From: Hydrogenovibrio crunogenus
GTDB taxonomy: Bacteria; Pseudomonadota; Gammaproteobacteria; Thiomicrospirales; Thiomicrospiraceae
Direction of reading: 5' to 3'
Assembly: GCF_004786015.1 (NCBI RefSeq)
Contig: NZ_CP032096.1
Span: 1,488,001-1,552,000, forward strand
Length of the DNA: 64,000 nucleotides
Shown: positions 1 through 64,000 of the stretch, in pieces
Layout: each line of letters begins with the position of its first letter
Numbering within the stretch: position 1 is the stretch's first letter
Notes under the pieces: model-generated
Database searches by the model: none
What the model was told of the DNA's origin: nothing
Seen by the model: only the letters and a program-made list of their open reading frames with translations
Position numbers and translations under genes: made by a program

Positions 1-620
1 TGGTTCAATTTAAATTCCGCCAGGCCTGGCAAATCTGCATACCATTTTTGAGGAGTTCGGTTATGCGGTTTGAAAAACTTTTCCGCATCTGTATTTTCAT
101 TCACGAAGGCATCAAACACCTCTTTTCCCACTTCGAAATAAGGCTGACTGATGGCAGGGCCAATCCAAACCAACATCTTTTCACGTTGACCCGGCAACAT
201 CTGAATCGTGTTTGAAACAACCCCTTTTGCCAGCCCCCTCCATCCCGCATGAATGGCGGCAACAAAATGACCCTCTTCATTGGTTACCAACAATGGTAAG
301 CAATCTGCCGTTAAAACGCAGGAAACCCCTTCTGATTCAGTCGTCCATGAAGCATCAGCAACCGGAGGAGAGTCATAAGACAGCCCTTCCCAGAGAACAA
401 CCTTATCAGTATGTTCTTGAGTCAACCAAAACGGCTGACTTGGAAGTTGTAACGCTTGTTGAAGCAGTTCACGATTTTGAATAACAGCCTGCTTATCATC
501 CCCTACGTGTGTGGCGAGATTCAAAGCATCAAACGGTGCCTGACTCTTTCCGCCAACACGTGTCGTGACGCACGCCTTAATATGTTCCGGGGCTAGCCAA
601 TCTGGTTGAATAAATGTCAG
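1..620 (-). CDS. pgeF: Peptidoglycan editing factor / purine nucleoside phosphorylase-like protein PgeF (YfiH), 3' end cut by window edge
   Basis: The reverse frame stays open from the end of rluD to the window edge and reads as the YfiH/PgeF (multicopper polyphenol oxidase-like) family. Visible motifs in order are TTRVGG near the N terminus, LTQEHTDKVV, TADCLPLL, AAIHAGWRG and WIGPAIS, covering the conserved His and Cys metal ligands. The family acts in the cytoplasm and has been linked to peptidoglycan proofreading and purine nucleoside cleavage. No ATG is in frame near the expected N terminus: homologous sequence begins a few residues upstream of IQPDWL, where the only candidate start is CTG at 618-620, just beyond the rluD stop. 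The ATG overlapping the rluD stop is in another frame and closes after two codons. Translation is probably coupled to rluD. Family call firm, start uncertain. Confidence 0.88.
   Translation of the reverse strand, partial: MTFIQPDWLAPEHIKACVTTRVGGKSQAPFDALNLATHVGDDKQAVIQNRELLQQALQLPSQPFWLTQEHTDKVVLWEGLSYDSPPVADASWTTESEGVSCVLTADCLPLLVTNEEGHFVAAIHAGWRGLAKGVVSNTIQMLPGQREKMLVWIGPAISQPYFEVGKEVFDAFVNENTDAEKFFKPHNRTPQKWYADLPGLAEFKLN
20..29. repeat. CCAGGCCTGG palindrome, copy 1 (in pgeF)
   Basis: Perfect 10-bp palindrome inside pgeF, extended to GCCAGGCCTGGC. The gene reads it as Pro-Gly-Leu. One of eight perfect copies in the window. Confidence 0.9.
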
Positions 621-621
621 A

Positions 622-1680
622 TCATTCCTGTGGAATATCGGCATCCGTCACCCATTCTACTTCAACGCCATCATCGTAATCATACTCATCATACCCCATA
701 TAATCTTCGTGCTTCATTGCTTGGAAGTCTTCCATGTCATCTCGAAGGATATCAATGAGTTCTAACATATCATCCGGCATAGAAACTTTCCACTTCATGG
801 TTTTACCCGTTCGAGGGTGTGTCAAACTGAGTTGTCCAGCATGAAGTGCTTGACGTTTAAACCCTCTTAAATAATCAGCAAACTCGGACATCATCTGCTG
901 AGGAATACGCAAGCGCCCTCCATAAACGGGATCTCCAATCAAAGGAAACCCTAAATACGCCATATGAACCCGGATTTGATGTGTGCGGCCGGTTTCCAAC
1001 TTAACCCTCACACGTGTATGTTCACGAAAACGCTCTAACACCCGATAATGTGAAGTTGCGGATTTACCACCAACCGTTAATACAGCCATTCGCTTACGAT
1101 CTGTCGGGTGACGCCCAATCGGTTTACTAATCGTTCCACCAGAAATCATTTTCCCCACAACAATGGCGTCATAAACACGTTCAACATCATGTTCTTGAAG
1201 CTGTTCAACCAAGTGTGTCTGAGCCGGAACATTCTTGGCCACCACCATAAGCCCAGAGGTGTCTTTATCAAGCCTATGAACAATCCCTGCACGTGGGACT
1301 TCTCGAATCGCCTCATAATGAAAAAGCAACGCATTCAATAAAGTACCATCTGGGTTTCCCGCCCCAGGGTGAACCACTAAACCAGCCGATTTATTAATCA
1401 CCAAAATATCATCATCTTCATAAACAACATCAATTGGGATGTCTTGCGCCTGATAAGAGACTTCGTCTTCAATTTCTGCCAGTAAAACCACGGACTCGTC
1501 ACCAAACACTTTAAAGTTCGGTTTTTTATGCGCCACGCCATCAAGTGTCACTTGACCCGCCCGAATCCAATCCTGAATACGGTTACGGGAATAATCAGAA
1601 AACAACTCTGCCAACACAGCATCTAAGCGTTGCCCCATTTTATCAGTTGGAATTCTGGCTTCTAATCTTTGACTACTCAA
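622..1680 (-). CDS. rluD: 23S rRNA pseudouridine(1911/1915/1917) synthase RluD
   Basis: Pseudouridine synthase of the RsuA/RluD family, which isomerises uridines in helix 69 of 23S rRNA. An S4 RNA-binding domain occupies about residues 15-75. The catalytic motif HRLDKDTSGL is at 135-144 with the nucleophilic Asp at 138, followed by the GRTHQIRVH motif of the catalytic domain. At 352 aa it is somewhat longer than E. coli RluD because of an acidic, Tyr-rich C-terminal tail of about 40 residues (EDYMGYDEYDYDDG). It is divergent from bamD, a common gammaproteobacterial arrangement, and pgeF follows immediately, as in E. coli. Only the terminal extension is unusual. Confidence 0.96.
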   Translation of the reverse strand: MSSQRLEARIPTDKMGQRLDAVLAELFSDYSRNRIQDWIRAGQVTLDGVAHKKPNFKVFGDESVVLLAEIEDEVSYQAQDIPIDVVYEDDDILVINKSAGLVVHPGAGNPDGTLLNALLFHYEAIREVPRAGIVHRLDKDTSGLMVVAKNVPAQTHLVEQLQEHDVERVYDAIVVGKMISGGTISKPIGRHPTDRKRMAVLTVGGKSATSHYRVLERFREHTRVRVKLETGRTHQIRVHMAYLGFPLIGDPVYGGRLRIPQQMMSEFADYLRGFKRQALHAGQLSLTHPRTGKTMKWKVSMPDDMLELIDILRDDMEDFQAMKHEDYMGYDEYDYDDGVEVEWVTDADIPQE

Positions 1681-1790
1681 ACATCTCTCCTAAGGTTATT
1701 CATCCGACAGAACGCACACCATTGTTTCCTTTCCTGAAAGGACATATGGTATGATTATGCTTTTACTTAATACACTATTTTACCAATAAT

Positions 1791-2561
1791 ATGAAGCACT
1801 CGCTGATCTCACTTTTATTTTTCTCTTTACTCACTCTGCAAGCGTGCTCTCTCGTTGAAAAAGATGAGTCCGAATGGACCGTTAAAGACTTCTATTCCCA
1901 TGCAAAAGACGCCTTTGAAAGCGAGCAGTGGGAAAGTGCTATTGGTTATTATGAAAAACTCAAAGCCTATTATCCGTATGGTAAGTATGCGGAACAATCT
2001 TACTTGGAATTGGCTTATGCCTATTATCGCTACGATGAGCCAGAATCTGCTCAACGTGAGCTGGAAGAGTTTATTCGACTCTACCCTAAACATGCTGAAC
2101 TGGCTTATGCGTACTACCTTCGAGCACTCGCTGCTGACTCAATCAATAAAAGCTGGTTAGACAGCTGGTTAACGGATCCAGCAATGCGCGATATGGCTTC
2201 CACCACTAAAGCGTATCAGGCATACATCGACTTATTGAATCGTTTCCCTAACAGCAAGTATGCAGCGAAATCTCGTGAACGTTTAATTGTTCTTCGTAAC
2301 CGATTGGCCCGCCATGAATATCAAGTAGCAGAATATTACTTCAAACGCCAGGCTTACCTAGCTGCAGCCAACCGTGCGAAACAGATTATTAACTCCTACC
2401 CTCGTTCAATGGTCAACATGAAAGCTTTAAGGTTGATGAAAGAAGCGTATCAGAAGCTTGGTATGACGAAAAATGCAGACAATGTCCAGTCGGTTATTGA
2501 TTTGAATACGCAGCAAATTCAAGATCAACAGGCTAAAGAAGCGACTCCTGATAACGAATAA
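1791..2561 (+). CDS. bamD: Outer membrane assembly lipoprotein BamD
   Basis: Lipoprotein component of the BAM complex that inserts beta-barrel proteins into the outer membrane. A signal peptide with lipobox LQAC puts the lipidated Cys at residue 19. The mature part consists of TPR-like helical repeats (AYAYYRYDEPESAQRELEEF and similar), with the family pattern KSWLDSW in the middle. The length of 256 aa fits the family. It is transcribed away from rluD, and its partner bamE lies about 32 kb away next to fur. A hairpin follows the stop codon. Confidence 0.96.
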   Translation: MKHSLISLLFFSLLTLQACSLVEKDESEWTVKDFYSHAKDAFESEQWESAIGYYEKLKAYYPYGKYAEQSYLELAYAYYRYDEPESAQRELEEFIRLYPKHAELAYAYYLRALAADSINKSWLDSWLTDPAMRDMASTTKAYQAYIDLLNRFPNSKYAAKSRERLIVLRNRLARHEYQVAEYYFKRQAYLAAANRAKQIINSYPRSMVNMKALRLMKEAYQKLGMTKNADNVQSVIDLNTQQIQDQQAKEATPDNE

Positions 2562-2585
2562 AAACGCTGTAACGCTTTTATGCTG

Positions 2586-2618
2586 TGTTAAAGCAACACG
2601 AAAGAGATTGCTTTAACA
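2586..2618. terminator. Hairpin between convergent bamD and nadE
   Basis: TGTTAAAGCAA (2586-2596) is a perfect 11-bp inverted match to TTGCTTTAACA (2608-2618), with an 11-nt loop. It sits between the convergent ends of bamD and nadE, so it could end transcription from both sides, although neither side has a long T run. Confidence 0.55.
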
Positions 2619-2628
2619 ACATTATGAA

Positions 2629-4266
2629 TTACTGCTCTTCGGCATAACGGCTGGTAATAGGATATCGACGATCTCGACCAAACGCTCTTGGAGAGATTTT
2701 CACCCCTGGTGCCGCTTGACGTCGTTTATATTCATTACGACTGACCATTTTCGTGATACGTAACACTTCCTGCTTGTCATACCCAAACTCGTCCACTATT
2801 TGCGTTGGACTCTTATCCTCTTTGACAAACGCCTTAATAATGTTATCTAACACGTCATAATCAGGCAGTGAATCTTGATCTTTTTGATCAGGGCGTAATT
2901 CAGCTGAAGGTGCTCGTGTAATGACTCTTTCAGGAATAACACTTGAAATTGTATTTCGGTACTCTGCCAAACGATAGACCAATGTCTTCGGCACATCTTT
3001 TAACGGAGAAAATCCACCAACCATATCCCCATATAAAGTGGAATACCCAACTGCCACTTCAGACTTATTACTGGTTGCAAGAACCAATTTACCTGTTTTA
3101 TTGGAAATCGACATCAACAAAACACCACGAATACGTGCTTGCATATTCTCTTCAGTGACATCTTCTTCATAACCTTCAAAGCGACGTGATAAAGCCGACT
3201 CATAAGCATCATAAATTGGTTCAATCGGAACGGAATGGTAATACACCCCCAATGCTTGAGCTTCTTTTTCCGCATCTTCGATACTGATATCCGCTGTATA
3301 CTTAAACGGCATCATAACCGCTTCAACTTGTTCCGCTCCTAAAGCATCAACTGCAATAGCTAAGGTTAAGGCTGAATCAATACCACCGGACAACCCTAAC
3401 AACACGCCTTTAAAGCCGTTTTTCTGAACATAATCTTTCACGCCCATGACCAAAGCTTCATATACACGTGCTTCATCATGAAGTAAGTCTGCCTTTTCAC
3501 CCGGAAGAACCACCACGGCATCGGCTTGCTTTAAAATCTTAACCGGAACCAAGTCTGTTTTAAACTCAGAACCTTGTACTTGAACCTCCCCTTCCGCACA
3601 GGTTGCAAATGAACCGCCATCAAACATCAGTTCATCTTGTCCGCCGACTTGGTTTACATAAATCACAGGTCGCTTGACTTCTTCCACTCGACGCTTCACG
3701 ACACGAATTCGATCTTGATGTTTTTCTTGTGAGAAAGGAGAAGCGTTGAGATTCAATAAAATATCTGCACCCGCCTTGACTGATTGATCAGCAGGTGACA
3801 GCTTCCAGATATCTTCACAAATCAACAAGCCAAACTTAACCCCTTTATACTCCACAACGCACGGCTGTTGGCCTGACGAAAAATAACGCTTTTCATCGAA
3901 CACACTGTAATTGGGTAAATTTTGTTTGATATAACTGGCTTGAATTTGACCTTCTTCAATCCAGGCCGCCATATTGAAACGATCGCCCAGCTCATCCATC
4001 ATCGGATAACCGATGACTAACACCGTATCTGTGACCTGCTCGCAAATGATGGACAATGCAGATTCGACCTGTTGATAAAGCGCTTCTCTAAACAACAAGT
4101 CTTCCGGTGGATAACCGGTCAAAGTCATTTCAGGAAAAACAACAATATCAGCCTGGTGCTCCATTTTAGCTTGTTTTGCCGATTCAATAATGAGAGCCGT
4201 ATTCCCTTCCACATCACCGACAATCGGATTGATCTGAGCCATAATAATGGTGAGTTGTTCTGACAT
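2629..4266 (-). CDS. nadE: Glutamine-dependent NAD+ synthetase NadE
   Basis: Makes NAD+ from deamido-NAD+, ATP and glutamine in the cytoplasm. The N-terminal half is a nitrilase-type glutaminase with the Glu (FPEMTLTGYPPEDL), Lys (KQNLPNYSVFDEKRYF) and Cys (LLICEDIW) of the catalytic triad. The C-terminal half is an N-type ATP pyrophosphatase with the P-loop LSGGIDSALTLAIA near residue 295 and the TSNKSE motif. The length of 545 aa is typical of the fused, glutamine-using form, unlike the short ammonia-only E. coli enzyme. The ATG overlaps no neighbour. It lies downstream of sucCD on the same strand with a gap under 50 bp, so it may be co-transcribed. Confidence 0.96.
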   Translation of the reverse strand: MSEQLTIIMAQINPIVGDVEGNTALIIESAKQAKMEHQADIVVFPEMTLTGYPPEDLLFREALYQQVESALSIICEQVTDTVLVIGYPMMDELGDRFNMAAWIEEGQIQASYIKQNLPNYSVFDEKRYFSSGQQPCVVEYKGVKFGLLICEDIWKLSPADQSVKAGADILLNLNASPFSQEKHQDRIRVVKRRVEEVKRPVIYVNQVGGQDELMFDGGSFATCAEGEVQVQGSEFKTDLVPVKILKQADAVVVLPGEKADLLHDEARVYEALVMGVKDYVQKNGFKGVLLGLSGGIDSALTLAIAVDALGAEQVEAVMMPFKYTADISIEDAEKEAQALGVYYHSVPIEPIYDAYESALSRRFEGYEEDVTEENMQARIRGVLLMSISNKTGKLVLATSNKSEVAVGYSTLYGDMVGGFSPLKDVPKTLVYRLAEYRNTISSVIPERVITRAPSAELRPDQKDQDSLPDYDVLDNIIKAFVKEDKSPTQIVDEFGYDKQEVLRITKMVSRNEYKRRQAAPGVKISPRAFGRDRRYPITSRYAEEQ

Positions 4267-4312
4267 TCTGTGTTCCTACGTTGAAATTGAACGCTTTAAA
4301 ATCTGTCGCGCT

Positions 4313-5194
4313 TTAACCGATTAAATCCAGCATCGCAGCGCCTAAATCGGCTGGTGAACGCACCACAGTAACATCAGCGGACTCCAGTGCGGCAAATTTT
4401 GCTTCAGCAGTGCCTTTACCACCACTTACAATAGCACCGGCATGGCCCATACGTTTTCCAGCAGGCGCCGTGACACCAGCAATATAAGCCACCACGGGTT
4501 TGGTCACATGCTGTTTGATATATTCAGCGGCATCTTCTTCTGCTTGACCACCAATCTCACCGACTAAAATGATACCCTGCGTCTGTTCATCCGCTTGGAA
4601 TAATCTTAGGCAGTCGATGAAATCCATACCTTGAATCGGGTCTCCCCCAATACCAACACAAGTCGATTGCCCTAAGCCGTTTTGAGTCGTTTGATGTACC
4701 GCTTCATAAGTCAGGGTACCAGATCGAGACACTATCCCAACTTTACCTGGTAAATGGATATGCCCAGGCATAATACCGATTTTACAGCCGTTTTTATCAT
4801 CCCCTGGTGTAATCAGTCCAGGACAGTTAGGACCAATTAAAAAAGCATCCGATTTTTCTAAAACGGCACGCACTTTCAACATATCATTCACGGGGATGCC
4901 TTCCGTAATACAAGTAATCACTTTAATTCCAGCATCGATCGCTTCAATAATGGAATCTGCCGCAAACGCAGGCGGCACGTAAATCATCGAAGCTTCGGCT
5001 CCCGTTTGTGCGACGGCTTCTTTCACTGTATTGAAAACGGGTAATCCTAAATGCTCGGTTCCGCCTTTTCCAGGTGTCACTCCACCAACCATTTTAGTGC
5101 CATAGGCAATTGCTTGTTCTGAATGAAACGTCCCTTGTTTACCTGTAAATCCTTGACAGATAACTTTGGTATTGTGATTAATTAAAATACTCAT
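4313..5194 (-). CDS. sucD: Succinyl-CoA synthetase alpha subunit
   Basis: Alpha subunit of the TCA-cycle enzyme that converts succinyl-CoA, phosphate and NDP to succinate, CoA and NTP. The N-terminal CoA-binding Rossmann domain shows [18 protein letters not shown]. The phosphorylated active-site His is in [17 protein letters not shown] near residue 248. The length of 293 aa is standard. Its start overlaps the sucC stop by 4 bp, so the subunits are translationally coupled. In autotrophs of this group the enzyme probably serves a biosynthetic, incomplete cycle (inference). Confidence 0.97.
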
Positions 5195-6363
5195 TGATTG
5201 GCCTCCAAAGCGACGGCAACGACTTTTTCTGCTGCATCCGCAAGACCATCAGCCGTGATAATACTTAACCCACTGTTTGCTAATTTTTCTTTTCCTAACG
5301 TCACATTCGTCCCTTCTAACCGAACAACCACCGGAATCGTCAACCCAACCTCTTGCACGGCTTGAATAATGCCGTCCGCAATTAAGTCACAGCGCACAAT
5401 TCCACCAAAAATATTCACTAAAATGGATTGCACATCTGAGGAGGATAAAATTAATTTAAAAGCTTCCGCAACACGCTCAGGAGTTGCCCCGCCACCTACG
5501 TCTAAAAAGTTGGCCGGCTCGCCACCGTTTAATTTAATTAAATCCATCGTCGCCATAGCCAAACCAGCGCCATTTACCATACAGCCAATATTGCCATCCA
5601 ATGCGATATAGTTTAACTGGTGATCTGCCGCTTTTGCTTCACGTACATCTTCTTGAGAAATGTCACGCATTTCAACCAGGCCTGCCTGACGATAGAGTGC
5701 ATTCGAATCGATATTTAATTTCGCATCCAATGCCACCAATTCATTATCCGCCGTCAAGACCAGTGGGTTAATCTCCAACAAGGCAACATCTTTATCTAGT
5801 GCCAACTGATAGAAACCTTGCATGATTGATGCCATTTGTTTAAAGGCTGTGCCCGTCAACCCTAGTGCAAAGGCAATTTCTCGACACTGATAAGGCATTA
5901 AGCCAACAGCAGGATCCACATGAATGGATAAAATCTTTTCAGGTGATGCTTCTGCAACCAATTCAATGTCCATTCCACCCGCTGCAGAGATCACAAAGGT
6001 ATGCGTTTTAGTAACGCGATCAACCATCAAACTGAAATAAAACTCTTGATAGATCTCTAACGTTTCTTCAATCAACAAAGCATTGATCGGCAGCGCCTTA
6101 CCTGCTGTCTGAATAGTCGCCAATGAACTGCCTAACAATGTTGAAGCAACTTGTTCAGCTTCCTGTGCTGTTTCAACAAGTTTAACACCGCCTGCCTTAC
6201 CTCGTGCCCCGGCATGGATTTGAGCTTTAACAACCCAGCCTTTTGAGTCAATTTGACCAAGTGCAGCATCGAGATCTGCCAAGTTATTTATCATTACCCC
6301 TTTAGGAACAGGGATACCATACTGCTGAAACAGTGATTTTGCTTGATATTCATGTAAGTTCAT
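5191..6363 (-). CDS. sucC: Succinyl-CoA synthetase beta subunit
   Basis: Beta subunit carrying the ATP-grasp nucleotide-binding domain ([20 protein letters not shown] at the N terminus, then [19 protein letters not shown]) and the C-terminal ligase domain with [10 protein letters not shown], where succinate and CoA are handled at the interface with SucD. 390 aa, normal length. First gene of the pair; the stop overlaps the sucD start. A 120-bp gap separates it from the divergently transcribed small gene at 6487, and the promoter must lie there. Confidence 0.97.
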
Positions 6364-6486
6364 TGAATGCCTTTAAAAGGTTACACTACTCAATTACTAT
6401 GAATTGAGAGACATTGTGAGATTTAAATTGCAATTATTTTATGATTTTTAGACAATAAATGCATTAAACAAGAGCTGAAAAACCTA

Positions 6487-6753
6487 ATGAGAGCCTTATT
6501 TTTTTTATTATTCGTACTTTTTATCTTCTTTGTGATCCGTTTCAGTCTGAAACGGATCAATGAAATCCGCGCCTCAAAGGAGGAAGAGGCTAATCGCCAA
6601 GCCAATCAAAACCAACACGAAGAAATGGTTGCGTGTGAAATTTGTGGCGTTCACATTCCAAAAACGGAAGCGCTTGTTCAAACAACCCCTGAACAGACTC
6701 ACTTCTTCTGTTCAGAAGAACACAAAGCACTGGCGAACAACTCAAATAACTAA
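6487..6753 (+). CDS. PP0621-like small membrane-anchored protein with a Cys zinc-knuckle
   Basis: 88 residues. One N-terminal hydrophobic segment (about residues 3-19, nearly all Phe, Leu, Ile and Val) is followed by a basic then acidic linker and a C-terminal motif CEICGVHIPKTEA...HFFCSEEHK. The CxxC plus a later Cys/His resembles the TRASH/YHS-type metal knuckle of the PP0621 family of small proteobacterial proteins. The function of that family is not known to me. The gene is convergent with the FKBP gene, and their stop codons overlap by 4 bp. Confidence 0.7.
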   Translation: MRALFFLLFVLFIFFVIRFSLKRINEIRASKEEEANRQANQNQHEEMVACEICGVHIPKTEALVQTTPEQTHFFCSEEHKALANNSNN

Positions 6754-7196
6754 CTTAAAATAGATTCGATTTTTGCCTCAAAGACGACGACCTGCCCTGA
6801 CAAAGGGTGGTTAAAGTCAATCACCACCTCATTCTCTTTCACATCATAAATCGTTGCGGGAACTTCCTCTCCTGTAGGGGTATTAAAACCGATCACATAC
6901 CCTTCTTCCAACGGCATATCTTCTGGAAAATCTGATTTTGGCATTGTTTGAAAGTTCACTGGATCCGGCAAACCAAAAGCTTGTTCCGGCATTAAGGTAA
7001 ATTTCCCTGTTGTCCCTACTTCCAAACCAATCAAGAGCTCATCCAAGTTATTCAAAAACTGGCCGTCTCCGATCTGAAAAGCAAACACTTCATCTTCTTC
7101 CGTTTTTTCAACCAAAGTACCATCCAGTAAACTCAGTTTAAAACTAATTTCAACTTGGCTGTTTTCTTGAACGGTTTTGACATTTTCGGGATTCAT
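6750..7196 (-). CDS. FKBP-type peptidyl-prolyl cis-trans isomerase, SlpA-like
   Basis: 148-residue cytoplasmic protein of the SlpA/SlyD class. The FKBP half-sites are visible as LLDGTLVEKTEEDEVFAF and FQIGDGQFLNNLDELLIGL, the inserted flap domain follows (PEQAFGLPDPVNF, VIGFNTPTGEEVPATI), and the fold closes with VIDFNHPLSGQVVVFEAKI. It lacks the His-rich metal-binding tail of SlyD, which favours SlpA (FkpB). It is expected to speed proline isomerisation in new proteins. Confidence 0.88.
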   Translation of the reverse strand: MNPENVKTVQENSQVEISFKLSLLDGTLVEKTEEDEVFAFQIGDGQFLNNLDELLIGLEVGTTGKFTLMPEQAFGLPDPVNFQTMPKSDFPEDMPLEEGYVIGFNTPTGEEVPATIYDVKENEVVIDFNHPLSGQVVVFEAKIESILS

Positions 7197-7240
7197 TACG
7201 ACTTACCTTCTCACTTTTTCAGGTTCATTTAATCGACGGT

Positions 7241-8476
7241 TTAAGCTTCTTTCTTTTTAACAGACTTTCGGCCAGGCCTGGTTGTTTTAGAGACAGCTTT
7301 AGGAGATTCTCCTTCAACAACAATACGGTTTCGACCGGCTTTTTTCGCTTTATATAAGGCTTCATCAGCGGCTTTCATGACTTCTTCCGGCTTTTTAAAT
7401 TGGTCATTGCGCTCTGCCAAACCAAAACTGACTGTTACTTTGGTTTCCACAGGCTGGCCTTGTTTCTCAACCTCTAGGACACGATTTTCAATTGCTTGCC
7501 GAACAACTTCCAACGCAGGCTTCACTTGCTGAGCTTGTTTACCTTTAAACACAATGGTGAACTCTTCGCCACCATAACGATAAACCTGACCGGTTGAGAT
7601 TAAAGATAGCTCATAAGCGACCGTTCTTAACACCGCATCACCGACATCATGTCCATAGGTATCATTAAAGGACTTGAAGTGATCAATATCCATCATGGCA
7701 ATGCTGTATTTTCGACCCAGTCCCAAGAAAGATTCCAACAAAGCACGACGACCATTTAACCCCGTTAATTGGTCGGTATACGCAATGTGATGAGCATCAA
7801 AAATCAACGATAATAACAGCATCGTCGCTGCAAACGACGATACCCAGGCAATGGAACCGAACTGGTAAAAAGCATTTAAACCGAACCCCATCAAGAACAG
7901 AACAAACACCACCGTTCTATCAAGTACCTTAGGTTGGTTTAACAAGGCATTTCGCAGCATTAAAATTAGCCAAACGGAGACCATCGTAATCAAAGCTGCT
8001 TTCGATAAGTTAAGCCCGTCAATGCCAATGTTCTGAGAAATCCACTGCCAATAAGTTAAGGGCAAGTTTTCCATCACCCAGTAAACCAAATAGACTTGCC
8101 CGACCAGCAAACTCAACTGAAACAACGTATAAAACTTATCGTGGATGCCTCGCTCCGGAAAGAGTAACCAGAGCAGTAAATTAAGTGGCAGCAATATCGC
8201 CAACACTGGAAACAACGTTACCGCAGACAAGCCTGTTGATCCAGCCGGAATAAAATATTGCATACCGATATTGAAACAGACCAAACTCAACAAAATCAGA
8301 ATCGGCTGTAAACGGTTCAAAAAGATACCAACAAACACCCCTAGACCGGCAATAACATAAGGTAACCAGGGTAATAATTTTTGGGTACTAAGTGGCCACG
8401 TCAGGATATTCGGCATTTGCCAAACGGCAAATGCTGTCAACCCTAACAACCAGGTATAATGTTTCAAAAAAGCCAT
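7241..8476 (-). CDS. Membrane-bound diguanylate cyclase (GGDEF)
   Basis: 411 aa. The first ~225 residues are hydrophobic and should form six or more membrane helices. A C-terminal GGDEF domain follows: DQLTGLNGRR, then MMDIDHFKSFNDTYGHDVGD and the active-site loop YRYGGEEFTIVF, so catalysis of cyclic di-GMP synthesis from two GTP is likely. No RxxD inhibitory site is obvious just before the GGEEF loop. A basic tail (TTRPGRKSVKKKEA) ends the protein, and one CCAGGCCTGG copy encodes part of it. The membrane part resembles no sensor I can name, so the input signal is unknown. Confidence 0.9.
   Translation of the reverse strand: MAFLKHYTWLLGLTAFAVWQMPNILTWPLSTQKLLPWLPYVIAGLGVFVGIFLNRLQPILILLSLVCFNIGMQYFIPAGSTGLSAVTLFPVLAILLPLNLLLWLLFPERGIHDKFYTLFQLSLLVGQVYLVYWVMENLPLTYWQWISQNIGIDGLNLSKAALITMVSVWLILMLRNALLNQPKVLDRTVVFVLFLMGFGLNAFYQFGSIAWVSSFAATMLLLSLIFDAHHIAYTDQLTGLNGRRALLESFLGLGRKYSIAMMDIDHFKSFNDTYGHDVGDAVLRTVAYELSLISTGQVYRYGGEEFTIVFKGKQAQQVKPALEVVRQAIENRVLEVEKQGQPVETKVTVSFGLAERNDQFKKPEEVMKAADEALYKAKKAGRNRIVVEGESPKAVSKTTRPGRKSVKKKEA
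7272..7281. repeat. CCAGGCCTGG palindrome, copy 2 (in the diguanylate cyclase)
   Basis: Perfect copy near the 3' end of the membrane diguanylate cyclase gene, read as Arg-Pro-Gly. Confidence 0.9.
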
Positions 8477-8513
8477 TAAACAAGCATTCTCAAGTCACTT
8501 TATCTTAATCAAA

Positions 8514-8852
8514 TTACGTCTTACCAAAAATAGACGTTTCTTGTTTTGGCTTATCTGAACAACGAATACGCCACTCCATTACATAGTCACAAGATTGTCC
8601 AGCCGCACAAGCAAAATCGTTATAACCAAATTCACCCAGTTTACCGGCATTCTTACTGAGTACATCATACCCAGACGGGCAAAGTTCATCTGCTTGGCTT
8701 TCCATAGACCAACTTGAAAAAGTTCTTGGCGGCTCGTTGTAGAAATTGGTTAGATAATACACATCCTGACCCATTTCTTTCGTTTGGACGCCTGAACACC
8801 CTGCCAAAAAAACGACCAGACCGGTCATGACTATTTTAGTTATCGACTTCAT
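8514..8852 (-). CDS. Small lipoprotein of unknown function
   Basis: 112 aa with a clear type II signal peptide (MKSITKIVMTGLVVFLAGC; lipidated Cys at residue 19). The mature part has Cys at LCPSGYDVL, FACAAGQSC and RIRCSDK, suggesting two disulfide bonds in the periplasm or at the outer membrane. I do not recognise the family. It lies 37 bp downstream of another lipoprotein gene on the same strand and probably shares its transcript. Confidence 0.75.
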   Translation of the reverse strand: MKSITKIVMTGLVVFLAGCSGVQTKEMGQDVYYLTNFYNEPPRTFSSWSMESQADELCPSGYDVLSKNAGKLGEFGYNDFACAAGQSCDYVMEWRIRCSDKPKQETSIFGKT

Positions 8853-8888
8853 ACTTTCCTTAATCCATTAAATCCACGGTCGCACAGG

Positions 8889-9185
8889 TTAATTAGCAGG
8901 TTCTTCTTTCATTCCTATTTCGGAAACGATATAACACATATTGGTGTGCAACTTCTTCCCATCCACTAAAAAAGAGGTGGATGAAGCAATTTTATCGTCC
9001 GGGTTGAGTCTGACACTGCCCTGATACGTTTTCATCAGTTTACCGGAATAGCAGCTGTAAATTTCTATTTTGCGATCTAAGCCTACCCAATCCGATTGAA
9101 TATTTTTTGCCGTATTGGACACTTTTTCACAGCCCGACAAAAGCAAAAGGTTGAACAGCACCACGGGAACCAAAATCCACTTCAT
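8889..9185 (-). CDS. Small lipoprotein of unknown function
   Basis: 98 aa with signal peptide and lipobox LLSGC (Cys at about residue 19). The mature domain has the pattern KIEIYSCYSGKLMKTYQGSV and a late Cys in NMCYIVSEIG, so a single disulfide is possible. The IYSCYSGKL segment recalls small periplasmic DUF-type domains, but I cannot name one. It is the first gene of a probable two-lipoprotein unit with 8514-8852. Confidence 0.7.
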   Translation of the reverse strand: MKWILVPVVLFNLLLLSGCEKVSNTAKNIQSDWVGLDRKIEIYSCYSGKLMKTYQGSVRLNPDDKIASSTSFLVDGKKLHTNMCYIVSEIGMKEEPAN

Positions 9186-9313
9186 CTCACACCCCTTTTT
9201 TCAAAATAAACAGATCGTATTTTACACGTTTTAAGACCACATAAAAAACAAAGGAAAACTTTTAAAGACAACACCATATGCCCTTGTACCGCTTTCATTT
9301 AAAAAACAACGTT

Positions 9314-9928
9314 CTATAACTCAATACCTGCTTGCGCTTGAATCCCTTTATCAAAAGCATGTTTTACCAAAGTCATTTCGGTAACGGTATCAGCCATCTC
9401 GATTAACTCCTCGGGCGCACCTCTTCCAGTGACAATCACATGCTGTCCTTCACAACGTGTTTCAATGTCTTTTCGAATGACGTCAAACGCCAAATATTGA
9501 TAACTTAATGCGACATTCAGCTCATCCAATACCACCAAGTCGATTGAATCATCTTGTAAAAAAGACTTGGCTTGGCTCCAGGCCACTTCACAAATTTCAA
9601 TGTCACGCGCCCTGTCCTGCGTATCCCAAGTAAAACCTTCTCCCATCGCTTTAAAGATAATGTCATCAGGAAATCGGTTAAAAAAACGCTCTTCTCCGGT
9701 TTCCATTGCCCCTTTAATAAACTGAACAACCGCGACTTTCATATCATGCCCCAACGCACGAACGACCATACCGAATGCCGAACTGCTTTTGCCTTTACCA
9801 TCACCGGTATTCACCAACAAAAGGCCTTTTGATCCGGTCGCTTTTTGAATTTTATGATCCATGAATGCTTTACGGCGCTTCATGATTTTATTGTGCTTCT
9901 CTGTTAAAGGGTCTACTGAGTTTGCCAT
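9314..9928 (-). CDS. cobO: Cob(I)yrinic acid a,c-diamide adenosyltransferase
   Basis: ATP:corrinoid adenosyltransferase of the CobO/CobA/BtuR family, which adds the 5'-deoxyadenosyl ligand to corrinoids in B12 synthesis or salvage. The P-loop variant LLLVNTGDGKGKSSSAFG is at about residues 35-52, followed by VAVVQFIKGAMETGE and LDELNVALSY. The length of 204 aa fits. No other cobalamin genes are adjacent, so it may serve salvage here. Confidence 0.94.
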   Translation of the reverse strand: MANSVDPLTEKHNKIMKRRKAFMDHKIQKATGSKGLLLVNTGDGKGKSSSAFGMVVRALGHDMKVAVVQFIKGAMETGEERFFNRFPDDIIFKAMGEGFTWDTQDRARDIEICEVAWSQAKSFLQDDSIDLVVLDELNVALSYQYLAFDVIRKDIETRCEGQHVIVTGRGAPEELIEMADTVTEMTLVKHAFDKGIQAQAGIEL

Positions 9929-10137
9929 CTTGCATCCTGCATAATTTCTGTAAAAAGAGTATAGCGGATATTCTTACTAAAACACTAGGTTAAACCCGTA
10001 TAATAAATTTGATATTAAAAATAGCTTAAGAGCTTCCGCATAATTATTTTTTATAAGGTCTCTTAACTTTTTTCTATTTTAGAAAAAAAGTGTCTTCTTA
10101 TATGATGACTCTTTCGATTAAAAAGGATTAAACACAG

Positions 10138-11262
10138 ATGAATATCACCATTCTTGGCACAGGATTTGCCGCTTTGACTGCGATAAAACAAACTCGAAAA
10201 CTCGCGCCCACTGCTAAAATCACCGTCATTTCGCCATCAAAAGAACTGGTTTATCTTCCAAGTTTAATCTGGATTCCGTCAAAGCTTCGTAAAGCTGACG
10301 ATTTAAAAATCGATTTAACCAACTACTTCAACCGACAAACAGTCGAGCACATTGAAGCCTCTGTCACAGACATTACAGATGAAGGACGAGTGGTTCACAC
10401 CGACAAAGGAACGTTCAATAATGACGGGTTAATTATTGCCTCAGGGGGACGTTTCATCAAAAAACTACCGGGGATTGAACACGTCATCACCCCTTGCGAA
10501 GGCATCAAAGCTGCTGAAGACATCAAGGATCGTCTGGACAACCTATCAGGCGGTACGATTGCCATTGGCTTTGGCGGCAACCCGAAAGAGCCCTCAGCCA
10601 TGCGAGGTGGCCCCATGTTTGAATTCCTGTTCGGAATCGACACCTTGCTCAGACAACAAGGTCGTCGAAGTCAGTTTGAACTGGTCTTCTTTAACCCCGC
10701 ACCAAAACCTGGAAAGCGATTGGGTGATAAAGTGCCCGATGCTGTTTTAAAAATGATGGCTAAGCGCGACATCCAAACTCATCTTGGCCACAAGATGAAA
10801 GGGTTTGAAGCCAACAAGGTAATGACAGAGGGGGGTGAGATTGATGCGGATTTGATTCTTTTCATGCCCGGCATGACAGGGCCAGCTTGGTCGCAAAATT
10901 CTGACATCGCTAAATCGGAAGGCGGTTTGATTAAAGCCAATGAACTCTGCCAGGTTGAAGGAATGAAGAAAACCTATGTTGCAGGAGATTCAGGGAGTTA
11001 TCCTGGACCAGAATGGCAAGCCAAACAAGCTCATATGGCAGATTTACAAGCGGTGGCCGCCAGCCGTAATCTTGTTGCAGAGCTACACGGAAAAACAGAA
11101 TTTGAAACATTCAAACATGAATTAGTCTGCATCATCGATACGCTTTCTCACGGCGTGCTGATTAAGCGCACGGAAAAAGGAACGATTATGCTACCGCAAT
11201 GTCGCTTGATGCACTTTGCAAAACGATTTTTTGAACGTTGGTATATCAAACAATATAAATAA
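10138..11262 (+). CDS. sqrF: Sulfide:quinone oxidoreductase, type VI-like
   Basis: 374-aa flavoprotein of the pyridine nucleotide-disulfide oxidoreductase superfamily. It has a Rossmann start (ITILGTGFAALTAI), IASGGRF for the second FAD contact and VAGDSGSYPGPEW for the flavin tail. Expected role: oxidise sulfide to polysulfide or sulfur and pass electrons to the quinone pool at the periplasmic face of the membrane. Cysteines are at 120, 271, 331 and 355, with none near 160 where canonical type I enzymes have one. From memory, essential cysteines of type VI (SqrF) enzymes lie at about 121 and 332, which fits. The end (KRFFERWYIKQYK) is amphipathic and could be the membrane anchor. Single gene with its own terminator. 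Confidence 0.8.
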   Translation: MNITILGTGFAALTAIKQTRKLAPTAKITVISPSKELVYLPSLIWIPSKLRKADDLKIDLTNYFNRQTVEHIEASVTDITDEGRVVHTDKGTFNNDGLIIASGGRFIKKLPGIEHVITPCEGIKAAEDIKDRLDNLSGGTIAIGFGGNPKEPSAMRGGPMFEFLFGIDTLLRQQGRRSQFELVFFNPAPKPGKRLGDKVPDAVLKMMAKRDIQTHLGHKMKGFEANKVMTEGGEIDADLILFMPGMTGPAWSQNSDIAKSEGGLIKANELCQVEGMKKTYVAGDSGSYPGPEWQAKQAHMADLQAVAASRNLVAELHGKTEFETFKHELVCIIDTLSHGVLIKRTEKGTIMLPQCRLMHFAKRFFERWYIKQYK

Positions 11263-11280
11263 CCATCTTTATAAAATAAA

Positions 11281-11304
11281 AAAGGGGCGAATCGCCCCTT
11301 TTTT
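11281..11304. terminator. Rho-independent terminator after the sulfide:quinone oxidoreductase gene
   Basis: AAAGGGGCGA pairs with TCGCCCCTTT and is followed by a T run. The A run on the other side lets it also serve the response regulator gene from the minus strand. Confidence 0.88.
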
Positions 11305-11327
11305 ATTAACCATTCAAAAATAGATTC

Positions 11328-12026
11328 TTAACGAATTTCGTCCAACGCGACTTTAAGCAACCCAATATGGCTGGCATAATTCACCAATTCAGCCGATGCT
11401 GTCATGCCCAATTTAGTCATAATATTTTCTCTATGCTTAGAGACCGTACGATCACTAATTTCCAACATGTCTGCAATATCTTTAGTCTTATACCCTTCCG
11501 CAACCAGCTTGATGACTTGTTTTTCACGAACGGAAAGTTTTTTAGGTCGGCTCGGCTTATCTCCAGCATCTTCTTCCGGAACCTTCTGTCCTTCCAACTC
11601 CGCCAGATAGGCATCCAGGCCTGGTTGAATTTCAGAATGTATGAAGCTCTGATCCGCAATCACAGACTTAATCCCTGACACCAGCTCTGCCTTAGAAACT
11701 GACTTAAGTGCCAGTCCTTCAACGCCAAGATCCAACACTTCTTTCCAGACATTAGGCGCTTCTGCTGCGGTCAAAACAATCACCTTAATTGGATTTTTTT
11801 GTTTTTTAAGCTGGGTAATAACTGCTAAACCGCTTAACTTAGGCATCGATAAATCGATAATTAAAATATCTGGCTGCTTTTCTTCAATCAAAGAAAGTGT
11901 GGTTTCGCCATCTTGTGCTTCAGCGATGACCTTAACGGTCCCATCTGAATTTAAAATGGATTTAAATCCAGCACGAACCAAATCATGATCTTCTGCCAGG
12001 AGTACTTTAGGTTTTGCCTTTGCCAT
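11328..12026 (-). CDS. NarL/FixJ-type response regulator
   Basis: 232 aa. The receiver domain (1-125) has acidic residues in LLAEDHDLVRAG, the phospho-acceptor Asp in DILIIDLSMPKLSG, then VLTAAE and the Lys in LALKSVSK. The LuxR-type helix-turn-helix follows (KLSVREKQVIKLVAEGYKTKDIADML ... TVSKHRENIMTKLG, about 165-215). It lies 72 bp downstream of the hybrid histidine kinase on the same strand and is its probable partner through the kinase's Hpt domain. Target genes cannot be told from the sequence. Confidence 0.93.
   Translation of the reverse strand: MAKAKPKVLLAEDHDLVRAGFKSILNSDGTVKVIAEAQDGETTLSLIEEKQPDILIIDLSMPKLSGLAVITQLKKQKNPIKVIVLTAAEAPNVWKEVLDLGVEGLALKSVSKAELVSGIKSVIADQSFIHSEIQPGLDAYLAELEGQKVPEEDAGDKPSRPKKLSVREKQVIKLVAEGYKTKDIADMLEISDRTVSKHRENIMTKLGMTASAELVNYASHIGLLKVALDEIR
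11615..11624. repeat. CCAGGCCTGG palindrome, copy 3 (in the response regulator)
   Basis: Perfect copy in the linker region of the NarL-type regulator gene, read as Pro-Gly-Leu. Confidence 0.9.
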
Positions 12027-12098
12027 GCGAAATCCTTTCTGTATTAATCGTAAAATTATGTATTAACTGGAAATATTATAGACGTTTTTACGTCAAAA

Positions 12099-14027
12099 TT
12101 AATACAAACCATTTAAAATTTTTTCAACTTGTCCTATTAAACAATAAACATTCGCCTTATCTTGATAGTCATCGAGCTGTTCCATTTTTTTCACAATCTG
12201 TACCATATTCTCTAAATTAAACAACATCATATTCCCTTTTAAGCGATGAAGTATTTTTCTGACCTCTTCTTCATTGCCAACTTCAACTTCACTTCTCAAA
12301 TGGGCAATTTCATTGAGCGTATTTTCGATAAACTGCGGAATCAGATGCTTTAATTCTTCCGGAATAGTTTGTGCAAAATGGTCAGCCTTGCTCTCCTCCT
12401 CAGAGAACTGCTCGGAACTTTCTTCATGGGTCAAATGCTCTTTACAATTCAACAAATGGATAATCTTATCCTGTGAGGCGGGCTTTTCTAACCATTCATC
12501 AAAAATTGATTTATCGACCTTAATACCTTCTAACTCAACTTCAGCTTCGGTATGAGCTGCGGTCAAAGCAAAAACACCTTTTAACTTTTTCTTTTGATGA
12601 TCCGGTAACGCCCTGATTTTCTGACAGACCTGAATACCATCCAAACCAGGCATTTGGATATCTAAAAACACAAAGTCATAGGAATCTTGCTGAAATTTCT
12701 CCCAGGCCTGGACTCCATCTTTTGCTTGATCAACCGTACAATTCAACTGATGTAGAAAAGTCTCAAGCACTTTGCGGTTAATAACAGAATCATCGGCGAT
12801 CAATACATGAAAATTACATGAGTTCGACAAAACCAATTCTGGAACCGGCTCAACTTGCGGTTGTGATTTTTCTGCTTGAGCACATGTACCGGGCTTCGTT
12901 GGAAGCTTTACAATAAAGGACGTTCCCACCCCTTTAGTTGATTCGACATTGATCGTGCCGCCCATTAAGTCCACTAACGTTTTGACTATCGCCAACCCCA
13001 GTCCGGAACCGATATATTGCATGCTCCCCTTCGATTCAAGCTGCTTAAACGGCTTAAAAATACTGCCCAACTCGGCTTCATCAATGCCTTCTCCTGAATC
13101 GGAAATATGCAATTCAAGCTGTTTGTCGGATCCTTTGATTTCAACAAACACCCCGCCAAATTCAGTGAACTTGATCGCATTCACAATCAAATTCACCAAC
13201 ACTTGCGAGATTCGAACAAGATCACCATAAAAGCAATTGTTTTGACTGTTCAATGAAAATGACACAAAAATGCCTTTTTCAGAAGCAATCGACTTGGTTA
13301 AATGGCTGACATAATCGGCCATTTCATCCAATCTAAACATGGTCGGATTCAATTGAATGCGATTAAACTCTGTTTGAGAGTAAGTCAGAATATCGTTAAT
13401 TAAAAAGTTCAATTGATCAATCGTCAGGCGCATAATCTTCAATTGATCGGAAATCGATTCTTGTTTTAAATAACGGTCTTTGATGATGGAAATCAGACTG
13501 TTCATCCCCATTAATGGCGAACGTAACTCATGACTTAACATCGCTAAAAACTGGGTTTGCTCACTATATTGTTGTTGCAACAATTCGGTTTCTTTTTTTG
13601 CCATTTCTTCTTTGGCTTGAAGTTGGTCAATAATCAACTGACTGTGCGACTCAATCAACTTTTCTTCCAGCTCATGCATTTCAGAGACTTCAAGACAAGT
13701 GGAATAGGCAACGGGGACGCCTTTTTTTTCAGTCAAATTCAACTCATTAATCAGCCAGGTAATTTTCTCTCCCACTTTAAAACCAATTAAAATCCGTTCT
13801 CCAGTTTTAATTTGGTGCCCGGCATTGTTTAACTTATAAATCACCTGATCTCGGCTTTCCGGCACTAAATAAGATAAAAAGGTTTCATAGTCCGTGATTT
13901 CCGAACCGATTTTATCGGCCAAAGCTGGGGATGCCTGGAATCCTTTTTGCTCTTCTGATAGGCTAAAACACCACCACAAACTCTTTTCCAACAACAGCTG
14001 CCCAAGAAACTCTTTATCTAAAACCAT
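12099..14027 (-). CDS. Hybrid sensor histidine kinase with receiver and Hpt domains
   Basis: 642 aa and apparently cytoplasmic, with no membrane helix. Domains in order: PAS-like sensor (about 1-115), coiled coil (110-158), HisKA with FLAMLSHELRSPLMG (phospho-His at 166), HATPase with VNLIVNAIKFTEFGG (N box), DSGEGIDEAELGSIF (G1) and GSGLGLAIVKTL (G2), a receiver with VFLDIQMPGLDG, and a C-terminal Hpt with HRLKGNMMLF. This is a complete four-step phosphorelay ending on the adjacent NarL-type regulator. The layout resembles BarA/ArcB kinases but without a periplasmic sensor. The first ATG is used; 120 bp separate it from divergent fumC. Confidence 0.93.
   Translation of the reverse strand: MVLDKEFLGQLLLEKSLWWCFSLSEEQKGFQASPALADKIGSEITDYETFLSYLVPESRDQVIYKLNNAGHQIKTGERILIGFKVGEKITWLINELNLTEKKGVPVAYSTCLEVSEMHELEEKLIESHSQLIIDQLQAKEEMAKKETELLQQQYSEQTQFLAMLSHELRSPLMGMNSLISIIKDRYLKQESISDQLKIMRLTIDQLNFLINDILTYSQTEFNRIQLNPTMFRLDEMADYVSHLTKSIASEKGIFVSFSLNSQNNCFYGDLVRISQVLVNLIVNAIKFTEFGGVFVEIKGSDKQLELHISDSGEGIDEAELGSIFKPFKQLESKGSMQYIGSGLGLAIVKTLVDLMGGTINVESTKGVGTSFIVKLPTKPGTCAQAEKSQPQVEPVPELVLSNSCNFHVLIADDSVINRKVLETFLHQLNCTVDQAKDGVQAWEKFQQDSYDFVFLDIQMPGLDGIQVCQKIRALPDHQKKKLKGVFALTAAHTEAEVELEGIKVDKSIFDEWLEKPASQDKIIHLLNCKEHLTHEESSEQFSEEESKADHFAQTIPEELKHLIPQFIENTLNEIAHLRSEVEVGNEEEVRKILHRLKGNMMLFNLENMVQIVKKMEQLDDYQDKANVYCLIGQVEKILNGLY
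12702..12711. repeat. CCAGGCCTGG palindrome, copy 4 (in the hybrid kinase)
   Basis: Perfect copy in the receiver domain of the hybrid kinase gene, read as Gln-Ala-Trp. Confidence 0.9.
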
Positions 14028-14148
14028 AAGTGCTACTTTCTATAATTTTCGTTATTAATACGATAGAATAGCAACAATTTAAAACTTAATCTACCAATCA
14101 CGAACGGGTCTAAAGTGATCCGGACGATATAGCTAAAGATTCTTTCTA

Positions 14149-15543
14149 ATGACACAAAATTATCGAACTGAAAAAGACAGCATGGGGACTCTACAGGTTC
14201 CTGAATCCGCACTTTATGGCGCTCAAACACAAAGAGCCATCGACAACTTCCCGATCAGTCACACGCCTATGCCGGCTATTTTTATCAAAGCCATGGCGTA
14301 TGTAAAATTTGCCTGTTCCAACTCAAATCTGGAGTTAGGATTAATTTCGGAAGAAAAAGCAACTGCGATTCAAGCCGCTGCGAAAGAGCTTATTCAAGGA
14401 CAACATGCTGACCACTTTCCAATCGATGTGTTCCAAACAGGGTCTGGTACCAGCACCAATATGAATATCAATGAGGTGATTTCAAACCTTGCTAAACAAC
14501 TAACGGGTACGGAAGTCCATCCCAACGATGATGTAAACATGAGTCAAAGCTCCAATGATGTTGTACCGACCGCAATTCATGTCGCTGCAGCAATCGCATT
14601 GGAAGAACACCTATTACCGAATTTAGAAAAGCTAACACAAACGCTAAAAAACAAGGAAATTGAACTCAATGGCATCGTCAAGAATGGTCGTACTCACTTG
14701 ATGGATGCAACCCCTATTCGTCTCGATCAAGAAATTGGGGCCTGGAGACATTTGATTTCAGACAATATTGAGCGTTTAAAAGACACTCAAAAACGTTTAC
14801 ATCGTTTACCGCAAGGTGGCACTGCTGTTGGGACCGGGATTAACGCTGATCCAGAATTTAGCCGTTTAGTCTGCGCTAACTTAAGCACCATCACCGCCAT
14901 TGATTTCGACCCGATGGACAACTTGTTTGTAGGATTAAGTTCGCAAGACACATCGGTTGAACTGAGTGGTCAACTCAACGTTCTCGCCAGCAGTTTGATG
15001 AAAATTGCCAATGATCTACGTTGGATGAATTCAGGCCCACTGGCAGGCCTGGCAGAAATTCAACTGCCGGCACTCCAACCGGGTAGCTCCATCATGCCCG
15101 GCAAAGTCAACCCGGTCATTCCAGAAGCGGTTTGCATGGTCGCCGCACAAATCATGGGGAACCACACCGCCATTACAGTGGGTGGACAAGCAGGTAATTT
15201 CCAGTTAAACGTCATGCTTCCAATGATTGCGAACAATCTATTACAGAGCTTGGAGATTGCAGCGAATGCGGCTGACGTTTTGGCCGACAAAGCCATTACA
15301 GGGTTCACGGTAAATGAACAAAAAATTCAAGAGACACTTGAAACCAACCCTATTCTGGTCACATCCTTAAACCGCCTGGTTGGCTATGAAACCGGTGCGG
15401 CAATTGCGAAAAAAGCTTACGAAACCGGTCAGCCTGTTTTTGAGGTTGCCAAAGCCATGACGGATCTGGATGAAGAAACACTGAAGAAATACCTTAACCC
15501 TGCTTTATTGACAGAGGGCGGCAACCCCGACCCGAATGAATAA
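14149..15543 (+). CDS. fumC: Class II fumarate hydratase FumC
   Basis: Interconverts fumarate and malate without an iron-sulfur cluster. The superfamily signature GSSIMPGKVNP is near residue 316; earlier are TGSGTSTNMNINEV and the substrate-contact stretch SQSSNDVVPTA. The length of 464 aa is standard. The gene lies upstream of a thioredoxin gene with a 43-bp gap, so both may share a transcript. A near-perfect copy of the recurrent palindrome (GCAGGCCTGG, 15043-15052) lies within it. Confidence 0.97.
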   Translation: MTQNYRTEKDSMGTLQVPESALYGAQTQRAIDNFPISHTPMPAIFIKAMAYVKFACSNSNLELGLISEEKATAIQAAAKELIQGQHADHFPIDVFQTGSGTSTNMNINEVISNLAKQLTGTEVHPNDDVNMSQSSNDVVPTAIHVAAAIALEEHLLPNLEKLTQTLKNKEIELNGIVKNGRTHLMDATPIRLDQEIGAWRHLISDNIERLKDTQKRLHRLPQGGTAVGTGINADPEFSRLVCANLSTITAIDFDPMDNLFVGLSSQDTSVELSGQLNVLASSLMKIANDLRWMNSGPLAGLAEIQLPALQPGSSIMPGKVNPVIPEAVCMVAAQIMGNHTAITVGGQAGNFQLNVMLPMIANNLLQSLEIAANAADVLADKAITGFTVNEQKIQETLETNPILVTSLNRLVGYETGAAIAKKAYETGQPVFEVAKAMTDLDEETLKKYLNPALLTEGGNPDPNE

Positions 15544-15586
15544 TGGCATGTTTTCGGTCCCATTTTTTTAAACCTAAGGAGAACCT

Positions 15587-15958
15587 ATGTCTGTTATAGA
15601 CTTAAAAGTAGAAAATTTTGAATCCACTATCGAAAACAATGACATTGTTATTCTAGATTTTTGGGCGGAATGGTGCGGTCCATGTAAACAATTTGCTCCG
15701 ACATTTGAGGCCGTTTCTGAAAAGCATCCTGATATTGTTTTTGCAAAAGTAAATGTTGAAGAACAACAGGACTTAGCAGGCATGTTCCAAGTGCGTTCTA
15801 TTCCAACGTTGGTGTTTATGCGTGAAAAAATTGTGGTTTTCTCAAACCCGGGTGTGATTCCAGAAAGCAATTTCGAAGAAGGAATTGCCCAGTTGAAAGA
15901 ACTGGATATGGAAAAAGTGCGCCAAGACTTGGCAAAAGCACAAGAAGAAAACGCATAA
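15587..15958 (+). CDS. Thioredoxin-family protein
   Basis: 123 aa with the redox motif FWAEWCGPCKQFAPTF (Cys 30 and Cys 33) and the cis-Pro loop VRSIPTLVFMREK. It differs from TrxA by a C-terminal helix of about 20 extra residues (ELDMEKVRQDLAKAQEENA). It is probably a cytoplasmic disulfide reductase and has no signal peptide. The ribosome-binding site AAGGAG lies 6-8 bases before the ATG. Confidence 0.92.
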   Translation: MSVIDLKVENFESTIENNDIVILDFWAEWCGPCKQFAPTFEAVSEKHPDIVFAKVNVEEQQDLAGMFQVRSIPTLVFMREKIVVFSNPGVIPESNFEEGIAQLKELDMEKVRQDLAKAQEENA

Positions 15959-15965
15959 ATTTTCC

Positions 15966-16034
15966 AAGCTTCCTCTTGCAATCTAACCTATTGATTTCAA
16001 ATCAATATATCAATCCGGATTGCGAGAGAAGCTT
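15966..16034. repeat. Nested inverted repeats between the thioredoxin and CBS genes
   Basis: 15966-15983 and 16018-16034 are near-perfect inverted copies (AAGCTT...TGCAATC against GATTGC...AAGCTT, two mismatches). Inside lies a perfect short palindrome, ATTGATTT-C-AAATCAAT (15990-16006). The long cruciform-like structure sits between convergent genes and could terminate both or form a stable RNA. There is no strong T run. Confidence 0.5.
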
Positions 16035-16103
16035 TCTGATTAGATGCTTGCAGGCAGTATACTTCAGTTTGAAGAACCCTGGATTGTACAGTCTTCTGCG
16101 CCA

Positions 16104-16748
16104 CTAGGCATAAATTTCAAGTGGCGGTTCCTCTGCCAACCGACGAACGATATCGGACAATGTGACAATTCCAATCACCGTATCGACTTCGGACATAATC
16201 GGCAAACACCCTAACGCATATTCACTCATGACATAGGCTACACGACGAATATCTGTGTCTACTTTAGTGGTAATCACCTCTTCATTCATCGCATCGGCTA
16301 CGGTTCCATCACGAATTTCTTCAATATTGCCCTCGGTATCCATAATGCCGCGCATCAAAATATCATGCGCTGAAATCAACCCAATCAATGCCGAAGATTC
16401 ATTAACGACCGGCAAATGTTGAATGTTGGAATGCCGCATCATTTCCCACGCTTCGACTAAGGTAAGGTCTGCTGTTACCGTAATGACAGGTTGAACCATA
16501 ATGTCCGAAACCTTTACAACCAACTTTCGCTCTTTTTCGTGCTGTACCGATTCATATTGAGCCAGCGCTTCTTTGGATTTTCCTCTGACTGAAGCATACT
16601 CTTCTTCAAGATTTAGCTGTTCGTCCATTTCAGAATCACCAATCGGCAACACACGGTTTACGGGTTCGACTCTTAAACCAGGCATTCTTTGTTTGTCGCC
16701 GATGAAATTTCGACCCTCAGGTGAATAAACTATAAACATAGCCTTCAC
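16104..16748 (-). CDS. CBS-domain pair protein
   Basis: 214 aa. The N-terminal ~75 residues are a less conserved region (RNFIGDKQRMPGLRVEPVNRV) rich in Glu. Two tandem CBS motifs follow: VSDIMVQPVITVTADLTLVE...HLPVVNESSALIGLISAHDIL and VADAMNEEVITTKVDTDIR...CLPIMSEVDTVIGIVTLSDIV. Such pairs bind adenosyl ligands and report energy state, but the controlled partner is unknown. Monocistronic and convergent with the thioredoxin gene. Confidence 0.9.
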   Translation of the reverse strand: MKAMFIVYSPEGRNFIGDKQRMPGLRVEPVNRVLPIGDSEMDEQLNLEEEYASVRGKSKEALAQYESVQHEKERKLVVKVSDIMVQPVITVTADLTLVEAWEMMRHSNIQHLPVVNESSALIGLISAHDILMRGIMDTEGNIEEIRDGTVADAMNEEVITTKVDTDIRRVAYVMSEYALGCLPIMSEVDTVIGIVTLSDIVRRLAEEPPLEIYA

Positions 16749-16950
16749 TCCTTTTAAAAAACTTTAATAAATATTATATCGGCATTGTTTTTAAATAGGT
16801 TAATTATGTTTTAGATTCAACCAGCTACATTATTCAAGAAAGTGAACCAAAAACGACAAACAACACAACCCGGCTAAAGCTGTTTTCAATAGCCGACAAA
16901 TTGACTATACTATTGCCATCAAATTTAAACTAAATCAAAGGAAACAAGCT

Positions 16951-17553
16951 ATGTCAGTATTAGTTACTAAAAAAGCCCCCGATTTCACTTCAGCTGCCGT
17001 TCTTGCAGATGGAACGATTGTGGATGACTTTAACTTAAAAAGCCATATCGACGGAAAGTATGCTGTTGTATTCTTTTACCCTCTAGATTTCACATTTGTT
17101 TGCCCATCAGAAATTCTTGCATTCGACCACCGTGTTGAAAAATTCAAAGAATTAGGGACGGAAGTGATCGGTGTTTCTGTTGATTCGCAATTCACTCACA
17201 ACGCATGGCGCAACACCCCTGTAAACGAAGGTGGGCTAGGACCTGTTAAATTTCCATTGGTTGCGGATCTAGGTGGTTCAATTATGGACGCTTATGGCAT
17301 TGTACACCCTGGTAATGTTGCACTACGTGGCGCTTTCTTAATCGACAAAGAAGGCGTTGTTCGCCATCAAGTTGTTAACGATTTACCGCTAGGTCGTAAC
17401 GTTGACGAAATGGTTCGCATGGTTGAAGCTCTTCAATTCCACGAAGAAAATGGTGAAGTTTGTCCAGCCGGTTGGAACAAAGGCGATGAAGGCATGAAAG
17501 ACTCTCCTGAAGGCGTAGCTGATTATCTTTCAAAACACGGTGAAGAACTATAA
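16951..17553 (+). CDS. Typical 2-Cys peroxiredoxin (AhpC/Prx1 type)
   Basis: Reduces peroxides in the cytoplasm. The peroxidatic Cys is at 51 in FYPLDFTFVCPSEI, and the resolving Cys lies in EVCPAGWNKG near residue 172, so it is a typical 2-Cys enzyme. The C-terminal extension (GMKDSPEGVADYLSKHGEEL) is the sensitivity-type tail of Prx1/AhpC proteins. 200 aa. Its own 200-bp upstream region and a terminator suggest a single-gene unit. No AhpF is adjacent, so electrons probably come from thioredoxin. Confidence 0.95.
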   Translation: MSVLVTKKAPDFTSAAVLADGTIVDDFNLKSHIDGKYAVVFFYPLDFTFVCPSEILAFDHRVEKFKELGTEVIGVSVDSQFTHNAWRNTPVNEGGLGPVKFPLVADLGGSIMDAYGIVHPGNVALRGAFLIDKEGVVRHQVVNDLPLGRNVDEMVRMVEALQFHEENGEVCPAGWNKGDEGMKDSPEGVADYLSKHGEEL

Positions 17554-17576
17554 TTCGTTCAGCATCATACAACACA

Positions 17577-17605
17577 AAAGGCTGTCAAATGACGGCCTTT
17601 TTTTC
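17577..17605 (+). terminator. Rho-independent terminator after the peroxiredoxin gene
   Basis: AAAAGGCTGTC pairs with GACGGCCTTTT (one G-U pair) around an AAAT loop, followed by a T run. Confidence 0.85.
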
Positions 17606-17683
17606 CGAACTTTTAACAATCTTTCTGAAAAAAGCTTATTTTTACAATAGGCTTCTTTTCAAAAAGAACGTGGAATTATTTTT

Positions 17684-18559
17684 TTGAAAACGACGCTTCT
17701 ACGCTATCAAAAACGAGTAAATCAAAAACTCGAAGCCTTATTGAACCGGCAAAAAAACATCCCCTCTTCATTGTTCGAAGCCATCAAATATTCGACTTTA
17801 AATAATGGCAAACGATTGCGCCCTGCTTTGGTTTATGCGGTTGGTGAAAACTTAGACATTCCACTGGATAAACTGGATGCCGCTGCGTGCGCCGTTGAAC
17901 TGATTCATAGCTATTCGTTAGTACACGACGATTTACCTGCGATGGACGACGACGATTTAAGACGAGGACAACCGACTTGCCACATTCAATTCGATGAAGC
18001 AACGGCCATTTTGGTTGGTGATGCGCAGCAAACCTTAGCGTTTGAAACATTAAGCCAAGACCCTTTTTTAACCGAATCCGATAAAGTCAAACTCATTACT
18101 CTTCTTTGCCAGGCCAGTGGCGGTGCCGGAATGATTGGTGGTCAAATCATTGATATCCAGTCTAATGGGCACTTACCGGAACTATCTCAACTTCAAGCCA
18201 TGCATGAAATGAAAACGGGGGCTCTTATCACCGCTTCATTACTGATGGGCGCAGCCCAATCGACACACTACCCTGAAAAACAGCCAGGCCTGGCAAAACT
18301 AGGACAAAAAATCGGCCTCGCCTTCCAAATACACGATGACATTCTCGATATTGAAAGCAGTACTGAAGTGCTAGGAAAACCACAGGGGAGCGACGAAGCC
18401 GCAGATAAGTCCACCTATCCAAAACTGCTCGGAACCGCACAAGCAAAAGCATTGCGTGATGAACTAATAGAAGACTCACTGGAAAGCTTATCCGCTTTGC
18501 AGTTGGCTAATCCCTTCTTAAAAGAACTCATTGGTTACATCGCCTGCCGCCAACATTAA
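17684..18559 (+). CDS. ispA: Farnesyl diphosphate synthase (polyprenyl synthetase)
   Basis: Condenses isopentenyl and dimethylallyl diphosphates to C15. The first Asp-rich motif is in HDDLPAMDDDDLRRGQPTCH and the second in FQIHDDILDIE; NNGKRLRPALVYA binds diphosphate. The length of 291 aa and the short side chains before the first Asp motif fit a short-chain synthase. The only reasonable start is TTG at 17684, because in-frame ATG codons come too late; the ribosome-binding site is poor. One CCAGGCCTGG copy is inside. dxs is not next to it here. Confidence 0.94.
   Translation: MKTTLLRYQKRVNQKLEALLNRQKNIPSSLFEAIKYSTLNNGKRLRPALVYAVGENLDIPLDKLDAAACAVELIHSYSLVHDDLPAMDDDDLRRGQPTCHIQFDEATAILVGDAQQTLAFETLSQDPFLTESDKVKLITLLCQASGGAGMIGGQIIDIQSNGHLPELSQLQAMHEMKTGALITASLLMGAAQSTHYPEKQPGLAKLGQKIGLAFQIHDDILDIESSTEVLGKPQGSDEAADKSTYPKLLGTAQAKALRDELIEDSLESLSALQLANPFLKELIGYIACRQH
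18284..18293. repeat. CCAGGCCTGG palindrome, copy 5 (in ispA)
   Basis: Perfect copy within ispA, extended to GCCAGGCCTGGC, read as Pro-Gly-Leu. Confidence 0.9.
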
Positions 18560-18652
18560 TTTTATTTAAGATCTTAACGCTAATTTATTTATTTTCTTAC
18601 AGTTTTGTTATAATGCGACTCAATTCATTATTAACATTAACTGCATTGAATC

Positions 18653-19030
18653 ATGGCTCAACAATTCGTTTTAAAAACTTTACTCGATTTTGCTTCTGCT
18701 CATAGCTTAAGAGGCTATCCAGGCGACTGTGCTAAGCTGCATGGACACAACTGGAAAATAGAAGTACAAGTCGTCGGAGATAAACTGAACGACATTGGTA
18801 TGTTGGTTGATTTCAAAGAAATCAAACGCCATGCAAAGGAAGTCATTTCTGAGTTAGATCATACTTTTTTGAATGACCATCCTCATTTCAAAGAAAAAAA
18901 CCCGACTGCAGAAAACATTGCTGAATATCTTTATCAGCAAATCCAACAACGCATCGAGTCATCCACCGTTAACATGCATAGCTTAACCGTTTGGGAAAAT
19001 GACCGTAACTGTGTTATTTACAGTGAATAA
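18653..19030 (+). CDS. queD: 6-carboxy-5,6,7,8-tetrahydropterin synthase QueD
   Basis: Second step of queuosine/7-deazaguanine synthesis, acting on dihydroneopterin triphosphate. Zinc-binding His at 17, 30 and 32 (SAHSL and LHGHNW) and catalytic Cys 26 (GDCAKLHGH) are visible, followed by GMLVDFKEIK and LDHTFLND. 125 aa, normal for the bacterial PTPS family. No other que gene is adjacent. Confidence 0.94.
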   Translation: MAQQFVLKTLLDFASAHSLRGYPGDCAKLHGHNWKIEVQVVGDKLNDIGMLVDFKEIKRHAKEVISELDHTFLNDHPHFKEKNPTAENIAEYLYQQIQQRIESSTVNMHSLTVWENDRNCVIYSE

Positions 19031-19121
19031 AGACAATTTATTCGCTTAAATTTTCCTTGTCTGCTTTTCTTACTATTTTTTTTATCCTATACTTACATTA
19101 CACAACAATGGATACGCAATA

Positions 19122-19412
19122 ATGATTACTCATAAAATAAAAGACCAAACACTCTGGATTTACGTCAGTGATAAATTCACGATTGACTCTTTTGCCGATT
19201 TTCAAGCCGCTTACATTGATAACGAATTTAAAGACATTGTGATTGACTTTAGCGAGACATCGCATATTGATAGTGGCGGCCTCGGGATGCTACTCCAGTT
19301 GCGCACGCATTTAGGTGAAGACTCTAATCGCATCACTCTTTGTGGTTTATCTGACCACATCCTTAAAGTATTTGAAGTGGTTAACTTCGAAAAACTATTT
19401 AAAATGGCGTAA
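19122..19412 (+). CDS. STAS-domain anti-sigma factor antagonist-like protein
   Basis: 96 aa, a single STAS domain of the SpoIIAA type. The phosphorylatable Ser is in the conserved loop SHIDSGGLGMLLQLR (about residues 47-61). Such proteins take part in partner-switching control with a HPK-like kinase. None is adjacent, so the partner is unknown. It ends 9 bp before pilD and probably shares its transcript. Confidence 0.9.
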   Translation: MITHKIKDQTLWIYVSDKFTIDSFADFQAAYIDNEFKDIVIDFSETSHIDSGGLGMLLQLRTHLGEDSNRITLCGLSDHILKVFEVVNFEKLFKMA

Positions 19413-19421
19413 CCTATTCCC

Positions 19422-20207
19422 ATGCTTGAATTGACCCAGGTAGAAGCCGTTTTTGCCGCCAGCCTCCTGGGTCTGATCATTGGAAGCTTTATTTCAATGC
19501 TGACTTGGCGACTTCCCAGAATGCTCTATCTGGACGCCAGTTCAAAAGCGCACTCTCTAACCCTGACTCGATCAAAATGCCCTCACTGTGAAAACGCCCT
19601 GGCCTGGTATCAATTGATTCCTGTTTTCAGTTGGTTTTTGACTAAAGGCAAATGTTTAAACTGTCAAACGCCTATCTCAGTCCGTTACCCCTTAATAGAA
19701 CTAAGCACCATGCTGATAACAGGAGGACTAGTTTGGTACTTCGGTCAAACCTACTCCGCACTGATAGCCATTGGATTTTCTTGGACTTTACTGACAATCT
19801 TAATTATTGATATTGAACACCAATTAATTTTAGATAGCTTAAGTTTACCTTTGATGTGGGTCGGACTATTAATCAATAGCCAATCGTATTACGTATCGGC
19901 GGAACAAGCGATATTAGGGGCGGCAATCGGCTATCTGCTACTATGGACGCTTTTCCATTCTTTCAAACTATTAACCGGCAAAGAAGGCATGGGATATGGT
20001 GATTTCAAACTACTCGCAGCGCTTGGCGCTTGGTTTGGTGTGATGGCCATCCCGCAGATTATCCTGATTGCGTCATTGAGCAGTTTGGTGATTGGCGGAG
20101 GACTTGCATTATTTAAGGTCAAAAAGCTGGAAGATCCCATCCCTTTTGGACCATTTTTAGCCATCGGAGGCTGGAGTAGTTTACTGTTAGGCAGCCAGTT
20201 AATTTAA
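19422..20207 (+). CDS. pilD: Type IV prepilin peptidase / methyltransferase PilD
   Basis: Inner-membrane aspartic protease that trims and N-methylates type IV pilins and type II secretion pseudopilins. The cytoplasmic zinc site is formed by CPHC (53-56) and CLNC (78-81). Catalytic Asp residues are in IDIEHQLILDSL and GYGDFKLLAALGAWFG. About eight membrane helices fill 261 aa. The full-length form with both Cys pairs can methylate. No pil genes are adjacent. Confidence 0.95.
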   Translation: MLELTQVEAVFAASLLGLIIGSFISMLTWRLPRMLYLDASSKAHSLTLTRSKCPHCENALAWYQLIPVFSWFLTKGKCLNCQTPISVRYPLIELSTMLITGGLVWYFGQTYSALIAIGFSWTLLTILIIDIEHQLILDSLSLPLMWVGLLINSQSYYVSAEQAILGAAIGYLLLWTLFHSFKLLTGKEGMGYGDFKLLAALGAWFGVMAIPQIILIASLSSLVIGGGLALFKVKKLEDPIPFGPFLAIGGWSSLLLGSQLI

Positions 20208-20227
20208 CTGGCTGTAGCGGTTAGCTA

Positions 20228-20521
20228 CTAGGAACCTAGCTTGGTTTCCATCGTATCGCAAACCTGGCTTATTTTTAGATTATTGGATTTCGCAAAATTC
20301 ATCACATACTCGAACATAGTCGGGTCTTTGATTTCCAGTTCGGTATCAATAATCAAACACTTTTGACCGTCATGCAATTCAGGATGAAGTAAGTCGGAAA
20401 AAACTAAACGATGAGAAGAACCGTATGAGGCCATCAACGATGCGATGCGGTCAATCCAATCGCTCGGACGGAATTTCCTTCCATCTTCAGTATAGCCTTC
20501 AATGATGTATTTACAATGCAC
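20228..20521 (-). CDS. DUF3579 family protein
   Basis: 97 aa if started at the GTG at 20519-20521, which has GGAAGG seven bases upstream. An upstream in-frame extension lacks conservation and a binding site. The body shows YTEDGRKFRPSDWIDRIAS, typical of DUF3579, then KCLIIDTELEIKDPTMFEYVMNFA. The function of the family is unknown. Tail to tail with pilD. Confidence 0.8.
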   Translation of the reverse strand: MHCKYIIEGYTEDGRKFRPSDWIDRIASLMASYGSSHRLVFSDLLHPELHDGQKCLIIDTELEIKDPTMFEYVMNFAKSNNLKISQVCDTMETKLGS

Positions 20522-20778
20522 TATCAGTACCTTCCAAATAAGGGTTCTATTCGAAGTTGAACAACCAGTTCTCAACCGCGAATTTTAGCACAACTCATTA
20601 TAATAGCCACCCTTATACCTCGTTTATTTAAAGATAATTTCATAAAAACCTAAAATACCGAAACTGCTTTTACACTTATTCAAAAGTCATTCATGCTTTT
20701 TAGCCAACTTTTCACTAAAATAAATGGCATAATATGCAGTCTTTATCATGAAACGAATTTGTAGCGCTAGAGAAGAAT

Positions 20779-21846
20779 ATGACACAGTATCAAACCGATG
20801 ATTTAAGAATCAAAACCATTACCGAAGTTCGCCCTCCTCAAGAGCTTCATGAGCTTTTTCCTATTTCAGAAACAGCTGCTCAAACGGTTTACGATACGCG
20901 TCAGCAAATCCATAATATTCTCACAGGGAGAGATGATCGAATCTTAGTCATCATTGGCCCCTGCTCAATCCATGACCCCGGTGCTGCACGGGAATATGCC
21001 AAGCGTTTAAAAGAACAAGCCGACAAATATCGAGATGACCTGTTGATTGTGATGCGTGTCTATTTTGAAAAGCCGAGAACAACGGTTGGCTGGAAAGGCC
21101 TCATTAACGACCCTTTATTGAACGAATCGTTTGAAATCAATAAAGGGCTTGAAGTGGCTCGTTCCTTATTGGCGGACATCAATGACATGGGCGTTGCTTG
21201 TGCGACTGAGTTTTTGGATTTAATTTCCCCGCAATATATTGCCGACTTGATTTCATGGGGAGCTATCGGCGCCAGAACCACTGAAAGCCAAGGGCATCGT
21301 GAACTTGCATCGGGTCTATCCTGCCCAATTGGCTTTAAAAATGGGACTGATGGTGGTTTTAAAATTGCTGTAGATGCGATTCGTGCCGCCAACAACCCAC
21401 ATATCTTTCTATCATTGACCAAGATGGGACACTCAGCCATCTTTTCAACCACTGGAAATGAAGACTGCCATGTTATCTTAAGAGGCGGAAACGATGGTCC
21501 AAACTATGACGAAGCCAGCGTTAAAGACGCGGTTGAGCAATTACAAAAAGCCGGTGTACAGAACAAGTTAATGATTGACTGTAGTCATGCTAACAGCAAT
21601 AAGCAACATGAAAGACAACTGGTGGTCGCTCAATCCATCAAAGAACAACTGTCAAAAGGCGCTGACCACATCATGGGGGCAATGGTCGAAAGCAATCTAG
21701 TAGAAGGTCGCCAAGATGCTGAGCCAGGGCAAACATTAACTTATGGTCAGAGCATTACCGATGCCTGTATCAGTTGGGAATCGAGCTTAGACTTGTTAGA
21801 AGACTTAGCCCAAGGCGTTCAAGCACGACGCGCCGCCAAGAAATAA
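20779..21846 (+). CDS. aroG: 3-deoxy-7-phosphoheptulonate synthase, class I
   Basis: First step of the shikimate pathway: phosphoenolpyruvate plus erythrose-4-phosphate. The class I (AroF/G/H) pattern is clear: LVIIGPCSIHDP, RVYFEKPRTTVGWKGLINDP, WGAIGARTTESQ, HVILRGG, MIDCSHANSNK. 355 aa. Which aromatic amino acid inhibits it cannot be decided by eye, so aroG is the family-level symbol. The upstream 200 bp are AT-rich. Confidence 0.94.
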   Translation: MTQYQTDDLRIKTITEVRPPQELHELFPISETAAQTVYDTRQQIHNILTGRDDRILVIIGPCSIHDPGAAREYAKRLKEQADKYRDDLLIVMRVYFEKPRTTVGWKGLINDPLLNESFEINKGLEVARSLLADINDMGVACATEFLDLISPQYIADLISWGAIGARTTESQGHRELASGLSCPIGFKNGTDGGFKIAVDAIRAANNPHIFLSLTKMGHSAIFSTTGNEDCHVILRGGNDGPNYDEASVKDAVEQLQKAGVQNKLMIDCSHANSNKQHERQLVVAQSIKEQLSKGADHIMGAMVESNLVEGRQDAEPGQTLTYGQSITDACISWESSLDLLEDLAQGVQARRAAKK

Positions 21847-21977
21847 CGCCTCTCCTTCCTCATCACAGTGTAGTTGAAGCCTTGCCTTCATCACATTGTG
21901 ATAGATTCGTCACCAGCCTGTCATAATCCATTTATATACTTGTCTTAAGTTATATTTATGTACAGGTACTTCCACTT

Positions 21978-24494
21978 ATGAAGTTTTTCAACTTTATCTC
22001 CATCAACTTAAGACTCTTTATCAACACCCTTTTATCTATTTTATTTTTAATGTCCATCGCTTATATTGGTTGGTCAGCACTTTCGGAAGTACGCGTTAAA
22101 GCCACCAACTTATCAAACTTACAGCATGAGCAGTCAGATAGAATCGCCAACTTCCAGCAGTCCTTGATTTTAACAACGCAACTCTCTAACGAATATATCC
22201 TAAGTCAGAACCAAACTGCCAGCCAAAAATTCAACTCGGCCATTGATGAACTTAAAAAACAAACTGAAGCCATGCTATCGGTTTTACACAGTGAGGAAAA
22301 TCAAAAGGCAATTCATACACTTGAAAGCGTCTTAAGGAAGTATAAAAAGGCCACTAATTCAAATGTATTTTTAAAGAAAGAAGTTAATAACACCATTGAA
22401 TTTGGCATAGAGCCGACAACGGAAACACTTAAGCAGACAATACCTCTTCTCTTAGAAACCGATTTGGCAACCGAAGAGTCAACATTGTCAAGTGCTCTAA
22501 CATCGATTCAAAAGCGGCTGAATACTTCTCAACTAATACTCGGTAAAATGCTCTCGACCAAAAACCCCAAATTAGTCAAAGCATTTAATGAAAATGGACT
22601 GGGAGATGTCGCGAATTCTGACATTGAAACAATTGTCAGTGCTTTTGATGGTAATTTCCAATACATGGACACACTCGATGAATTGGTGAGTGCAAGAGAT
22701 GGCTATCAAGAGTCTTTTAGCGACATCAAAGACTATATGACGACAGAAACTGACAATAATGGCTCGCTGATTTCACTGATTAATGAAGCCAACGACATCA
22801 TCCGTCAGTTATCAAATCAGTCACAACTAAACACCACAACACTGATTAATGAATTGAACCTCCTTTCCAATGAACAAATTCATCAATTGGCCATTATCAG
22901 CATTATCAGCTTAATCTTAATGATTCTACTCAACTTAGTGGTTGTAGCCTCAATTACACGCCCTCTCCACCGTATTAAGAAAAACATTGCCTTCATCTCT
23001 AAGACAGGCGATCTTAAACAATGGACTCCCATCACCGGTAAAAACGAATTAGTCGATATGAGCCATAACATTCAAGAACTCATTTTATCTTTTCGTCAAA
23101 TCACAACCGAACTACAAGATGTGGGAATTGCACTGTCTAATGGAGAGTTTGACAAAAAAGTTGAGCAAGATTACGCCGGCGATTTACTGACATTGAAAGA
23201 TAACTTTAATGCATCGATTCATCAGATTTCAGACACGATGACAGCTATCCAGAAAATGAGCCAGGCACTGAACCAAGGAAACTTAAGCTTTACAGAACCC
23301 TCAGATCAATACTTAGGCGCTTATCGCATCGTGATTGAGAGTTTAAATTCAGCCATGGAAACACAAATGAATGCCATTGAAGCAGTTAAAGACGTCATGC
23401 AAATGATGAACAAAGGTAACTTCTCCAAGCGGATAGAGTTAAACATGCCAGGAGATCTGAGCCAACTCAAAACCTATTTAAACACTTCATTGGACAAGCT
23501 GGATGAAGCCATTACTCATAAATCTTATATCTTGGATCACTTCCGACAAGGAAACTTTGCCTTTGAAATAGAGGGAGAATTTGAAGGAAAACTTCAGGAA
23601 TTGAAAAACAATATGCAGGACATGGCTTCCAATATCAGCAACATGCTATCAGATGTTCAAACAGCTTCTTCAAACGCTGTCAGTGGTGTGCAAGAGATCA
23701 GCATGGGCAATCAAGACCTCAACGAACGGGTCAATAAGCAAGCCTCAGCCATTCAAAACACCATGAACCATATGCAGCAAATGGTTCAACAGATTAACGA
23801 ATCTCTCTCAAGTGCCAATACGGTCAATAATAAGAGTACCGCTGCAAAAGAAAATACCTTATCCGGTGTCAGCATTGTCAACCGTATGTCAGAAGCGATT
23901 AAAGAGATTGAAGGCGCCAGCCAAGAAATTGCTAACTTTACCCAAGTGATTGATGACATTGCTTTTCAAACCAACTTATTAGCGCTTAATGCAGCGGTAG
24001 AAGCCGCTCGTGCAGGTGAACAAGGAAGAGGGTTTGCCGTAGTTGCAACAGAAGTCAGAAGTTTGGCCAGTAAATCTGCTGAAGCGGCAAAAAGCATTCA
24101 AGCCGTAACACAAAAAAGTTTGGCAAAAGTGGAACAAGGCATTGAACTGAGCGAATTGACGAAAAAATCTTTTAATGAAAATGCCCAAGCCATCGATGAA
24201 ATCTCTTCGATGATGGCGGAAATGCATGATTCTTTAAATCATCAATCACACGGCATAGAACAGGTAAATCAATCTTTAACTGAAATCAATGAGATTACTC
24301 AACACAACGCTTCCCTCGTTGAGCAAGTTACCCAGACATCAAGTCATATTATCGAAAGTGTTAAAGGCGTTGAAGATCAATTATTACACTTCAAACTAAA
24401 GCCCAATCAAATGGTTAACGCTTTGCCTTCGGCAAATGAAGAACTCGATTCAATGACTGATACTCCACACTTACTACCTGAAAAAATATCTTAA
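21978..24494 (+). CDS. Methyl-accepting chemotaxis protein with a poly-HAMP stalk
   Basis: 838 aa. TM1 at about 10-32, a periplasmic helical sensor of ~270 residues, TM2 at about 305-330 ([20 protein letters not shown]), then HAMP ([14 protein letters not shown]). Three or four further HAMP-like units follow, each with a G(E/N)(F/L) start: [55 protein letters not shown] and [19 protein letters not shown]. The signalling tip is [20 protein letters not shown] followed by [15 protein letters not shown]. No C-terminal CheR/CheB pentapeptide is present. Ligand unknown. Confidence 0.93.
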
Positions 24495-24495
24495 C

Positions 24496-25464
24496 TTAGA
24501 AGTGTGCAAACCCAAGTGACTGTAAACTTGTCTGACCTTGAGGGGTATTTTTTAACTGTATCCCTCCCTCGCCAGTGACAATTTGCCCGATTTCAGTCAA
24601 TGAAATCTCTAGCTCTTCGGCAAGCTCATGAATGGTTATTTGATTATCAGGGTGAATGGTAAAACACAGCTCATAATCATCCCCCGCAATCAATGGTAAC
24701 GACCAATCATTAGATTGCTGGATATAGGTTTGCATACAGTTAGAAACTGGAACCGATTTCACATCGACCCATGCACCGACTTGTGATGATGACAGAATAT
24801 GCTTTAAGTCGGCCAGCAGTCCATCAGACACATCAATGGCACTGGTTGCGAGTCCTTTAAGATAATATCCAAGCGTCACCTGTGGGGTAGGTTTGTTCAG
24901 CTGTTGTATGGCTGAGGCATAAGAAGCTTTATCCCAATGCTGCTGAACGGCTTTTAATCCAAGCCCCCCCTCTCCCAGAACCCCTGAAACATAAATCAAA
25001 TCGCCCGGTTTCGCTCCTTTTCGTAAAATAGCATGTCCGCTTTCAACCCAGCCTTGTGCTGTAATCGTGATGGTTAAACGATCAGAGCGCGTGGTATCCC
25101 CTCCTATCAAAGGAATATTATATAAATTGGCTAACTGCTTGAGTCCACCGGCAAACATTTCCAGCCAGGCCTGGTTATTTTTCTCTGATGGCAAACTGAG
25201 TGCCAATGAATAAAAGGCCGGCGTTGCGCCCATCGCCGCTAAATCACTCAAATTGACGGCCAATGCTTTCCAAGCAATATCACAAGCAGATGTTTCAACC
25301 GGGAAATGCACCCCTTCTATAAGCGTATCTGTCACCACTACCAGCTGCTTTCCGGCCTGGCAAGACAGCACCGCACCATCATCTCCAATTCCAATTTCAT
25401 CGGCCGATGCAACGCTAGATAAAGGCTTAAAAAAAGTATCAATCACATCAAATTCGTGTGCCAT
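24496..25464 (-). CDS. thiL: Thiamine-monophosphate kinase ThiL
   Basis: Phosphorylates thiamine monophosphate to the diphosphate. The AIR-synthase fold is visible as IGDDGAVL, VTDTLIEGVHF, AVNLSDLAAMGATP, LIGGDTTRS and AIDVSDGLLADL. The longer open frame starts 17 codons upstream, but the family begins at MAHEFDVIDTFF, so I take the ATG at 25462-25464 with AAAGAG before it (322 aa). Last gene of the nrdR-rib-nusB-thiL run, separated from nusB by a hairpin that may lower its expression. One CCAGGCCTGG copy is inside. Confidence 0.94.
   Translation of the reverse strand: MAHEFDVIDTFFKPLSSVASADEIGIGDDGAVLSCQAGKQLVVVTDTLIEGVHFPVETSACDIAWKALAVNLSDLAAMGATPAFYSLALSLPSEKNNQAWLEMFAGGLKQLANLYNIPLIGGDTTRSDRLTITITAQGWVESGHAILRKGAKPGDLIYVSGVLGEGGLGLKAVQQHWDKASYASAIQQLNKPTPQVTLGYYLKGLATSAIDVSDGLLADLKHILSSSQVGAWVDVKSVPVSNCMQTYIQQSNDWSLPLIAGDDYELCFTIHPDNQITIHELAEELEISLTEIGQIVTGEGGIQLKNTPQGQTSLQSLGFAHF
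25165..25174. repeat. CCAGGCCTGG palindrome, copy 6 (in thiL)
   Basis: Perfect copy in thiL, read as Gln-Ala-Trp. Confidence 0.9.
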
Positions 25465-25501
25465 CACAATGCTCTTTATTTTTAAAGGGGCGGTAAAACA
25501 A

Positions 25502-25527
25502 AAAAACCAGAGCAATCTCTGGTTTTT
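25502..25527. terminator. Hairpin between nusB and thiL
   Basis: AAAAACCAGAG pairs perfectly with CTCTGGTTTTT around a CAAT loop. Read on the minus strand it has the T run of an intrinsic terminator just upstream of thiL, so thiL may depend on read-through or its own promoter. Confidence 0.8.
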
Positions 25528-25549
25528 AATCGCGTCATCTAATCCCGAC

Positions 25550-26035
25550 TTAATCTGTTTGTGTTTTTTCCAAACTTCTTAAACCTTCAGCGGCTTTATC
25601 TAAAATACCATTAATGTATTTATGGCTGTCTTCCGCACCAAATCGTTTAGCCAACTCAACAGATTCATTGATCACAACTCGATATGGAATTTCCAACTTA
25701 TTTTGTAATTCAAATACGCCCATACGCATGATATTTTTTTCGACCGGATCAATCCGTGCCACCGCTCTGTCCAAGAAAGGAGCATAAAGCTCATCTAAAT
25801 CAGTCGCATGATTCGTCACTTCATTCACAATTTCTTGAAATAAAGCCACATCCGTATCCACTAAGCGCCCTTCTTCAGAAAACTGCTTAATGATATCTAG
25901 GGTTTCAGAGTGATTCACCTGCCACTGATACAGTGCCTGGAGCGCCACACGACGTGTTTGCGTTCGAACACTCACACTTTTTTCTTCTTCAGGAAGTTCA
26001 GTCCCTTCACCAGGCTTAAAATCGGATAAATTCAT
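25550..26035 (-). CDS. nusB: Transcription antitermination factor NusB
   Basis: 161 aa, all-alpha RNA-binding protein that with NusE binds boxA in rRNA operons. Conserved RRVALQALYQWQ near the N terminus, RIDPVEKNIMRMGVFEL and YRVVINESVELAKRFGAEDS, then KYINGILDKAA. An N-terminal extension of ~25 residues (KPGEGTELPEEEKSVSVRT) precedes the family domain. Directly downstream of ribH, the usual order. Confidence 0.96.
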   Translation of the reverse strand: MNLSDFKPGEGTELPEEEKSVSVRTQTRRVALQALYQWQVNHSETLDIIKQFSEEGRLVDTDVALFQEIVNEVTNHATDLDELYAPFLDRAVARIDPVEKNIMRMGVFELQNKLEIPYRVVINESVELAKRFGAEDSHKYINGILDKAAEGLRSLEKTQTD

Positions 26036-26050
26036 TAACTTAAATAACCA

Positions 26051-26512
26051 TTAAATTTGTTTTAAAACATTCGCAGTTTCAATTGCTGCTAACGTACATT
26101 CTTCACCTTTGTTTCCAGCTTTGGTACCTGCTCTTTCAATGGCTTGATCAATCGTATCAACGGTTAACACACCAAATGAAACCGGCACACCGCTGTTTAA
26201 CGCGACTTGACCAATCCCTTTAACACACTCACCGGCGACATAATCAAAGTGTGGCGTACCACCACGAATTACCGCACCGAGTGCGACAATCACATCATAT
26301 TTTCCAGAGGCCGCCATTTTTTGAGCAACAATCGGAATTTCAAACGCACCCGGCACCAACACTTGCTCAATATTATCTTCCGAGCCACCGTGACGAACAA
26401 TGGTATCAATGGCGCCTTTAACCAAACTGTCCACAATAAAGCTATTAAAGCGCCCGATAACCAGCCCTACTTTTAAGCCCTGTGCCGTTAAATTTCCTTC
26501 GATGATCTTCAT
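26051..26512 (-). CDS. ribH: 6,7-dimethyl-8-ribityllumazine synthase RibH
   Basis: Penultimate step of riboflavin synthesis, condensing the aminouracil with dihydroxybutanone phosphate. Conserved [37 protein letters not shown] with the catalytic His, and [15 protein letters not shown]. 153 aa, standard for a subunit of the icosahedral or decameric enzyme. 15 bp upstream of nusB. Confidence 0.97.
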
Positions 26513-26570
26513 AACTCAACCCTATTATTCTATTTTAATTTCGATTAAATCTATTCAGCTTATTTAGCCA

Positions 26571-27689
26571 TCATTCTTTTTGTTTGTCTATATTTTCAAC
26601 AATTTCCAAGCCAAAGCCACCCAATGCACTCATCTTCCATGCAGAACCGATGACTTTCAATTGCGTTAATCCCAAATCGGATAAAATTTGGGCGCCTAAT
26701 CCATATGTTTTCGCATCGTCTTCCGTTTGAATTTCGGGCTGGGAAATCCCGCGATCTTTCATTTGAAATTGCTGAATTTTATCCAGTAACTCGGCCCCTT
26801 CTTCATGCTTTCGCAAGACCACAATAACACCAGACTCTTCTTGTGCAATCTGCTTCATAGCACTGCGCAATGACCAGCCACACTCTTCTCTTTGAGAATC
26901 AAACAAATCACACAACGTATCCAACATATGGACACGCACCATTGTTGGCTGGTCTTTCTTTAATTGACCATGTACTAATGCCAAATGCGTTCTATGCTCT
27001 AATACATCTTCATACCCAATCAGGCGGAAATCACCATATTCAGTTGGCATATGGCATTCCGAAACCCGTTCAATCGTTTTTTCATTCTTTAAACGATATT
27101 CAATCAAGTCAGCTACGGTGCCGAGCTTAATACCATGCTCTTTGGCAAAAATCTCTAAATCGTCACGACGCGCCATCGTACCATCTTCATTCATGATCTC
27201 AACAATCACGGATGCTGGTTCCAGCCCTGCTAAACGAGCCAAATCACATCCTGCTTCGGTATGCCCTGCTCTTTCTAACACGCCACCTGGTTTTGCCATA
27301 ATTGGGAAAACATGACCCGGTGTGACAATATCCGCTGGCTGAGCCTCTGGTTGAATCGCGGCTTGAATCGTCTTAGCTCGATCCGCTGCTGAAATCCCAG
27401 TGGTGACTCCTTCGGCGGCTTCAATTGAAACGGTAAAGCTGGTACCGAGAGAATCTTGGTTATTTCGTGTCATCAGTGGGAGATGCAGTTGCTGACAACG
27501 CTCTTTGGTCAAGGTCAGACAAATCAACCCTCGCCCGTATCGTGCCATATAATTGATTTGATCAGCAGTTACCGCACTGGCAGGCATCATTAAGTCACCT
27601 TCATTTTCACGGTCCTCATCATCCATCAGGATGATCATCTTGCCTTGCTTATAATCTTCAATCAATTCTTCAATGGTATTTAACTGCAT
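26571..27689 (-). CDS. ribB: 3,4-dihydroxy-2-butanone 4-phosphate synthase with a degenerate GTP cyclohydrolase II domain
   Basis: The N-terminal domain (1-205) is an intact DHBP synthase: [39 protein letters not shown] and [13 protein letters not shown]. The C-terminal ~165 residues align with GTP cyclohydrolase II ([37 protein letters not shown]) but lack the three-Cys zinc cluster and the RCDCG motif, so this half should not hydrolyse GTP. The ring-opening enzyme must be encoded elsewhere, probably as a separate ribA. The arrangement is known in gammaproteobacteria as a RibBA-like or RibBX protein. Co-transcribed between ribE and ribH. Confidence 0.92.
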
Positions 27690-27707
27690 GTTTTGTCCAA
27701 TTATTTG

Positions 27708-28373
27708 TTACAAAAAGCCGCGATCCGATAATAATTCACGCGTAATGTTAGACGAGTTCGTATCTGATTGCTCAGTGTCATTCGGCGCGCTTAACATTCT
27801 TTCTAAATAGCGTGCCAGCAAATCTACTTCCAAGTTAACCGCTGTTCCCACTTGGAAGTGTTTAATCGTCGTCTCTTGCCTGGTATGCGGCACTATATTG
27901 ACATCGAACACACAACCATCGACTTGGTTAACCGTTAGGCTGATGCCATTAATACAAATAGATCCTTTTGCTGCAATATATTTGGCCAGCGCAGCAGGCG
28001 ATTCGATTTGATAACGCCAAGAACGTGCTTCTTGCGTAATCGACAATACTTTTCCAACGCCATCGACATGCCCGCTAACCAAATGGCCTCCCAAACGATC
28101 CTGAAGACGTAATGCCTTTTCCAAGTTAACCGGAGAACCGACTTTTAAAGCCCCCAAGGTGGTCACTTTTAGGGTTTCTGAGGACACATCTGCGACATAC
28201 GCTGAGGGCGTTAATTCAATTGCTGTCAAACACACACCATTACACGCGATACTGTCACCGATTTTGACGTCTGACATATCCAACTTCCCCACCTCAATGG
28301 TCATACGCGCATCCCCGTTAACGGGTTCAATACGTGATATAAAACCTTCAGACTCAATAATACCGGTAAACAT
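27708..28373 (-). CDS. ribE: Riboflavin synthase alpha subunit
   Basis: Dismutates two lumazines to riboflavin. Two tandem lumazine-binding halves: MFTGIIESEGFI...IACNGVCLTAIEL and GHLVSGHVDGVGKV...ICINGISLTVNQV. 221 aa. Its start overlaps the stop of ribD, so the genes are translationally coupled. The last ~20 residues (NDTEQSDTNSSNITREL) are a non-conserved tail. Confidence 0.96.
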   Translation of the reverse strand: MFTGIIESEGFISRIEPVNGDARMTIEVGKLDMSDVKIGDSIACNGVCLTAIELTPSAYVADVSSETLKVTTLGALKVGSPVNLEKALRLQDRLGGHLVSGHVDGVGKVLSITQEARSWRYQIESPAALAKYIAAKGSICINGISLTVNQVDGCVFDVNIVPHTRQETTIKHFQVGTAVNLEVDLLARYLERMLSAPNDTEQSDTNSSNITRELLSDRGFL

Positions 28374-29548
28374 TAAACTTCCTCTGCGGAGACATTTTTA
28401 GGGGTCAGCACCAAGTATAAATCTTCGCCCAACGCTTGAACAGACTGGTAAGCAAAAACCTTTTTATCGACCATTTCGGCCAGGCCGGGTAAAACAAACA
28501 TGGGTTTAGCCATTTCACCCATTAAAATGGGCGCAGTGAAAACATGCAATTCATTAACCATGCCTGCCTGGATAAAAGCCCCTGCGACAATAGCCCCCGC
28601 TTCTACCATCACATCATAGATTTTTTCGTTTTCCAGCAAATACGAAAGCACGGATGGTATATCCAGTTTATCACCATCCGATTCCACCGCTATCACTTCC
28701 GCACCCTTTTGATAAAACCGTTCAATCAGATCCAAACTTTGATCTGCTGTTTCTTTAGACGTCATCAAAAGCGTTCGTCCGGGTAAGGACAACATTTTAG
28801 CTTCTAGCGGCGTGCTCAGATTTGCATCCAACACAACTCTTAAAGGGTGGCAATTTTCCGCTGTTAAACCTAATTCAGCCAACACGTCATCAGGTAAGCG
28901 CACATTTAAACTTGGATCATCCGCTAAGACAGTTCCAACACCTGTGACAATCGCACCATGCTGAGCTCGCATTAAATGGACTTGATTCCGGGATTCCGGC
29001 CCAGTGATCCATTGACTTTCGCCATTCGCCATGGCCGTTCGTCCATCTAAACTGTTCGCTACTTTTAAGCGAATGAACGGTCTATTCGACTTCATGGCAG
29101 AAACAAACCCTTTATTTAAAGCTGCGGCTTCTTCAGACAAAATGCCACTATCGACAACAATTCCGGCCTGCTCTAATCTTTTAATCCCGTTTCCAGCCAC
29201 AAGCGGATTAGGATCTTGCATGGCAATTACGACTCTAGCAACTCCTGACTCAACTAGAGCATCCGCACAAGGCGGTGTTTTACCATGATGAGAGCAAGGC
29301 TCTAAAGTTACATAAACGGTTGCACCCTTGACCGACTCTGTTGCATTGTCTAATGCAACACGCTCGGCATGAGGTTCGCCCGCTTTCTGATGCCACCCTT
29401 CCGCAATGATTTTTTCTTGTTGAGTGATAACGCATCCAACAGCAGGATTTGGCTTTGTTGAGTAAACACCTTTTCGAGCCAAGTCGATGGCTTTTTGCAT
29501 CATTTGAATATCAAAATCAGAAAAAGCCGTATTTGAAGACAAAGACAT
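28373..29548 (-). CDS. ribD: Bifunctional riboflavin biosynthesis deaminase/reductase RibD
   Basis: The N-terminal deaminase domain carries the zinc site: HAERVAL, then EPCSHHGKTPPCADAL. The C-terminal reductase domain has RPFIRLKVANSLDGRTAMA and later VMVEAGAIVAGAFI. 391 aa, standard. Both catalytic steps after GTP ring opening are covered. Start and stop overlap nrdR and ribE, indicating tight coupling of the operon. Confidence 0.96.
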   Translation of the reverse strand: MSLSSNTAFSDFDIQMMQKAIDLARKGVYSTKPNPAVGCVITQQEKIIAEGWHQKAGEPHAERVALDNATESVKGATVYVTLEPCSHHGKTPPCADALVESGVARVVIAMQDPNPLVAGNGIKRLEQAGIVVDSGILSEEAAALNKGFVSAMKSNRPFIRLKVANSLDGRTAMANGESQWITGPESRNQVHLMRAQHGAIVTGVGTVLADDPSLNVRLPDDVLAELGLTAENCHPLRVVLDANLSTPLEAKMLSLPGRTLLMTSKETADQSLDLIERFYQKGAEVIAVESDGDKLDIPSVLSYLLENEKIYDVMVEAGAIVAGAFIQAGMVNELHVFTAPILMGEMAKPMFVLPGLAEMVDKKVFAYQSVQALGEDLYLVLTPKNVSAEEV

Positions 29549-30012
29549 TATTGTGATTTAGTCGCTTTAACCAGCTTTTCAATCTCTTCTCGAAAAGCAT
29601 TGACGTCTTGGAAAGAACGGTAAACAGAAGCAAAACGAACATAAGCAACCTGATCCAATTCTTTAAGTGCCTCCATTAGAAGCTCTCCTATCTGAGAAGA
29701 AGGAATCTCTCGAACCCCTTCAGCAGTCAATTGTTTATGAATTCGATTCACAACTTGATCAATCGCCTCACTGGCAACAGGTCGCTTTTCCAAGGCTTTT
29801 ATCAAACCTCGACGAATTTTATCATCATCAAATCGTTCACGGTTACCGTCCGACTTGATCACACGTGGCAATGTGAGCTCTGCAGTCTCGTACGTTGTAA
29901 AACGTTCTGCACAGCTCATGCATTCACGACGACGTCGCACCTGCGCCCCTTCCGTTGCGAGGCGAGAGTCGATTACTTTGGTATCAGGTGCGTTACAAAA
30001 AGGACAATGCAT
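29548..30012 (-). CDS. nrdR: Transcriptional repressor NrdR
   Basis: 154 aa. Zinc ribbon [17 protein letters not shown] with [17 protein letters not shown], then the ATP-cone domain ([20 protein letters not shown]). It senses ATP/dATP and represses ribonucleotide reductase genes. Placement between glyA and ribD is common in proteobacteria. Confidence 0.97.
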
Positions 30013-30032
30013 TAAGAACTCTTAAAATGAAG

Positions 30033-31304
30033 TTACTTATATACCGGACGTGCCGCACACAATGCTTTCACTTTTTCACGAACCTCAGCCACCACCTTCT
30101 CGTCCCAAGACTCAGAAGCTTGCTGACAAGAATCAATCACATCACACATCCAAGTAGCTAGATTTTTCGAATCTTCTTCGGTAAACCCACGAGTTGTGGA
30201 AGCGGCAGTACCTACACGAATACCACTGGTCACAAATGGAGACATTGGATCGTTCGGTACCGAGTTTTTATTAATCGTAATATGCGCGTCACCCAACGCC
30301 GCATCCACCAATTTACCCGTCAGCCCTTGTTCAATGAAGCTTACTAAGAACAAATGGTTTTCGGTTCCTTTTGAAACCACGTCAAACCCTCTTTCCATAA
30401 AAACTTTAGCCATTGCTTGAGCATTGACCTTAACTTGTTTAGCATAGGTTTTAAACTCTGGTTCCATTGCTTCTTTAAAGGCAACGGCTTTTGCCGCAAT
30501 AACGTGCATTAAAGGCCCACCTTGCGCACCCGGGAAAATCGCAGAATTCAATTTCTTTTCAATTTCAGGGTTCGCCTTCGCTAAAATCAACCCACTTCTT
30601 GGACCGCGTAATGTTTTATGAGTGGTTGTCGTAGTCACATCCGCAATCTGCACAGGGTTTGGGTATTCACCCGCTGCAACAAGACCGGCTACGTGAGCCA
30701 TATCAACCATCAAGTAAGCACCGACTGCATCGGCAATTTCACGGAATTTTTGCCAATCCACCACTTGCGAGTAAGCGGAAAAACCAGCGATAATCATTTT
30801 GGGTTTGTGCTCTTTTGCCAAACGCTCAACTTCGTCATAATCGATCACACCTGTTTCTGGATTCAAACCATACTGAACGGCGTTATACATTTTTCCTGAA
30901 AAACTAACATGCGATCCGTGTGTCAAATGCCCACCATGAGCCAAACTCATTCCAAGAACCGTATCACCCGGTTCCAACAATGCCATGTAAACCGGTGCAT
31001 TAGCTTGAGAACCAGAATGCGGCTGAACGTTGGCATAATCTGCACCAAACAACTCTTTAGCACGGTCAATAGCCAACTGTTCGACTACATCCACATGCTC
31101 ACACCCGCCGTAATAGCGTTTGTTTGGATAACCTTCCGCATATTTATTCGTCAACACAGAGCCTTGAGCTTCCATTACACGTGGACTGGTGTAATTTTCA
31201 GAAGCAATCAATTCGATATGATCTTCTTGACGCTGTGCTTCGGCATTCATCGCATCCGCTAATGCATCATCATATCCAGCAATGGTCATATTTTTGTCAA
31301 ACAT
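30033..31304 (-). CDS. glyA: Serine hydroxymethyltransferase GlyA
   Basis: PLP enzyme interconverting serine and glycine and charging tetrahydrofolate. [36 protein letters not shown] and the PLP Lys in [12 protein letters not shown] are visible. The open frame extends five codons further, but I choose ATG 31302-31304 ([15 protein letters not shown]), which matches E. coli GlyA and has GGAGA about 8 bases upstream; 423 aa. First gene of the long minus-strand operon ending with thiL. No purine or FMN riboswitch is evident upstream. Confidence 0.96.
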
Positions 31305-31417
31305 GCTAAAAGTCTCCAAACAAGAAAAAGTAAGTAATTAAAATATAAAGGCGAATTTTACCAATTATCGACCATTTAAACCACAACTAAGCAGCGCAAT
31401 TAACGAATTAATTAATC

Positions 31418-31439
31418 AAAATCAGCAATTGCTGGTTTT
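31418..31439. repeat. Palindromic hairpin between divergent glyA and ettA
   Basis: CAGCAATTGCTG (31423-31434) is a perfect 12-bp palindrome flanked by an A run and a T run. Such symmetry in a divergent 230-bp promoter region could be an operator as well as a terminator-like hairpin. Nothing identifies a binding protein. Confidence 0.4.
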
Positions 31440-31553
31440 ATACACAGAATGAACTTTATAAAATCCTCTTTTTTCGGTACAGTTATGCATATTTTTAGAA
31501 TGTCCCTTTTACAGGCTTGACATTAAACCCGTTCAAATTATTGAGGTAATATC

Positions 31554-33224
31554 GTGGCACAATTCGTATACACCATGAATCGCGTTGGAAAAATCGTTCC
31601 GCCGAATAAACATATCTTAAAAGACATTTCACTTTCATTCTTCCCTGGTGCAAAAATCGGTGTCTTAGGGTTAAACGGTGCAGGGAAATCAACCTTACTC
31701 AGAATTATGGCGGGAATTGATCAAGACTATGTCGGTGAAGCACGGCCTCAACCTGGCATTAAAATCGGTTATTTACCCCAAGAACCTCAGCTGAATCCAG
31801 ACTTGGATGTTCGCGGCAATGTTGAAGAAGCCGTCAAAGAAGTGAAAGACGCTCTGGCAGAACTGGATGCCATTTATGCTGCTTATGCAGAACCAGATGC
31901 TGACTTTGATGCTTTGGCTAAAAAACAAGCTGAAATTGAAGATCTAATTCAAGCTAAAGACGGGCACAATTTAGACAGAACCCTAGAAATTGCAGCCGAC
32001 GCCTTACGCATTCCAGCCTGGGATGCCGACGTCACCAAGCTTTCCGGAGGGGAGCGCCGTCGTGTAGCACTCTGCAAATTGTTACTGGAAAGACCCGACA
32101 TGCTATTGCTGGACGAGCCAACAAACCACCTTGACGCAGAATCCATTGCTTGGCTTGAACGCTTCTTACTTGAGTTCAGTGGAACGGTCGTTGCGATTAC
32201 GCATGATCGTTACTTCCTAGATAACGCAGCACAGTGGATTCTTGAATTGGACCGTGGTCAAGGGATTCCTTATGAAGGGAACTATTCTTCTTGGCTTGAG
32301 CAAAAAGAAAAACGCCTAGAAATGGAATCAAAGCAAGAAGCGGCTCGCATGAAAACCATTCAAAATGAGTTGGAATGGGTTCGATCCAATGCAAAAGGAC
32401 GCCACGCCAAATCAAAAGCACGTTTAGCACGTTTTGATGAATTAAGTAGTCAAGAAACACAAAAACGTAATGAGACCAAAGAAATCTTTATCCCTGTCGC
32501 AGACCGTCTGGGTGAGAAAGTTATTGAAGTCTCGCACATGTCGAAAAGCTTTGGAGATCGGATGCTGATTGATGACTTAAGCTTCAATCTTCCTCAAGGT
32601 GGCATCGTAGGGATTATCGGGCCGAATGGTGCCGGTAAATCAACCCTATTTAAAATGCTGACAGGACAGGAACAGCCGGACTCAGGAGAAATCTCATTTG
32701 GTGAAACGGTCCAGTTGTCTTACGTCGATCAGTCACGTGATGCATTAGATGACAATAAAACCGTTTATGAAGAAATTTCTGAAGGTGATGACATCTTCAT
32801 GGTGGGCAATATTGAAGTCAATTCTCGTGCTTACTGTGGTCGCTTCAACTTTAAAGGAAATGATCAGCAAAAACGTATTGGCGAGTTATCCGGCGGTGAG
32901 CGCAACCGCGTCCACCTGGCCAAAACCCTGCGTAGTGGTGGAAACTTGCTCTTACTGGATGAACCTACCAACGACTTAGATGTCGAGACACTGCGAGCAC
33001 TGGAAGAAGCACTACTGGATTTCGCTGGCTGCGCGGTCGTCATTTCGCATGACCGCTGGTTCCTGGATCGAATTGCTACGCATATGCTCGCATTCGAAGG
33101 GGACTCTCATGTAGAATGGTTCGAAGGTAACTTCTCCGATTATGAAGAAGATTTAAAACGTCGAAAAGGTGCCGATGCTGCGCAACCTCATCGCATAAAA
33201 TACAAACCTGTTATTAAAAATTAA
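31554..33224 (+). CDS. ettA: Energy-dependent translational throttle protein EttA (ABC-F)
   Basis: ABC-F ATPase that binds the ribosomal E site and gates entry into elongation according to ATP/ADP. Two ABC domains with Walker [10 protein letters not shown] and GPNGAGKST, signatures [14 protein letters not shown] and [14 protein letters not shown], and the EttA arm and linker ([20 protein letters not shown]). 556 aa, matching EttA. The start is GTG at 31554 with TTGAGGT upstream. No membrane domain. Confidence 0.96.
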
Positions 33225-33261
33225 CGCAACATTCTGACCTTAACGTTAAAAGGAACAAAGT

Positions 33262-34179
33262 ATGGCCGAACAGTTTGACAAAATTCACTCGCATATTGAA
33301 GCCATCGCGAATGCAATGCCTGACCCGATCTTTGTCATGGGACAAGATGGGACTTACTTAGATATTATTGGAGGCCAAGAGCGCAGTCTATATGCTGACG
33401 GTCATAACCTCATTGGCAAAAAGTACACTGACGTTTTACCTGAAAAAATGGCTGAGCGCTTTTTAAAAGTGGTCAATAAAGCCATTATGTCAGGTCATCT
33501 GCAAGAAATTGAATACCAGCTCGCTGACTCCGAAGTTCAAGGTATTGAGCCTTTAAGAACGACAGAAGGTCAATGGTATGAAGCACGAGTCTACCCACTC
33601 GATTCTGAAGCATACGATCAACCCGCCGCCATTTGGTTGGCGATTAACATCACCAACCGAAAACACATGGAAGAACAAATAGAACGTTTATCTTCCAACG
33701 ACCCATTAACCGATCTTTATAATCGTGATTATTTTATGGGGGTGATTGATGAAGAACTTAACAAAGCACGTCTCAACCATCGCCCTCTTTCGCTCGCCAA
33801 AATCAACTTGGATTGTTTTAAGCGCATTACCGATGCATATGGTCATGAAATGGGCGATAAAGCAATTCTTACAGCCGCGCATGCGATTAAAAACGTCGTT
33901 AAAGATTTAGGCTACATTGGTCGACTTAGCTGTGACCAGTTTATGATTGTGCTGCCTGAGATTAAAGCGGTAGATGCGTTTCGAATCACCAAACTGGCAC
34001 AGGAAACCATTTCATCACAAACAATACAACTCGATAAGGATGAAAAAACGTGCTTAACTAGCCACGCTGGTGTAACGGAGTTAAGAGACGCCAACGAAGA
34101 CAGTCAAGTACTGTTCAAACGAGTTAACAAAGCGATTAAAGCGCTAGACGGCACTCGAGAAAAAACAAGAATTCTTTAG
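33262..34179 (+). CDS. PAS-GGDEF protein with degenerate active site
   Basis: 305 aa, soluble. The PAS domain spans about 5-130 (IANAMPDPIFVMGQDGTYLDI, ATQ-like end WLAINITNRKHMEEQI). A GGDEF domain follows with DPLTDLYNRDYFMGVID and NLDCFKRITDAYGHEMGDKA. The active-site loop reads RLSCDQFMIVLPE: SCDQF replaces GGDEF, so cyclase activity is probably lost and the domain may be a GTP or c-di-GMP sensor. It lies 37 bp downstream of ettA with AAAGGAAC before the ATG. A strong terminator follows. Confidence 0.88.
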   Translation: MAEQFDKIHSHIEAIANAMPDPIFVMGQDGTYLDIIGGQERSLYADGHNLIGKKYTDVLPEKMAERFLKVVNKAIMSGHLQEIEYQLADSEVQGIEPLRTTEGQWYEARVYPLDSEAYDQPAAIWLAINITNRKHMEEQIERLSSNDPLTDLYNRDYFMGVIDEELNKARLNHRPLSLAKINLDCFKRITDAYGHEMGDKAILTAAHAIKNVVKDLGYIGRLSCDQFMIVLPEIKAVDAFRITKLAQETISSQTIQLDKDEKTCLTSHAGVTELRDANEDSQVLFKRVNKAIKALDGTREKTRIL

Positions 34180-34200
34180 TTTTACAAATATCCCCCATAA

Positions 34201-34229
34201 AAAAACCACTTAAAAAAGTGGTTTTTTTT
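34201..34229. terminator. Bidirectional terminator between the PAS-GGDEF gene and fur
   Basis: AAAAACCACTT pairs with AAGTGGTTTTT around an A-rich loop, with an A run before and a T run after. It serves the two convergent genes. Confidence 0.9.
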
Positions 34230-34249
34230 ATGGTCTCAACAACAATTCT

Positions 34250-34663
34250 TTACTTTAAATCATCTTTCAGAGTGCCGTAGATAACTAAGCTGTGAGCAGA
34301 GAGTTCATAGCCTTTTTCTTTAGCAATTTCTTTGATTCGTTCTTCGATAATCGGGTCAACAAACTCTTTAACACGGCCCGTTTTAACGCAAACCAAATGA
34401 TCATGGTTGTCGCCAGTATCTAACTCAAAAACAGAAATATTATTTTCAAAATTAAGTCGCCTTACTATGCCTGCTTGTTCAAACTGTGTCAAAACACGAT
34501 AAACGGTTGCAAGACCAACTTCCTCGCCTTGCTCGATTAATATCTTATAAACATCTTCAGCGGTCAGGTGATGCTCTTCACCTTCTTGTTCTAAGATTTC
34601 TAAAACTTTTAACCGTGGCAGGGTGACTTTTAAACCTACTTTTTTTAAATCAGCACTACTCAT
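34250..34663 (-). CDS. fur: Ferric uptake regulator Fur
   Basis: 137 aa. Winged helix KVTLPRLKVLEIL...HHLTAEDVYKIL...VGLATVYRVLTQFEQAGIV, then the metal-binding dimer domain with GDNHDHLVC and a late SAHSLVIYG. The CxxC structural site of E. coli Fur is absent (VCVKTGRVKEF), as in several gammaproteobacterial Fur proteins. Divergent from bamE, the standard gammaproteobacterial layout. I see no clear Fur box in the short shared promoter. Confidence 0.96.
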   Translation of the reverse strand: MSSADLKKVGLKVTLPRLKVLEILEQEGEEHHLTAEDVYKILIEQGEEVGLATVYRVLTQFEQAGIVRRLNFENNISVFELDTGDNHDHLVCVKTGRVKEFVDPIIEERIKEIAKEKGYELSAHSLVIYGTLKDDLK

Positions 34664-34738
34664 TGAAGTTAAGATTCCTTTTTAAAAATTGCTTAAGGTG
34701 TATAATAAACCAAAAATTGATTTAAGATAAAATAATGT

Positions 34739-35092
34739 ATGAATAAACCGGTCAAAACAGCTTTATTTCTAAGCTTATCGCTTAGTTTACTTACCTTAAG
34801 TGGGTGTTCATTTTTCACACCTTACAAGGCAACCATCACGCAAGGCACTGTCATCAGCCAAGAAGCCCTCAATACGCTTCAACCTGGCTTAACAGCCAGC
34901 CAAGTCAAAGACATTCTGGGGCCGCCTTTAGGACAGGATCCTTTCAATCCTTACCACTGGGAATATGTATTCTATACAACTGATCCAGACTTTCATCCTG
35001 ATGCTGTTCGTCACTTAGTCATTAATTTTGACAGTGAGCAATACCTTGACAACTGGAAAGTGGTCCCCCAGAAAGTAACCTTACAAAACTAA
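34739..35092 (+). CDS. bamE: Outer membrane assembly lipoprotein BamE (SmpA/OmlA)
   Basis: 117 aa. Lipobox LSGC, Cys at 23. The mature domain shows GTVISQEALNTLQPGLTASQ, VKDILGPPL and PYHWEYVFY, the SmpA/OmlA signature. It stabilises the BAM complex with BamD. Its 3' end overlaps convergent rnfH by 4 bp. Confidence 0.95.
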   Translation: MNKPVKTALFLSLSLSLLTLSGCSFFTPYKATITQGTVISQEALNTLQPGLTASQVKDILGPPLGQDPFNPYHWEYVFYTTDPDFHPDAVRHLVINFDSEQYLDNWKVVPQKVTLQN

Positions 35093-35367
35093 GACGTCTT
35101 TTTACGATCTTCTTCCACTTGCTTACGGCGTCGATCTCTAGGGTCGGCCTTAAGCGGGCGATATACCTCAATACGGTCCCCTTCTCTCAAGACATAGTCA
35201 TGTTTTACAATTTGAGAAAAAATACCGACATGCTCGATATTTAATTGAGGAAATTTCTTCAATAACTGGGAAGACTTTAAAGCCTGCTCGACAGTGGTTC
35301 CTGCTTCGACCTCTTCTTCAAACAAAAACTGTTCATCTTCTAACGCATACGCAACTTCAATTTTCAT
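35089..35367 (-). CDS. rnfH: RnfH family ubiquitin-like protein (RatB)
   Basis: 92 aa. Beta-grasp fold: MKIEVAYALEDEQFLFEEEV, IFSQIVKHDYVLREGDRIEVYRPL, then a basic tail DPRDRRRKQ. Family UPF0125/RnfH is almost always encoded with ratA. Exact role unclear. Starts 1 bp from the ratA stop. Confidence 0.92.
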   Translation of the reverse strand: MKIEVAYALEDEQFLFEEEVEAGTTVEQALKSSQLLKKFPQLNIEHVGIFSQIVKHDYVLREGDRIEVYRPLKADPRDRRRKQVEEDRKKTS

Positions 35368-35798
35368 TACCCATACACCTGTTTAGCGCGATCACAAAAA
35401 GACTGAACCAATGTGGATACAATTTGTTCAAACAATGCGCCGATTGCCGCATTTAAAAAAGAATTACTGATTTCAAACTCAATATCCAATGTAATTTTAC
35501 AAGCATCTTCATCTAAACTTTTAAATTGCCATACGCCAAATAAACTTTTAAAAGGACCATCAACCAAATTCATTTCAATTGACTCAGGCTTTTTTAGAAA
35601 ATTTTGAGTTGTAAAAGACTGTTTGATACCGGCTTTCGCAATTAAGATACTGGCAACCATTCTATCTTCTGATTCTTCAACCACTTCAGCCCCGCCACAC
35701 CAAGGCAAAAAATCAGGATAGGACGCTACATCGTTAACCAAATTAAAAATAGATTCCGCAGAATACGGCAATAATGCAGAGCGTGAGATTTTTTTCAT
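35367..35798 (-). CDS. ratA: RatA/Coq10-like START-domain protein
   Basis: 143 aa SRPBCC/START fold: MKKISRSALLPYSAESIFNLV, DVASYPDFLPWCGGAEVVEE, DGPFKSLFGVWQF, and an amphipathic C-terminal helix. E. coli RatA was described as blocking 70S assembly, while the family resembles the quinone-binding Coq10; the latter role may be more general. With rnfH it forms a conserved unit divergent from smpB. Confidence 0.92.
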   Translation of the reverse strand: MKKISRSALLPYSAESIFNLVNDVASYPDFLPWCGGAEVVEESEDRMVASILIAKAGIKQSFTTQNFLKKPESIEMNLVDGPFKSLFGVWQFKSLDEDACKITLDIEFEISNSFLNAAIGALFEQIVSTLVQSFCDRAKQVYG

Positions 35799-35832
35799 AT
35801 TTAACCAGTAAATTCGCTATAATCGCCCTATT

Positions 35833-36309
35833 ATGGCAAAGAAAAAAAAGCAAAACAATCCAAACAGTATCGCTCAAAATAAAAAAGCGCGTTTCGACTA
35901 TTTTATTGAAGAAACCTTTGAAGCAGGCTTGGCACTTGAAGGCTGGGAAGTTAAAAGTCTCCGCCAAGGTAAAGTGCAAATCAATGAAAGCTATATTTTG
36001 CTGAAAAACAATGAGGCCTGGCTTTTTGGTGCACTGATTACGCCGTTGATTACAGCCTCTACACACGCTAACCATGACCCATTAAGACTCCGAAAACTCT
36101 TGATGCATCGAAAAGAAATCGATCGTTTAATCGGATTAGTCGATCAAAAAGGATTTACTGTCGTTCCATTAGACCTTCACTGGAGTAGAGGTAAAGTCAA
36201 AATCTCTATTGGTTTAGCGAAAGGTAAAAAACTTCACGACAAGCGTGCAACTCAAAAAGAACGTGACTGGAATCGTGATAAACAACGCATTATGAAGTAC
36301 CACGCATAA
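35833..36309 (+). CDS. smpB: SsrA-binding protein SmpB
   Basis: 158 aa OB-fold protein that carries tmRNA to stalled ribosomes. Motifs [39 protein letters not shown], and the basic tail [20 protein letters not shown]. Encoded 133 bp upstream of its partner RNA ssrA. Confidence 0.97.
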
Positions 36310-36388
36310 TTTTTTAAAGCTTCGCTCTTGAAAAATTCGTAACCACCCCCAATAAACGTTATAATGAAAACATAAATTTTGTGGTACA

Positions 36389-36416
36389 TAAAATTGACCA
36401 GGCCTGGTCAATTTTA
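36389..36416. repeat. 28-bp perfect palindrome between smpB and ssrA, centred on CCAGGCCTGG
   Basis: The arms from 36389 to 36402 are exactly mirrored by 36403 to 36416 (TAAAATTGACCAGG and its complement). It lies 27 bp upstream of the mature tmRNA 5' end. It has a T-rich 3' arm, so it could terminate smpB, or it could be a protein site in the ssrA promoter. Its core is the motif repeated through the window. Confidence 0.9.
36398..36407. repeat. CCAGGCCTGG palindrome, copy 7 (intergenic)
   Basis: Perfect copy at the centre of the 28-bp palindrome upstream of ssrA. It is the only intergenic copy. Confidence 0.9.
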
Positions 36417-36442
36417 CCGTAGCAACCATGAGAACCGAATAC

Positions 36443-36799
36443 GGGGATGCACTGGTTTCGACGGGGAGTACAAAGTTTAGGATGCATGTCGTGCCTGAAT
36501 GATGCACGTAAATCTTTATTTCAATTTGTTATAGTTGCAAACGACGATAACTACGCTCTAGCGGCTTAATCCCGCTAGCGCAGACTGGGAGCGTTGTTCG
36601 TGGCACCCAGTTCTGTGTCGACTCACACGGAATCGTCGGTCTCATGTGTTTGGATGAGGCTTGACTAAACTTTACAAGCTCGCTTAATGTGATCCCTGCT
36701 GGTCGGGCAGCATTAAGTTAAAATAATAGACCAAATAAACATGTAGAGCTTTAAATGGAGGCTTCTCGGACGGCGGTTCGACTCCGCCCATCTCCACCA
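36443..36799 (+). ncRNA. ssrA: Transfer-messenger RNA (tmRNA)
   Basis: Rescues stalled ribosomes with SmpB. The 5' end GGGGATGCACTGGTTTCGAC and the 3' end GGTTCGACTCCGCCCATC followed by TCCACCA form the tRNA-like acceptor stem (GGGGATG with CATCTCC, one G-U pair) and T arm. The tag reading frame at 36537-36569 encodes ANDDNYALAA then TAA, close to the E. coli ANDENYALAA. One-piece tmRNA of about 357 nt. Its 3' end is the probable attachment site of the following integrase-bearing element. Confidence 0.97.
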
Positions 36800-36808
36800 T
36801 ACAGAACA

Positions 36809-36848
36809 CATAAGCCATTGTTTTTAATACGAAATTCAATGGCTCATG
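36809..36848 (+). terminator. Hairpin just downstream of ssrA
   Basis: CATAAGCCATTG (36809-36820) and CAATGGCTCATG (36837-36848) pair over 11 of 12 positions. The loop contains a T run. It could be the tmRNA terminator or a recombination structure at the left edge of the element. Confidence 0.5.
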
Positions 36849-36954
36849 TACCACCGTAGTACCTATCAAATAGTCCTTATTTTTCCTCTTTTTTCCGTGA
36901 CATTCGTCAAATTAATGAACTACACTTGTACCACAAGTTAAATAATTTAAAACC

Positions 36955-38157
36955 GTGGTACATTTTATGATCAACAAACTTTCAGATGTGCAGATAAGAA
37001 AGGCTGTTCACCCTTCTACTAAGAGTCTGTCTGATGGTAAAGGTCTTAGCATTGAAATTATGCCAAAGGCGAAACGATTCAAGTTCAGATACCAGCGACC
37101 AGTGAACAAAAAAATAAATAACCTTGTCTTAGGTTACTATCCTAGTATGTCATTAAAAGCTGCTAGAGAAATAGCACAGCAATATCGAGAGCTTTTAAAG
37201 AAAGGCATTGACCCAAAATATCAAACATCATCAGAAAAGGTTGATTTCGATCACATTATCCAGCTTTATTTAAAAAAAGGAAAAGCCGACTGGTCAGAAA
37301 AACATTTCAACACTACAAAAGGTCGATATGAAAATTTCCTTAAAAATCCTTTTGGTAATAGAGATGCAGCCCAAATTACTTCTTTTGATATATATAACTT
37401 ACTGGAATCAGTAGCACAATCAGGAAGCTATGGAACCGCAGAAAAGTTAAGCTATATAATTTCTGGCGCATACTCCCAGGCTGCAATACTTGGAATGGTA
37501 AAATTCAATCCTGCGGCTGGAGTTATGAAACAGGTGACTAAGACCAAAAAAACTCAACAAATGCCACACTTTAACCTTACTCGCAAAGGTGAATCAGAAA
37601 GGCTTGGAAGGTTTTTAAATGATATTAAAGCACTCAATAAAACAAATATTGCAGTCAAGACAGCATTGCTTTTATCTCCCCTACTCTTTATGCGTTCGGG
37701 CTCTCTCGCATCTTTAAAACTAGAATCCTATGACAAGGATAATAAATGGCTTTTGATTAATGCAGAAGATATGAAAAAAGACCACTCTGACTTTATCGTT
37801 CCTTTAAGCACGCAAGCTATAAACCTCCTTGAAACACTTATTGCCGCCACAAAACCTAAAATTTATGTATTTGAGAGCAGAGCAAGTAAGCTTGGACACA
37901 TAAGAATAGAGGCCATTAACAAAGCAAAATCACGATCTGGATGGCGGTTTGATGACGTGACGATACACGGATTAAGACATACAGCAACAACATATTTAAC
38001 TGAAATTGGCTTTGATTACGAAGTTACAGAAATGCAACTTCACCATAAACTTGTTGGTGTGCGGGGAATATACAATAAAGCAATGCATCTGGATAAACGC
38101 AGAGAAATGATGCAAAAATGGGCAGATTATTTGGATAATTTGAGAAACGGCATATAA
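36955..38157 (+). CDS. Tyrosine recombinase, P4-type integrase at the tmRNA site
   Basis: 400 aa. The N-terminal arm-binding domain (DUF4102 type) shows LSDVQIRKAVHPSTKSLSDG and NNLVLGYYPSMSLKAAREIA. A SAM-like core-binding domain follows, then the catalytic domain with Arg in LLFMRSGSLASLKLE, HGLRHTATTYLTE (H-x-x-R) and the nucleophile Tyr in VRGIYNKAMH. The box II His position reads LHHKL instead of LGH, a mild deviation. The frame opens at GTG 36955; ATG 36967 is equally possible, and neither has a good binding site. Immediately 3' of ssrA, as expected for a genomic island or satellite integrase. Confidence 0.93.
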   Translation: MVHFMINKLSDVQIRKAVHPSTKSLSDGKGLSIEIMPKAKRFKFRYQRPVNKKINNLVLGYYPSMSLKAAREIAQQYRELLKKGIDPKYQTSSEKVDFDHIIQLYLKKGKADWSEKHFNTTKGRYENFLKNPFGNRDAAQITSFDIYNLLESVAQSGSYGTAEKLSYIISGAYSQAAILGMVKFNPAAGVMKQVTKTKKTQQMPHFNLTRKGESERLGRFLNDIKALNKTNIAVKTALLLSPLLFMRSGSLASLKLESYDKDNKWLLINAEDMKKDHSDFIVPLSTQAINLLETLIAATKPKIYVFESRASKLGHIRIEAINKAKSRSGWRFDDVTIHGLRHTATTYLTEIGFDYEVTEMQLHHKLVGVRGIYNKAMHLDKRREMMQKWADYLDNLRNGI

Positions 38158-38329
38158 TATTTTTGTCTAAAACAATATTTAACAACTACAGAACTACGGG
38201 CTTATTAGGGTAAGTTTTTAATCACACTCAGAATCTCAAAAAAACTTGGCCACTAAAGTTCATTTTTTATAAAAGCAACACGAACAATCAATGTATTAGT
38301 AATTAATATCAACTTTGTGGAGTAAAAAT

Positions 38330-38443
38330 ATGATCATGTTTTTCTATACCTCTCTAGTCGTCATTTGCATTATTGGTTGCGTTTATTTGCTTGGCAAAGC
38401 AATTGATTCTTATGAGGCAAATATTAAAAAAGATACTCACTGA
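38330..38443 (+). CDS. 37-residue single-span membrane peptide
   Basis: ATG at 38330 with GGAG seven bases before it. The peptide begins MIMFFYTSLVVICIIG and then VYLLGKAID, one hydrophobic helix followed by a charged tail (SYEANIKKDTH). The good binding site and membrane-like composition argue for a real gene. Function unknown. It lies between the integrase and the insertion sequences. The 240 bp after it show no gene. Confidence 0.5.
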   Translation: MIMFFYTSLVVICIIGCVYLLGKAIDSYEANIKKDTH

Positions 38444-38780
38444 ATACCTCCCATTTATTAAGTTTTCTAACCCTTCCCAATCTTTTTCTAAAGTGACGTT
38501 TAGCTCCATAAATAAAAATTTTTATAGACGTCAAACCAAATCAACAAAACTAATAATCAGCGATGCCAACAAAGGGGTTCGTAATTCTTATGTAATGCAC
38601 CCCAATACTTCTTGCGCGACTATAAAAACAATACCAACATATTGATTTTATATGTTTTTTATAAAAAACTTATTTTAAAACTTGCTTAACAAAAAAAATT
38701 GCCATTATCTGCCGTAATACTATATACAGGCTTACCAAGAGATTTAAATTGTTCAATAATGACTGATGCCACCATATTTG

Positions 38781-40097
38781 GGGCCTGTAAACCAAATTGT
38801 GTAAACGCTCATAGTTTAAAATTCCCCGAAAAGGAAAATCACTATGAGCAACATCGACCAAGAAAAACTCAAAGCCATGGCCGCTGAGCTGGCCAAGGAT
38901 ATCAAAACTCAGAGCGACTTGTCTGACCTCTCAGCCAGTCTGCTTAAAATGACCGTTGAAGCCGCCCTCGGTGCTGAAATGGAAGAGCACCTGGGCTATC
39001 CCAAGCACCACAGTTCCGACAGCGACAACAGCCGAAACGGCTATTCATTTAAAACCCTCAAAGGCGACCATGGCGAAGTGGAAATCGCCATCCCTCGGGA
39101 TCGCCAGAGTGAGTTTAACCCCACCATTATCAAAAAAGGCGAAACCCGCCTGACCAGCATGGATGACCAGATACTGGCGCTTTATGCCAAAGGCATGACC
39201 ACCCGAGACATTGTGGCAACGTTCAAAGAGATGTATGGCGCTGATGTCTCGCCAACACTGATCTCCAAGGTCACCGAAGCGGTCATGGAAAAAGTCACCC
39301 TCTGGCGTTCTCGTCCGTTGGACGAAGTCTATCCGCTGCTGTATCTCGATGGTATTGTCATCAAGGTCCGCCAGGACAAACAGGTGGTGCGAAAAACCAT
39401 GTATGTAGCGCTTGGCGTCAATACCGACGGCCAAAAAGAATGCCTGGGCCTGTGGCTGTCTGAGACCGAGTCATCCAAGTTCTGGTTGAGCGTTTTAAAC
39501 GACCTTGAAGCCCGAGGCGTCAAGGACATACTGGTCGCAAGCGTTGATGGCCTGACGGGCTTTCCTGAGGCCATCAATACCGTCTACCCTCAGGCAGATG
39601 TTCAACTTTGCATTGTGCACATGGTGCGCAATTCCCTGCGTTATGTTGGCTACAAAGAGCGCAAACAGGTCGCCAACGACCTCAAACAGGTTTACCAGTC
39701 AGTGACCGAAGAAGAAGCTCTGTTGGCGCTTGAGCAGTTCGAGACCAAATGGGATGACAAATTCCCCAATATCGGTCGTTCCTGGCGCAACAACTGGGAC
39801 AATGTGGCCACGCTGTTCCAGTACCCTCAGGCGATCCGCAAGGTGATCTATACGACGAATGCGATTGAATCTTTGAACTCGGTGATTCGCAAAGCCACCA
39901 AGAATCGCAAGATCTTCAGCCATGATAACTCGGCCTTTAAAATCATTTTTCTGGCCATTGAATCGGCCTCAAAAAAATGGACCATGCCGATTCGAGACTG
40001 GAAATTAGCCATGAACCAGTTTATGATTCTGCATGAAGAACGCTTGAAACCTTATGTTTGATCAACCGAGCGTTTACACAGAATTATTTACAGGCTC
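38781..40097 (+). mobile_element. Complete IS256-family insertion sequence
   Basis: 1317 bp with ~30-bp imperfect terminal inverted repeats. The left end starts GGGCCTGTAAA and ends TGTGTAAACGCTC; the right end read inward is GAGCCTGTAAA...TGTGTAAACGCTC. It is flanked by a 9-bp target duplication CCATATTTG (38772-38780 and 40098-40106), within the size range of IS256 elements. It landed inside an IS30 transposase gene. Its GC content is visibly higher than the flanks, suggesting recent arrival. Confidence 0.93.
38844..40061 (+). CDS. IS256-family (Mutator-type) transposase
   Basis: 405 aa, intact. DDE transposase with YPLLYLDGIVIKVRQ (first Asp), VASVDGLTGFPEAI (second Asp), QLCIVHMVRNSL and the signature YTTNAIESLNSVIRK with the catalytic Glu. 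The N-terminal EMEEHLGYPKH and RNGYSFKTLKGDHGEVEI are also family-typical. AAAGGAAAA precedes the ATG. It is likely functional. Confidence 0.96.
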   Translation: MSNIDQEKLKAMAAELAKDIKTQSDLSDLSASLLKMTVEAALGAEMEEHLGYPKHHSSDSDNSRNGYSFKTLKGDHGEVEIAIPRDRQSEFNPTIIKKGETRLTSMDDQILALYAKGMTTRDIVATFKEMYGADVSPTLISKVTEAVMEKVTLWRSRPLDEVYPLLYLDGIVIKVRQDKQVVRKTMYVALGVNTDGQKECLGLWLSETESSKFWLSVLNDLEARGVKDILVASVDGLTGFPEAINTVYPQADVQLCIVHMVRNSLRYVGYKERKQVANDLKQVYQSVTEEEALLALEQFETKWDDKFPNIGRSWRNNWDNVATLFQYPQAIRKVIYTTNAIESLNSVIRKATKNRKIFSHDNSAFKIIFLAIESASKKWTMPIRDWKLAMNQFMILHEERLKPYV

Positions 40098-40806
40098 CCA
40101 TATTTGATTTACGTGTTTCCACCTTTATAAACTGTGAAAGTCGAGAAACCCTATCAACCATTGAGACTAGGCTTGGTCCTGTTTTTATCCCAATGACCGT
40201 ATCAACCTTCCAATCACCAATGCGTTGTCTAACATCAACGATACTTGGACGTTCATCTATACTGGTTCCTTTATTCAACTTACCACGCGTTTCATAAACC
40301 CGATCACGTTTTCGATAACGTTTTTTACGGCATAGATAGCGGTACAAGGGCCACCTCTTGCTTTGTTCTGATAGATGAATTGGTAAATCCATTCATGGCT
40401 TATTGAAATGCTTGATTCTATTTTTAGGCGGCCACTTATCTGCTCAGGGCTCCAGTTGCTTTTAAGGTTCTTAGATACTTTGTGCCAGACGGACTGAGAA
40501 ATGCGTTTACACGCTTTATTGCGTTTTCTAGCACATGCTAATTGGTGAGCGAGCATTGGCCGCCAACCACGCTTGTTAACATTACGTTAAATTCTCGGCT
40601 TATCGTAAATTTATGGCGAGTAATCTCTTTGGCAATAGCACTAATTGACAAACCTGTGCGTTTCAGACCATAAGAGTGATATCGTTCTGTTTCGGTTAGC
40701 TGATGATATTTGTTCATGTAACAACACTTTTAGGTTGGGGAACTGAAAAGGTAGCTCATTAGCTAACCTTTTTCCATTCCTCGGTGTTGCACTTGCTTGT
40801 TGAATC

Positions 40807-41540
40807 TATGACCTAAAATAAAAACCACTAAGAGCTCTTAAAATTTTTTACAAGGTAAGGCAGGTAAAAAGTTTTTTTGTACAATTAAGGCACTCTGTCG
40901 TGCGTTTTTTATGCACTTTAAAATCAAACTCAAGATATTCTTAACAAGAACCTTCATTTCTTTTGCAATTTTTTTAAATTCTTAGGAACGTTTAAACTGT
41001 CTCAGAAATGCTTAAATCTTAATTTAAGAAATAAATGCTGCATCCACCGCTTTTGACAATTAATTTCACTACAAGAATAATCAGACCTAGTTTAGTTCAG
41101 ATCAAACAAGGTTAATTCACTGATTTATGATTAAACTTCCGAGATGGAGGTCTTAATTATTAAAAAACACTAAAATTTAAAAATCACTCCCTATATAAAT
41201 CAATAACTTATAAAGCATAAAATACTGATTTTGAGATTTATCATAAAAAACAGTCTCCCTACTTATGTATTTTATTCAGATTGGCATAAATTAATTTCCT
41301 GATTCAAACTTCCGAGACGAGGTGCTTAATTGTTCTTAATTTTCATGATTTCAACATCAAAAACCTTTAAAAACAACTTCAAAACAGAAATAATGTACGC
41401 CTTTATACTTATTTATAATAAAATACGGCCTTTTTAATTTAGACTGAGTACTATTAATTCCCTGATTCAAACTTCCGAGAACGGGTAACTAAAATTCTGA
41501 AAAACAGTTGTATAATCAAACAACAAAAAGAAATGAAGTT
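40807..41540. other. AT-rich gene-free tract with three copies of a ~30-bp repeat
   Basis: No open frame of note on either strand. Three dispersed direct repeats contain the exact 12-mer AAACTTCCGAGA at 41133-41144, 41306-41317 and 41469-41480, spaced 173 and 163 bp. In all three the core is preceded by a TTAATT and CTGATT run, and it is followed by a G-rich stretch. The last copy ends 60 bp before a small membrane peptide gene. The tract may be regulatory, an RNA locus or decayed island DNA. Confidence 0.6.
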
Positions 41541-41639
41541 ATGACTAAACAAAACAAAAAGAAAAAATCCAATGCCATGTTTTTGGTTTATGGAAGTATT
41601 GCCGGTGCAATTGCCTTCGCAATTTTTATCGTGATCTAG
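41541..41639 (+). CDS. 32-residue single-span membrane peptide
   Basis: ATG at 41541 preceded by AAATGAAG. The peptide is MTKQNKKKKSNAMFLVYGSI followed by AGAIAFAIFIVI: a Lys-rich N terminus then one glycine-containing hydrophobic helix. It resembles small toxin-like or stress membrane peptides in composition only. It is followed by a strong hairpin. No family recognised. Confidence 0.45.
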   Translation: MTKQNKKKKSNAMFLVYGSIAGAIAFAIFIVI

Positions 41640-41698
41640 CGCAAAATGTACGCTTAAAAACTTCTTTCGCTATACTTTTATAAAAGTAACTACTCTCC

Positions 41699-41740
41699 GC
41701 CCCAACTCCATAGTAACTAGCGTTACTATTCCGTTGGGGC
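41699..41740. repeat. Two-tier perfect hairpin
   Basis: GCCCCAAC (41699-41706) pairs with GTTGGGGC (41733-41740). A symmetrical TCC/TCC internal loop follows, then ATAGTAAC (41710-41717) pairs with GTTACTAT (41722-41729) around the tetraloop TAGC. 16 perfect base pairs in 42 nt. No T run follows, so it is not a classic terminator. It may end the small peptide transcript, fold as a structured RNA or be a recombination site. Confidence 0.7.
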
Positions 41741-41876
41741 TCTACCTAGACTATCCTCTCCTTCATCACTCAATCTGAAATTAACTCGTAACCGAACCAT
41801 ACTAAAAGAAAGTGCGCGAACCTAAAAAGAAAAGACTAGCCCAGCAGCAGAACTGAGATAAAAAGGTGCTAATAAT

Positions 41877-42683
41877 TCAGACCAAAAGCATCTTGATCCC
41901 AACAAGCGCTAGAAAAATTGCAAAAGCTGTTTTTAGCTGTTTCACATTAAGAAAATACGCCAACTTTACTCCCAAAGGCGCAAAAACCATTGTCATTGGA
42001 ACTAAAGCTATAAAACCAAGCCAGTTAACATACCCTGTTGAACCAGTAGGCAAGTTAGGAACATCCCAACCAATAAAGATATATCCGAGTGTTGCAGGGA
42101 TACTGATGACTAAACCAAACAAAGATGCCGTGCCGACTGCTTTGTGTATTGGATAAGAAAAAAGTGTCAACAATGGAACCATTAATGTTCCTCCACCAAT
42201 CCCTAAGATTGACGAAAATGTTCCGATCAAAGTTGCAAAAATAGATTGTCCTGGAAAACTTGGAAGTTGTTTAGCGATAACTAAACTCCTTCTTATACTG
42301 ATTATCATATGTACAGAGATAACTAAGAGCAAAACACCAAACATGACCTTCAGAGTTACGCCATCTATGAAGTTTGCGGAAAAGGCTCCTATGAAGACCC
42401 CTATTATGACAAATGGCAACCAAACTTTTACCAAGTCCCAGTCAATGCCGCCTTTTTTGTGATGGGACCTAGCGGACATAATGGATGTCACGACAATAGT
42501 GGATAATGAGGTTCCTATGGCCAATGGCATAGCAATCGATATATCAATATTCAGATAAATAAAAATATGATATAGCATCGGAACGATAACAATGCCACCA
42601 CCAACACCTAGCAGCCCAGCCAAGAGCCCAGCGATCATGCCGCTAATTAATAAAATTGGGATTAAAATCAGTAATTCATTCAT
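41877..42683 (-). CDS. TauE/SafE family membrane exporter
   Basis: 268 aa, about eight membrane helices in two repeats: GLLAGLLGVGGGIVIVPML and SILGIGGGTLMVPLL are the paired GGG motifs of the TauE/SafE (DUF81) family. Known members export sulfite, sulfoacetate or other small organic anions. It is the last gene of the porin-TRAP-hydrolase operon (15 bp after the hydrolase) and probably removes a product or toxic sulfur anion (inference). Confidence 0.9.
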   Translation of the reverse strand: MNELLILIPILLISGMIAGLLAGLLGVGGGIVIVPMLYHIFIYLNIDISIAMPLAIGTSLSTIVVTSIMSARSHHKKGGIDWDLVKVWLPFVIIGVFIGAFSANFIDGVTLKVMFGVLLLVISVHMIISIRRSLVIAKQLPSFPGQSIFATLIGTFSSILGIGGGTLMVPLLTLFSYPIHKAVGTASLFGLVISIPATLGYIFIGWDVPNLPTGSTGYVNWLGFIALVPMTMVFAPLGVKLAYFLNVKQLKTAFAIFLALVGIKMLLV

Positions 42684-42697
42684 TATATATTTTGCCC

Positions 42698-44293
42698 TTA
42701 AAATCCAGAAGATTTGCCATCACTACGGGGATCATAAGCCCCTTCTATTGTTGACGATGTATGACGTATTAATGCACCTGCATGGCCTACGGAAGAATCT
42801 AGAGAGGATAACCATTCAAAATCATGCCCTTTTTCACGAAGAATAAGGCTGAAAGAATCCGGAAACCGAGATTCTAGTTTTAAAGTTTCGGAAGAATTGC
42901 CCCAGGTTCGACCTAATAACCAACGAGGTTTATTAATGGCCGTTTGTATATCTTCTCCATAGTAGGCATAGCGCGAAAAAACAGCTGCCTGTGTCTGAGG
43001 TTGCCCATCTCCTCCCATTGTTCCATAGGCCATGACACGACCATCCTTGAATAAAGCAATTGCGGGATTTAAGGTATGAAAAGGTTTTTTATGAGGCGCG
43101 AGTGCTCGAACATTAGTAGGATCTAGCGAAAAGCTACACCCTCTATTTTGCCAAACAACCCCTGTTTTTGGGAGCATGAATCCACTTCCAAACTCATGAT
43201 AAATACTCTGTATAGCACTCACTACTCGACCCTTAGAATCAATAGCTCCAAACCAGGTCGTATCACCTGGGGAGGTCTGCTCTCCCCAAGGACGAGCTTT
43301 GTTCAAATCAATCTGTTCGCTTAATTGATCCAAATAATCAGGCGTTAACCAAGCTTGAAGCTCTTCAGGCGTTGCAGAAGTATCCATGCGATTTCTGTGT
43401 GAAAAAGCAATCTTGGTGGCTTCAACCAGTAGGTGCACATAGTCAGCAGAGTCTATATCGGGTAATTTCTCAACCCATCGATCAAATAAACCCAAAATCA
43501 TCAGCGAAGCTACGCCTTGTGTGGGTGCGGATGCATTAAAAAGGGTTGCATGAGACGTTTCTAATTCAAGATAAGGCTGCCATTTTGCATGGTGATTTTT
43601 AAGGTCGTCATGCGTTATCAGTCCTTGTCGATGTGCAAAATCAAAAGCAATGTCTTCTGACACCTGCCCTCTATAAAAATCATCGAATCCTTTCTCCCCT
43701 ATGGTTTTTAAAGTATTACCCAGTGCGGCTTGAATTAAAGATTCTCCCGCTCTAGGGGTATTACCTTGTGGATAGTAAACGTCGGCAAAAAAAGGATCCA
43801 ATTGAAGTTCATTGGCTTTGTCTTTCAACGTTTCGGCTAAAGAGGCGGTAACGGTGGTGCCATTTTCAGCTGCCAAAACGGCTTCGGACATCAACTGTGA
43901 AGCACTCATACTTCCTTGCCAATTAGCTTGGCTTTTTTCATATGCCAAAGACCAAGCAGAAACCGCACCTGCAACCGTATTCGCTGCAAGCTTTCCTCTA
44001 AAAGGTATGTCACTAACGTCTGAATAGATTTCAGGCTTTACTTCCCCACCAGAATAGCCTGACGCATCAATAAAGCTCACCCCCTCCTCGGGGTCATAAA
44101 TAAGCCAAAAAGCATCCCCACCGATTCCTGTCATATGAGGATAATGTACAGACAGAGAAGCTGCCGTGGCGATGGCTGCTTCAATGGCATTGCCACCAGA
44201 CTTTAAAATATTCAATCCTGCATCTGCAGCAGAATGGTGTGGCGCCACCACCATGCCATTTTCTGCCATTTCTGTTTTTGGAAAAGGTTTCAT
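42698..44293 (-). CDS. Gamma-glutamyltransferase-like Ntn hydrolase, cytoplasmic
   Basis: 531 aa. The autocatalytic Thr is in SPGDTTWFGAIDSKGRVVS near residue 345, splitting the protein into large and small subunits. AENGMVVAPHHSAADAGLNI, MTGIGGDAFWLIYD and YGTMGGDGQPQTQA are family motifs. It has no signal peptide, unlike secreted GGT, so it acts on imported substrates. The frame opens at TTG 44305, but ATG 44293 has GGAG six bases upstream and is preferred. It follows the dctM stop by two bases. Substrate unproven: a gamma-glutamyl or N-acyl amide compound. Confidence 0.88.
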   Translation of the reverse strand: MKPFPKTEMAENGMVVAPHHSAADAGLNILKSGGNAIEAAIATAASLSVHYPHMTGIGGDAFWLIYDPEEGVSFIDASGYSGGEVKPEIYSDVSDIPFRGKLAANTVAGAVSAWSLAYEKSQANWQGSMSASQLMSEAVLAAENGTTVTASLAETLKDKANELQLDPFFADVYYPQGNTPRAGESLIQAALGNTLKTIGEKGFDDFYRGQVSEDIAFDFAHRQGLITHDDLKNHHAKWQPYLELETSHATLFNASAPTQGVASLMILGLFDRWVEKLPDIDSADYVHLLVEATKIAFSHRNRMDTSATPEELQAWLTPDYLDQLSEQIDLNKARPWGEQTSPGDTTWFGAIDSKGRVVSAIQSIYHEFGSGFMLPKTGVVWQNRGCSFSLDPTNVRALAPHKKPFHTLNPAIALFKDGRVMAYGTMGGDGQPQTQAAVFSRYAYYGEDIQTAINKPRWLLGRTWGNSSETLKLESRFPDSFSLILREKGHDFEWLSSLDSSVGHAGALIRHTSSTIEGAYDPRSDGKSSGF

Positions 44294-44295
44294 AT

Positions 44296-45621
44296 TTAAC
44301 TCCAACCAATGGCTTTAGGTAGCCATAATGCGATATCAGGGAAAATCATAACCAGGCCAATAACACTGATTTGCATCCCAATGAATGGAAGAACGCCCTT
44401 ATAAATACTTATTGTCTTTATTTCAGGCGGAGCGACCCCTTTCAAGAAAAACAATGACCAGCCAAAAGGCGGTGTTAAAAATGAAGTCTGCAAATTAAGC
44501 GCCACTAAGATCGCCAGCCAGACCATATCAATGCCCAATGCATGAAAAATAGGTAACATCAAAGGCAATACAATATAAGAAATCTCTATCCATTCTAAGA
44601 AGAAGCCTAGAACAAGGAGAAGTACCATCATAAATAATATTGCACCCCACTCACCGCCAGGAATGACTGAAAATAGATCTTCAATTAAATAATCCCCATC
44701 AAGCCCTCTAAAGCTCAATCCAAATATCTGGGCGGCGATAAGAACAAACATAATCATGCCTGTTATTTTTAACGTTTCGCGTAAGGTTTCGTTTAATACA
44801 CCCAAACTCATTCTCTTACTCAAGAAAACAATTAACAAAGCACCTAAGGCCCCCATTGATGCCGCTTCTGTTGGCGCTGCAACACCCCCAATAATTGATC
44901 CCAAAACAGCGAATATCAAAATAAATGGCGGGGCAACAGATTTGATGAATTGAATCCATAAATCCTGACGTGAGTAGCTTTGTCTTTCTTCCAAATTAAT
45001 AGGAGGAACCTTTTCTGGCGACTTCCAAGCAAGATACAGAATGTATAAAACATACATTGTCGCCAGCAGTAGACCTGGAATCAAAGCGGCGGCAAAAAGC
45101 GGCCCTATGGCTTCCCCAGTAATATCTGCGAGTAATATCAGTACCAAACTAGGCGGTAAAATTTGTCCTAGTGTTCCAGAAGCGCAAATTGTTCCACAAG
45201 CAACAGAATGACTGTAATTGCGGCGCAACAGTGTCGGCAGTGCAATCATGCTCAAAGTCACAACCGTTGCCCCCACAATGCCTGTCGAAGCCCCCATGAG
45301 AACCCCCACAACAATAATGGAAATAGCCATTCCTCCTGGCATTCTTCCCGCTATAAGCCCTAGGACATCTAGCATTTTTTCAGCAAGCCGGGATTTTTCT
45401 AACATCACCCCCATGAAAACAAATAAAGGGATTGCAAGAAGAGTGTAGTTTGTAATAACACCAAAAATACGTGCAGGGATCAGATGAAATAAATCAAACC
45501 CCATTCCAATTAATCCAAAACTTATACCCGCTGCGACAATTGAAAAAGCAACAGGCACACCCGCTAGGATAAGAGCAAAAAGTGTAATGACCATTAAAAT
45601 GGCCAGTGATTGAGGTTCCAT
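44296..45621 (-). CDS. dctM: TRAP transporter large permease (DctM)
   Basis: 441 aa with 11-13 membrane helices. Family motifs include GVPVAFSIVAAGISFGLIGM at the start, GASTGIVGATVVTLSMIALP, and IILVLLADITGEA-type helix ends (read as LVLILLADITGEAIGPLF). Sodium-driven permease working with DctQ and DctP. It is one of the longer DctM forms that go with TakP-type receptors. 3 bp from dctQ. Confidence 0.94.
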   Translation of the reverse strand: MEPQSLAILMVITLFALILAGVPVAFSIVAAGISFGLIGMGFDLFHLIPARIFGVITNYTLLAIPLFVFMGVMLEKSRLAEKMLDVLGLIAGRMPGGMAISIIVVGVLMGASTGIVGATVVTLSMIALPTLLRRNYSHSVACGTICASGTLGQILPPSLVLILLADITGEAIGPLFAAALIPGLLLATMYVLYILYLAWKSPEKVPPINLEERQSYSRQDLWIQFIKSVAPPFILIFAVLGSIIGGVAAPTEAASMGALGALLIVFLSKRMSLGVLNETLRETLKITGMIMFVLIAAQIFGLSFRGLDGDYLIEDLFSVIPGGEWGAILFMMVLLLVLGFFLEWIEISYIVLPLMLPIFHALGIDMVWLAILVALNLQTSFLTPPFGWSLFFLKGVAPPEIKTISIYKGVLPFIGMQISVIGLVMIFPDIALWLPKAIGWS

Positions 45622-45624
45622 AGA

Positions 45625-46131
45625 TTAGGACTCTTGTTCAGTGTGTATCAAAGCTTTCAAAAAAAGCGCGAAACCTTGTAAGGCGATTAGAAAGAAGCCT
45701 AAAGGGAGCAATGCCTTGACTAAGTATCGGTAAGGCAACCCTCCTGGATCAGGTGAAACCTCATTCATTTCATAGGACTGCAATACATAATCAGAAGTTA
45801 GGTAGATCATAAAAATTGAAAATGGCAAAATAATAAGAACTGGAATCAATATATCCATCCAACGTTTCACCTTAGAAGAATATGTGTGATAGAAAAGGTC
45901 TACACGAACGTGCTCACCTTGTTGCAAGGTGTATGCAGACCCAAACATTGCGATAGCTGCAAGTAAATGCCACTCAAGCTCTTGTAAACTCACTGAACTG
46001 ACATGGAAGAAGTACCTGGCAAGTACATTACCAGCAACCAAGAGAACCAATGCGAAAATTAACCAAGCGCTCAAACGGCCGATGCATTCTATGAATGCAT
46101 CCAGCTTTTGAGATAAACCAGCAAACAACAT
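45625..46131 (-). CDS. dctQ: TRAP transporter small permease (DctQ)
   Basis: 168 aa, four membrane helices. LIFALVLLVAGNVLARYFF, SLQELEWHLLAAIAMFGSAY and LQQGEHVRVDLFY are typical DctQ motifs. The EWH-type segment is seen in the alpha-keto acid/mannitol branch. Lies between dctP and dctM. Confidence 0.93.
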   Translation of the reverse strand: MLFAGLSQKLDAFIECIGRLSAWLIFALVLLVAGNVLARYFFHVSSVSLQELEWHLLAAIAMFGSAYTLQQGEHVRVDLFYHTYSSKVKRWMDILIPVLIILPFSIFMIYLTSDYVLQSYEMNEVSPDPGGLPYRYLVKALLPLGFFLIALQGFALFLKALIHTEQES

Positions 46132-46138
46132 ATTTTAC

Positions 46139-47242
46139 TTAAAGCTTCGTCATTACGACGGCTTCACTCCGTGCTTGCCATGCATCATGCTTCGCTTTAA
46201 ATGCGAAATAACTTTCATGAACTTTTTTAACTAAAGGATCTTTTTCTGTATACGTTTCAAACGTTTTAAAAGTAGTCTCTTTTAGTTTGGCAACCACTGA
46301 ATCCGGTAGCGTTCGCACTTCAACCCCTTGGTTTGTAACTAAATCATCTAAAGCTTCAGCATTATTTCCTTCTGACCACGAATGACTCATCAGGTTACAC
46401 TCCGCAGCCACAGCTTTAACAATTGCCTGAAGGTCTTCAGGTAAAGTATCCCAAGCATCTTTATTTATTAAGCACTCTGTTGTATTACTTGGTTCAGACC
46501 ATCCTGTGGTGTAGTAGTACTTAGCAGCTTTTTGTAAACCTAAGCGACGGTCTTGATAAGGGCCAACAAATTCAGCGGCATCAATAACACCACGCTCTAA
46601 AGCCGGGAAGATTTCGCCCCCAGGAAGCAGTTTAACGCTGACACCTAATTGCTCGTATACCTTACCCGCTAATCCAGGGATCCTCATACGGAGTCCCTTT
46701 AGGTCTTTAACAGAATTGATTTCTTTATTGAACCACCCTGTCATTTGGACCCCCGTATTACCGGCGGCTAGCCCCATAACATTGAAAGGCTTATAGACTT
46801 CATCCCAAAGCTCTTGTCCGCCACCTTCTTGTAACCAGGCATTGGTTCCCTGGAAATTCATACCAAAAGGAACGGCTGTAAAATATTGTGCTGCAAATGT
46901 CTTACCTGCCCAGTAATACGAATTCGCCCAGTTCATTTCGATGGTTCCCTTAGAAACCGCATCAAACCCTTCCATCGCAGGAATTAGTTCTCCAGCAGCA
47001 TAATGCTTAATACGCAAGCGCCCACCCGATAGCTCTTCTACACGCTTACAAAAGTAACTTGCACTTCCCGGCCCTTTTGAATAAAAAGGCGCTCCCGCAG
47101 GATAGGCATTCGCCATCTTCCAACGAAATTTTTTGGAAGAACCTGCATTAGCCGCAGAAGGAATGATTGCTGTAGTTGCCGCTCCTGCAGTCGCTAAGCC
47201 CGCAAGTCCAGTTTTTAAAAAATCTCTTCTTTTAATATCCAT
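46139..47242 (-). CDS. dctP: TRAP substrate-binding protein, TakP-like
   Basis: 367 aa. Tat signal peptide with RRDFLKTGLAGLATAG and cleavage after AANA, so it is exported folded. The body closely follows the TakP branch: YAAGELIPAMEGFDAVSKGT, GGGQELWDEVY, GNTGVQMTGWFNKEI, LKGLRMRIPGLAGKVYEQLG and ERGVIDAAEFVGPYQD. TakP of Rhodobacter binds 2-oxo acids with sodium, so the ligand here is probably a carboxylate, possibly with an amide or sulfonate group given the neighbours (inference). Confidence 0.92.
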   Translation of the reverse strand: MDIKRRDFLKTGLAGLATAGAATTAIIPSAANAGSSKKFRWKMANAYPAGAPFYSKGPGSASYFCKRVEELSGGRLRIKHYAAGELIPAMEGFDAVSKGTIEMNWANSYYWAGKTFAAQYFTAVPFGMNFQGTNAWLQEGGGQELWDEVYKPFNVMGLAAGNTGVQMTGWFNKEINSVKDLKGLRMRIPGLAGKVYEQLGVSVKLLPGGEIFPALERGVIDAAEFVGPYQDRRLGLQKAAKYYYTTGWSEPSNTTECLINKDAWDTLPEDLQAIVKAVAAECNLMSHSWSEGNNAEALDDLVTNQGVEVRTLPDSVVAKLKETTFKTFETYTEKDPLVKKVHESYFAFKAKHDAWQARSEAVVMTKL

Positions 47243-47276
47243 CTAATAACTCCTAAATAAATTGATTTAACTTTGA

Positions 47277-48380
47277 TTAAAATTGAATCTGAGTACCTAA
47301 CTTAAACGTGCTGACGGAAGGCGAACCAGCAACATCGGTATTGGTAGCAACGGCGGAAATAAGCGCATTATGACTCGAGATAACATAATTCACGCCGAGT
47401 TCAGTTTTATCCATGGTCCCGGAGCCAGCTGCGTCATAATCAAATTGTTGTACACGCGTATAAGGTTGAAATTGCCCAATTCCAACTTTTGTCGGAAACA
47501 TATAAGAAGCCAATGCCAAGTAAGATTTGCCTGCTTTAAGAGTCGGATCTGTTACACCATCTAAGTCATATGAATAATAAGCGCCTTCGAGTGTGCCTAC
47601 ACCACCATTTGAAAGTTTCTTTTCAAGCAAGAAGTCAGCATTCCAAGCTGTAAAATTTCCTTGATTGTTAACATCCGTACCTGCTCCATCTGCTTGGTAA
47701 GCTCCACCTATACCGAAGGAAAGAATATCTTTCTTCCCATGATAGGTGCTTCGATTAAAATACCCTGATTCAGCATCCCATAAATTCAAAGCAAGGCGAC
47801 CGGAATAAAGCAAATTACCAGAATCATTCGGACCACCTACATCAGAACGTCCTTGAGTAGCGCCAAGGTAATACTTAATTTTTTTACTATTGGTTAGCCC
47901 CCAGAAGATAACACCATCATCTCGTCCTGCATTGATGGATGGATATTTTCGTACCGAAGGAAAATCAAACGCCGCTTGGTAAAATGGTCCATCTAAGTTA
48001 GCTCTATCGGTAGGAATCAAAACTCGACCAGCCCAAATATTCAAAGCATCATTGATATGAAATTTTGCTGCTGCGTCTAACATTTTGATATTATCGTTAG
48101 CATCTTTTTCAGTATTAAAGGTAAACTGAATATCTTTCATTGCTTGAGCGGTTAGATAAAAACGCATATTATTAACAGCCATATCTGTTGGAGATGTCGC
48201 TCCATCATCATCAGTGGTTGTAATACTTGTTCTAAGACCTGCGCCGATCTTTACCCATCGGTCATCATCAACATTAAGCGTCACACCAGCATTTGCAATT
48301 GACGCTGTTGAAAGCAGTGCTCCACCAGTTAGAGCACCGACAAGCAACCCAAGTGCTCGTTTTTGATTTTTAGACTTCAT
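47277..48380 (-). CDS. Outer membrane porin
   Basis: 367 aa. Signal peptide RALGLLVGALTGGALLSTAS ending IANA, then alternating beta-strands and a terminal aromatic residue (STFKLGTQIQF), the outer membrane insertion signature. It resembles phosphate-selective or general trimeric porins of the OprP/O type in outline (NIWAGRVLIPTDRANLDGPF). First gene of the TRAP operon, so it probably lets the TRAP substrate into the periplasm. Confidence 0.85.
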   Translation of the reverse strand: MKSKNQKRALGLLVGALTGGALLSTASIANAGVTLNVDDDRWVKIGAGLRTSITTTDDDGATSPTDMAVNNMRFYLTAQAMKDIQFTFNTEKDANDNIKMLDAAAKFHINDALNIWAGRVLIPTDRANLDGPFYQAAFDFPSVRKYPSINAGRDDGVIFWGLTNSKKIKYYLGATQGRSDVGGPNDSGNLLYSGRLALNLWDAESGYFNRSTYHGKKDILSFGIGGAYQADGAGTDVNNQGNFTAWNADFLLEKKLSNGGVGTLEGAYYSYDLDGVTDPTLKAGKSYLALASYMFPTKVGIGQFQPYTRVQQFDYDAAGSGTMDKTELGVNYVISSHNALISAVATNTDVAGSPSVSTFKLGTQIQF

Positions 48381-48742
48381 TATTCATTTATCTCCTAATT
48401 AAGACATTATCGTTTGTAAACTTCAGGCACTCATTCAGCAGAAGATATGCCAAAAACAAAAACAAAAAGTAAGTAATTGATTTTAAAGAATTTAGTGTAT
48501 TTTTAATCCTGAAATACAAATTAATGTTTTCTTATTTGCACCATAAGATACTGTCTTAATTAAGAAAGATTGTTTACAATAAACATTTTTTAGATATCAA
48601 TTGTATACAGATTATGTCCATTTGTTCCTAGTTGATTTCTTTTATCACTAAAACTAAGGTATCTTGTATACAAACGACATAAATATTCTAATTTCGGGCA
48701 CGCACCAGGTTGGAGCATTTTTAAAAGTAAAGGATGTTAATA
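48381..48742. promoter_or_regulatory. Divergent control region with three phased TTGTWTACA sites
   Basis: Between the porin operon (minus) and the Lrp-type gene (plus). TTGTTTACA at 48570-48578, TTGTATACA at 48601-48609 and TTGTATACA (within the perfect palindrome TTGTATACAA) at 48664-48672. Start-to-start distances are 31 and 63 bp, close to three and six helical turns, so all sites face one side of the helix. This fits wrapping by an Lrp/AsnC octamer. The regulator is presumably the gene at 48743. Confidence 0.6.
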
Positions 48743-49186
48743 ATGAACACCGATACACATATTATTAATTTATTAATTAAAAATGGACGAGCTTCATTTG
48801 CAGATATAGCCCGAGAAATAGGGGTTTCTCGGGCTTATGTTAGGCAGCGGGTAAAGAAATTAGTTGATGAAGGTATGATTGAGCAATTTACAGCGGTAAT
48901 AAACCCTGACAAACTTGGTAAATCTTTGTCAGCTTTTCTTGATGTAAAAGTCGCCCCCCAAGGAATTGAAAAAATTGCCCATGAACTGGCAGAATGCCCT
49001 GAAGTTGTGAGCCTGTATATTATGAGTGATATGAAAAGTCTTCATATCCATACATTAACAAATGACACAGAAGCATTAAATCGCTTTTCACATGAACATT
49101 TGTTTTCACGTGAACATATCATTGATGTGGAGTGCAAAACCTTACTTACTCGAGTTAAAAATCGCCGCGGAGGCCCTAGACTTTAA
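48743..49186 (+). CDS. Lrp/AsnC-family transcriptional regulator
   Basis: 147 aa from ATG 48743, which has AAAGGA about 8 bases upstream; the in-frame ATG nine bases earlier has no room for a site. N-terminal helix-turn-helix: INLLIKNGRASFADIAREIG and VSRAYVRQRVKKLVDEGMIE. C-terminal RAM/effector domain: FTAVINPDKLGKSLSAFLDV and EVVSLYIMSDMKSLHI. Divergent from the porin-TRAP operon and its probable regulator, responding to the imported compound. Confidence 0.9.
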   Translation: MNTDTHIINLLIKNGRASFADIAREIGVSRAYVRQRVKKLVDEGMIEQFTAVINPDKLGKSLSAFLDVKVAPQGIEKIAHELAECPEVVSLYIMSDMKSLHIHTLTNDTEALNRFSHEHLFSREHIIDVECKTLLTRVKNRRGGPRL

Positions 49187-49408
49187 TATAAGATTTTTAA
49201 TCTTAGGATTTTATTCTTTGACATGCCGCCCTGCTTACAAAAAATTAGCAAAAGAGTCTTTCACTCTAAAAATACACTAGATAACTGGATTGCTAAACTT
49301 AATGAATTCCTTGAATTCAATAATGCCTTAGAGGTGACTCTGAAACCCTCTTCCTTAATACCCAGCTATTCCAGATTGATATGTGAATGAAATCGACACA
49401 TTACTTAG
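49187..49408. other. Gene-free stretch before the integron remnant
   Basis: AT-rich sequence downstream of the Lrp gene. I see no open frame with a binding site and no recognisable RNA. Confidence 0.5.
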
Positions 49409-49441
49409 ATATGTCGATAAAAAATAAAAAAATCGACATAT
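49409..49441. repeat. Inverted repeat abutting the integrase stub
   Basis: ATATGTCGAT (49409-49418) and ATCGACATAT (49432-49441) are perfect 10-bp inverted copies around an A-rich loop. A related ATCGACACA lies just upstream (near 49391). The repeat ends 3 bp from the stop that cuts the integron integrase fragment, so it may mark the deletion or insertion junction. Confidence 0.65.
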
Positions 49442-49443
49442 AA

Positions 49444-49662
49444 TCAATGTGTTAAAAACTGCTCCACTCTTTGGGACGACTCAATCAACATCGCATCACG
49501 ACTCACAAAGCCATGAAATTTCACAAATCGCTTTACCCAGTCACAATAACTGTTCTCAGTAGAAAAGGCATACCCTTCTCTGCGTAACTTACTACGCATT
49601 TCTTCTAGTAAAGATGGTTTTTTTAAGGTAGTATTTATACCATTACTCTCAGGTGTTGACAG
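49444..49662 (-). pseudogene. Integron integrase IntI, N-terminal fragment only
   Basis: On the minus strand the frame reads [20 protein letters not shown], then [20 protein letters not shown], and ends VEQFLTH followed by TGA. This is the start of the core-binding domain of IntI proteins (pattern ... GYAxxTExxYxxWxxRFxxFH ... VExFLTHLA). About 60 of the usual ~320 residues remain, and the whole catalytic domain is missing. No ATG/GTG/TTG starts the frame; a stop lies at 49666-49668 and the first candidate is CTG at 49660-49662. It is oriented away from the cassette, exactly as in an integron. Confidence 0.8.
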
Positions 49663-49813
49663 GTTTTACTTATTAATACTGAATTTTATGTCAAAAAAAC
49701 AACTTAGTCGAATATGTAAGCAAATAAACTTAAATTTAATATCAATACAAAATAACAAGGCATTAGTGCCTTATACTAAATGTTATGTTTCAAACCAACG
49801 AAAGGAGAAATCA

Positions 49814-50392
49814 ATGAAGCTTTGGAATAAGGAAGTTGGCTTGGCCATCGGCTTGCTTTTTTTTGCGGGAATTGCTAGCGCTGGAGAGTATCTTGGCCTA
49901 GGGCTAGGCGAGCAAACTATTGATCAGGTCAAGTCTTCTTTGAAAAGTGCGGAAGGTGGATTCGACGATAATTACGGATACAAAGGGTATGGGAGTGATT
50001 TACCTATAATCAAGGTTTCATACTATGAAAAATTCAATAAGTTTGGTTCCGTCAGAGAAGCATGGCTGAGTTTTTCTCCAGACAAGAAGCTTTACGATAT
50101 TTCAGTTACTTGGCAAGATGCCGGAGAAACATTCAAGACTCTAAAGGATGCGCTTGATACGAAGTATGGTGCAGCATCCCCCCAAGGCAGGGGGTTCCAA
50201 CAAGACTACAAGTACCGGGACGGCAACGTTGAGATTATTCTCAATCGAAATACATTTGGGTTTGGTAATCGACAGTCAACGTCTCTGAATTACACATTCA
50301 CGCCAGCGTTAGCAGAAGTGCGGAAAATGAAAAACCTCATTGAAGAAGACATAAAGAAAAAGAACGCAAAAAAGGCTGCATCTGACCTGTAA
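49814..50392 (+). CDS. Integron cassette gene: secreted protein of unknown function
   Basis: 192 aa from ATG 49814 with AAAGGAG just upstream; the longer frame from 49688 has no binding site and would hide the signal peptide. Signal peptide [15 protein letters not shown], probably cut after ASA. The mature part has [20 protein letters not shown] and [20 protein letters not shown], a repeating beta-alpha look recalling small periplasmic BamE/PepSY-like folds, but I recognise no family. The C terminus is Lys-rich ([17 protein letters not shown]). The stop codon touches the attC site, as cassettes do. Confidence 0.8.
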
Positions 50393-50479
50393 ACATAACA
50401 ATCGCGTAAACTCGGACTGCCCAAAGCTGCGCCGCTTCGCTTTGCAGCTTTGGGCACCCGGTTACGCGAGGCGTTAGGG
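50393..50479. other. attC recombination site (59-base element)
   Basis: 87-bp near-palindrome. R'' ends in ACATAAC (50393-50399); L'' TCGCGTAA (50402-50409); inner arms GCCCAAAGCTGC (50419-50430) and GCAGCTTTGGGC (50444-50455); L' TTACGCGA (50462-50469); R' GTTAGGG (50473-50479). The R'/L' spacing and the AAC...GTT core fit integron attC sites, although the last base of R' departs from the GTTRRRY consensus. Folded single-stranded, it gives the bulged hairpin recognised by IntI. Confidence 0.85.
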
Positions 50480-50518
50480 CTTCCGTTTTCGGCAAGAGCT
50501 GCTCTTTGAAGAGAAAAA

Positions 50519-50893
<375 letters not shown>

Positions 50894-50908
50894 TTATCTT
50901 GAAAAAAT

Positions 50909-53794
50909 TCACTCAGGCGCACCATCAATAAAGGTTTTGATGTAATCCAACATTTGATCCAATACGCGTTGTGAAACGCTCTTTCGTTTCAAGATCTTCG
51001 GCTTTTTATTCATGGTTTCCACCACATCATCACGATACGGTAGTTTCTCAGTAAATAGATAGCTGGAAATCAGCTTCTGGACTTTTTCCTGATCAAGGTT
51101 TTCTTCTTCACAGATACGCTTGATTGCGGTCTGATCTTGCTCTTTCCAGAATTGTTTGAAGTGCTCTTCTACCTGTCCACCGTTTTGAATCTCTGGCAGA
51201 TTTTCATGGATGAACTTTTCAATCAGTTCTTTTTTAGAACGCATGCCCACATCTCCCGAAAGCATATCGATAATGTTTTTCTTACGGGCTTCGTGTTCTT
51301 TTTCAGGGGCATCTTTCAGCTGTCCCAGTAGTTTCAAGATGTAGGTCACATTGATTTCATCTCGATGAATCAATTCTAGTTCAAAGTCCACATCATTCAG
51401 GATGGAAACCTTTTCTTTTTGACGGTCATTTTTAATGCTGTCATGAAGGTCAAGATACTTGCTGCCATAGTCGGCATATTCCTGTTCATCAATGGCTAAA
51501 TCTTCAAATTCAAAATCGGTAAAGGTGGCCAAAACGTTATAGACACGCATAAGCTCTCGATAAGCCTTGATGAAATTAAACTTGTCTTCTTCTGACGCCA
51601 AATCATTCACACTCGCCACATCAGGCGCAATACTTCTTAGCGCTTCCAAAGCCTTATTAAATTGCTCAACGTAGTTTTCATAAGGCTCCATGATAATGGT
51701 GTCTTTGGCGTTCTTGTCCGAGAACAGACCAATCGCATCATCGGTGGCTTGCTTAAGGTTTCGGAAACAGACAATGTTCCCTTGGGATTTTTTATCGCCC
51801 ATAATGCGATTCGTGCGGGAAAATGCTTGAATCAATCCATGGTATTTCAGGTTTTTATCGACATACAAAGTATTCAAAGGTTTGGAATCAAACCCGGTCA
51901 GGAACATATTCACCACCAGCAAAATATCCACTTGCTTATCTCGAACACGCTTAGCCAGTTCGTTGTAGTAGTTATAGAACGACCTGGAATCTTTGGTGGT
52001 GTATTTGGTGCCAAACATGTCATTATAGTCACCAATGTAAGATTCGAGCTTATCACGACTATGCAGGTTGACCGTCTTGCCACTCATGTCAGTGGTTTCT
52101 TCTGGAATACTGTCGTCCGCGTCTTTATCATCTTCATTGGCGGCATAACTGAATATCGTCGCCACTTTCAGATTGTGCTCGCCCGCCTCTTTTTTGACTT
52201 TAAACAAATCATAGTAACGTGTCAGCGTCTCCACCGAACTGACACACATCATTCCGGTAAACTCTTTGGCATGGGTTTTACGCTCGTGGTTGGCAATAAT
52301 GTAATCCACAATCGCTTCAATGCGCTGTGGCGACTCCATAACCTCTTTGGTATCGATGTCTTGTACTTCAAGGTCTTGAACAATATCGTGCTGCTTAAAG
52401 GTGCTGATGTATTCCACCGAGAACTTCAGCACGTTCTCATCCCGTATCGCATCGGTAATCACATACTTGTGCAAACATTCACCAAACAAATCTCTGGTGG
52501 TCCGTTTGCCCAGTTTATTGCTGGCCACGTTTTCCGCGAAGATGGGCGTACCGGTAAAGCCGAACATTTGATAATGGTTGAAGTACTCGGTGATGCGTTG
52601 ATGCGTTTCCCCAAACTGACTGCGATGGCACTCGTCAAAAATAAAGATCACATGCTTATCTTTCAGCGGCTCCATGGCCGACTTGTAACGCTCTTTCATA
52701 ATCGCCGTATTCAGCTTTTGAATCGTCGTCACAATCAGCTTGGTATCATCTCCAAACTGTTTTACCAGTTTTTGGGTGTTGTCGGTGCTGTCCACACTGC
52801 CTTCGCTGAACGAGTTAAATTCTTTGGCAGTTTGATAATCCAGGTCTTTACGATCCACACAGAACACAACTTTATCGACATTCGGCAGGTTGGTGAGGAT
52901 TTGACTGGATTTAAATGAGGTCAGCGTTTTACCCGACCCCGTAGTGTGCCAGATATAGCCATTATGAACCGAGTTTTTCACCTTATCAATAATCGCTTCC
53001 ACCGCGTAAAATTGATAAGGGCGTAACACCATCAGGATTTTATCGGTTTGGTTTAAGACAATGTATTTGGTAATCATCTTCGACAGATGACACTTTTCTA
53101 AAAAGCTCTTGGCAAAGCTTTCTAGCTGGGTAATCGCCTTATTGTCTTTATCCGACCAGAAGAACGTCTGTTTAAAGGACTGTTTGCGATTGTTGGCGTA
53201 ATACTTGGTATTCACCCCATTACTAATCACAAACAATTGGATGTATTGAAACAACCCTGCACCCGCACCGAATGAGTGACGCTGATAACGATTGGTCTGG
53301 TTAAAAGCTTCTTTAAGCTCTAACCCTCGGCGTTTTAATTCAATCTGAACCAACGGCAAACCGTTAATCAAAATCGTCACGTCATAACGGTTTTTATACT
53401 CGCCTTCCATTGTGATTTGATTGGTCACCTGGTACTGGTTTTGACACCACTCAATCTGGTCGATGAAATCGATATACAGCGTCGAGTCATCATCACGCTT
53501 TAAGTTGAACTTGTCTCGAAGGGTTTCCGCACGTTCAAAGACATTGCCTTTGTTTAAATGGTTGAGGATTTTGCTGAATTCGTTATCTGAAAAAACCGTT
53601 TTATTATGTTTTTCTAGTTGGCGTTTGAGGTTGGCTAACAGGTCGGTCTCGTTTTCAATCACAACGCGCTCATAGCCTTGGCTGGCTAACTGTGCGATTA
53701 GATTGTTTTCCAACTGCGCTTCAGATTGAAGCTGGCCGGAAAAATAAACCCCTTGTGCGTCAGCTACTTTATTTGTCATATCAACTAACTCCAA
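50909..53794 (-). CDS. hsdR: Type I restriction enzyme, R (translocase/nuclease) subunit HsdR
   Basis: 961 aa. The N-terminal nuclease domain has YDVTILINGLPLVQIELKRR (D...ExK) and EAFNQTNRYQRHSF. The SF2 helicase motor follows: YIWHTTGSGKTLTSF (Walker A), FIFDECHRSQFGE (DECH box), FGFTGTPIF, LLVVNMFLTGFDSK and GLIQAFSRTNR. It cleaves unmodified DNA after translocation, with HsdM and HsdS. Its start overlaps the NYN gene stop by 10 bp. An open frame of 418 codons on the opposite strand is a shadow. Confidence 0.96.
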   Translation of the reverse strand: MELVDMTNKVADAQGVYFSGQLQSEAQLENNLIAQLASQGYERVVIENETDLLANLKRQLEKHNKTVFSDNEFSKILNHLNKGNVFERAETLRDKFNLKRDDDSTLYIDFIDQIEWCQNQYQVTNQITMEGEYKNRYDVTILINGLPLVQIELKRRGLELKEAFNQTNRYQRHSFGAGAGLFQYIQLFVISNGVNTKYYANNRKQSFKQTFFWSDKDNKAITQLESFAKSFLEKCHLSKMITKYIVLNQTDKILMVLRPYQFYAVEAIIDKVKNSVHNGYIWHTTGSGKTLTSFKSSQILTNLPNVDKVVFCVDRKDLDYQTAKEFNSFSEGSVDSTDNTQKLVKQFGDDTKLIVTTIQKLNTAIMKERYKSAMEPLKDKHVIFIFDECHRSQFGETHQRITEYFNHYQMFGFTGTPIFAENVASNKLGKRTTRDLFGECLHKYVITDAIRDENVLKFSVEYISTFKQHDIVQDLEVQDIDTKEVMESPQRIEAIVDYIIANHERKTHAKEFTGMMCVSSVETLTRYYDLFKVKKEAGEHNLKVATIFSYAANEDDKDADDSIPEETTDMSGKTVNLHSRDKLESYIGDYNDMFGTKYTTKDSRSFYNYYNELAKRVRDKQVDILLVVNMFLTGFDSKPLNTLYVDKNLKYHGLIQAFSRTNRIMGDKKSQGNIVCFRNLKQATDDAIGLFSDKNAKDTIIMEPYENYVEQFNKALEALRSIAPDVASVNDLASEEDKFNFIKAYRELMRVYNVLATFTDFEFEDLAIDEQEYADYGSKYLDLHDSIKNDRQKEKVSILNDVDFELELIHRDEINVTYILKLLGQLKDAPEKEHEARKKNIIDMLSGDVGMRSKKELIEKFIHENLPEIQNGGQVEEHFKQFWKEQDQTAIKRICEEENLDQEKVQKLISSYLFTEKLPYRDDVVETMNKKPKILKRKSVSQRVLDQMLDYIKTFIDGAPE

Positions 53795-54447
53795 ACATCA
53801 GGCTTTGTTATCGAAGTATTTGGGATTTTTAGCGGCAATTGTGAAGCCGTCAAATGAGATTCTTTTATAAACTTATGCCAATCAGAAAGTTCCAGCAAAT
53901 CTTTGGAAACATGCCGCCTATTCCCACTTTTTACTGGAGAAACCAACCCAATACGTATTTCAGGCTTAATGGATTTTATACGTTTCAAGGCTGGCTCTAA
54001 ATCGGAGTCATTAGTACATAAAACAATTTGTTCACATTGACCAGATAACGCATCGCACGCTATATCAACGGCTAAATTAACATCGCTTTTCTTTTCCTCA
54101 AAATGATGCACTTTCACCTTATCAAAAGGTTCATCTACCCTTCTTTTCACAGGCGTTGTCGCAATCATTTTGCCTTCAATGATAGATACTTGATGGGGAT
54201 ACCGTTTTCGCAGTGCTTGCAGATATTGTCTTTGTCGTTGAACGGAGTTTGGATCATCACACATTCTTCCCAAGACAGGTGCCGTGTAATATTTAAGATG
54301 AATAAGTTCAGATTCTTGAGGATTAAGTATTTCAACCTGAAATAGAGAATGAATATCTAACCACTTAAATTCGGTTTTTCTCAATAACCCGTAATATAAG
54401 TTATACCCATCAATATAGACAATCGTTTTTAAGATTTTAATAGACAT
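53785..54447 (-). CDS. NYN-domain (LabA/DUF88-type) putative RNase
   Basis: 220 aa PIN-like fold: TIVYIDGYNLYYGLLRK (first Asp and Asn), KKSDVNLAVDIACDAL and VLCTNDSDLEPALKRI provide the acidic metal-binding residues. Such proteins are predicted metal-dependent RNases, some in defence loci. Being inside the hsd operon and overlapping hsdR suggests it works with, or guards, the restriction system (inference). Confidence 0.88.
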   Translation of the reverse strand: MSIKILKTIVYIDGYNLYYGLLRKTEFKWLDIHSLFQVEILNPQESELIHLKYYTAPVLGRMCDDPNSVQRQRQYLQALRKRYPHQVSIIEGKMIATTPVKRRVDEPFDKVKVHHFEEKKSDVNLAVDIACDALSGQCEQIVLCTNDSDLEPALKRIKSIKPEIRIGLVSPVKSGNRRHVSKDLLELSDWHKFIKESHLTASQLPLKIPNTSITKPDVWS

Positions 54448-54464
54448 TTCAATACTCTATAAAT

Positions 54465-54491
54465 GACAAAGCCACCCGAAGGTGGCTTGTC
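54465..54491. terminator. Hairpin upstream of the NYN gene
   Basis: GACAAAGCCACC pairs with GGTGGCTTGTC around CGAA, with one bulged A. Located between the Abi-like gene and the NYN-hsdR pair, it could reduce read-through to hsdR. Confidence 0.65.
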
Positions 54492-54626
54492 TCCTTAAGA
54501 GCGAACAAGCTAAACTTGACGGTCATAAGGGCTGTTAAAACTAATTATACCCGAAATAACAATTTTGTAAACACCGCAGACTAATCAAATTCATTCATTA
54601 ATCGAATTAAAGGATGGTCTGTTTTT

Positions 54627-54720
54627 CACACAAACATCTTTTGTTATAAGTCTTGTTTAAAGACTCTGTTTGTTCTAAATTGACCAGGCTTGGTAGTTTT
54701 TGCTTAAGCAATTTAATCTG
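54627..54720 (-). pseudogene. Decayed second copy of the hsdS 3' end
   Basis: 54627-54693 matches the last ~70 bp of hsdS (55549-55617) with scattered substitutions and small gaps, starting with the identical CACACAAACATCTT that covers its stop codon. On the minus strand it still reads LVNLEQTESLNK, comparable with the hsdS end NQAWSILEQTKAFKKG. Even the palindrome is preserved with one change (CCAGGCTTGG). It is no longer part of any open frame. Confidence 0.8.
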
Positions 54721-54739
54721 ACTCTTTATGGTTTTGAAA

Positions 54740-55540
54740 TTATTTTGCTTGGTTACAGGCATTTATTAGAACTTGATTATTTCCATAAGCCAAAGGTTTG
54801 AAAAAACCTAATTCTGTCTGCCAATTATATAAACACTGTTCATCTAGCGCTTCAAACAACGCAAAACTTTCTACAAGTTCAGTAATATGTGCCAAATTTT
54901 CAGCATGTACATAATAGAAAAATAATACCAATTCAAATTTTGAAAGCTGTGAGTGAAGTAAATTTAAAGCGAACTCTCTGTCTTCAGCTTCAAGGAGTTC
55001 TTTGTTTTGTTTCATTAGAATTAAAATGTTTTTAATTATCTCCAAAAATCTTAACTCCTTACGAACAAGATGTAACTCGAGGTTTATTTTTGTGTGTTCA
55101 GGATCTGCATTTTTTATTTTTGGATTTATATGATTATTTTCATCCGAAAAGGTTATTCCTGCGTTTTTAAACGTATCAAGAAAATAAGATATTGCTTCTA
55201 CACCACTATGTTTTTGCTCACCATAATGAAATGTAAAATCCTCAACAGCATTTTTGTGTAAATTGACTAATTGAAATAAACAAGATTGAAACCTATCTAA
55301 ACGAGAGTTTTTTTGGAGTGCCTCTATTTGTTTTTGTTGTAGAAAAATTGTCTTTAAGAGTACGACAAAAGCCACCCCTGAAAACAAAGCACTTAACATC
55401 CCATAGCTGCCACCTAACTGCGCAGCCTTTTCAACTGAAAAATCATTAATGGGCCATGTTACAAACACAATTGCTATACCAAAAAAAATTATTAGCAACA
55501 CAACAAAAGGGATGAATAACCATAAACTTATATTTTTCAT
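54740..55540 (-). CDS. Putative abortive-infection membrane protein (putAbiC-like)
   Basis: 266 aa from ATG 55540; a TTG five codons upstream would overlap the hsdS stop. Two N-terminal membrane helices (LWLFIPFVVLLIIFFGIAI; GGSYGMLSALFSGVAFVVLL), a short coiled coil (QKQIEALQKN) and a helical cytoplasmic domain with FQSCLFQLVNLHKNAVEDF and LFFYYVHAENL. The layout matches the putative phage abortive infection family PF16872, assigned by memory only. It lies directly after hsdS in the operon. Confidence 0.65.
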   Translation of the reverse strand: MKNISLWLFIPFVVLLIIFFGIAIVFVTWPINDFSVEKAAQLGGSYGMLSALFSGVAFVVLLKTIFLQQKQIEALQKNSRLDRFQSCLFQLVNLHKNAVEDFTFHYGEQKHSGVEAISYFLDTFKNAGITFSDENNHINPKIKNADPEHTKINLELHLVRKELRFLEIIKNILILMKQNKELLEAEDREFALNLLHSQLSKFELVLFFYYVHAENLAHITELVESFALFEALDEQCLYNWQTELGFFKPLAYGNNQVLINACNQAK

Positions 55541-55547
55541 CTGCAAC

Positions 55548-56741
55548 TCACACAAACATCTTCTGCAATAAGCCTTTTTTGAAGGCTTTGGTTTGCTCTA
55601 GGATTGACCAGGCCTGGTTAATTTTTTGGTCGATTTCGGTTAGGAAATTGGCGATTTTTTGTTGTTCTTCAACACACGGAAATAAACCAAATATCTTTTC
55701 AATTTCTTTTTTACTAATCTCTGGGAATGTTGAGCCACTCGCTTTTCTAACAAATAACTTTCGATTTTGGATTATCCAGTAATAAACAAATTCATTATTA
55801 TTCTCTTCATTTACCACTATTGACTGGAAGCCCTGATTAGTTGCACATTCTCGGGTCGAAATTGCTATATCAGCAATAGTTGCTCTGGTCGTTAGAAGCA
55901 AAGTCCCTTTAGGGAGAATTTTTGCCGATGACTTCTTTAACCCCTCATTTGAAATAGAGCGAACACTAAAGCCCATGTATTTTTGTTTGATTTCTGTTGG
56001 TGTAAACCACTGTATATCACCATTCCAATATTCTGCTTTCGTCGTTTCGGGCGTACCGCCTCCTATGATAGCCCCCAACTTAGCTATACTTTTCCTATCC
56101 CACTCAGGATAGTCATTGCCATTGTCGTCTTTAAAGCGGATTTGTTGGCTGAAGACTTGTTGCATGACACCTTTTTTGTAGTCGGTGAGCAGGCGGTGTT
56201 TTTCGGTGAGCTGTTCGATTTTTTTGTCCACCAAACTTAAAAAATCAGCGATTTTTTGTTGTTCTTCCTTGGAAGGGATACATAACTTCAGGTTTTTTAC
56301 AATTTTTGCTGATAAATTACCTTGTCCGCCTTGCAAGTATGTCTTTAATATTCTTGGCTTATTTTTTATGAGCCAGTCTTTTAGGAAAATTTTATTTTCT
56401 TGTGTCCTAATGCATAATACAGCCTGATTTATAGCTCCATTTAGCTTTGAAATAGCCACTTCACCGCTAGTTGCACCATATAGCGCATATAGAAGGTCTC
56501 CAGTTTCTACTAGCTTTGCAGATGAACCATTCAAAGCATCTTCCGTTATGAATTGGTCAACTGAATCGGAACCAATTTTCCCCGAGCCAATAAATGGAAT
56601 ATTACCTTCATATAAATTTTTGTTGGTACTTGTTGGCGTACCTCCTGAAAAAAAGTTTCCTAACTCCCCAACTTGCTTTTTACTCCAAGCCTCAGAAAAC
56701 TCAGAAAATCTAAGTTCAGGCACAATCTTAACTTCACTCAT
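55548..56741 (-). CDS. hsdS: Type I restriction specificity subunit HsdS
   Basis: 397 aa with two target-recognition domains, each starting from the GGTP motif (NFFSGGTPTST and AIIGGGTPETT). They are separated by the central conserved helix IADFLSLVDKKIEQLTEKHR and closed by the C-terminal IANFLTEIDQKINQAWSILE. Sets the bipartite recognition sequence. Its ATG overlaps the hsdM stop by 1 bp. The 3' end carries a CCAGGCCTGG copy and has a decayed duplicate 0.9 kb downstream. Confidence 0.95.
   Translation of the reverse strand: MSEVKIVPELRFSEFSEAWSKKQVGELGNFFSGGTPTSTNKNLYEGNIPFIGSGKIGSDSVDQFITEDALNGSSAKLVETGDLLYALYGATSGEVAISKLNGAINQAVLCIRTQENKIFLKDWLIKNKPRILKTYLQGGQGNLSAKIVKNLKLCIPSKEEQQKIADFLSLVDKKIEQLTEKHRLLTDYKKGVMQQVFSQQIRFKDDNGNDYPEWDRKSIAKLGAIIGGGTPETTKAEYWNGDIQWFTPTEIKQKYMGFSVRSISNEGLKKSSAKILPKGTLLLTTRATIADIAISTRECATNQGFQSIVVNEENNNEFVYYWIIQNRKLFVRKASGSTFPEISKKEIEKIFGLFPCVEEQQKIANFLTEIDQKINQAWSILEQTKAFKKGLLQKMFV
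55608..55617. repeat. CCAGGCCTGG palindrome, copy 8 (in hsdS)
   Basis: Perfect copy near the hsdS 3' end, read as Gln-Ala-Trp. The surrounding ATTGACCAGGCCTGGT is shared with the intergenic copy at ssrA. Confidence 0.9.
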
Positions 56742-58309
56742 TAAAACGGCGCCTCAATTCCAAGCTGTTTACAGTAATCGGCAATCACCGCATCGGTCTG
56801 TTGCATCTCTTTATCAATGACTTTGATTTGTTGCGTCACCGCCGTTAAATCAATCGGCTCTTCTTCCTCGAAGGTATCCACGTATCTTGGAATATTGAGG
56901 TTGTAGTCGTTTTCTTTAATTTCATCGAGTGAGGCGACATAACTGTATTTATCACAGGTTTCTCGGTTGTGATAGGTGGAGACAATTTTCTCGATATGCT
57001 CAGGCTTTAAAGTATTCTGGTTTTTGTTTTTTTCAAACTCATTGGAGGCATCAATAAACAGAATGTCGTCAGGATTAGTCCGGCATTTTTTAAACACCAA
57101 AATACAGGTGGGAATACTGGTGCCATAGAAGATATTGGCAGGTAAACCAATGACCGCATCCAGATAGTTGCGGTCTTCAATCAGGTATTGGCGGATATGG
57201 CCTTCTGCCGCGCCACGAAATAACACGCCATGCGGTAATACCACTGCCATAGTGCCGTTATCGGCCAAGTGGTGAATCATGTGTTGGACAAAGGCAAAAT
57301 CGGCTTTGGTTTTGGGCGCGAGTTTGCCGTATTGTGAAAAACGGTCATCACTTAAAAACAGTGGGTTCGCTGACCAGTGTGCCGAGAACGGTGGGTTGGC
57401 GACAATGGCTTCGAACTGTTGGCCTAGGTGATGCGGGTGCTCCAGCGTATCGTCCTGGCTGATGTCGAACTGCTTGTAGTTCACATCATGCAAAATCATA
57501 TTCATGCGCGCCAAGTTGTAGGTGGTTCGGTTAAGCTCTTGGCCATAAAAATGACCGACTTCTTTGACTTCTTTCGACACCCGTAACAACAATGACCCTG
57601 ACCCGCAGGTTGGATCATACACAGACTTTAAGTAGTTTTTATCGTCGGTGACGAGTTTAGCGAGAATGGTGGAGACGGTTTGCGGGGTATAAAACTCTCC
57701 GGCTTTTTTACCGGCACCGGAGGCAAACTGTCCAATCAAGTATTCATAAGAATCCCCTAACACATCGGCATTGGCGTTTTCCAGCTGAAAATCGACCTTA
57801 TCCAAGTGCAAAAGGATTTTAGACACCAGCTCATTTTTTTGCTTTTCGGTTTTACCCAGCTTGCTAGAGTTAAGATCGAGGTCTTCAAACAATTTATTGA
57901 AGTCGTCCTCGGACTCGGTGCCCATGGTGGATTGTTCAATATTGTTAAGAATGGTTTGAAGCTCACCCAGAATAAAGTTGTCAGTGGATTCGCCCTCAAT
58001 CGCCGCGCCTTTTTTGGCAATGGCTGAGAACAGCTCGGAAGGCTTTAGAGTGTAACCGAGTTTTTCAATCGCTTCATCGGCCACCGCCGCTACGATTTCA
58101 GCGCCTTCTTCAGAATGCTCATCGACTGTGGCGTAATCAAAATCGTCTTCTAGGGTATTGGCGTAAAGGCAAAGTTTTTCAGAGAGGTATTTGTAAAAGA
58201 TAAACCCTAAAATGTAATCCCGAAATTCATCGGCATCCATTTTGCCACGCAAGGCGTTGGCGATATTCCATAATTGTTGTTCGAGTAACTTTTTTTCTTC
58301 TTCTGACAT
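56741..58309 (-). CDS. hsdM: Type I restriction-modification methyltransferase subunit HsdM
   Basis: 522 aa N6-adenine methyltransferase. Helical N-terminal domain (QLWNIANALRGKMDADEFRD), SAM motif VYDPTCGSGSLLLRV near residue 235 and catalytic NPPF in EAIVANPPFSAHW. First gene of the operon. The 5' region is AT-rich and shows no clear promoter by eye. Confidence 0.97.
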   Translation of the reverse strand: MSEEEKKLLEQQLWNIANALRGKMDADEFRDYILGFIFYKYLSEKLCLYANTLEDDFDYATVDEHSEEGAEIVAAVADEAIEKLGYTLKPSELFSAIAKKGAAIEGESTDNFILGELQTILNNIEQSTMGTESEDDFNKLFEDLDLNSSKLGKTEKQKNELVSKILLHLDKVDFQLENANADVLGDSYEYLIGQFASGAGKKAGEFYTPQTVSTILAKLVTDDKNYLKSVYDPTCGSGSLLLRVSKEVKEVGHFYGQELNRTTYNLARMNMILHDVNYKQFDISQDDTLEHPHHLGQQFEAIVANPPFSAHWSANPLFLSDDRFSQYGKLAPKTKADFAFVQHMIHHLADNGTMAVVLPHGVLFRGAAEGHIRQYLIEDRNYLDAVIGLPANIFYGTSIPTCILVFKKCRTNPDDILFIDASNEFEKNKNQNTLKPEHIEKIVSTYHNRETCDKYSYVASLDEIKENDYNLNIPRYVDTFEEEEPIDLTAVTQQIKVIDKEMQQTDAVIADYCKQLGIEAPF

Positions 58310-58677
58310 GTGGCCTTAACCTAAATGGGTTATCTATTGAAATGGCTTTGTATAGTCCATTCGTTCATAAATTTATTTGTTAAGCATTTTAACGGATATT
58401 GAGTGGCAATTGACGATTACTGAAAGGGTTTGGTTTATTTTTTAGCGAATAAGCTTTTAAATTCTAAGGCTGAATTACCATTAAATAGCGTACACAATTT
58501 GTGTTCAACAAGTTGAGCTTTAATTAATTTTTAACATCAACCAAAGTCAACCAAGTTATACGAATAATCACATATTAGAAGAAACTATTGATCTAACTGA
58601 TTCTAATTTTCAATTCTCACTTTATATGGTGGCGACTTCACAGAAAGTCTGAACCCGTAATTAAATGAGGATTTAAA
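58310..58677. promoter_or_regulatory. Divergent intergenic region upstream of hsdM
   Basis: 368 bp without genes between hsdM (minus) and the unknown gene at 58678 (plus); it must hold both promoters. The only structure seen is a short direct repeat, CAACCAAAGTCAACCAAGT, near 58536. The ribosome-binding site of the rightward gene is ATGAGGA. Confidence 0.4.
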
Positions 58678-59220
58678 ATGAGCAAAAAATCTCAAAACTA
58701 CTACACAATTGGTATTTACCTTAATAACCAGCTTTCCGTTTCGATTATGAAAGCTAACGAATTGGTTTTTGCAGGTAAAGTATTCCCAATATATATGGAA
58801 AATCTTAACGATATTTTTAAAGCCAACATTGTCGAAGAAAACGCACGAATATCCGTATGCATACACAATGAAAGCGATATTGCCAATCAATACTCACTGA
58901 TAAAAACTATCGTAAAAACTTTATTGCCAAAAGTTCAGGTGATAAATTCAGATCCGATTCACATACTACACGAGGCATTTTCTGAAATTTCAGAACCCTC
59001 TGGCAATAATTTAAAGGCATTCGAAAAAGACATCATGACGGCATCAAAAAAACTCGATTACACAAATAACAGTGAATTAAATGACTACGAAGTCGCCAAC
59101 TCTTTTTTAACAGCTCGTTATGCTTGGAATCATGTGAAATTAATGGAGGCAAAAAATACTATGGCCCTACCAGAAGACCATAACCTAAGAGAACAGAAAA
59201 AACGTCTTCACAGCAAGTAA
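58678..59220 (+). CDS. Unknown protein, 180 aa
   Basis: ATG preceded by GAGG. The N terminus YYTIGIYLNNQLSVSIMK, the middle SVCIHNESDIANQYSLIKTI and the helix ANSFLTARYAWNHVKL loosely follow the strand/helix order of an RNase H-like (RuvC-type) fold, but the expected acidic residues are not evident (ANSFLTARYAW where DxxDA might stand). I do not recognise the family, and no function is claimed. Confidence 0.6.
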   Translation: MSKKSQNYYTIGIYLNNQLSVSIMKANELVFAGKVFPIYMENLNDIFKANIVEENARISVCIHNESDIANQYSLIKTIVKTLLPKVQVINSDPIHILHEAFSEISEPSGNNLKAFEKDIMTASKKLDYTNNSELNDYEVANSFLTARYAWNHVKLMEAKNTMALPEDHNLREQKKRLHSK

Positions 59221-59303
59221 GTGATGAGAGGTCTAGCTTCTATTCTTAAATATTAAACCAACATTAGCTTGTATAATAAATAATAAAGATGAGGTGATTT
59301 TTT

Positions 59304-59681
59304 ATGTCTATTAAACCTAAAGACTGGGAAGACGATAATAAGGTCTCAGAATTTCAGCATGTGGATGAAACGCTTAATGCTAGTAATGATTTTTTAAAAA
59401 AAGCAATTTATTTTGTAATTGGTTTTTTGGGATATTTATTATTGGCTTATTGGTATAAGTCTCATCCCTTTTTTGGTGTTAATTTGAATCATGTCGTTTA
59501 TGAAGATGAGAATATGCTTCTTTTTATGGGTTTCCCATTTTTGTTTGAGTTAATAATTATTAATGTTTTTGTTTATTTTATTACGGGTGGAGATTACTTA
59601 TTGGATGATAAAAATCAACACAAAATAATGGGCGTTAATAACCCTGCCGATAAGGTGTGGGGGATTGGTGAAGATGATTAG
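59304..59681 (+). CDS. Unknown membrane protein, 125 aa
   Basis: ATG with GATGAGG upstream. Acidic N terminus, then two membrane helices (AIYFVIGFLGYLLLAYWY at about 33-50 and MGFPFLFELIIINVFVYFI at about 75-93) and an acidic cytoplasmic tail ending GIGEDD. Same strand as the gene at 58678, 84 bp behind it. Unknown family. Confidence 0.6.
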   Translation: MSIKPKDWEDDNKVSEFQHVDETLNASNDFLKKAIYFVIGFLGYLLLAYWYKSHPFFGVNLNHVVYEDENMLLFMGFPFLFELIIINVFVYFITGGDYLLDDKNQHKIMGVNNPADKVWGIGEDD

Positions 59682-59733
59682 TTTATAAACAGCGAGAATC
59701 TTAAGTTCTCTGGTCGAGGGCTTTTTTGTCCGA

Positions 59734-59752
59734 TTTCCACATAATGTGGAAA
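59734..59752. terminator. Hairpin after the 125-aa membrane protein gene
   Basis: TTTCCACA pairs with TGTGGAAA around TAA. It is followed by an A run, and a T run lies just upstream on the plus strand. It fits a terminator between convergent genes, more clearly for the minus-strand gene. Confidence 0.5.
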
Positions 59753-59814
59753 AAAACAAAAACCCCCTTGTCTTTTTATTTGAATTCATTTTTTGGCTTC
59801 AGTTTCACCCCCAA

Positions 59815-60285
59815 TTAATGGGTATTGAATGAATAAATCAACACCATAACACATACAATAATTCCACCTGTCGCAACGCGCCTTGGAAAATACTTCAATT
59901 CATTTAAAACGTAGGCTCTCAAGTATATTTTTACTTTACGGGTAACTTCTTTATCTTGCTGTGAGCATCTCCCAAGAACTTTAACCACTTGTTTCCAGTA
60001 TTGGCTTTGTGGGTCGATGACTAATCTATCAATTAAATTTGGAACTGGTGAAAAGCTCCCAAAAAAACGTAACGGAACATAGAAATCAATCATCCAAAAA
60101 ACCAAAATAGATGCGATTGCCGTTGAACTTGAAATGAATCCGACAAAAAGAAGCCCTGCAGCAAACCAGTAAATGATCGGCACAACAAACAAAAGATATA
60201 TCTCAAGTTTAGGAATACTGAGTATATACGCCATTTTCACGATTCTGAACAAATCATCGGTTAGTACAACTTTTTGCATAGTCAC
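59815..60285 (-). CDS. Unknown membrane protein, 156 aa
   Basis: Three or four hydrophobic segments (IYLLFVVPIIYWFAAGLLFV; STAIASILVFWMIDF; a final GGIIVCVMVLIYSF) with a soluble stretch between that is rich in basic residues (KVLGRCSQQDKEVTRKVKIY). No family recognised. Confidence 0.55.
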   Translation of the reverse strand: MTMQKVVLTDDLFRIVKMAYILSIPKLEIYLLFVVPIIYWFAAGLLFVGFISSSTAIASILVFWMIDFYVPLRFFGSFSPVPNLIDRLVIDPQSQYWKQVVKVLGRCSQQDKEVTRKVKIYLRAYVLNELKYFPRRVATGGIIVCVMVLIYSFNTH

Positions 60286-60391
60286 TTACTTCCTAACTTT
60301 TGCTTTCTTTAGATTCTATTCCTGGTTTTCCAATATAAATTCTTTGCCGGTGCAAAAACCACTAAGCCCAACATCGTCCAAACTAAAAGCA

Positions 60392-60781
60392 TCACACGCC
60401 ACCCTCTTCTTTTGATTTATCTCGCAAGTGAACGACCCACCCGACAGCAAAGAGATAGATAACAAAACCAAGAAATGCTAAAGATTGATATCCTGACTTA
60501 GTCGCTTTTGCGCGTTGAATTGCATCAAAAGAATTTTGTGGACATTTTTTTGGAGGGTTGTAAGGTAAATACCCTCCGAACACACCTGGGTTTGGGTAAA
60601 AAAGCTGGCCATGACTGCAAATTTCTCTCTGAACTGAATCGCCATACTCGTTCTCAAAGGCACAACACTGACATTCAAGCTTTCCATTCTTTTCTAATGC
60701 CTCTTGTTTTACTGCCTTTATTAGTGACGAATTTCGTTCTCTCTGTTTGCGTAAACGTTCTGTATCGTTTACATTGAACTG
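60392..60781 (-). pseudogene. HNH-like fragment fused to a membrane tail, no start codon
   Basis: A frame open for 130 codons reads NVNDTERLRKQRERNSSLIK then AVKQEALEKNGKLECQCCAF, resembling the zinc-knuckle start of HNH endonucleases (RxxxLRxxALxxxGxxCxxCGF). It then passes into SGYQSLAFLGFVIYLFAVGW, a membrane helix. No ATG, GTG or TTG lies before the HNH-like part; a GTG at 60583 would start only the tail. Probably a remnant or fusion by decay. Confidence 0.4.
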
Positions 60782-60850
60782 TAAAATAATTTATGTTTAA
60801 ATGAAAAAAGAAAGTAGCAGAGTTTTTAAGGTAAGGATCGTTTTTTCACA

Positions 60851-61222
60851 ATGATACGCCATTTTTACATTTATTTTTTAGCGGCGGTAATTGCTATGCA
60901 GTCAGTGGCCGTGATGGCGGACGTTCATACACTTCATCAACCTGATTCTAATCACCTCTCTTTTGAAGATAAGCAACCAGAAAATAGTCAAACGTTACTG
61001 CAGACCGATAAAGAAAAATTCAACACAAATACTATTAACATATCAGATTGCCACCATTGTTGCCATTGTCATGGCTCAGCACACATGTTCATTAACGGCA
61101 GTCAATCTTCCTTAGTTCATTCACATCTTTATAGTGAAGTAGATATAAGCTCTACGATAGACTATCGTTCACACATTATTCCTACTGACAACCCTCCTCC
61201 GATATATTCATTGTCGTATTAA
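60851..61222 (+). CDS. Cys/His-rich secreted protein leading the Czc operon
   Basis: 123 aa. Signal peptide HFYIYFLAAVIAMQSVAVMA. The mature protein carries the cluster DCHHCCHCHGSAHMF (about 73-87), a plausible Zn/Cd/Co or Cu binding site, and ends in a Pro-rich tail. By position it corresponds to CzcI/DUF2946-type proteins found ahead of czcCBA. Sequence similarity to CzcI cannot be proven here. Confidence 0.65.
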   Translation: MIRHFYIYFLAAVIAMQSVAVMADVHTLHQPDSNHLSFEDKQPENSQTLLQTDKEKFNTNTINISDCHHCCHCHGSAHMFINGSQSSLVHSHLYSEVDISSTIDYRSHIIPTDNPPPIYSLSY

Positions 61223-61237
61223 AAGCAATTAATCCTT

Positions 61238-61272
61238 AGTGGTATAACATCGTTTAAGCGACGTTATACACT
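61238..61272. repeat. Hairpin between the leader gene and czcC
   Basis: AGTGGTATAAC and GTTATACACT are complementary with one bulge around a 14-nt loop. It may be an attenuator, an operator for a metal regulator or a partial terminator. Confidence 0.45.
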
Positions 61273-61310
61273 ATCTTGTACATTGAATATTTAAATTGTG
61301 AGGAAACCTC

Positions 61311-62552
61311 ATGAAGAAATTTTCTATTTCTTATATGATCGGTGTCGTTCTGTATTTTTCTTCGCTCTCTGTATATGCACAATCAACTGATTGGCAATAC
61401 TGGTTGAGCGCTCAAATACAAAAACACCCAGACATGATCGCAGCTAGAGAACAACTACTTGGCAATAACGCCAAAGCAGATGCTATAGAACAACCACTTT
61501 ACAATCCTGAACTGTCTTCAGAACTAGAACGTAATGGAAAACAAAACAACTACCAACTAGGCATTAGACAGACCATTGATTGGTGGGATAGAAGAGAAGT
61601 CAGTCGATTAAAATCAGGGTATATACGAAACGCATCAGAAGCGCTTTACCAGCAGCAAGTTTTACAAGCAACCGCCGAAGCTATGGCTACGTTGGTTGAG
61701 TGGCGTGCCGCTAAAAATGTCGCTGCCATTGCAAAAAAACAATACCAGCAGCTTCAAACTCAACTCGAACTGGTGCAAAAACGACAGCGGCTAGGAGACT
61801 TGGGTAGTATTGATGCTGAACTCACCTTTCTCTCTCTTTCGCAACAATTAGCGCAAGTCGCGGAAGCAAAGGTTGTCTTAAAAAAATCTGAAGCTAAGGC
61901 TCGTGAGCTAATCCCTAGCTGGACACCAAAACTTGGTGGAGTTCCCCAAGATTTCTGGCCATCTTCACTTAGTTCTAACTCTAATCAGGATCTTCTAAAA
62001 CACCCTCGCGTAGCAAGCGCTTATGCCCGTTGGCAGTCGCAAAAAGAAGAAGCTGAGTTGGAACGTCGCACTGCAAAAGCTGACCCTACAGTTGGAGTTA
62101 AGACTGGTCAAGATGGTGGAAAAAACGTTATAGGGTTGACTTTATCCATTCCCCTTAACGTGCGCAATGATTTCAGTGCAGAAACACGTGCCGCTGAACG
62201 CGCAGGTCTTGAAGAAAAAGCTCGCTTTCAAAGCATTTACCGTAAACAGCGTTTCAGCTGGCAAGCTGCTTATTCCGTTTGGAAGAGTTTTGATCAGCAA
62301 TACCAACGCTGGAAAAAACTAGCTCAAGGTCGGGTCGAGAAAAGTGCTGAACTGCTTGAACGACAATGGAATAGTCGGGATTTATCAACAACAGATTATC
62401 TGCTGGCTTTAAATCAACGCGCTGAAAGCCTAATAGCAGGCATTGAACTGGAAAAACAGACGCAACTTGCCCTTCTTGATGCACTTAAGCAATCTGGTCT
62501 TTTATTGCAAGCCAAAAATGCTGAACACCAAATTACAGGAATACGAAAATGA
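61311..62552 (+). CDS. czcC: Outer membrane efflux protein of the CzcC/TolC family
   Basis: 413 aa. Signal peptide (MIGVVLYFSSLSVYAQS), then two long helical hairpin regions (LYNPELSSELERNGKQNNYQ; QLELVQKRQRLGDLGSIDAE) typical of RND outer membrane channels. Forms the exit duct with CzcB and CzcA. Its stop overlaps the czcB start by 4 bp. Confidence 0.9.
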   Translation: MKKFSISYMIGVVLYFSSLSVYAQSTDWQYWLSAQIQKHPDMIAAREQLLGNNAKADAIEQPLYNPELSSELERNGKQNNYQLGIRQTIDWWDRREVSRLKSGYIRNASEALYQQQVLQATAEAMATLVEWRAAKNVAAIAKKQYQQLQTQLELVQKRQRLGDLGSIDAELTFLSLSQQLAQVAEAKVVLKKSEAKARELIPSWTPKLGGVPQDFWPSSLSSNSNQDLLKHPRVASAYARWQSQKEEAELERRTAKADPTVGVKTGQDGGKNVIGLTLSIPLNVRNDFSAETRAAERAGLEEKARFQSIYRKQRFSWQAAYSVWKSFDQQYQRWKKLAQGRVEKSAELLERQWNSRDLSTTDYLLALNQRAESLIAGIELEKQTQLALLDALKQSGLLLQAKNAEHQITGIRK

Positions 62553-63850
62553 ACAAAATATTGCTAGCAATTGCTCTGAGCGTGCTTACTAATCCAGCCT
62601 TCAGTCAAGATAAAGAATCACAAAATGACCATCCTCGTGCACATGATCATGAAACAGAAACCAACTCCAAAGTACATATCGAAAAGAAAGAGAATGCTGA
62701 ACATCCTGAAGAAAGCCACCAAGAGCATGCTACACATGATGCGCACCCGTCAGGTGCTTCACATCTGCATGATGAACATCAAGGGCAATTAGATCGTGGA
62801 CACGATAACGAAAATAATGCGCACGGTAGTCATAAAGATATCAACTCAACGACACTCAAACCTGAGCAAATAAAACTGGCTGATATTCAAGTAGAGCTTC
62901 TTACTGCTCAGCGAGTCAATTATCAACTTTATGCTCCTGGAGAAATTCTATCCAACGACTATACCAGTTACAGCGTATCGCCACGAGTCGCTTCAATCGT
63001 GTTGCGGCGCCATGTTTCTTTGGGGGATCACGTAAAATCTGGACAACGACTCGTTACCTTATTTAGCGAAAGTGTCGCCGAAGAACAGACTAACTACCGT
63101 GTGGCTTGGACTGAATGGCAAAGATTGCAAAAGCTAGGACGCAAAAATGTTGGGGAACAGCGATATATCAGTGCTAAGTCTACCCTAGAAAAGGCCGAAG
63201 CGAAACTGCTATCCTATGGGTTGTCAAAAGCAAATTTACAATCCCTTACTTCTCAGAAGTCCGCTTCATTGGGAGAGTATACCCTTAATGCCGAAATTGA
63301 TGGTGTTGTGCTTAGTGACAAATTCAAGCAAGGGCAGCGGATTGGAGCTGGTCAACCCTTAATTTCTCTTGCTGATGAAAAACAGCTATGGGTCGAAGCT
63401 CAACTACCCGCCAACATGAATTTAAATTTAGAAAAAGGAGCGCAAGCGGAAGTCGTCATTGGCATGATGCATGTGAAAGCTTCAGTTATTCAAGAGTCGC
63501 ACACGATTGATTCGGTTACTCGTACGCGCACTGTGCGACTTTTGGTCAATAATCCAGCGCACCGTTTGCATCCAGGTCAGTTTGCTGAGGTTTATTTTCA
63601 TTTTAGTACACAGCAGCCAGTGCTGGCGGTGCCTGAAACAGCGCTGATGCGTAGTGAAGACGGTGACTGGGTGGTATTTATGGAAGAGCATCCAGGGGAG
63701 TTTAAGCCAGTAGAAGTTCAGTTAGGCCGAGCGTTGGGACCACTTCGTGAAATCATTGGCATTGAGCCCGGGCAACATATTGTCACCCAAGGAGCTTTTT
63801 TTGTTGCGTCTCAGATCGCCAAGGGCGGTTTTGATCCTCATAACCACTAA
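62549..63850 (+). CDS. czcB: Periplasmic adaptor of a heavy-metal RND pump, His-rich
   Basis: 433 aa. Signal peptide, then a His-rich stretch of about 90 residues (AEHPEESHQEHATHDAHPSG and HDEHQGQLDRGHDNENNAHG) that should bind metal in the periplasm. The membrane fusion protein follows with lipoyl/hairpin/barrel parts (SPRVASIVLRRHVSLGDHVK; LNAEIDGVVLSDKFKQGQRI; ALMRSEDGDWVVFMEE). Works with CzcA and CzcC. Confidence 0.92.
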   Translation: MNKILLAIALSVLTNPAFSQDKESQNDHPRAHDHETETNSKVHIEKKENAEHPEESHQEHATHDAHPSGASHLHDEHQGQLDRGHDNENNAHGSHKDINSTTLKPEQIKLADIQVELLTAQRVNYQLYAPGEILSNDYTSYSVSPRVASIVLRRHVSLGDHVKSGQRLVTLFSESVAEEQTNYRVAWTEWQRLQKLGRKNVGEQRYISAKSTLEKAEAKLLSYGLSKANLQSLTSQKSASLGEYTLNAEIDGVVLSDKFKQGQRIGAGQPLISLADEKQLWVEAQLPANMNLNLEKGAQAEVVIGMMHVKASVIQESHTIDSVTRTRTVRLLVNNPAHRLHPGQFAEVYFHFSTQQPVLAVPETALMRSEDGDWVVFMEEHPGEFKPVEVQLGRALGPLREIIGIEPGQHIVTQGAFFVASQIAKGGFDPHNH

Positions 63851-63865
63851 GTATAAGGAACTTCC

Positions 63866-64000
63866 ATGTTTAACCGAATGATTGATTGGGCGGTTACTAA
63901 CCGTTTGCTGGTGATACTCGCCCTTATTACACTGACGGTCAGTGCTTTTTTTGTTATCCCCAAACTGAATCTCGATGCCTTTCCAGATGTTACCAATGTG
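63866..64000 (+). CDS. czcA: Heavy-metal RND transporter CzcA, N terminus (window ends)
   Basis: 45 codons are visible: MIDWAVTNRLLVILALITLT and LNLDAFPDVTNV, the first membrane helix and the start of the porter domain of HME-type RND pumps. TAAGGAA precedes the ATG; 15 bp after czcB. Metal specificity cannot be read from this part. Confidence 0.93.
   Translation, partial: MFNRMIDWAVTNRLLVILALITLTVSAFFVIPKLNLDAFPDVTNV

Follow-up and report, generated by a model that had tools for sequence, protein, structure and literature searches.

The window, i.e. the whole 64,000-nucleotide stretch of Hydrogenovibrio crunogenus DNA that was analysed, carries smpB (35833–36309) and, further along the same plus strand, the tmRNA gene ssrA (36443–36799), which encodes the tag ANDDNYALAA. 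The tmRNA gene was identified by its match to Rfam family RF00023 (198.3 bits), and the Rfam search of the region returned tmRNA alone. Between the two genes, at 36389–36416 and without an assigned strand, lies TAAAATTGACCAGGCCTGGTCAATTTTA. An earlier note made from the letters of this DNA had described it as a perfect 14+14 palindrome, and the 28 bp are indeed fully self-complementary. There is no longer perfect palindrome in the window, where the runners-up have arms of 8 bases, and from base composition about 0.0003 such 14+14 palindromes are expected per 64 kb. The palindrome contains the core word CCAGGCCTGG (36398–36407, no strand), and its 3′ edge stands 26 nt from the 5′ end of the tmRNA at 36443. 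It had been proposed to lie where the promoter should be. A TATAAT box at 36360–36365 on the plus strand stands upstream of it instead, and a sigma-70-type consensus scan reported no plus-strand promoter site here. We read this box as the presumed −10 element of ssrA, with no −35 element assigned, because the same box is present at the same place in relatives. The palindrome would then sit in the tmRNA leader, with a conserved TATAAT-like box on its 5′ side and the tmRNA on its 3′ side.

The closest relatives of smpB among named records came from a Piscirickettsiaceae MAG (90% identity) and Hydrogenovibrio sp. SC-1 (88%), followed by Thiomicrorhabdus and others. A plasmid search with the whole smpB–ssrA region gave no close match, 80% coverage being reached in 0 of 13 records. 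Downstream of ssrA, at 36955–40556, a phage-type integrase starts 156 bp past the ssrA 3′ end, and beyond it come a transposase of the Mutator family and short ORFs resembling transposases. This arrangement resembles islands inserting at ssrA; the last 13 or more bases of ssrA are not duplicated anywhere in the 64-kb window to give an attachment site.

The palindrome had also been taken for a copy of an iterated motif, and the counts bear this out beyond chance. The H. crunogenus genome (G000; 2,453,259 bp) holds 367 copies of CCAGGCCTGG, about 150 per Mb, and 0 copies of the reversed-letter control. Within the window there are 8 exact copies, and 13 copies with at most one mismatch compared with a mean of 0.74 and a maximum of 3 in 100 shuffles. 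Besides the one at ssrA, the motif count placed exact copies, none with an assigned strand, at 20–29, 7272–7281, 11615–11624, 12702–12711, 18284–18293, 25165–25174 and 55608–55617. The last of these has ATTGA and T-tract flanks and corresponds to the ATTGACCAGGCCTGGT that the earlier note had seen recurring at the end of hsdS; it falls inside a minus-strand ORF (55548–56741) that matches Methylase_S. The type I restriction-modification genes hsdR, hsdS and hsdM extend over 50909–58309 on the minus strand. Word counts were taken from unmasked runs, since a repeat-masked k-mer run loses true copies, which share 18-mers. Long repeats fill many of the k-mer lists of H. crunogenus, and long GC-rich repeats dominate those of G010 (L174–L178), G018 (L201–L204) and G066 (L197–L200).

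We then compared the word among relatives. Counts of CCAGGCCTGG over 62 genomes of the family are bimodal: 27 genomes have 106–856 copies and 35 have 0–44. Both classes occur within the genus, where 7 of 11 genomes are high-count and 4 have 0 or 1 copy. In 21 genomes from other families of the class there were 0–35 copies, and backwards controls gave 0–13. Dialects were sampled in 18 genomes, 80–160 kb each. Seven of these carry CCAGGCCTGG (G000, G002, G013, G015, G026, G033 and G066), G015 mainly in a one-base-variant form. Another seven, all low-count, iterate a different word, in some cases a non-palindromic one: CCCAGCCTGG(C/T)AGATTTT in G004, CCCAACCTGG(C/T)AGATTTT in G001 and G010, ACCGGCCGGT in G031, AACAGGCCGGGT in G029, and ACAGGCCTG/GCAGGCCTG in G021 and G025, where the inner CAGGCCTG is common to the main word. 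No word was found in the 80–100 kb sampled from each of G016, G018, G058 and G064, G058 having about three copies of ACCGGCCGGT. The dialects are sharply delimited for CCCARCCTGGYAG, which occurs 314, 331 and 376 times in G004, G010 and G001, all members of the genus, and 0 or 1 times in the other 59 of the 62 genomes. Mixed words were seen in G015 (L237–L240), with 36 copies of GCAGGCCTG per 100 kb beside 11 of CCAGGCCTGG, and in G033 (L233–L236), with 14 copies of ACAGGCCTG beside 24 of CCAGGCCTGG; these may be genomes between dialects. To judge from these counts, the word characterises a genome as a whole and switches between relatives.

Column profiles gave a common architecture for many of these words. 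The H. crunogenus profile is AAAAac..CCAGGCCTGG..gtTTTT, and G002 and G013 are alike. Profiles of G004, G001 and G010 are one-sided, CCTGG(C/T)AGATTTT, as is that of G029. A GC core with an AT-rich tract is clear in these seven genomes; the tracts are weak in G031, G021 and G025, and G026 and G066 have longer cores and no clear tracts. A palindromic word may be regarded as a head-to-head pair of half-sites, each CCTGG, 4–5 bases and a T-tract, and a directional word as a single half-site. The 28-bp palindrome represents the complete two-sided form of the word.

A GC-rich palindromic core in hundreds of copies within and between genes recalls HIP1 of cyanobacteria, an iterated palindrome for which others are substituted in some relatives (PMC4390886). 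Likewise, a DNA methylase together with methylation-linked mismatch repair might create and maintain the word, and alternative HIPs might take its place in relatives; two C5 methylases are present in H. crunogenus. In the account of PMC4390886, however, the extensions of HIP1 all keep the palindrome, whereas here the word is palindromic in H. crunogenus and others and directional in G001, G004, G010 and G029. The T-tracts are a further difference, and the density lies below the 500–2500 per Mb given in PMC4390886. Nor do the two methylase families searched across the genomes at E 1e-10 track the word. PF00145 was found in 23 and PF01555 in 19 of the 62 genomes, and 14 of the 27 high-count genomes have neither (G005, G006, G007, G009, G013, G019, G026, G055, G059, G060, G061, G062, G067 and G072), with D12/Dam, HsdM and other methylases outside this cross-genome search. 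An origin of the HIP1 type is disfavoured because the two families are absent from these 14 genomes and because directional dialects exist. This weakens the methylase-driven reading, which we consider unlikely. The C5 methylase genes of H. crunogenus form a divergent pair at G000:C1:420028–422498 (L134, L147), and most high-count relatives are without them.

Next, we analysed how the copies are distributed and how closely they keep to the consensus. Across 12 genomes the density of the word was 2.5- to 24-fold higher in intergenic than in coding DNA, a split that rests on mechanically called ORFs. Close spacing is avoided: among the first 100 copies in H. crunogenus, 0 of 99 gaps were shorter than 1 kb compared with 13 expected, and 0 of 5000 random sets were as low, while among the first 64 copies in G005, 4 of 63 gaps were that short compared with 12.7 expected (P 0.0006). 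Spacing was relatively even in both genomes measured. Perfect copies outnumber one-mismatch copies 38:16 in H. crunogenus. The ratio was 1.0–6.0 in 11 of the 12 dialect genomes counted, a set that left out G021 and G025, compared with 0.033 by chance; it exceeded 2 in 9 of them and was 1.0–1.1 in G001 and G029 and 0.32 in G015. Even spacing and palindromic form would suit a dimeric protein, and a protein that organises the nucleoid or segregates chromosomes, with species-specific preference, might bind the word all over the chromosome; the even spacing of the uptake signal sequence (USS) was once read in this way (Karlin, cited in PMC1939737). An excess of perfect over one-mismatch copies is, however, unlike relaxed protein sites (PMC1626085). 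The directional relatives also speak against such a protein, 4 of the 5 stretches sampled from G004 containing copies of both orientations, as do the T-tract extension and the use of the word in terminators described below. We regard this explanation as quite improbable.

To see what happens at ssrA in relatives, we searched 58 genomes for tmRNA, which scored over the cut-off in 54, and examined the stretch upstream in 46, leaving out the other 12. Eight of the 11 genomes of the genus have a perfect word of their own dialect 39–60 nt 5′ of the tmRNA; G002 and G009 have their own word with one mismatch, and no word was recognised in G008. The earlier note had made its proposals depend on conservation in relatives, and the answer is divided: within the genus, 10 of 11 genomes retain the word, but the full palindrome is not conserved. 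Three different words occupy the site within the genus. In all ten genomes with the word, a TATAAT or TAGAAT box stands at −71 to −102 and the word lies downstream of it. By simple arithmetic (367 copies in 2.45 Mb), the word is expected in a given 60-base stretch about 1% of the time; the eight perfect copies are not eight independent events, because the genomes are related. Three named records (L009, L010 and L017) have the same core beginning 39 nt 5′ of the tmRNA, with different flanks. Outside the genus, ssrA leaders are mostly without the word. The genome's own word lies upstream of tmRNA in G060, G021, G025, G029 and G031, and G056, whose dialect was outside the sampling, has ACAGGCCTG there. 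A perfect copy is present at ssrA in 6 of 25 high-count genomes examined, 5 of these 6 within the genus. In G030 (L109) a hairpin around AAGCAGGCCTGCTT, a variant core, lies further upstream of the tmRNA in a terminator-like place.

An alignment of the ten genomes showed which part of the site is retained. The columns of the right half, CCTGG and T-tract, are invariant or nearly so (columns 15–19, 24 and 26 invariant), while columns 1–9 are not. This shared half corresponds to 36403–36415 on the plus strand in the window. The word as aligned at ssrA is better conserved than the hairpin. A regulator site belonging to ssrA alone, as had been suggested, does not fit a word that stands at hundreds of other places and at ssrA follows each relative's own genome-wide word. 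We rejected it as the main reading. The idea that the ssrA copy is the founding and best-preserved form was likewise rejected. In a sample of 38 H. crunogenus copies (the window plus 160 kb), 4 copies including the one at ssrA have arms of at least 14 bases, and one has arms of 17.

The same sample showed that arm length depends on location: arms of at least 12 bases were found in 6 of 13 intergenic copies compared with 0 of 25 copies in ORFs. The five long-arm copies outside the window start 21–36 nt past a stop codon and have T-runs of 5–7, and 4 of the 5 lie between convergent genes. Similarly, in G002, 8 of 9 copies with arms of at least 11 bases are within 41 nt of a stop. Directional words can form close inverted pairs that are terminator-like; we found two such pairs in G004, two in G010, one clear pair in G029 and none in G001. 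From their sequence, many intergenic copies with complementary arms look like intrinsic terminators.

Could the ssrA copy itself act as an RNA hairpin, whether by terminating smpB, by attenuation or as a signal for processing within the tmRNA leader? The resemblance of long-arm copies elsewhere to terminators would favour this, and the presumed H. crunogenus leader folds better than its shuffles (z −3.78). Across seven palindromic relatives, 79.8% of cells of a 12-pair hairpin can pair, a figure that none of 500 shuffles reached, and double changes affect 6 of the 12 pairs, which 2 of 500 shuffles equalled. When three directional relatives were added, pairing was 69.2% compared with 28–43% in slid versions. 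However, part of this pairing is to be expected of a genome-wide word with A- and T-tracts, and the shuffle and slide controls ignore that. Leader folding is less clear in relatives, with z of −0.45 (G001), −0.71 (G006), −1.17 (G010), −2.02 (G002), −2.04 (G004) and −2.50 (G007), and the directional relatives lose the left arm yet keep CCTGG and the T-tract. The earlier suggestion of a terminator for smpB was rejected as the main reading. A terminator scan of 36250–36850 gave 0 sites, the T-run is 4, and the core begins 88 nt past the smpB stop; the copy falls outside the intrinsic-terminator pattern, in which a GC stem and a U-rich tail lie close to the end of a gene. Placed beyond the presumed promoter, a terminator would, moreover, halt ssrA itself. 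A functional hairpin at ssrA is, in our view, very unlikely. The hairpin there is probably a by-product, although the pairing statistics lean partly towards a hairpin and some selection on it may operate in palindromic species.

We favour, with some reserve, the view that the palindrome belongs to the copies of a DNA-uptake word specific to the species, part of a system comparable to USS in Pasteurellaceae or DUS in Neisseriaceae, families in which uptake sequences are described (PMC7811141, PMC1939737). This view is suggested because the word matches USS in having a core with an AT-tract and a strong consensus, in being enriched between genes and avoiding close spacing, and in forming terminators and dialects. 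From these features we infer a receptor, uptake and an evolutionary drive. A DNA receptor would bind the half-site and favour import of DNA bearing the word, which would be propagated and maintained as the imported self DNA recombined. A shift in receptor preference could then carry an entire genome over to another dialect. The H. crunogenus word would be palindromic because two CCTGG half-sites, each with its T-tract 4–5 bases on, meet head to head, and intergenic copies with complementary arms would form hairpins. The ssrA copy would sit in a permissive leader between the presumed promoter and the mature tmRNA end. RNase P is expected to remove the leader 5′ of that end.

Several observations count against an uptake word. 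Its density in H. crunogenus is well below the value of about one per kb for the uptake word of H. influenzae (PMC7811141). An unusually strong consensus is named as an attribute common to USS and DUS (PMC1626085), and the consensus is not strong in G015 and yields ratios of only about 1 in G001 and G029. In addition, no word was found in 4 of the 18 sampled genomes, the ssrA leaders outside the genus mostly lack it, and a change of word among relatives is known from HIPs as well (PMC4390886). PMC1939737 describes known uptake words as non-palindromic, and a palindromic one would depart from those described there.

Genes for DNA import were searched for in the same genomes. ComEC is present in 56 of the 62 family genomes and scores over the equivalog cut-off in H. 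crunogenus; it is also present in genomes in which no word was found, e.g. G018, G058 and G064. A PilT-family ATPase was over the cut-off in both genomes tested, H. crunogenus and G004, and the PilB-like ATPases of these two genomes were below it and have an MshE-type domain. The secretion-ATPase family has 3–6 members in each of the 8 genomes looked at. GspH was found in 3 of 62 genomes and PilM in 1 of 62, the latter a weak test in which the E. coli control was also unmatched. The receptor pilin ComP_DUS (PF16732) exceeded the cut-off in 0 of 62 genomes, with one weak match in G018; a Neisseria-type receptor was not found. For the Pasteurellaceae, the USS receptor is described as a prediction (PMC12616744). 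DNA-import parts thus exist, and the pilus machinery is only partly shown.

The likeness to described uptake words extends to several features. The USS of Pasteurellaceae also combines a short GC core with AT-rich tracts and has more perfect than one-mismatch copies (PMC1626085), and it comprises two words in two subclades with genic and intergenic copies (PMC1626085, PMC1939737). The word described here is unrelated to it, palindromic in many species and several times sparser, and its uptake role is a candidate one. Closely related Neisseriaceae differ in DUS dialect, and inverted DUS pairs are tied to terminators (PMC3630211); here, in contrast, there is another word, with palindromic forms, and no genome has ComP_DUS over the cut-off. 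The TerminatorNet survey likewise reports uptake words inside intrinsic terminators, naming Neisseriaceae and Pasteurellaceae (PMC13020248), whereas here a single palindromic copy can make a hairpin.

Whether the Hydrogenovibrio/Thiomicrospira/Thiomicrorhabdus group as a whole has an uptake-sequence system of its own seems to us an evenly balanced matter. Such a system would have at least five dialects, some of them fused half-site palindromes that are readable either way and can be terminators alone, others a single half, CCTGG with its T-tract. Our search of the open-access literature, with subscription papers and preprints outside its scope, found no such uptake-word system. An uptake word predicts transformability with DNA bearing the right word. 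If the reading is true, the word switches inside one genus, so that the receptor change could be mapped, and an independent system in sulfur-oxidising bacteria, its palindromic and directional dialects existing within one genus, would provide a natural series in which to trace what determines the word.

Follow-up and report, generated by a model that had tools for sequence, protein, structure and literature searches.

A decayed chromosomal integron in Hydrogenovibrio crunogenus with a truncated integrase gene, one intact cassette and its attC site

A gene cassette that lies beside a broken integron integrase gene raises the question of what is left of the integron and whether the cassette can still move. 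Such a locus occurs in a 64-kb stretch of the Hydrogenovibrio crunogenus chromosome (here called the window; positions 1488001-1552000 of a single-contig genome of 2,453,259 bases, G000), which an initial annotation had interpreted as a decayed integron whose one intact cassette is now locked in place. We consider it very likely that the locus is a decayed chromosomal integron of the integrase lineage resident in the Hydrogenovibrio/Thiomicrorhabdus family, with a dead intI gene and an array cut by insertion sequences (ISs), in which attI, the first cassette and its attC site have been kept and on which a second integrase could act in trans.

The integrase gene ends after codon 64

49447..49638, minus strand: IntI stub, codons 1-64 of an integron integrase of ~326 codons, with ATA in place of the ATG start and a TGA directly after FLTH

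The minus-strand frame at 49444-49662, whose translation comprises 72 amino acids and a stop codon, had been read as the N terminus of an integron integrase pointing away from the cassette gene, and profile searches agreed with this reading. The frame matched positions 1-52 of the 315 positions of the TIGR02249 integron integrase profile (E = 2.6e-7), as well as NF011946 (E = 5.6e-7) and the Pfam N-terminal SAM-like domain Phage_int_SAM_4 (E = 4.5e-9), and the stub was 61-78% identical to the integrases of relatives over 64 residues. In the PDB, the stub profile matched only Vibrio cholerae IntI4 (2a3v; E = 1.8e-4), an enzyme of ~320 residues, whereas the stub represents the N-terminal ~60 residues only. 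While the integrase identity of the frame stood, the integrase part proper is confined to 49447-49638, and the start codon, which is ATG (Met) in nine relatives, has also been lost, a change that the initial annotation did not report.

The absence of the integrase after the FLTH motif was likewise borne out. DNA homology stops at nucleotides 189-193 of the 978-nucleotide intI gene, and no trace of the remainder past codon 64 was found in the 64-kb window; with homology to 64 of 326 residues, a full-length intI with the catalytic tyrosine recombinase domain is absent from the locus. Since the catalytic domain is missing, the locus's own enzyme would be unable to capture or release cassettes. 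Given that the 63 codons shared with a relative (L024) differ at synonymous sites far more than at nonsynonymous sites (pS of 0.58 and pN of 0.11), we infer that the gene was under constraint through most of its history and was broken rather recently. No full-length ancestral intI was found at this locus, so that deletion in place is the more probable course, and the arrival of an already broken gene the less probable one.

An attI site and exact cassette borders survive

about 49743..49785, plus strand: predicted attI of the resident integrase clade, from an alignment of relatives; block CAATAC..ATAACAAGGCA-N4-TGCCTTATACTAAATGTTA, core GTT at 49782-49784
49783..50473, plus strand: gene cassette 1, 691 bp, from the attI core to the core of its own attC
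49814..50392, plus strand: cassette 1 gene, 192 amino acids, with a signal-peptide-like N terminus by eye and TAA at 50390-50392
50393..50479, plus strand: attC, 87 nucleotides; R'' ACATAAC at 50393-50399, L''/L' stem with extrahelical bases, R' GTTAGGG at 50473-50479

An alignment of the region upstream of intI in six relatives revealed strong conservation of a block that ends with TGCCTTATACTAAATGTTA or a near-variant, and this block is intact in sequence at the stub locus, where it adjoins the intI stub. Searches with the attI pattern found 22 sites in 15 of 94 genomes, all within the Hydrogenovibrio/Thiomicrorhabdus family, and a reversed control version of the pattern found 0 sites in the 94 genomes. 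Several genomes (G026, G030, G045 and G022) carried two or three copies, some without an integrase detected alongside; these are probably further relic integrons. On a contig of Hydrogenovibrio sp. SC-1 (L057), an attI upstream of position 8001 appears to be fused to an attC (ATAACAAGGCAAATTCACTCGGAC...) with an integrase stub adjoining, and the same contig carries a second integrase stub.

Cassette 1 runs from the T of the GTT core (49782) to the G of the attC core (50473). Counted from the core, its initial nine bases, GTTATGTTT (49782), are complementary at 9 of 9 positions to AAACATAAC (50391) at the beginning of its own attC, and each of these sequences occurs once in the window. The same rule held in other arrays, with complementary runs of 6-10 bases in six of the seven cassettes checked, those six being in this genome's complete array; a cassette in G182, a genome of another bacterial family, had a run of only 4 bases.

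The TAA of the cassette gene ends at 50392 and the R'' box starts at 50393, so the description of a stop codon abutting an 87-bp attC was exact. To score this site, we built a covariance model (R1) from 14 attC sites of other loci, with the window's site held out; its alignment contained the attC arms only, as a MAFFT alignment of full attC sites was too loose for a model. The model matched 50393-50479 with 46.9 bits (E = 6.4e-9), the sole match in the window at an E value of ≤10 and the top R1 score in the 2.45-Mb genome, and all four boxes attributed to the site (the R''/R' and L''/L' arms) were present. By a simple stem score, the site reached 40.4, and none of 30 dinucleotide-shuffled versions of the window exceeded 39.1. 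An Rfam scan gave no family matches at the attC, and we know of no Rfam family for attC sites. With attC on the plus strand and intI on the minus strand, the locus has the standard integron orientation. The stub, the predicted attI, the exact cassette borders and the held-out attC match together upheld the proposed decayed integron platform.

The cassette gene has a relative in another family's array

In G182 (L073), a relative shares 81% identity with the cassette 1 protein and sits inside a cassette array, with attC sites before and after it. At the DNA level, similarity to the G182 array begins at 49879, continues past the stop codon into the attC and stops at 50478, no more than five bases from where the cassette ends. 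As judged from these sequences, cassette 1 is a real mobile cassette. Comparison of the two genes gave a pN of 0.15 and a pS of 0.92; given this saturation of synonymous sites alongside few amino acid changes, the protein is under strong constraint, which may be older than the capture of the gene at this locus.

The cassette 1 protein had no match in Pfam, NCBIfam or the PDB, searches for viral relatives found none, and a structure predicted for the protein alone was unusable (pLDDT of 41). Given that a good ribosome-binding site precedes the gene and that its product reads as a functional exported protein, the gene is probably still expressed.

Insertion sequences cut the array short

50474..50617, plus strand: 5' part of a second cassette, with an ORF from 50519 and no attC of its own left
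50564..50851, minus strand: IS3-family transposase fragment and IS ends (NF033516, E = 3.9e-9), which cut the second cassette short

The second cassette ends in remnants of IS3-type and other insertion sequences, and the IS sequence at 50564..50851 is repeated elsewhere in the genome. Its ORF had no relatives in 369 genomes of the class. The initial annotation was thus right about one intact cassette and overlooked this truncated second cassette, the surviving predicted attI, the exact cassette borders and the cassette homologue in G182.

Directly to the right of the IS remnants, 50909-58309 was read by eye as type I restriction-modification genes (HsdR, HsdS and HsdM). Elsewhere in the window, a tmRNA gene lies at 36443-36799 (Rfam RF00023, 198 bits).

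A complete integron lies on the same chromosome

The same chromosome carries a full-length integrase gene at 1453423-1454385, 84 kb from the stub locus, which scored 484.9 bits against a cutoff of 265 over 1453441-1454385 and has an array of coding and noncoding cassettes on its other side. In a phylogenetic tree, this integrase paired with that of G045, a genome of another genus in the family, at 100/100 support (83% identity), and the pair fell outside the clade formed by the usual integrases of the family together with the stub; as the stub fills only 19% of the alignment columns, the tree assigns it to the resident clade as a whole and to no particular branch. Three further attC model matches lie in a row at 1104776-1105954 with no integrase nearby, which on sequence grounds is an integrase-less cassette cluster, and a lone attC match lies at 1201482.

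Because of this second, complete integron, the locking of cassette 1 does not follow from the loss of its own integrase, and the claim that the cassette is locked is unsupported as it was stated. That no integrase in the cell can act on the cassette has a probability that we put slightly short of even. In addition to the death of the local enzyme, this idea draws on the identity of only 50-53% between the intact integrase and those of the resident clade and on the occurrence of the attI pattern just once in this genome, at the stub; against it stand the presence of a full-length second IntI and the established use of attC sites across different integrases. Integrases accept many attC sites and are choosier about attI. 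For this reason, the window's attC would be expected to be a usable target in trans, whereas excision of cassette 1 (attI × attC) would also require the second integrase to accept a foreign attI, which we think unlikely. Our preferred reading is thus that the decay of a native integron, in which intI lost its start codon and everything past codon 64 and the array was broken off behind its first cassette by IS debris, would have left a nearly fixed cassette whose attC still looks usable.

The left flank and the origin of the locus

The left break was less informative. The region at 49190-49450 had no copies elsewhere in the genome and no convincing plasmid match, and no repeated or mobile sequence was found in it. 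A search of relatives for a full-length intI at the same locus found none: the left-flank gene, an Lrp-type regulator, was found in a single congener (G004), without an intI match beside it.

This limited distribution of the flanking gene leaves room for the alternative that the stub, attI and cassette were moved here by rearrangement from another chromosomal site, with no decay in place. In G003, moreover, a full-length intI of the resident type lies right beside genes that flank the other, complete integron in G000, which also speaks for such a move. Since the left edge bears no repeat or mobile sequence and the junction itself is uninformative, we regard this alternative as unlikely and favor decay in place.

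Integrases of the resident clade are often broken

Half of the 20 resident-clade integrase loci (19 from the search of relatives plus the window locus) were full length and half were broken, 3 by a frameshift or stop codon and 7 by large deletions; sequencing errors may account for frameshifts in draft genomes. Related species thus hold integrases of a single clade in intact, point-mutated and truncated form. The broken copies of relatives often keep only the first 40-65 codons.

Because relatives carry more fragments reduced to the N terminus than fragments reduced to the C terminus (roughly 5-8 to 2), we considered whether the stub is retained by selection as the holder of the cassette promoter (Pc), which would make the locus a fixed expression platform. 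This skew is weak, however, and the N terminus had served as the seed of the first search. The stub does contain a promoter-like TTCACA-N16-CACAAT at 49520-49547, but such matches were no more frequent than in shuffles, and a comparison of 12 integrases revealed no excess synonymous conservation in codons 31-40, which ranked 207th of 316 windows. No conserved Pc element was found inside the stub by these analyses, so this lead was not sustained, and selection for a promoter is a weak possibility that we judge very improbable.

A broader scenario is that the family's native integron lineage is repeatedly lost and replaced by another integrase lineage, with relic attI-cassette pieces persisting as fixed, expressed platforms. 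Both genomes in which the second integrase type was seen (G000 and G045) hold a wrecked native-type intI; we nevertheless regard the scenario as speculative and rather improbable.

Relation to known integrons

In a survey across bacteria, nearly one-third of intI genes were pseudogenes and multiple intI genes occurred in more than one-fifth of the lineages with integrons; a genome was also described in which the functional intI and the pseudogene belonged to different clades (Nemergut et al. 2008, PMC2426708). The window locus resembles the sedentary chromosomal integrons with intI pseudogenes of that survey in having a broken intI beside cassettes; it differs from them in that its attI and attC have been resolved along with the cassette borders and in that decay recurs inside one family, with 10 of the 20 loci examined being damaged.

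The view that chromosomal integrons are little described in sulfur-oxidizing gammaproteobacteria was only partly right, as Hydrogenovibrio integrons have already been tabulated: in an IntegronFinder table, H. crunogenus SP-41 has one complete integron together with three CALINs (integrase-less clusters), and H. thermophilus has a complete integron (PMC10295459, Table 1). The SP-41 entry broadly resembles the complete array, the 1.10-Mb cluster and the 1.20-Mb lone site found here, although the table gives no coordinates or cassette detail. Like a CALIN, the window locus has an attC-bearing cassette without a working integrase; unlike one, it keeps a predicted attI and an intI stub, and its single attC and 64-codon stub place it below the two attC sites by which CALINs are defined there (PMC10295459).

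Since intI pseudogenes and multiple intI genes have been reported (PMC2426708) and Hydrogenovibrio integrons are listed (PMC10295459), the window locus exemplifies, in well-preserved form, a process that was already known, and a single locus alters no general view. It is nonetheless an unusually clear fossil, in that all recombination borders are readable and the captured gene can be traced to another family's array. Because of these properties and the coexistence of intact and damaged integrases of one clade, the family is well suited to asking why integrons are gained and lost.

A short noncoding cassette type

A short noncoding cassette type was also observed, in which the cassette start pairs with its own R'' box to make a hairpin, followed by an attC with 13- to 15-bp terminal repeats (TAACGGGSTGSSG...). 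Three copies lie in the complete array of G000 (L011, 13119-13242, 11885-12008 and 10102-10225), and the type is also found near attI in several Thiomicrorhabdus genomes (L048, L050, L052, L056 and L111); it accompanies two different integrase lineages.
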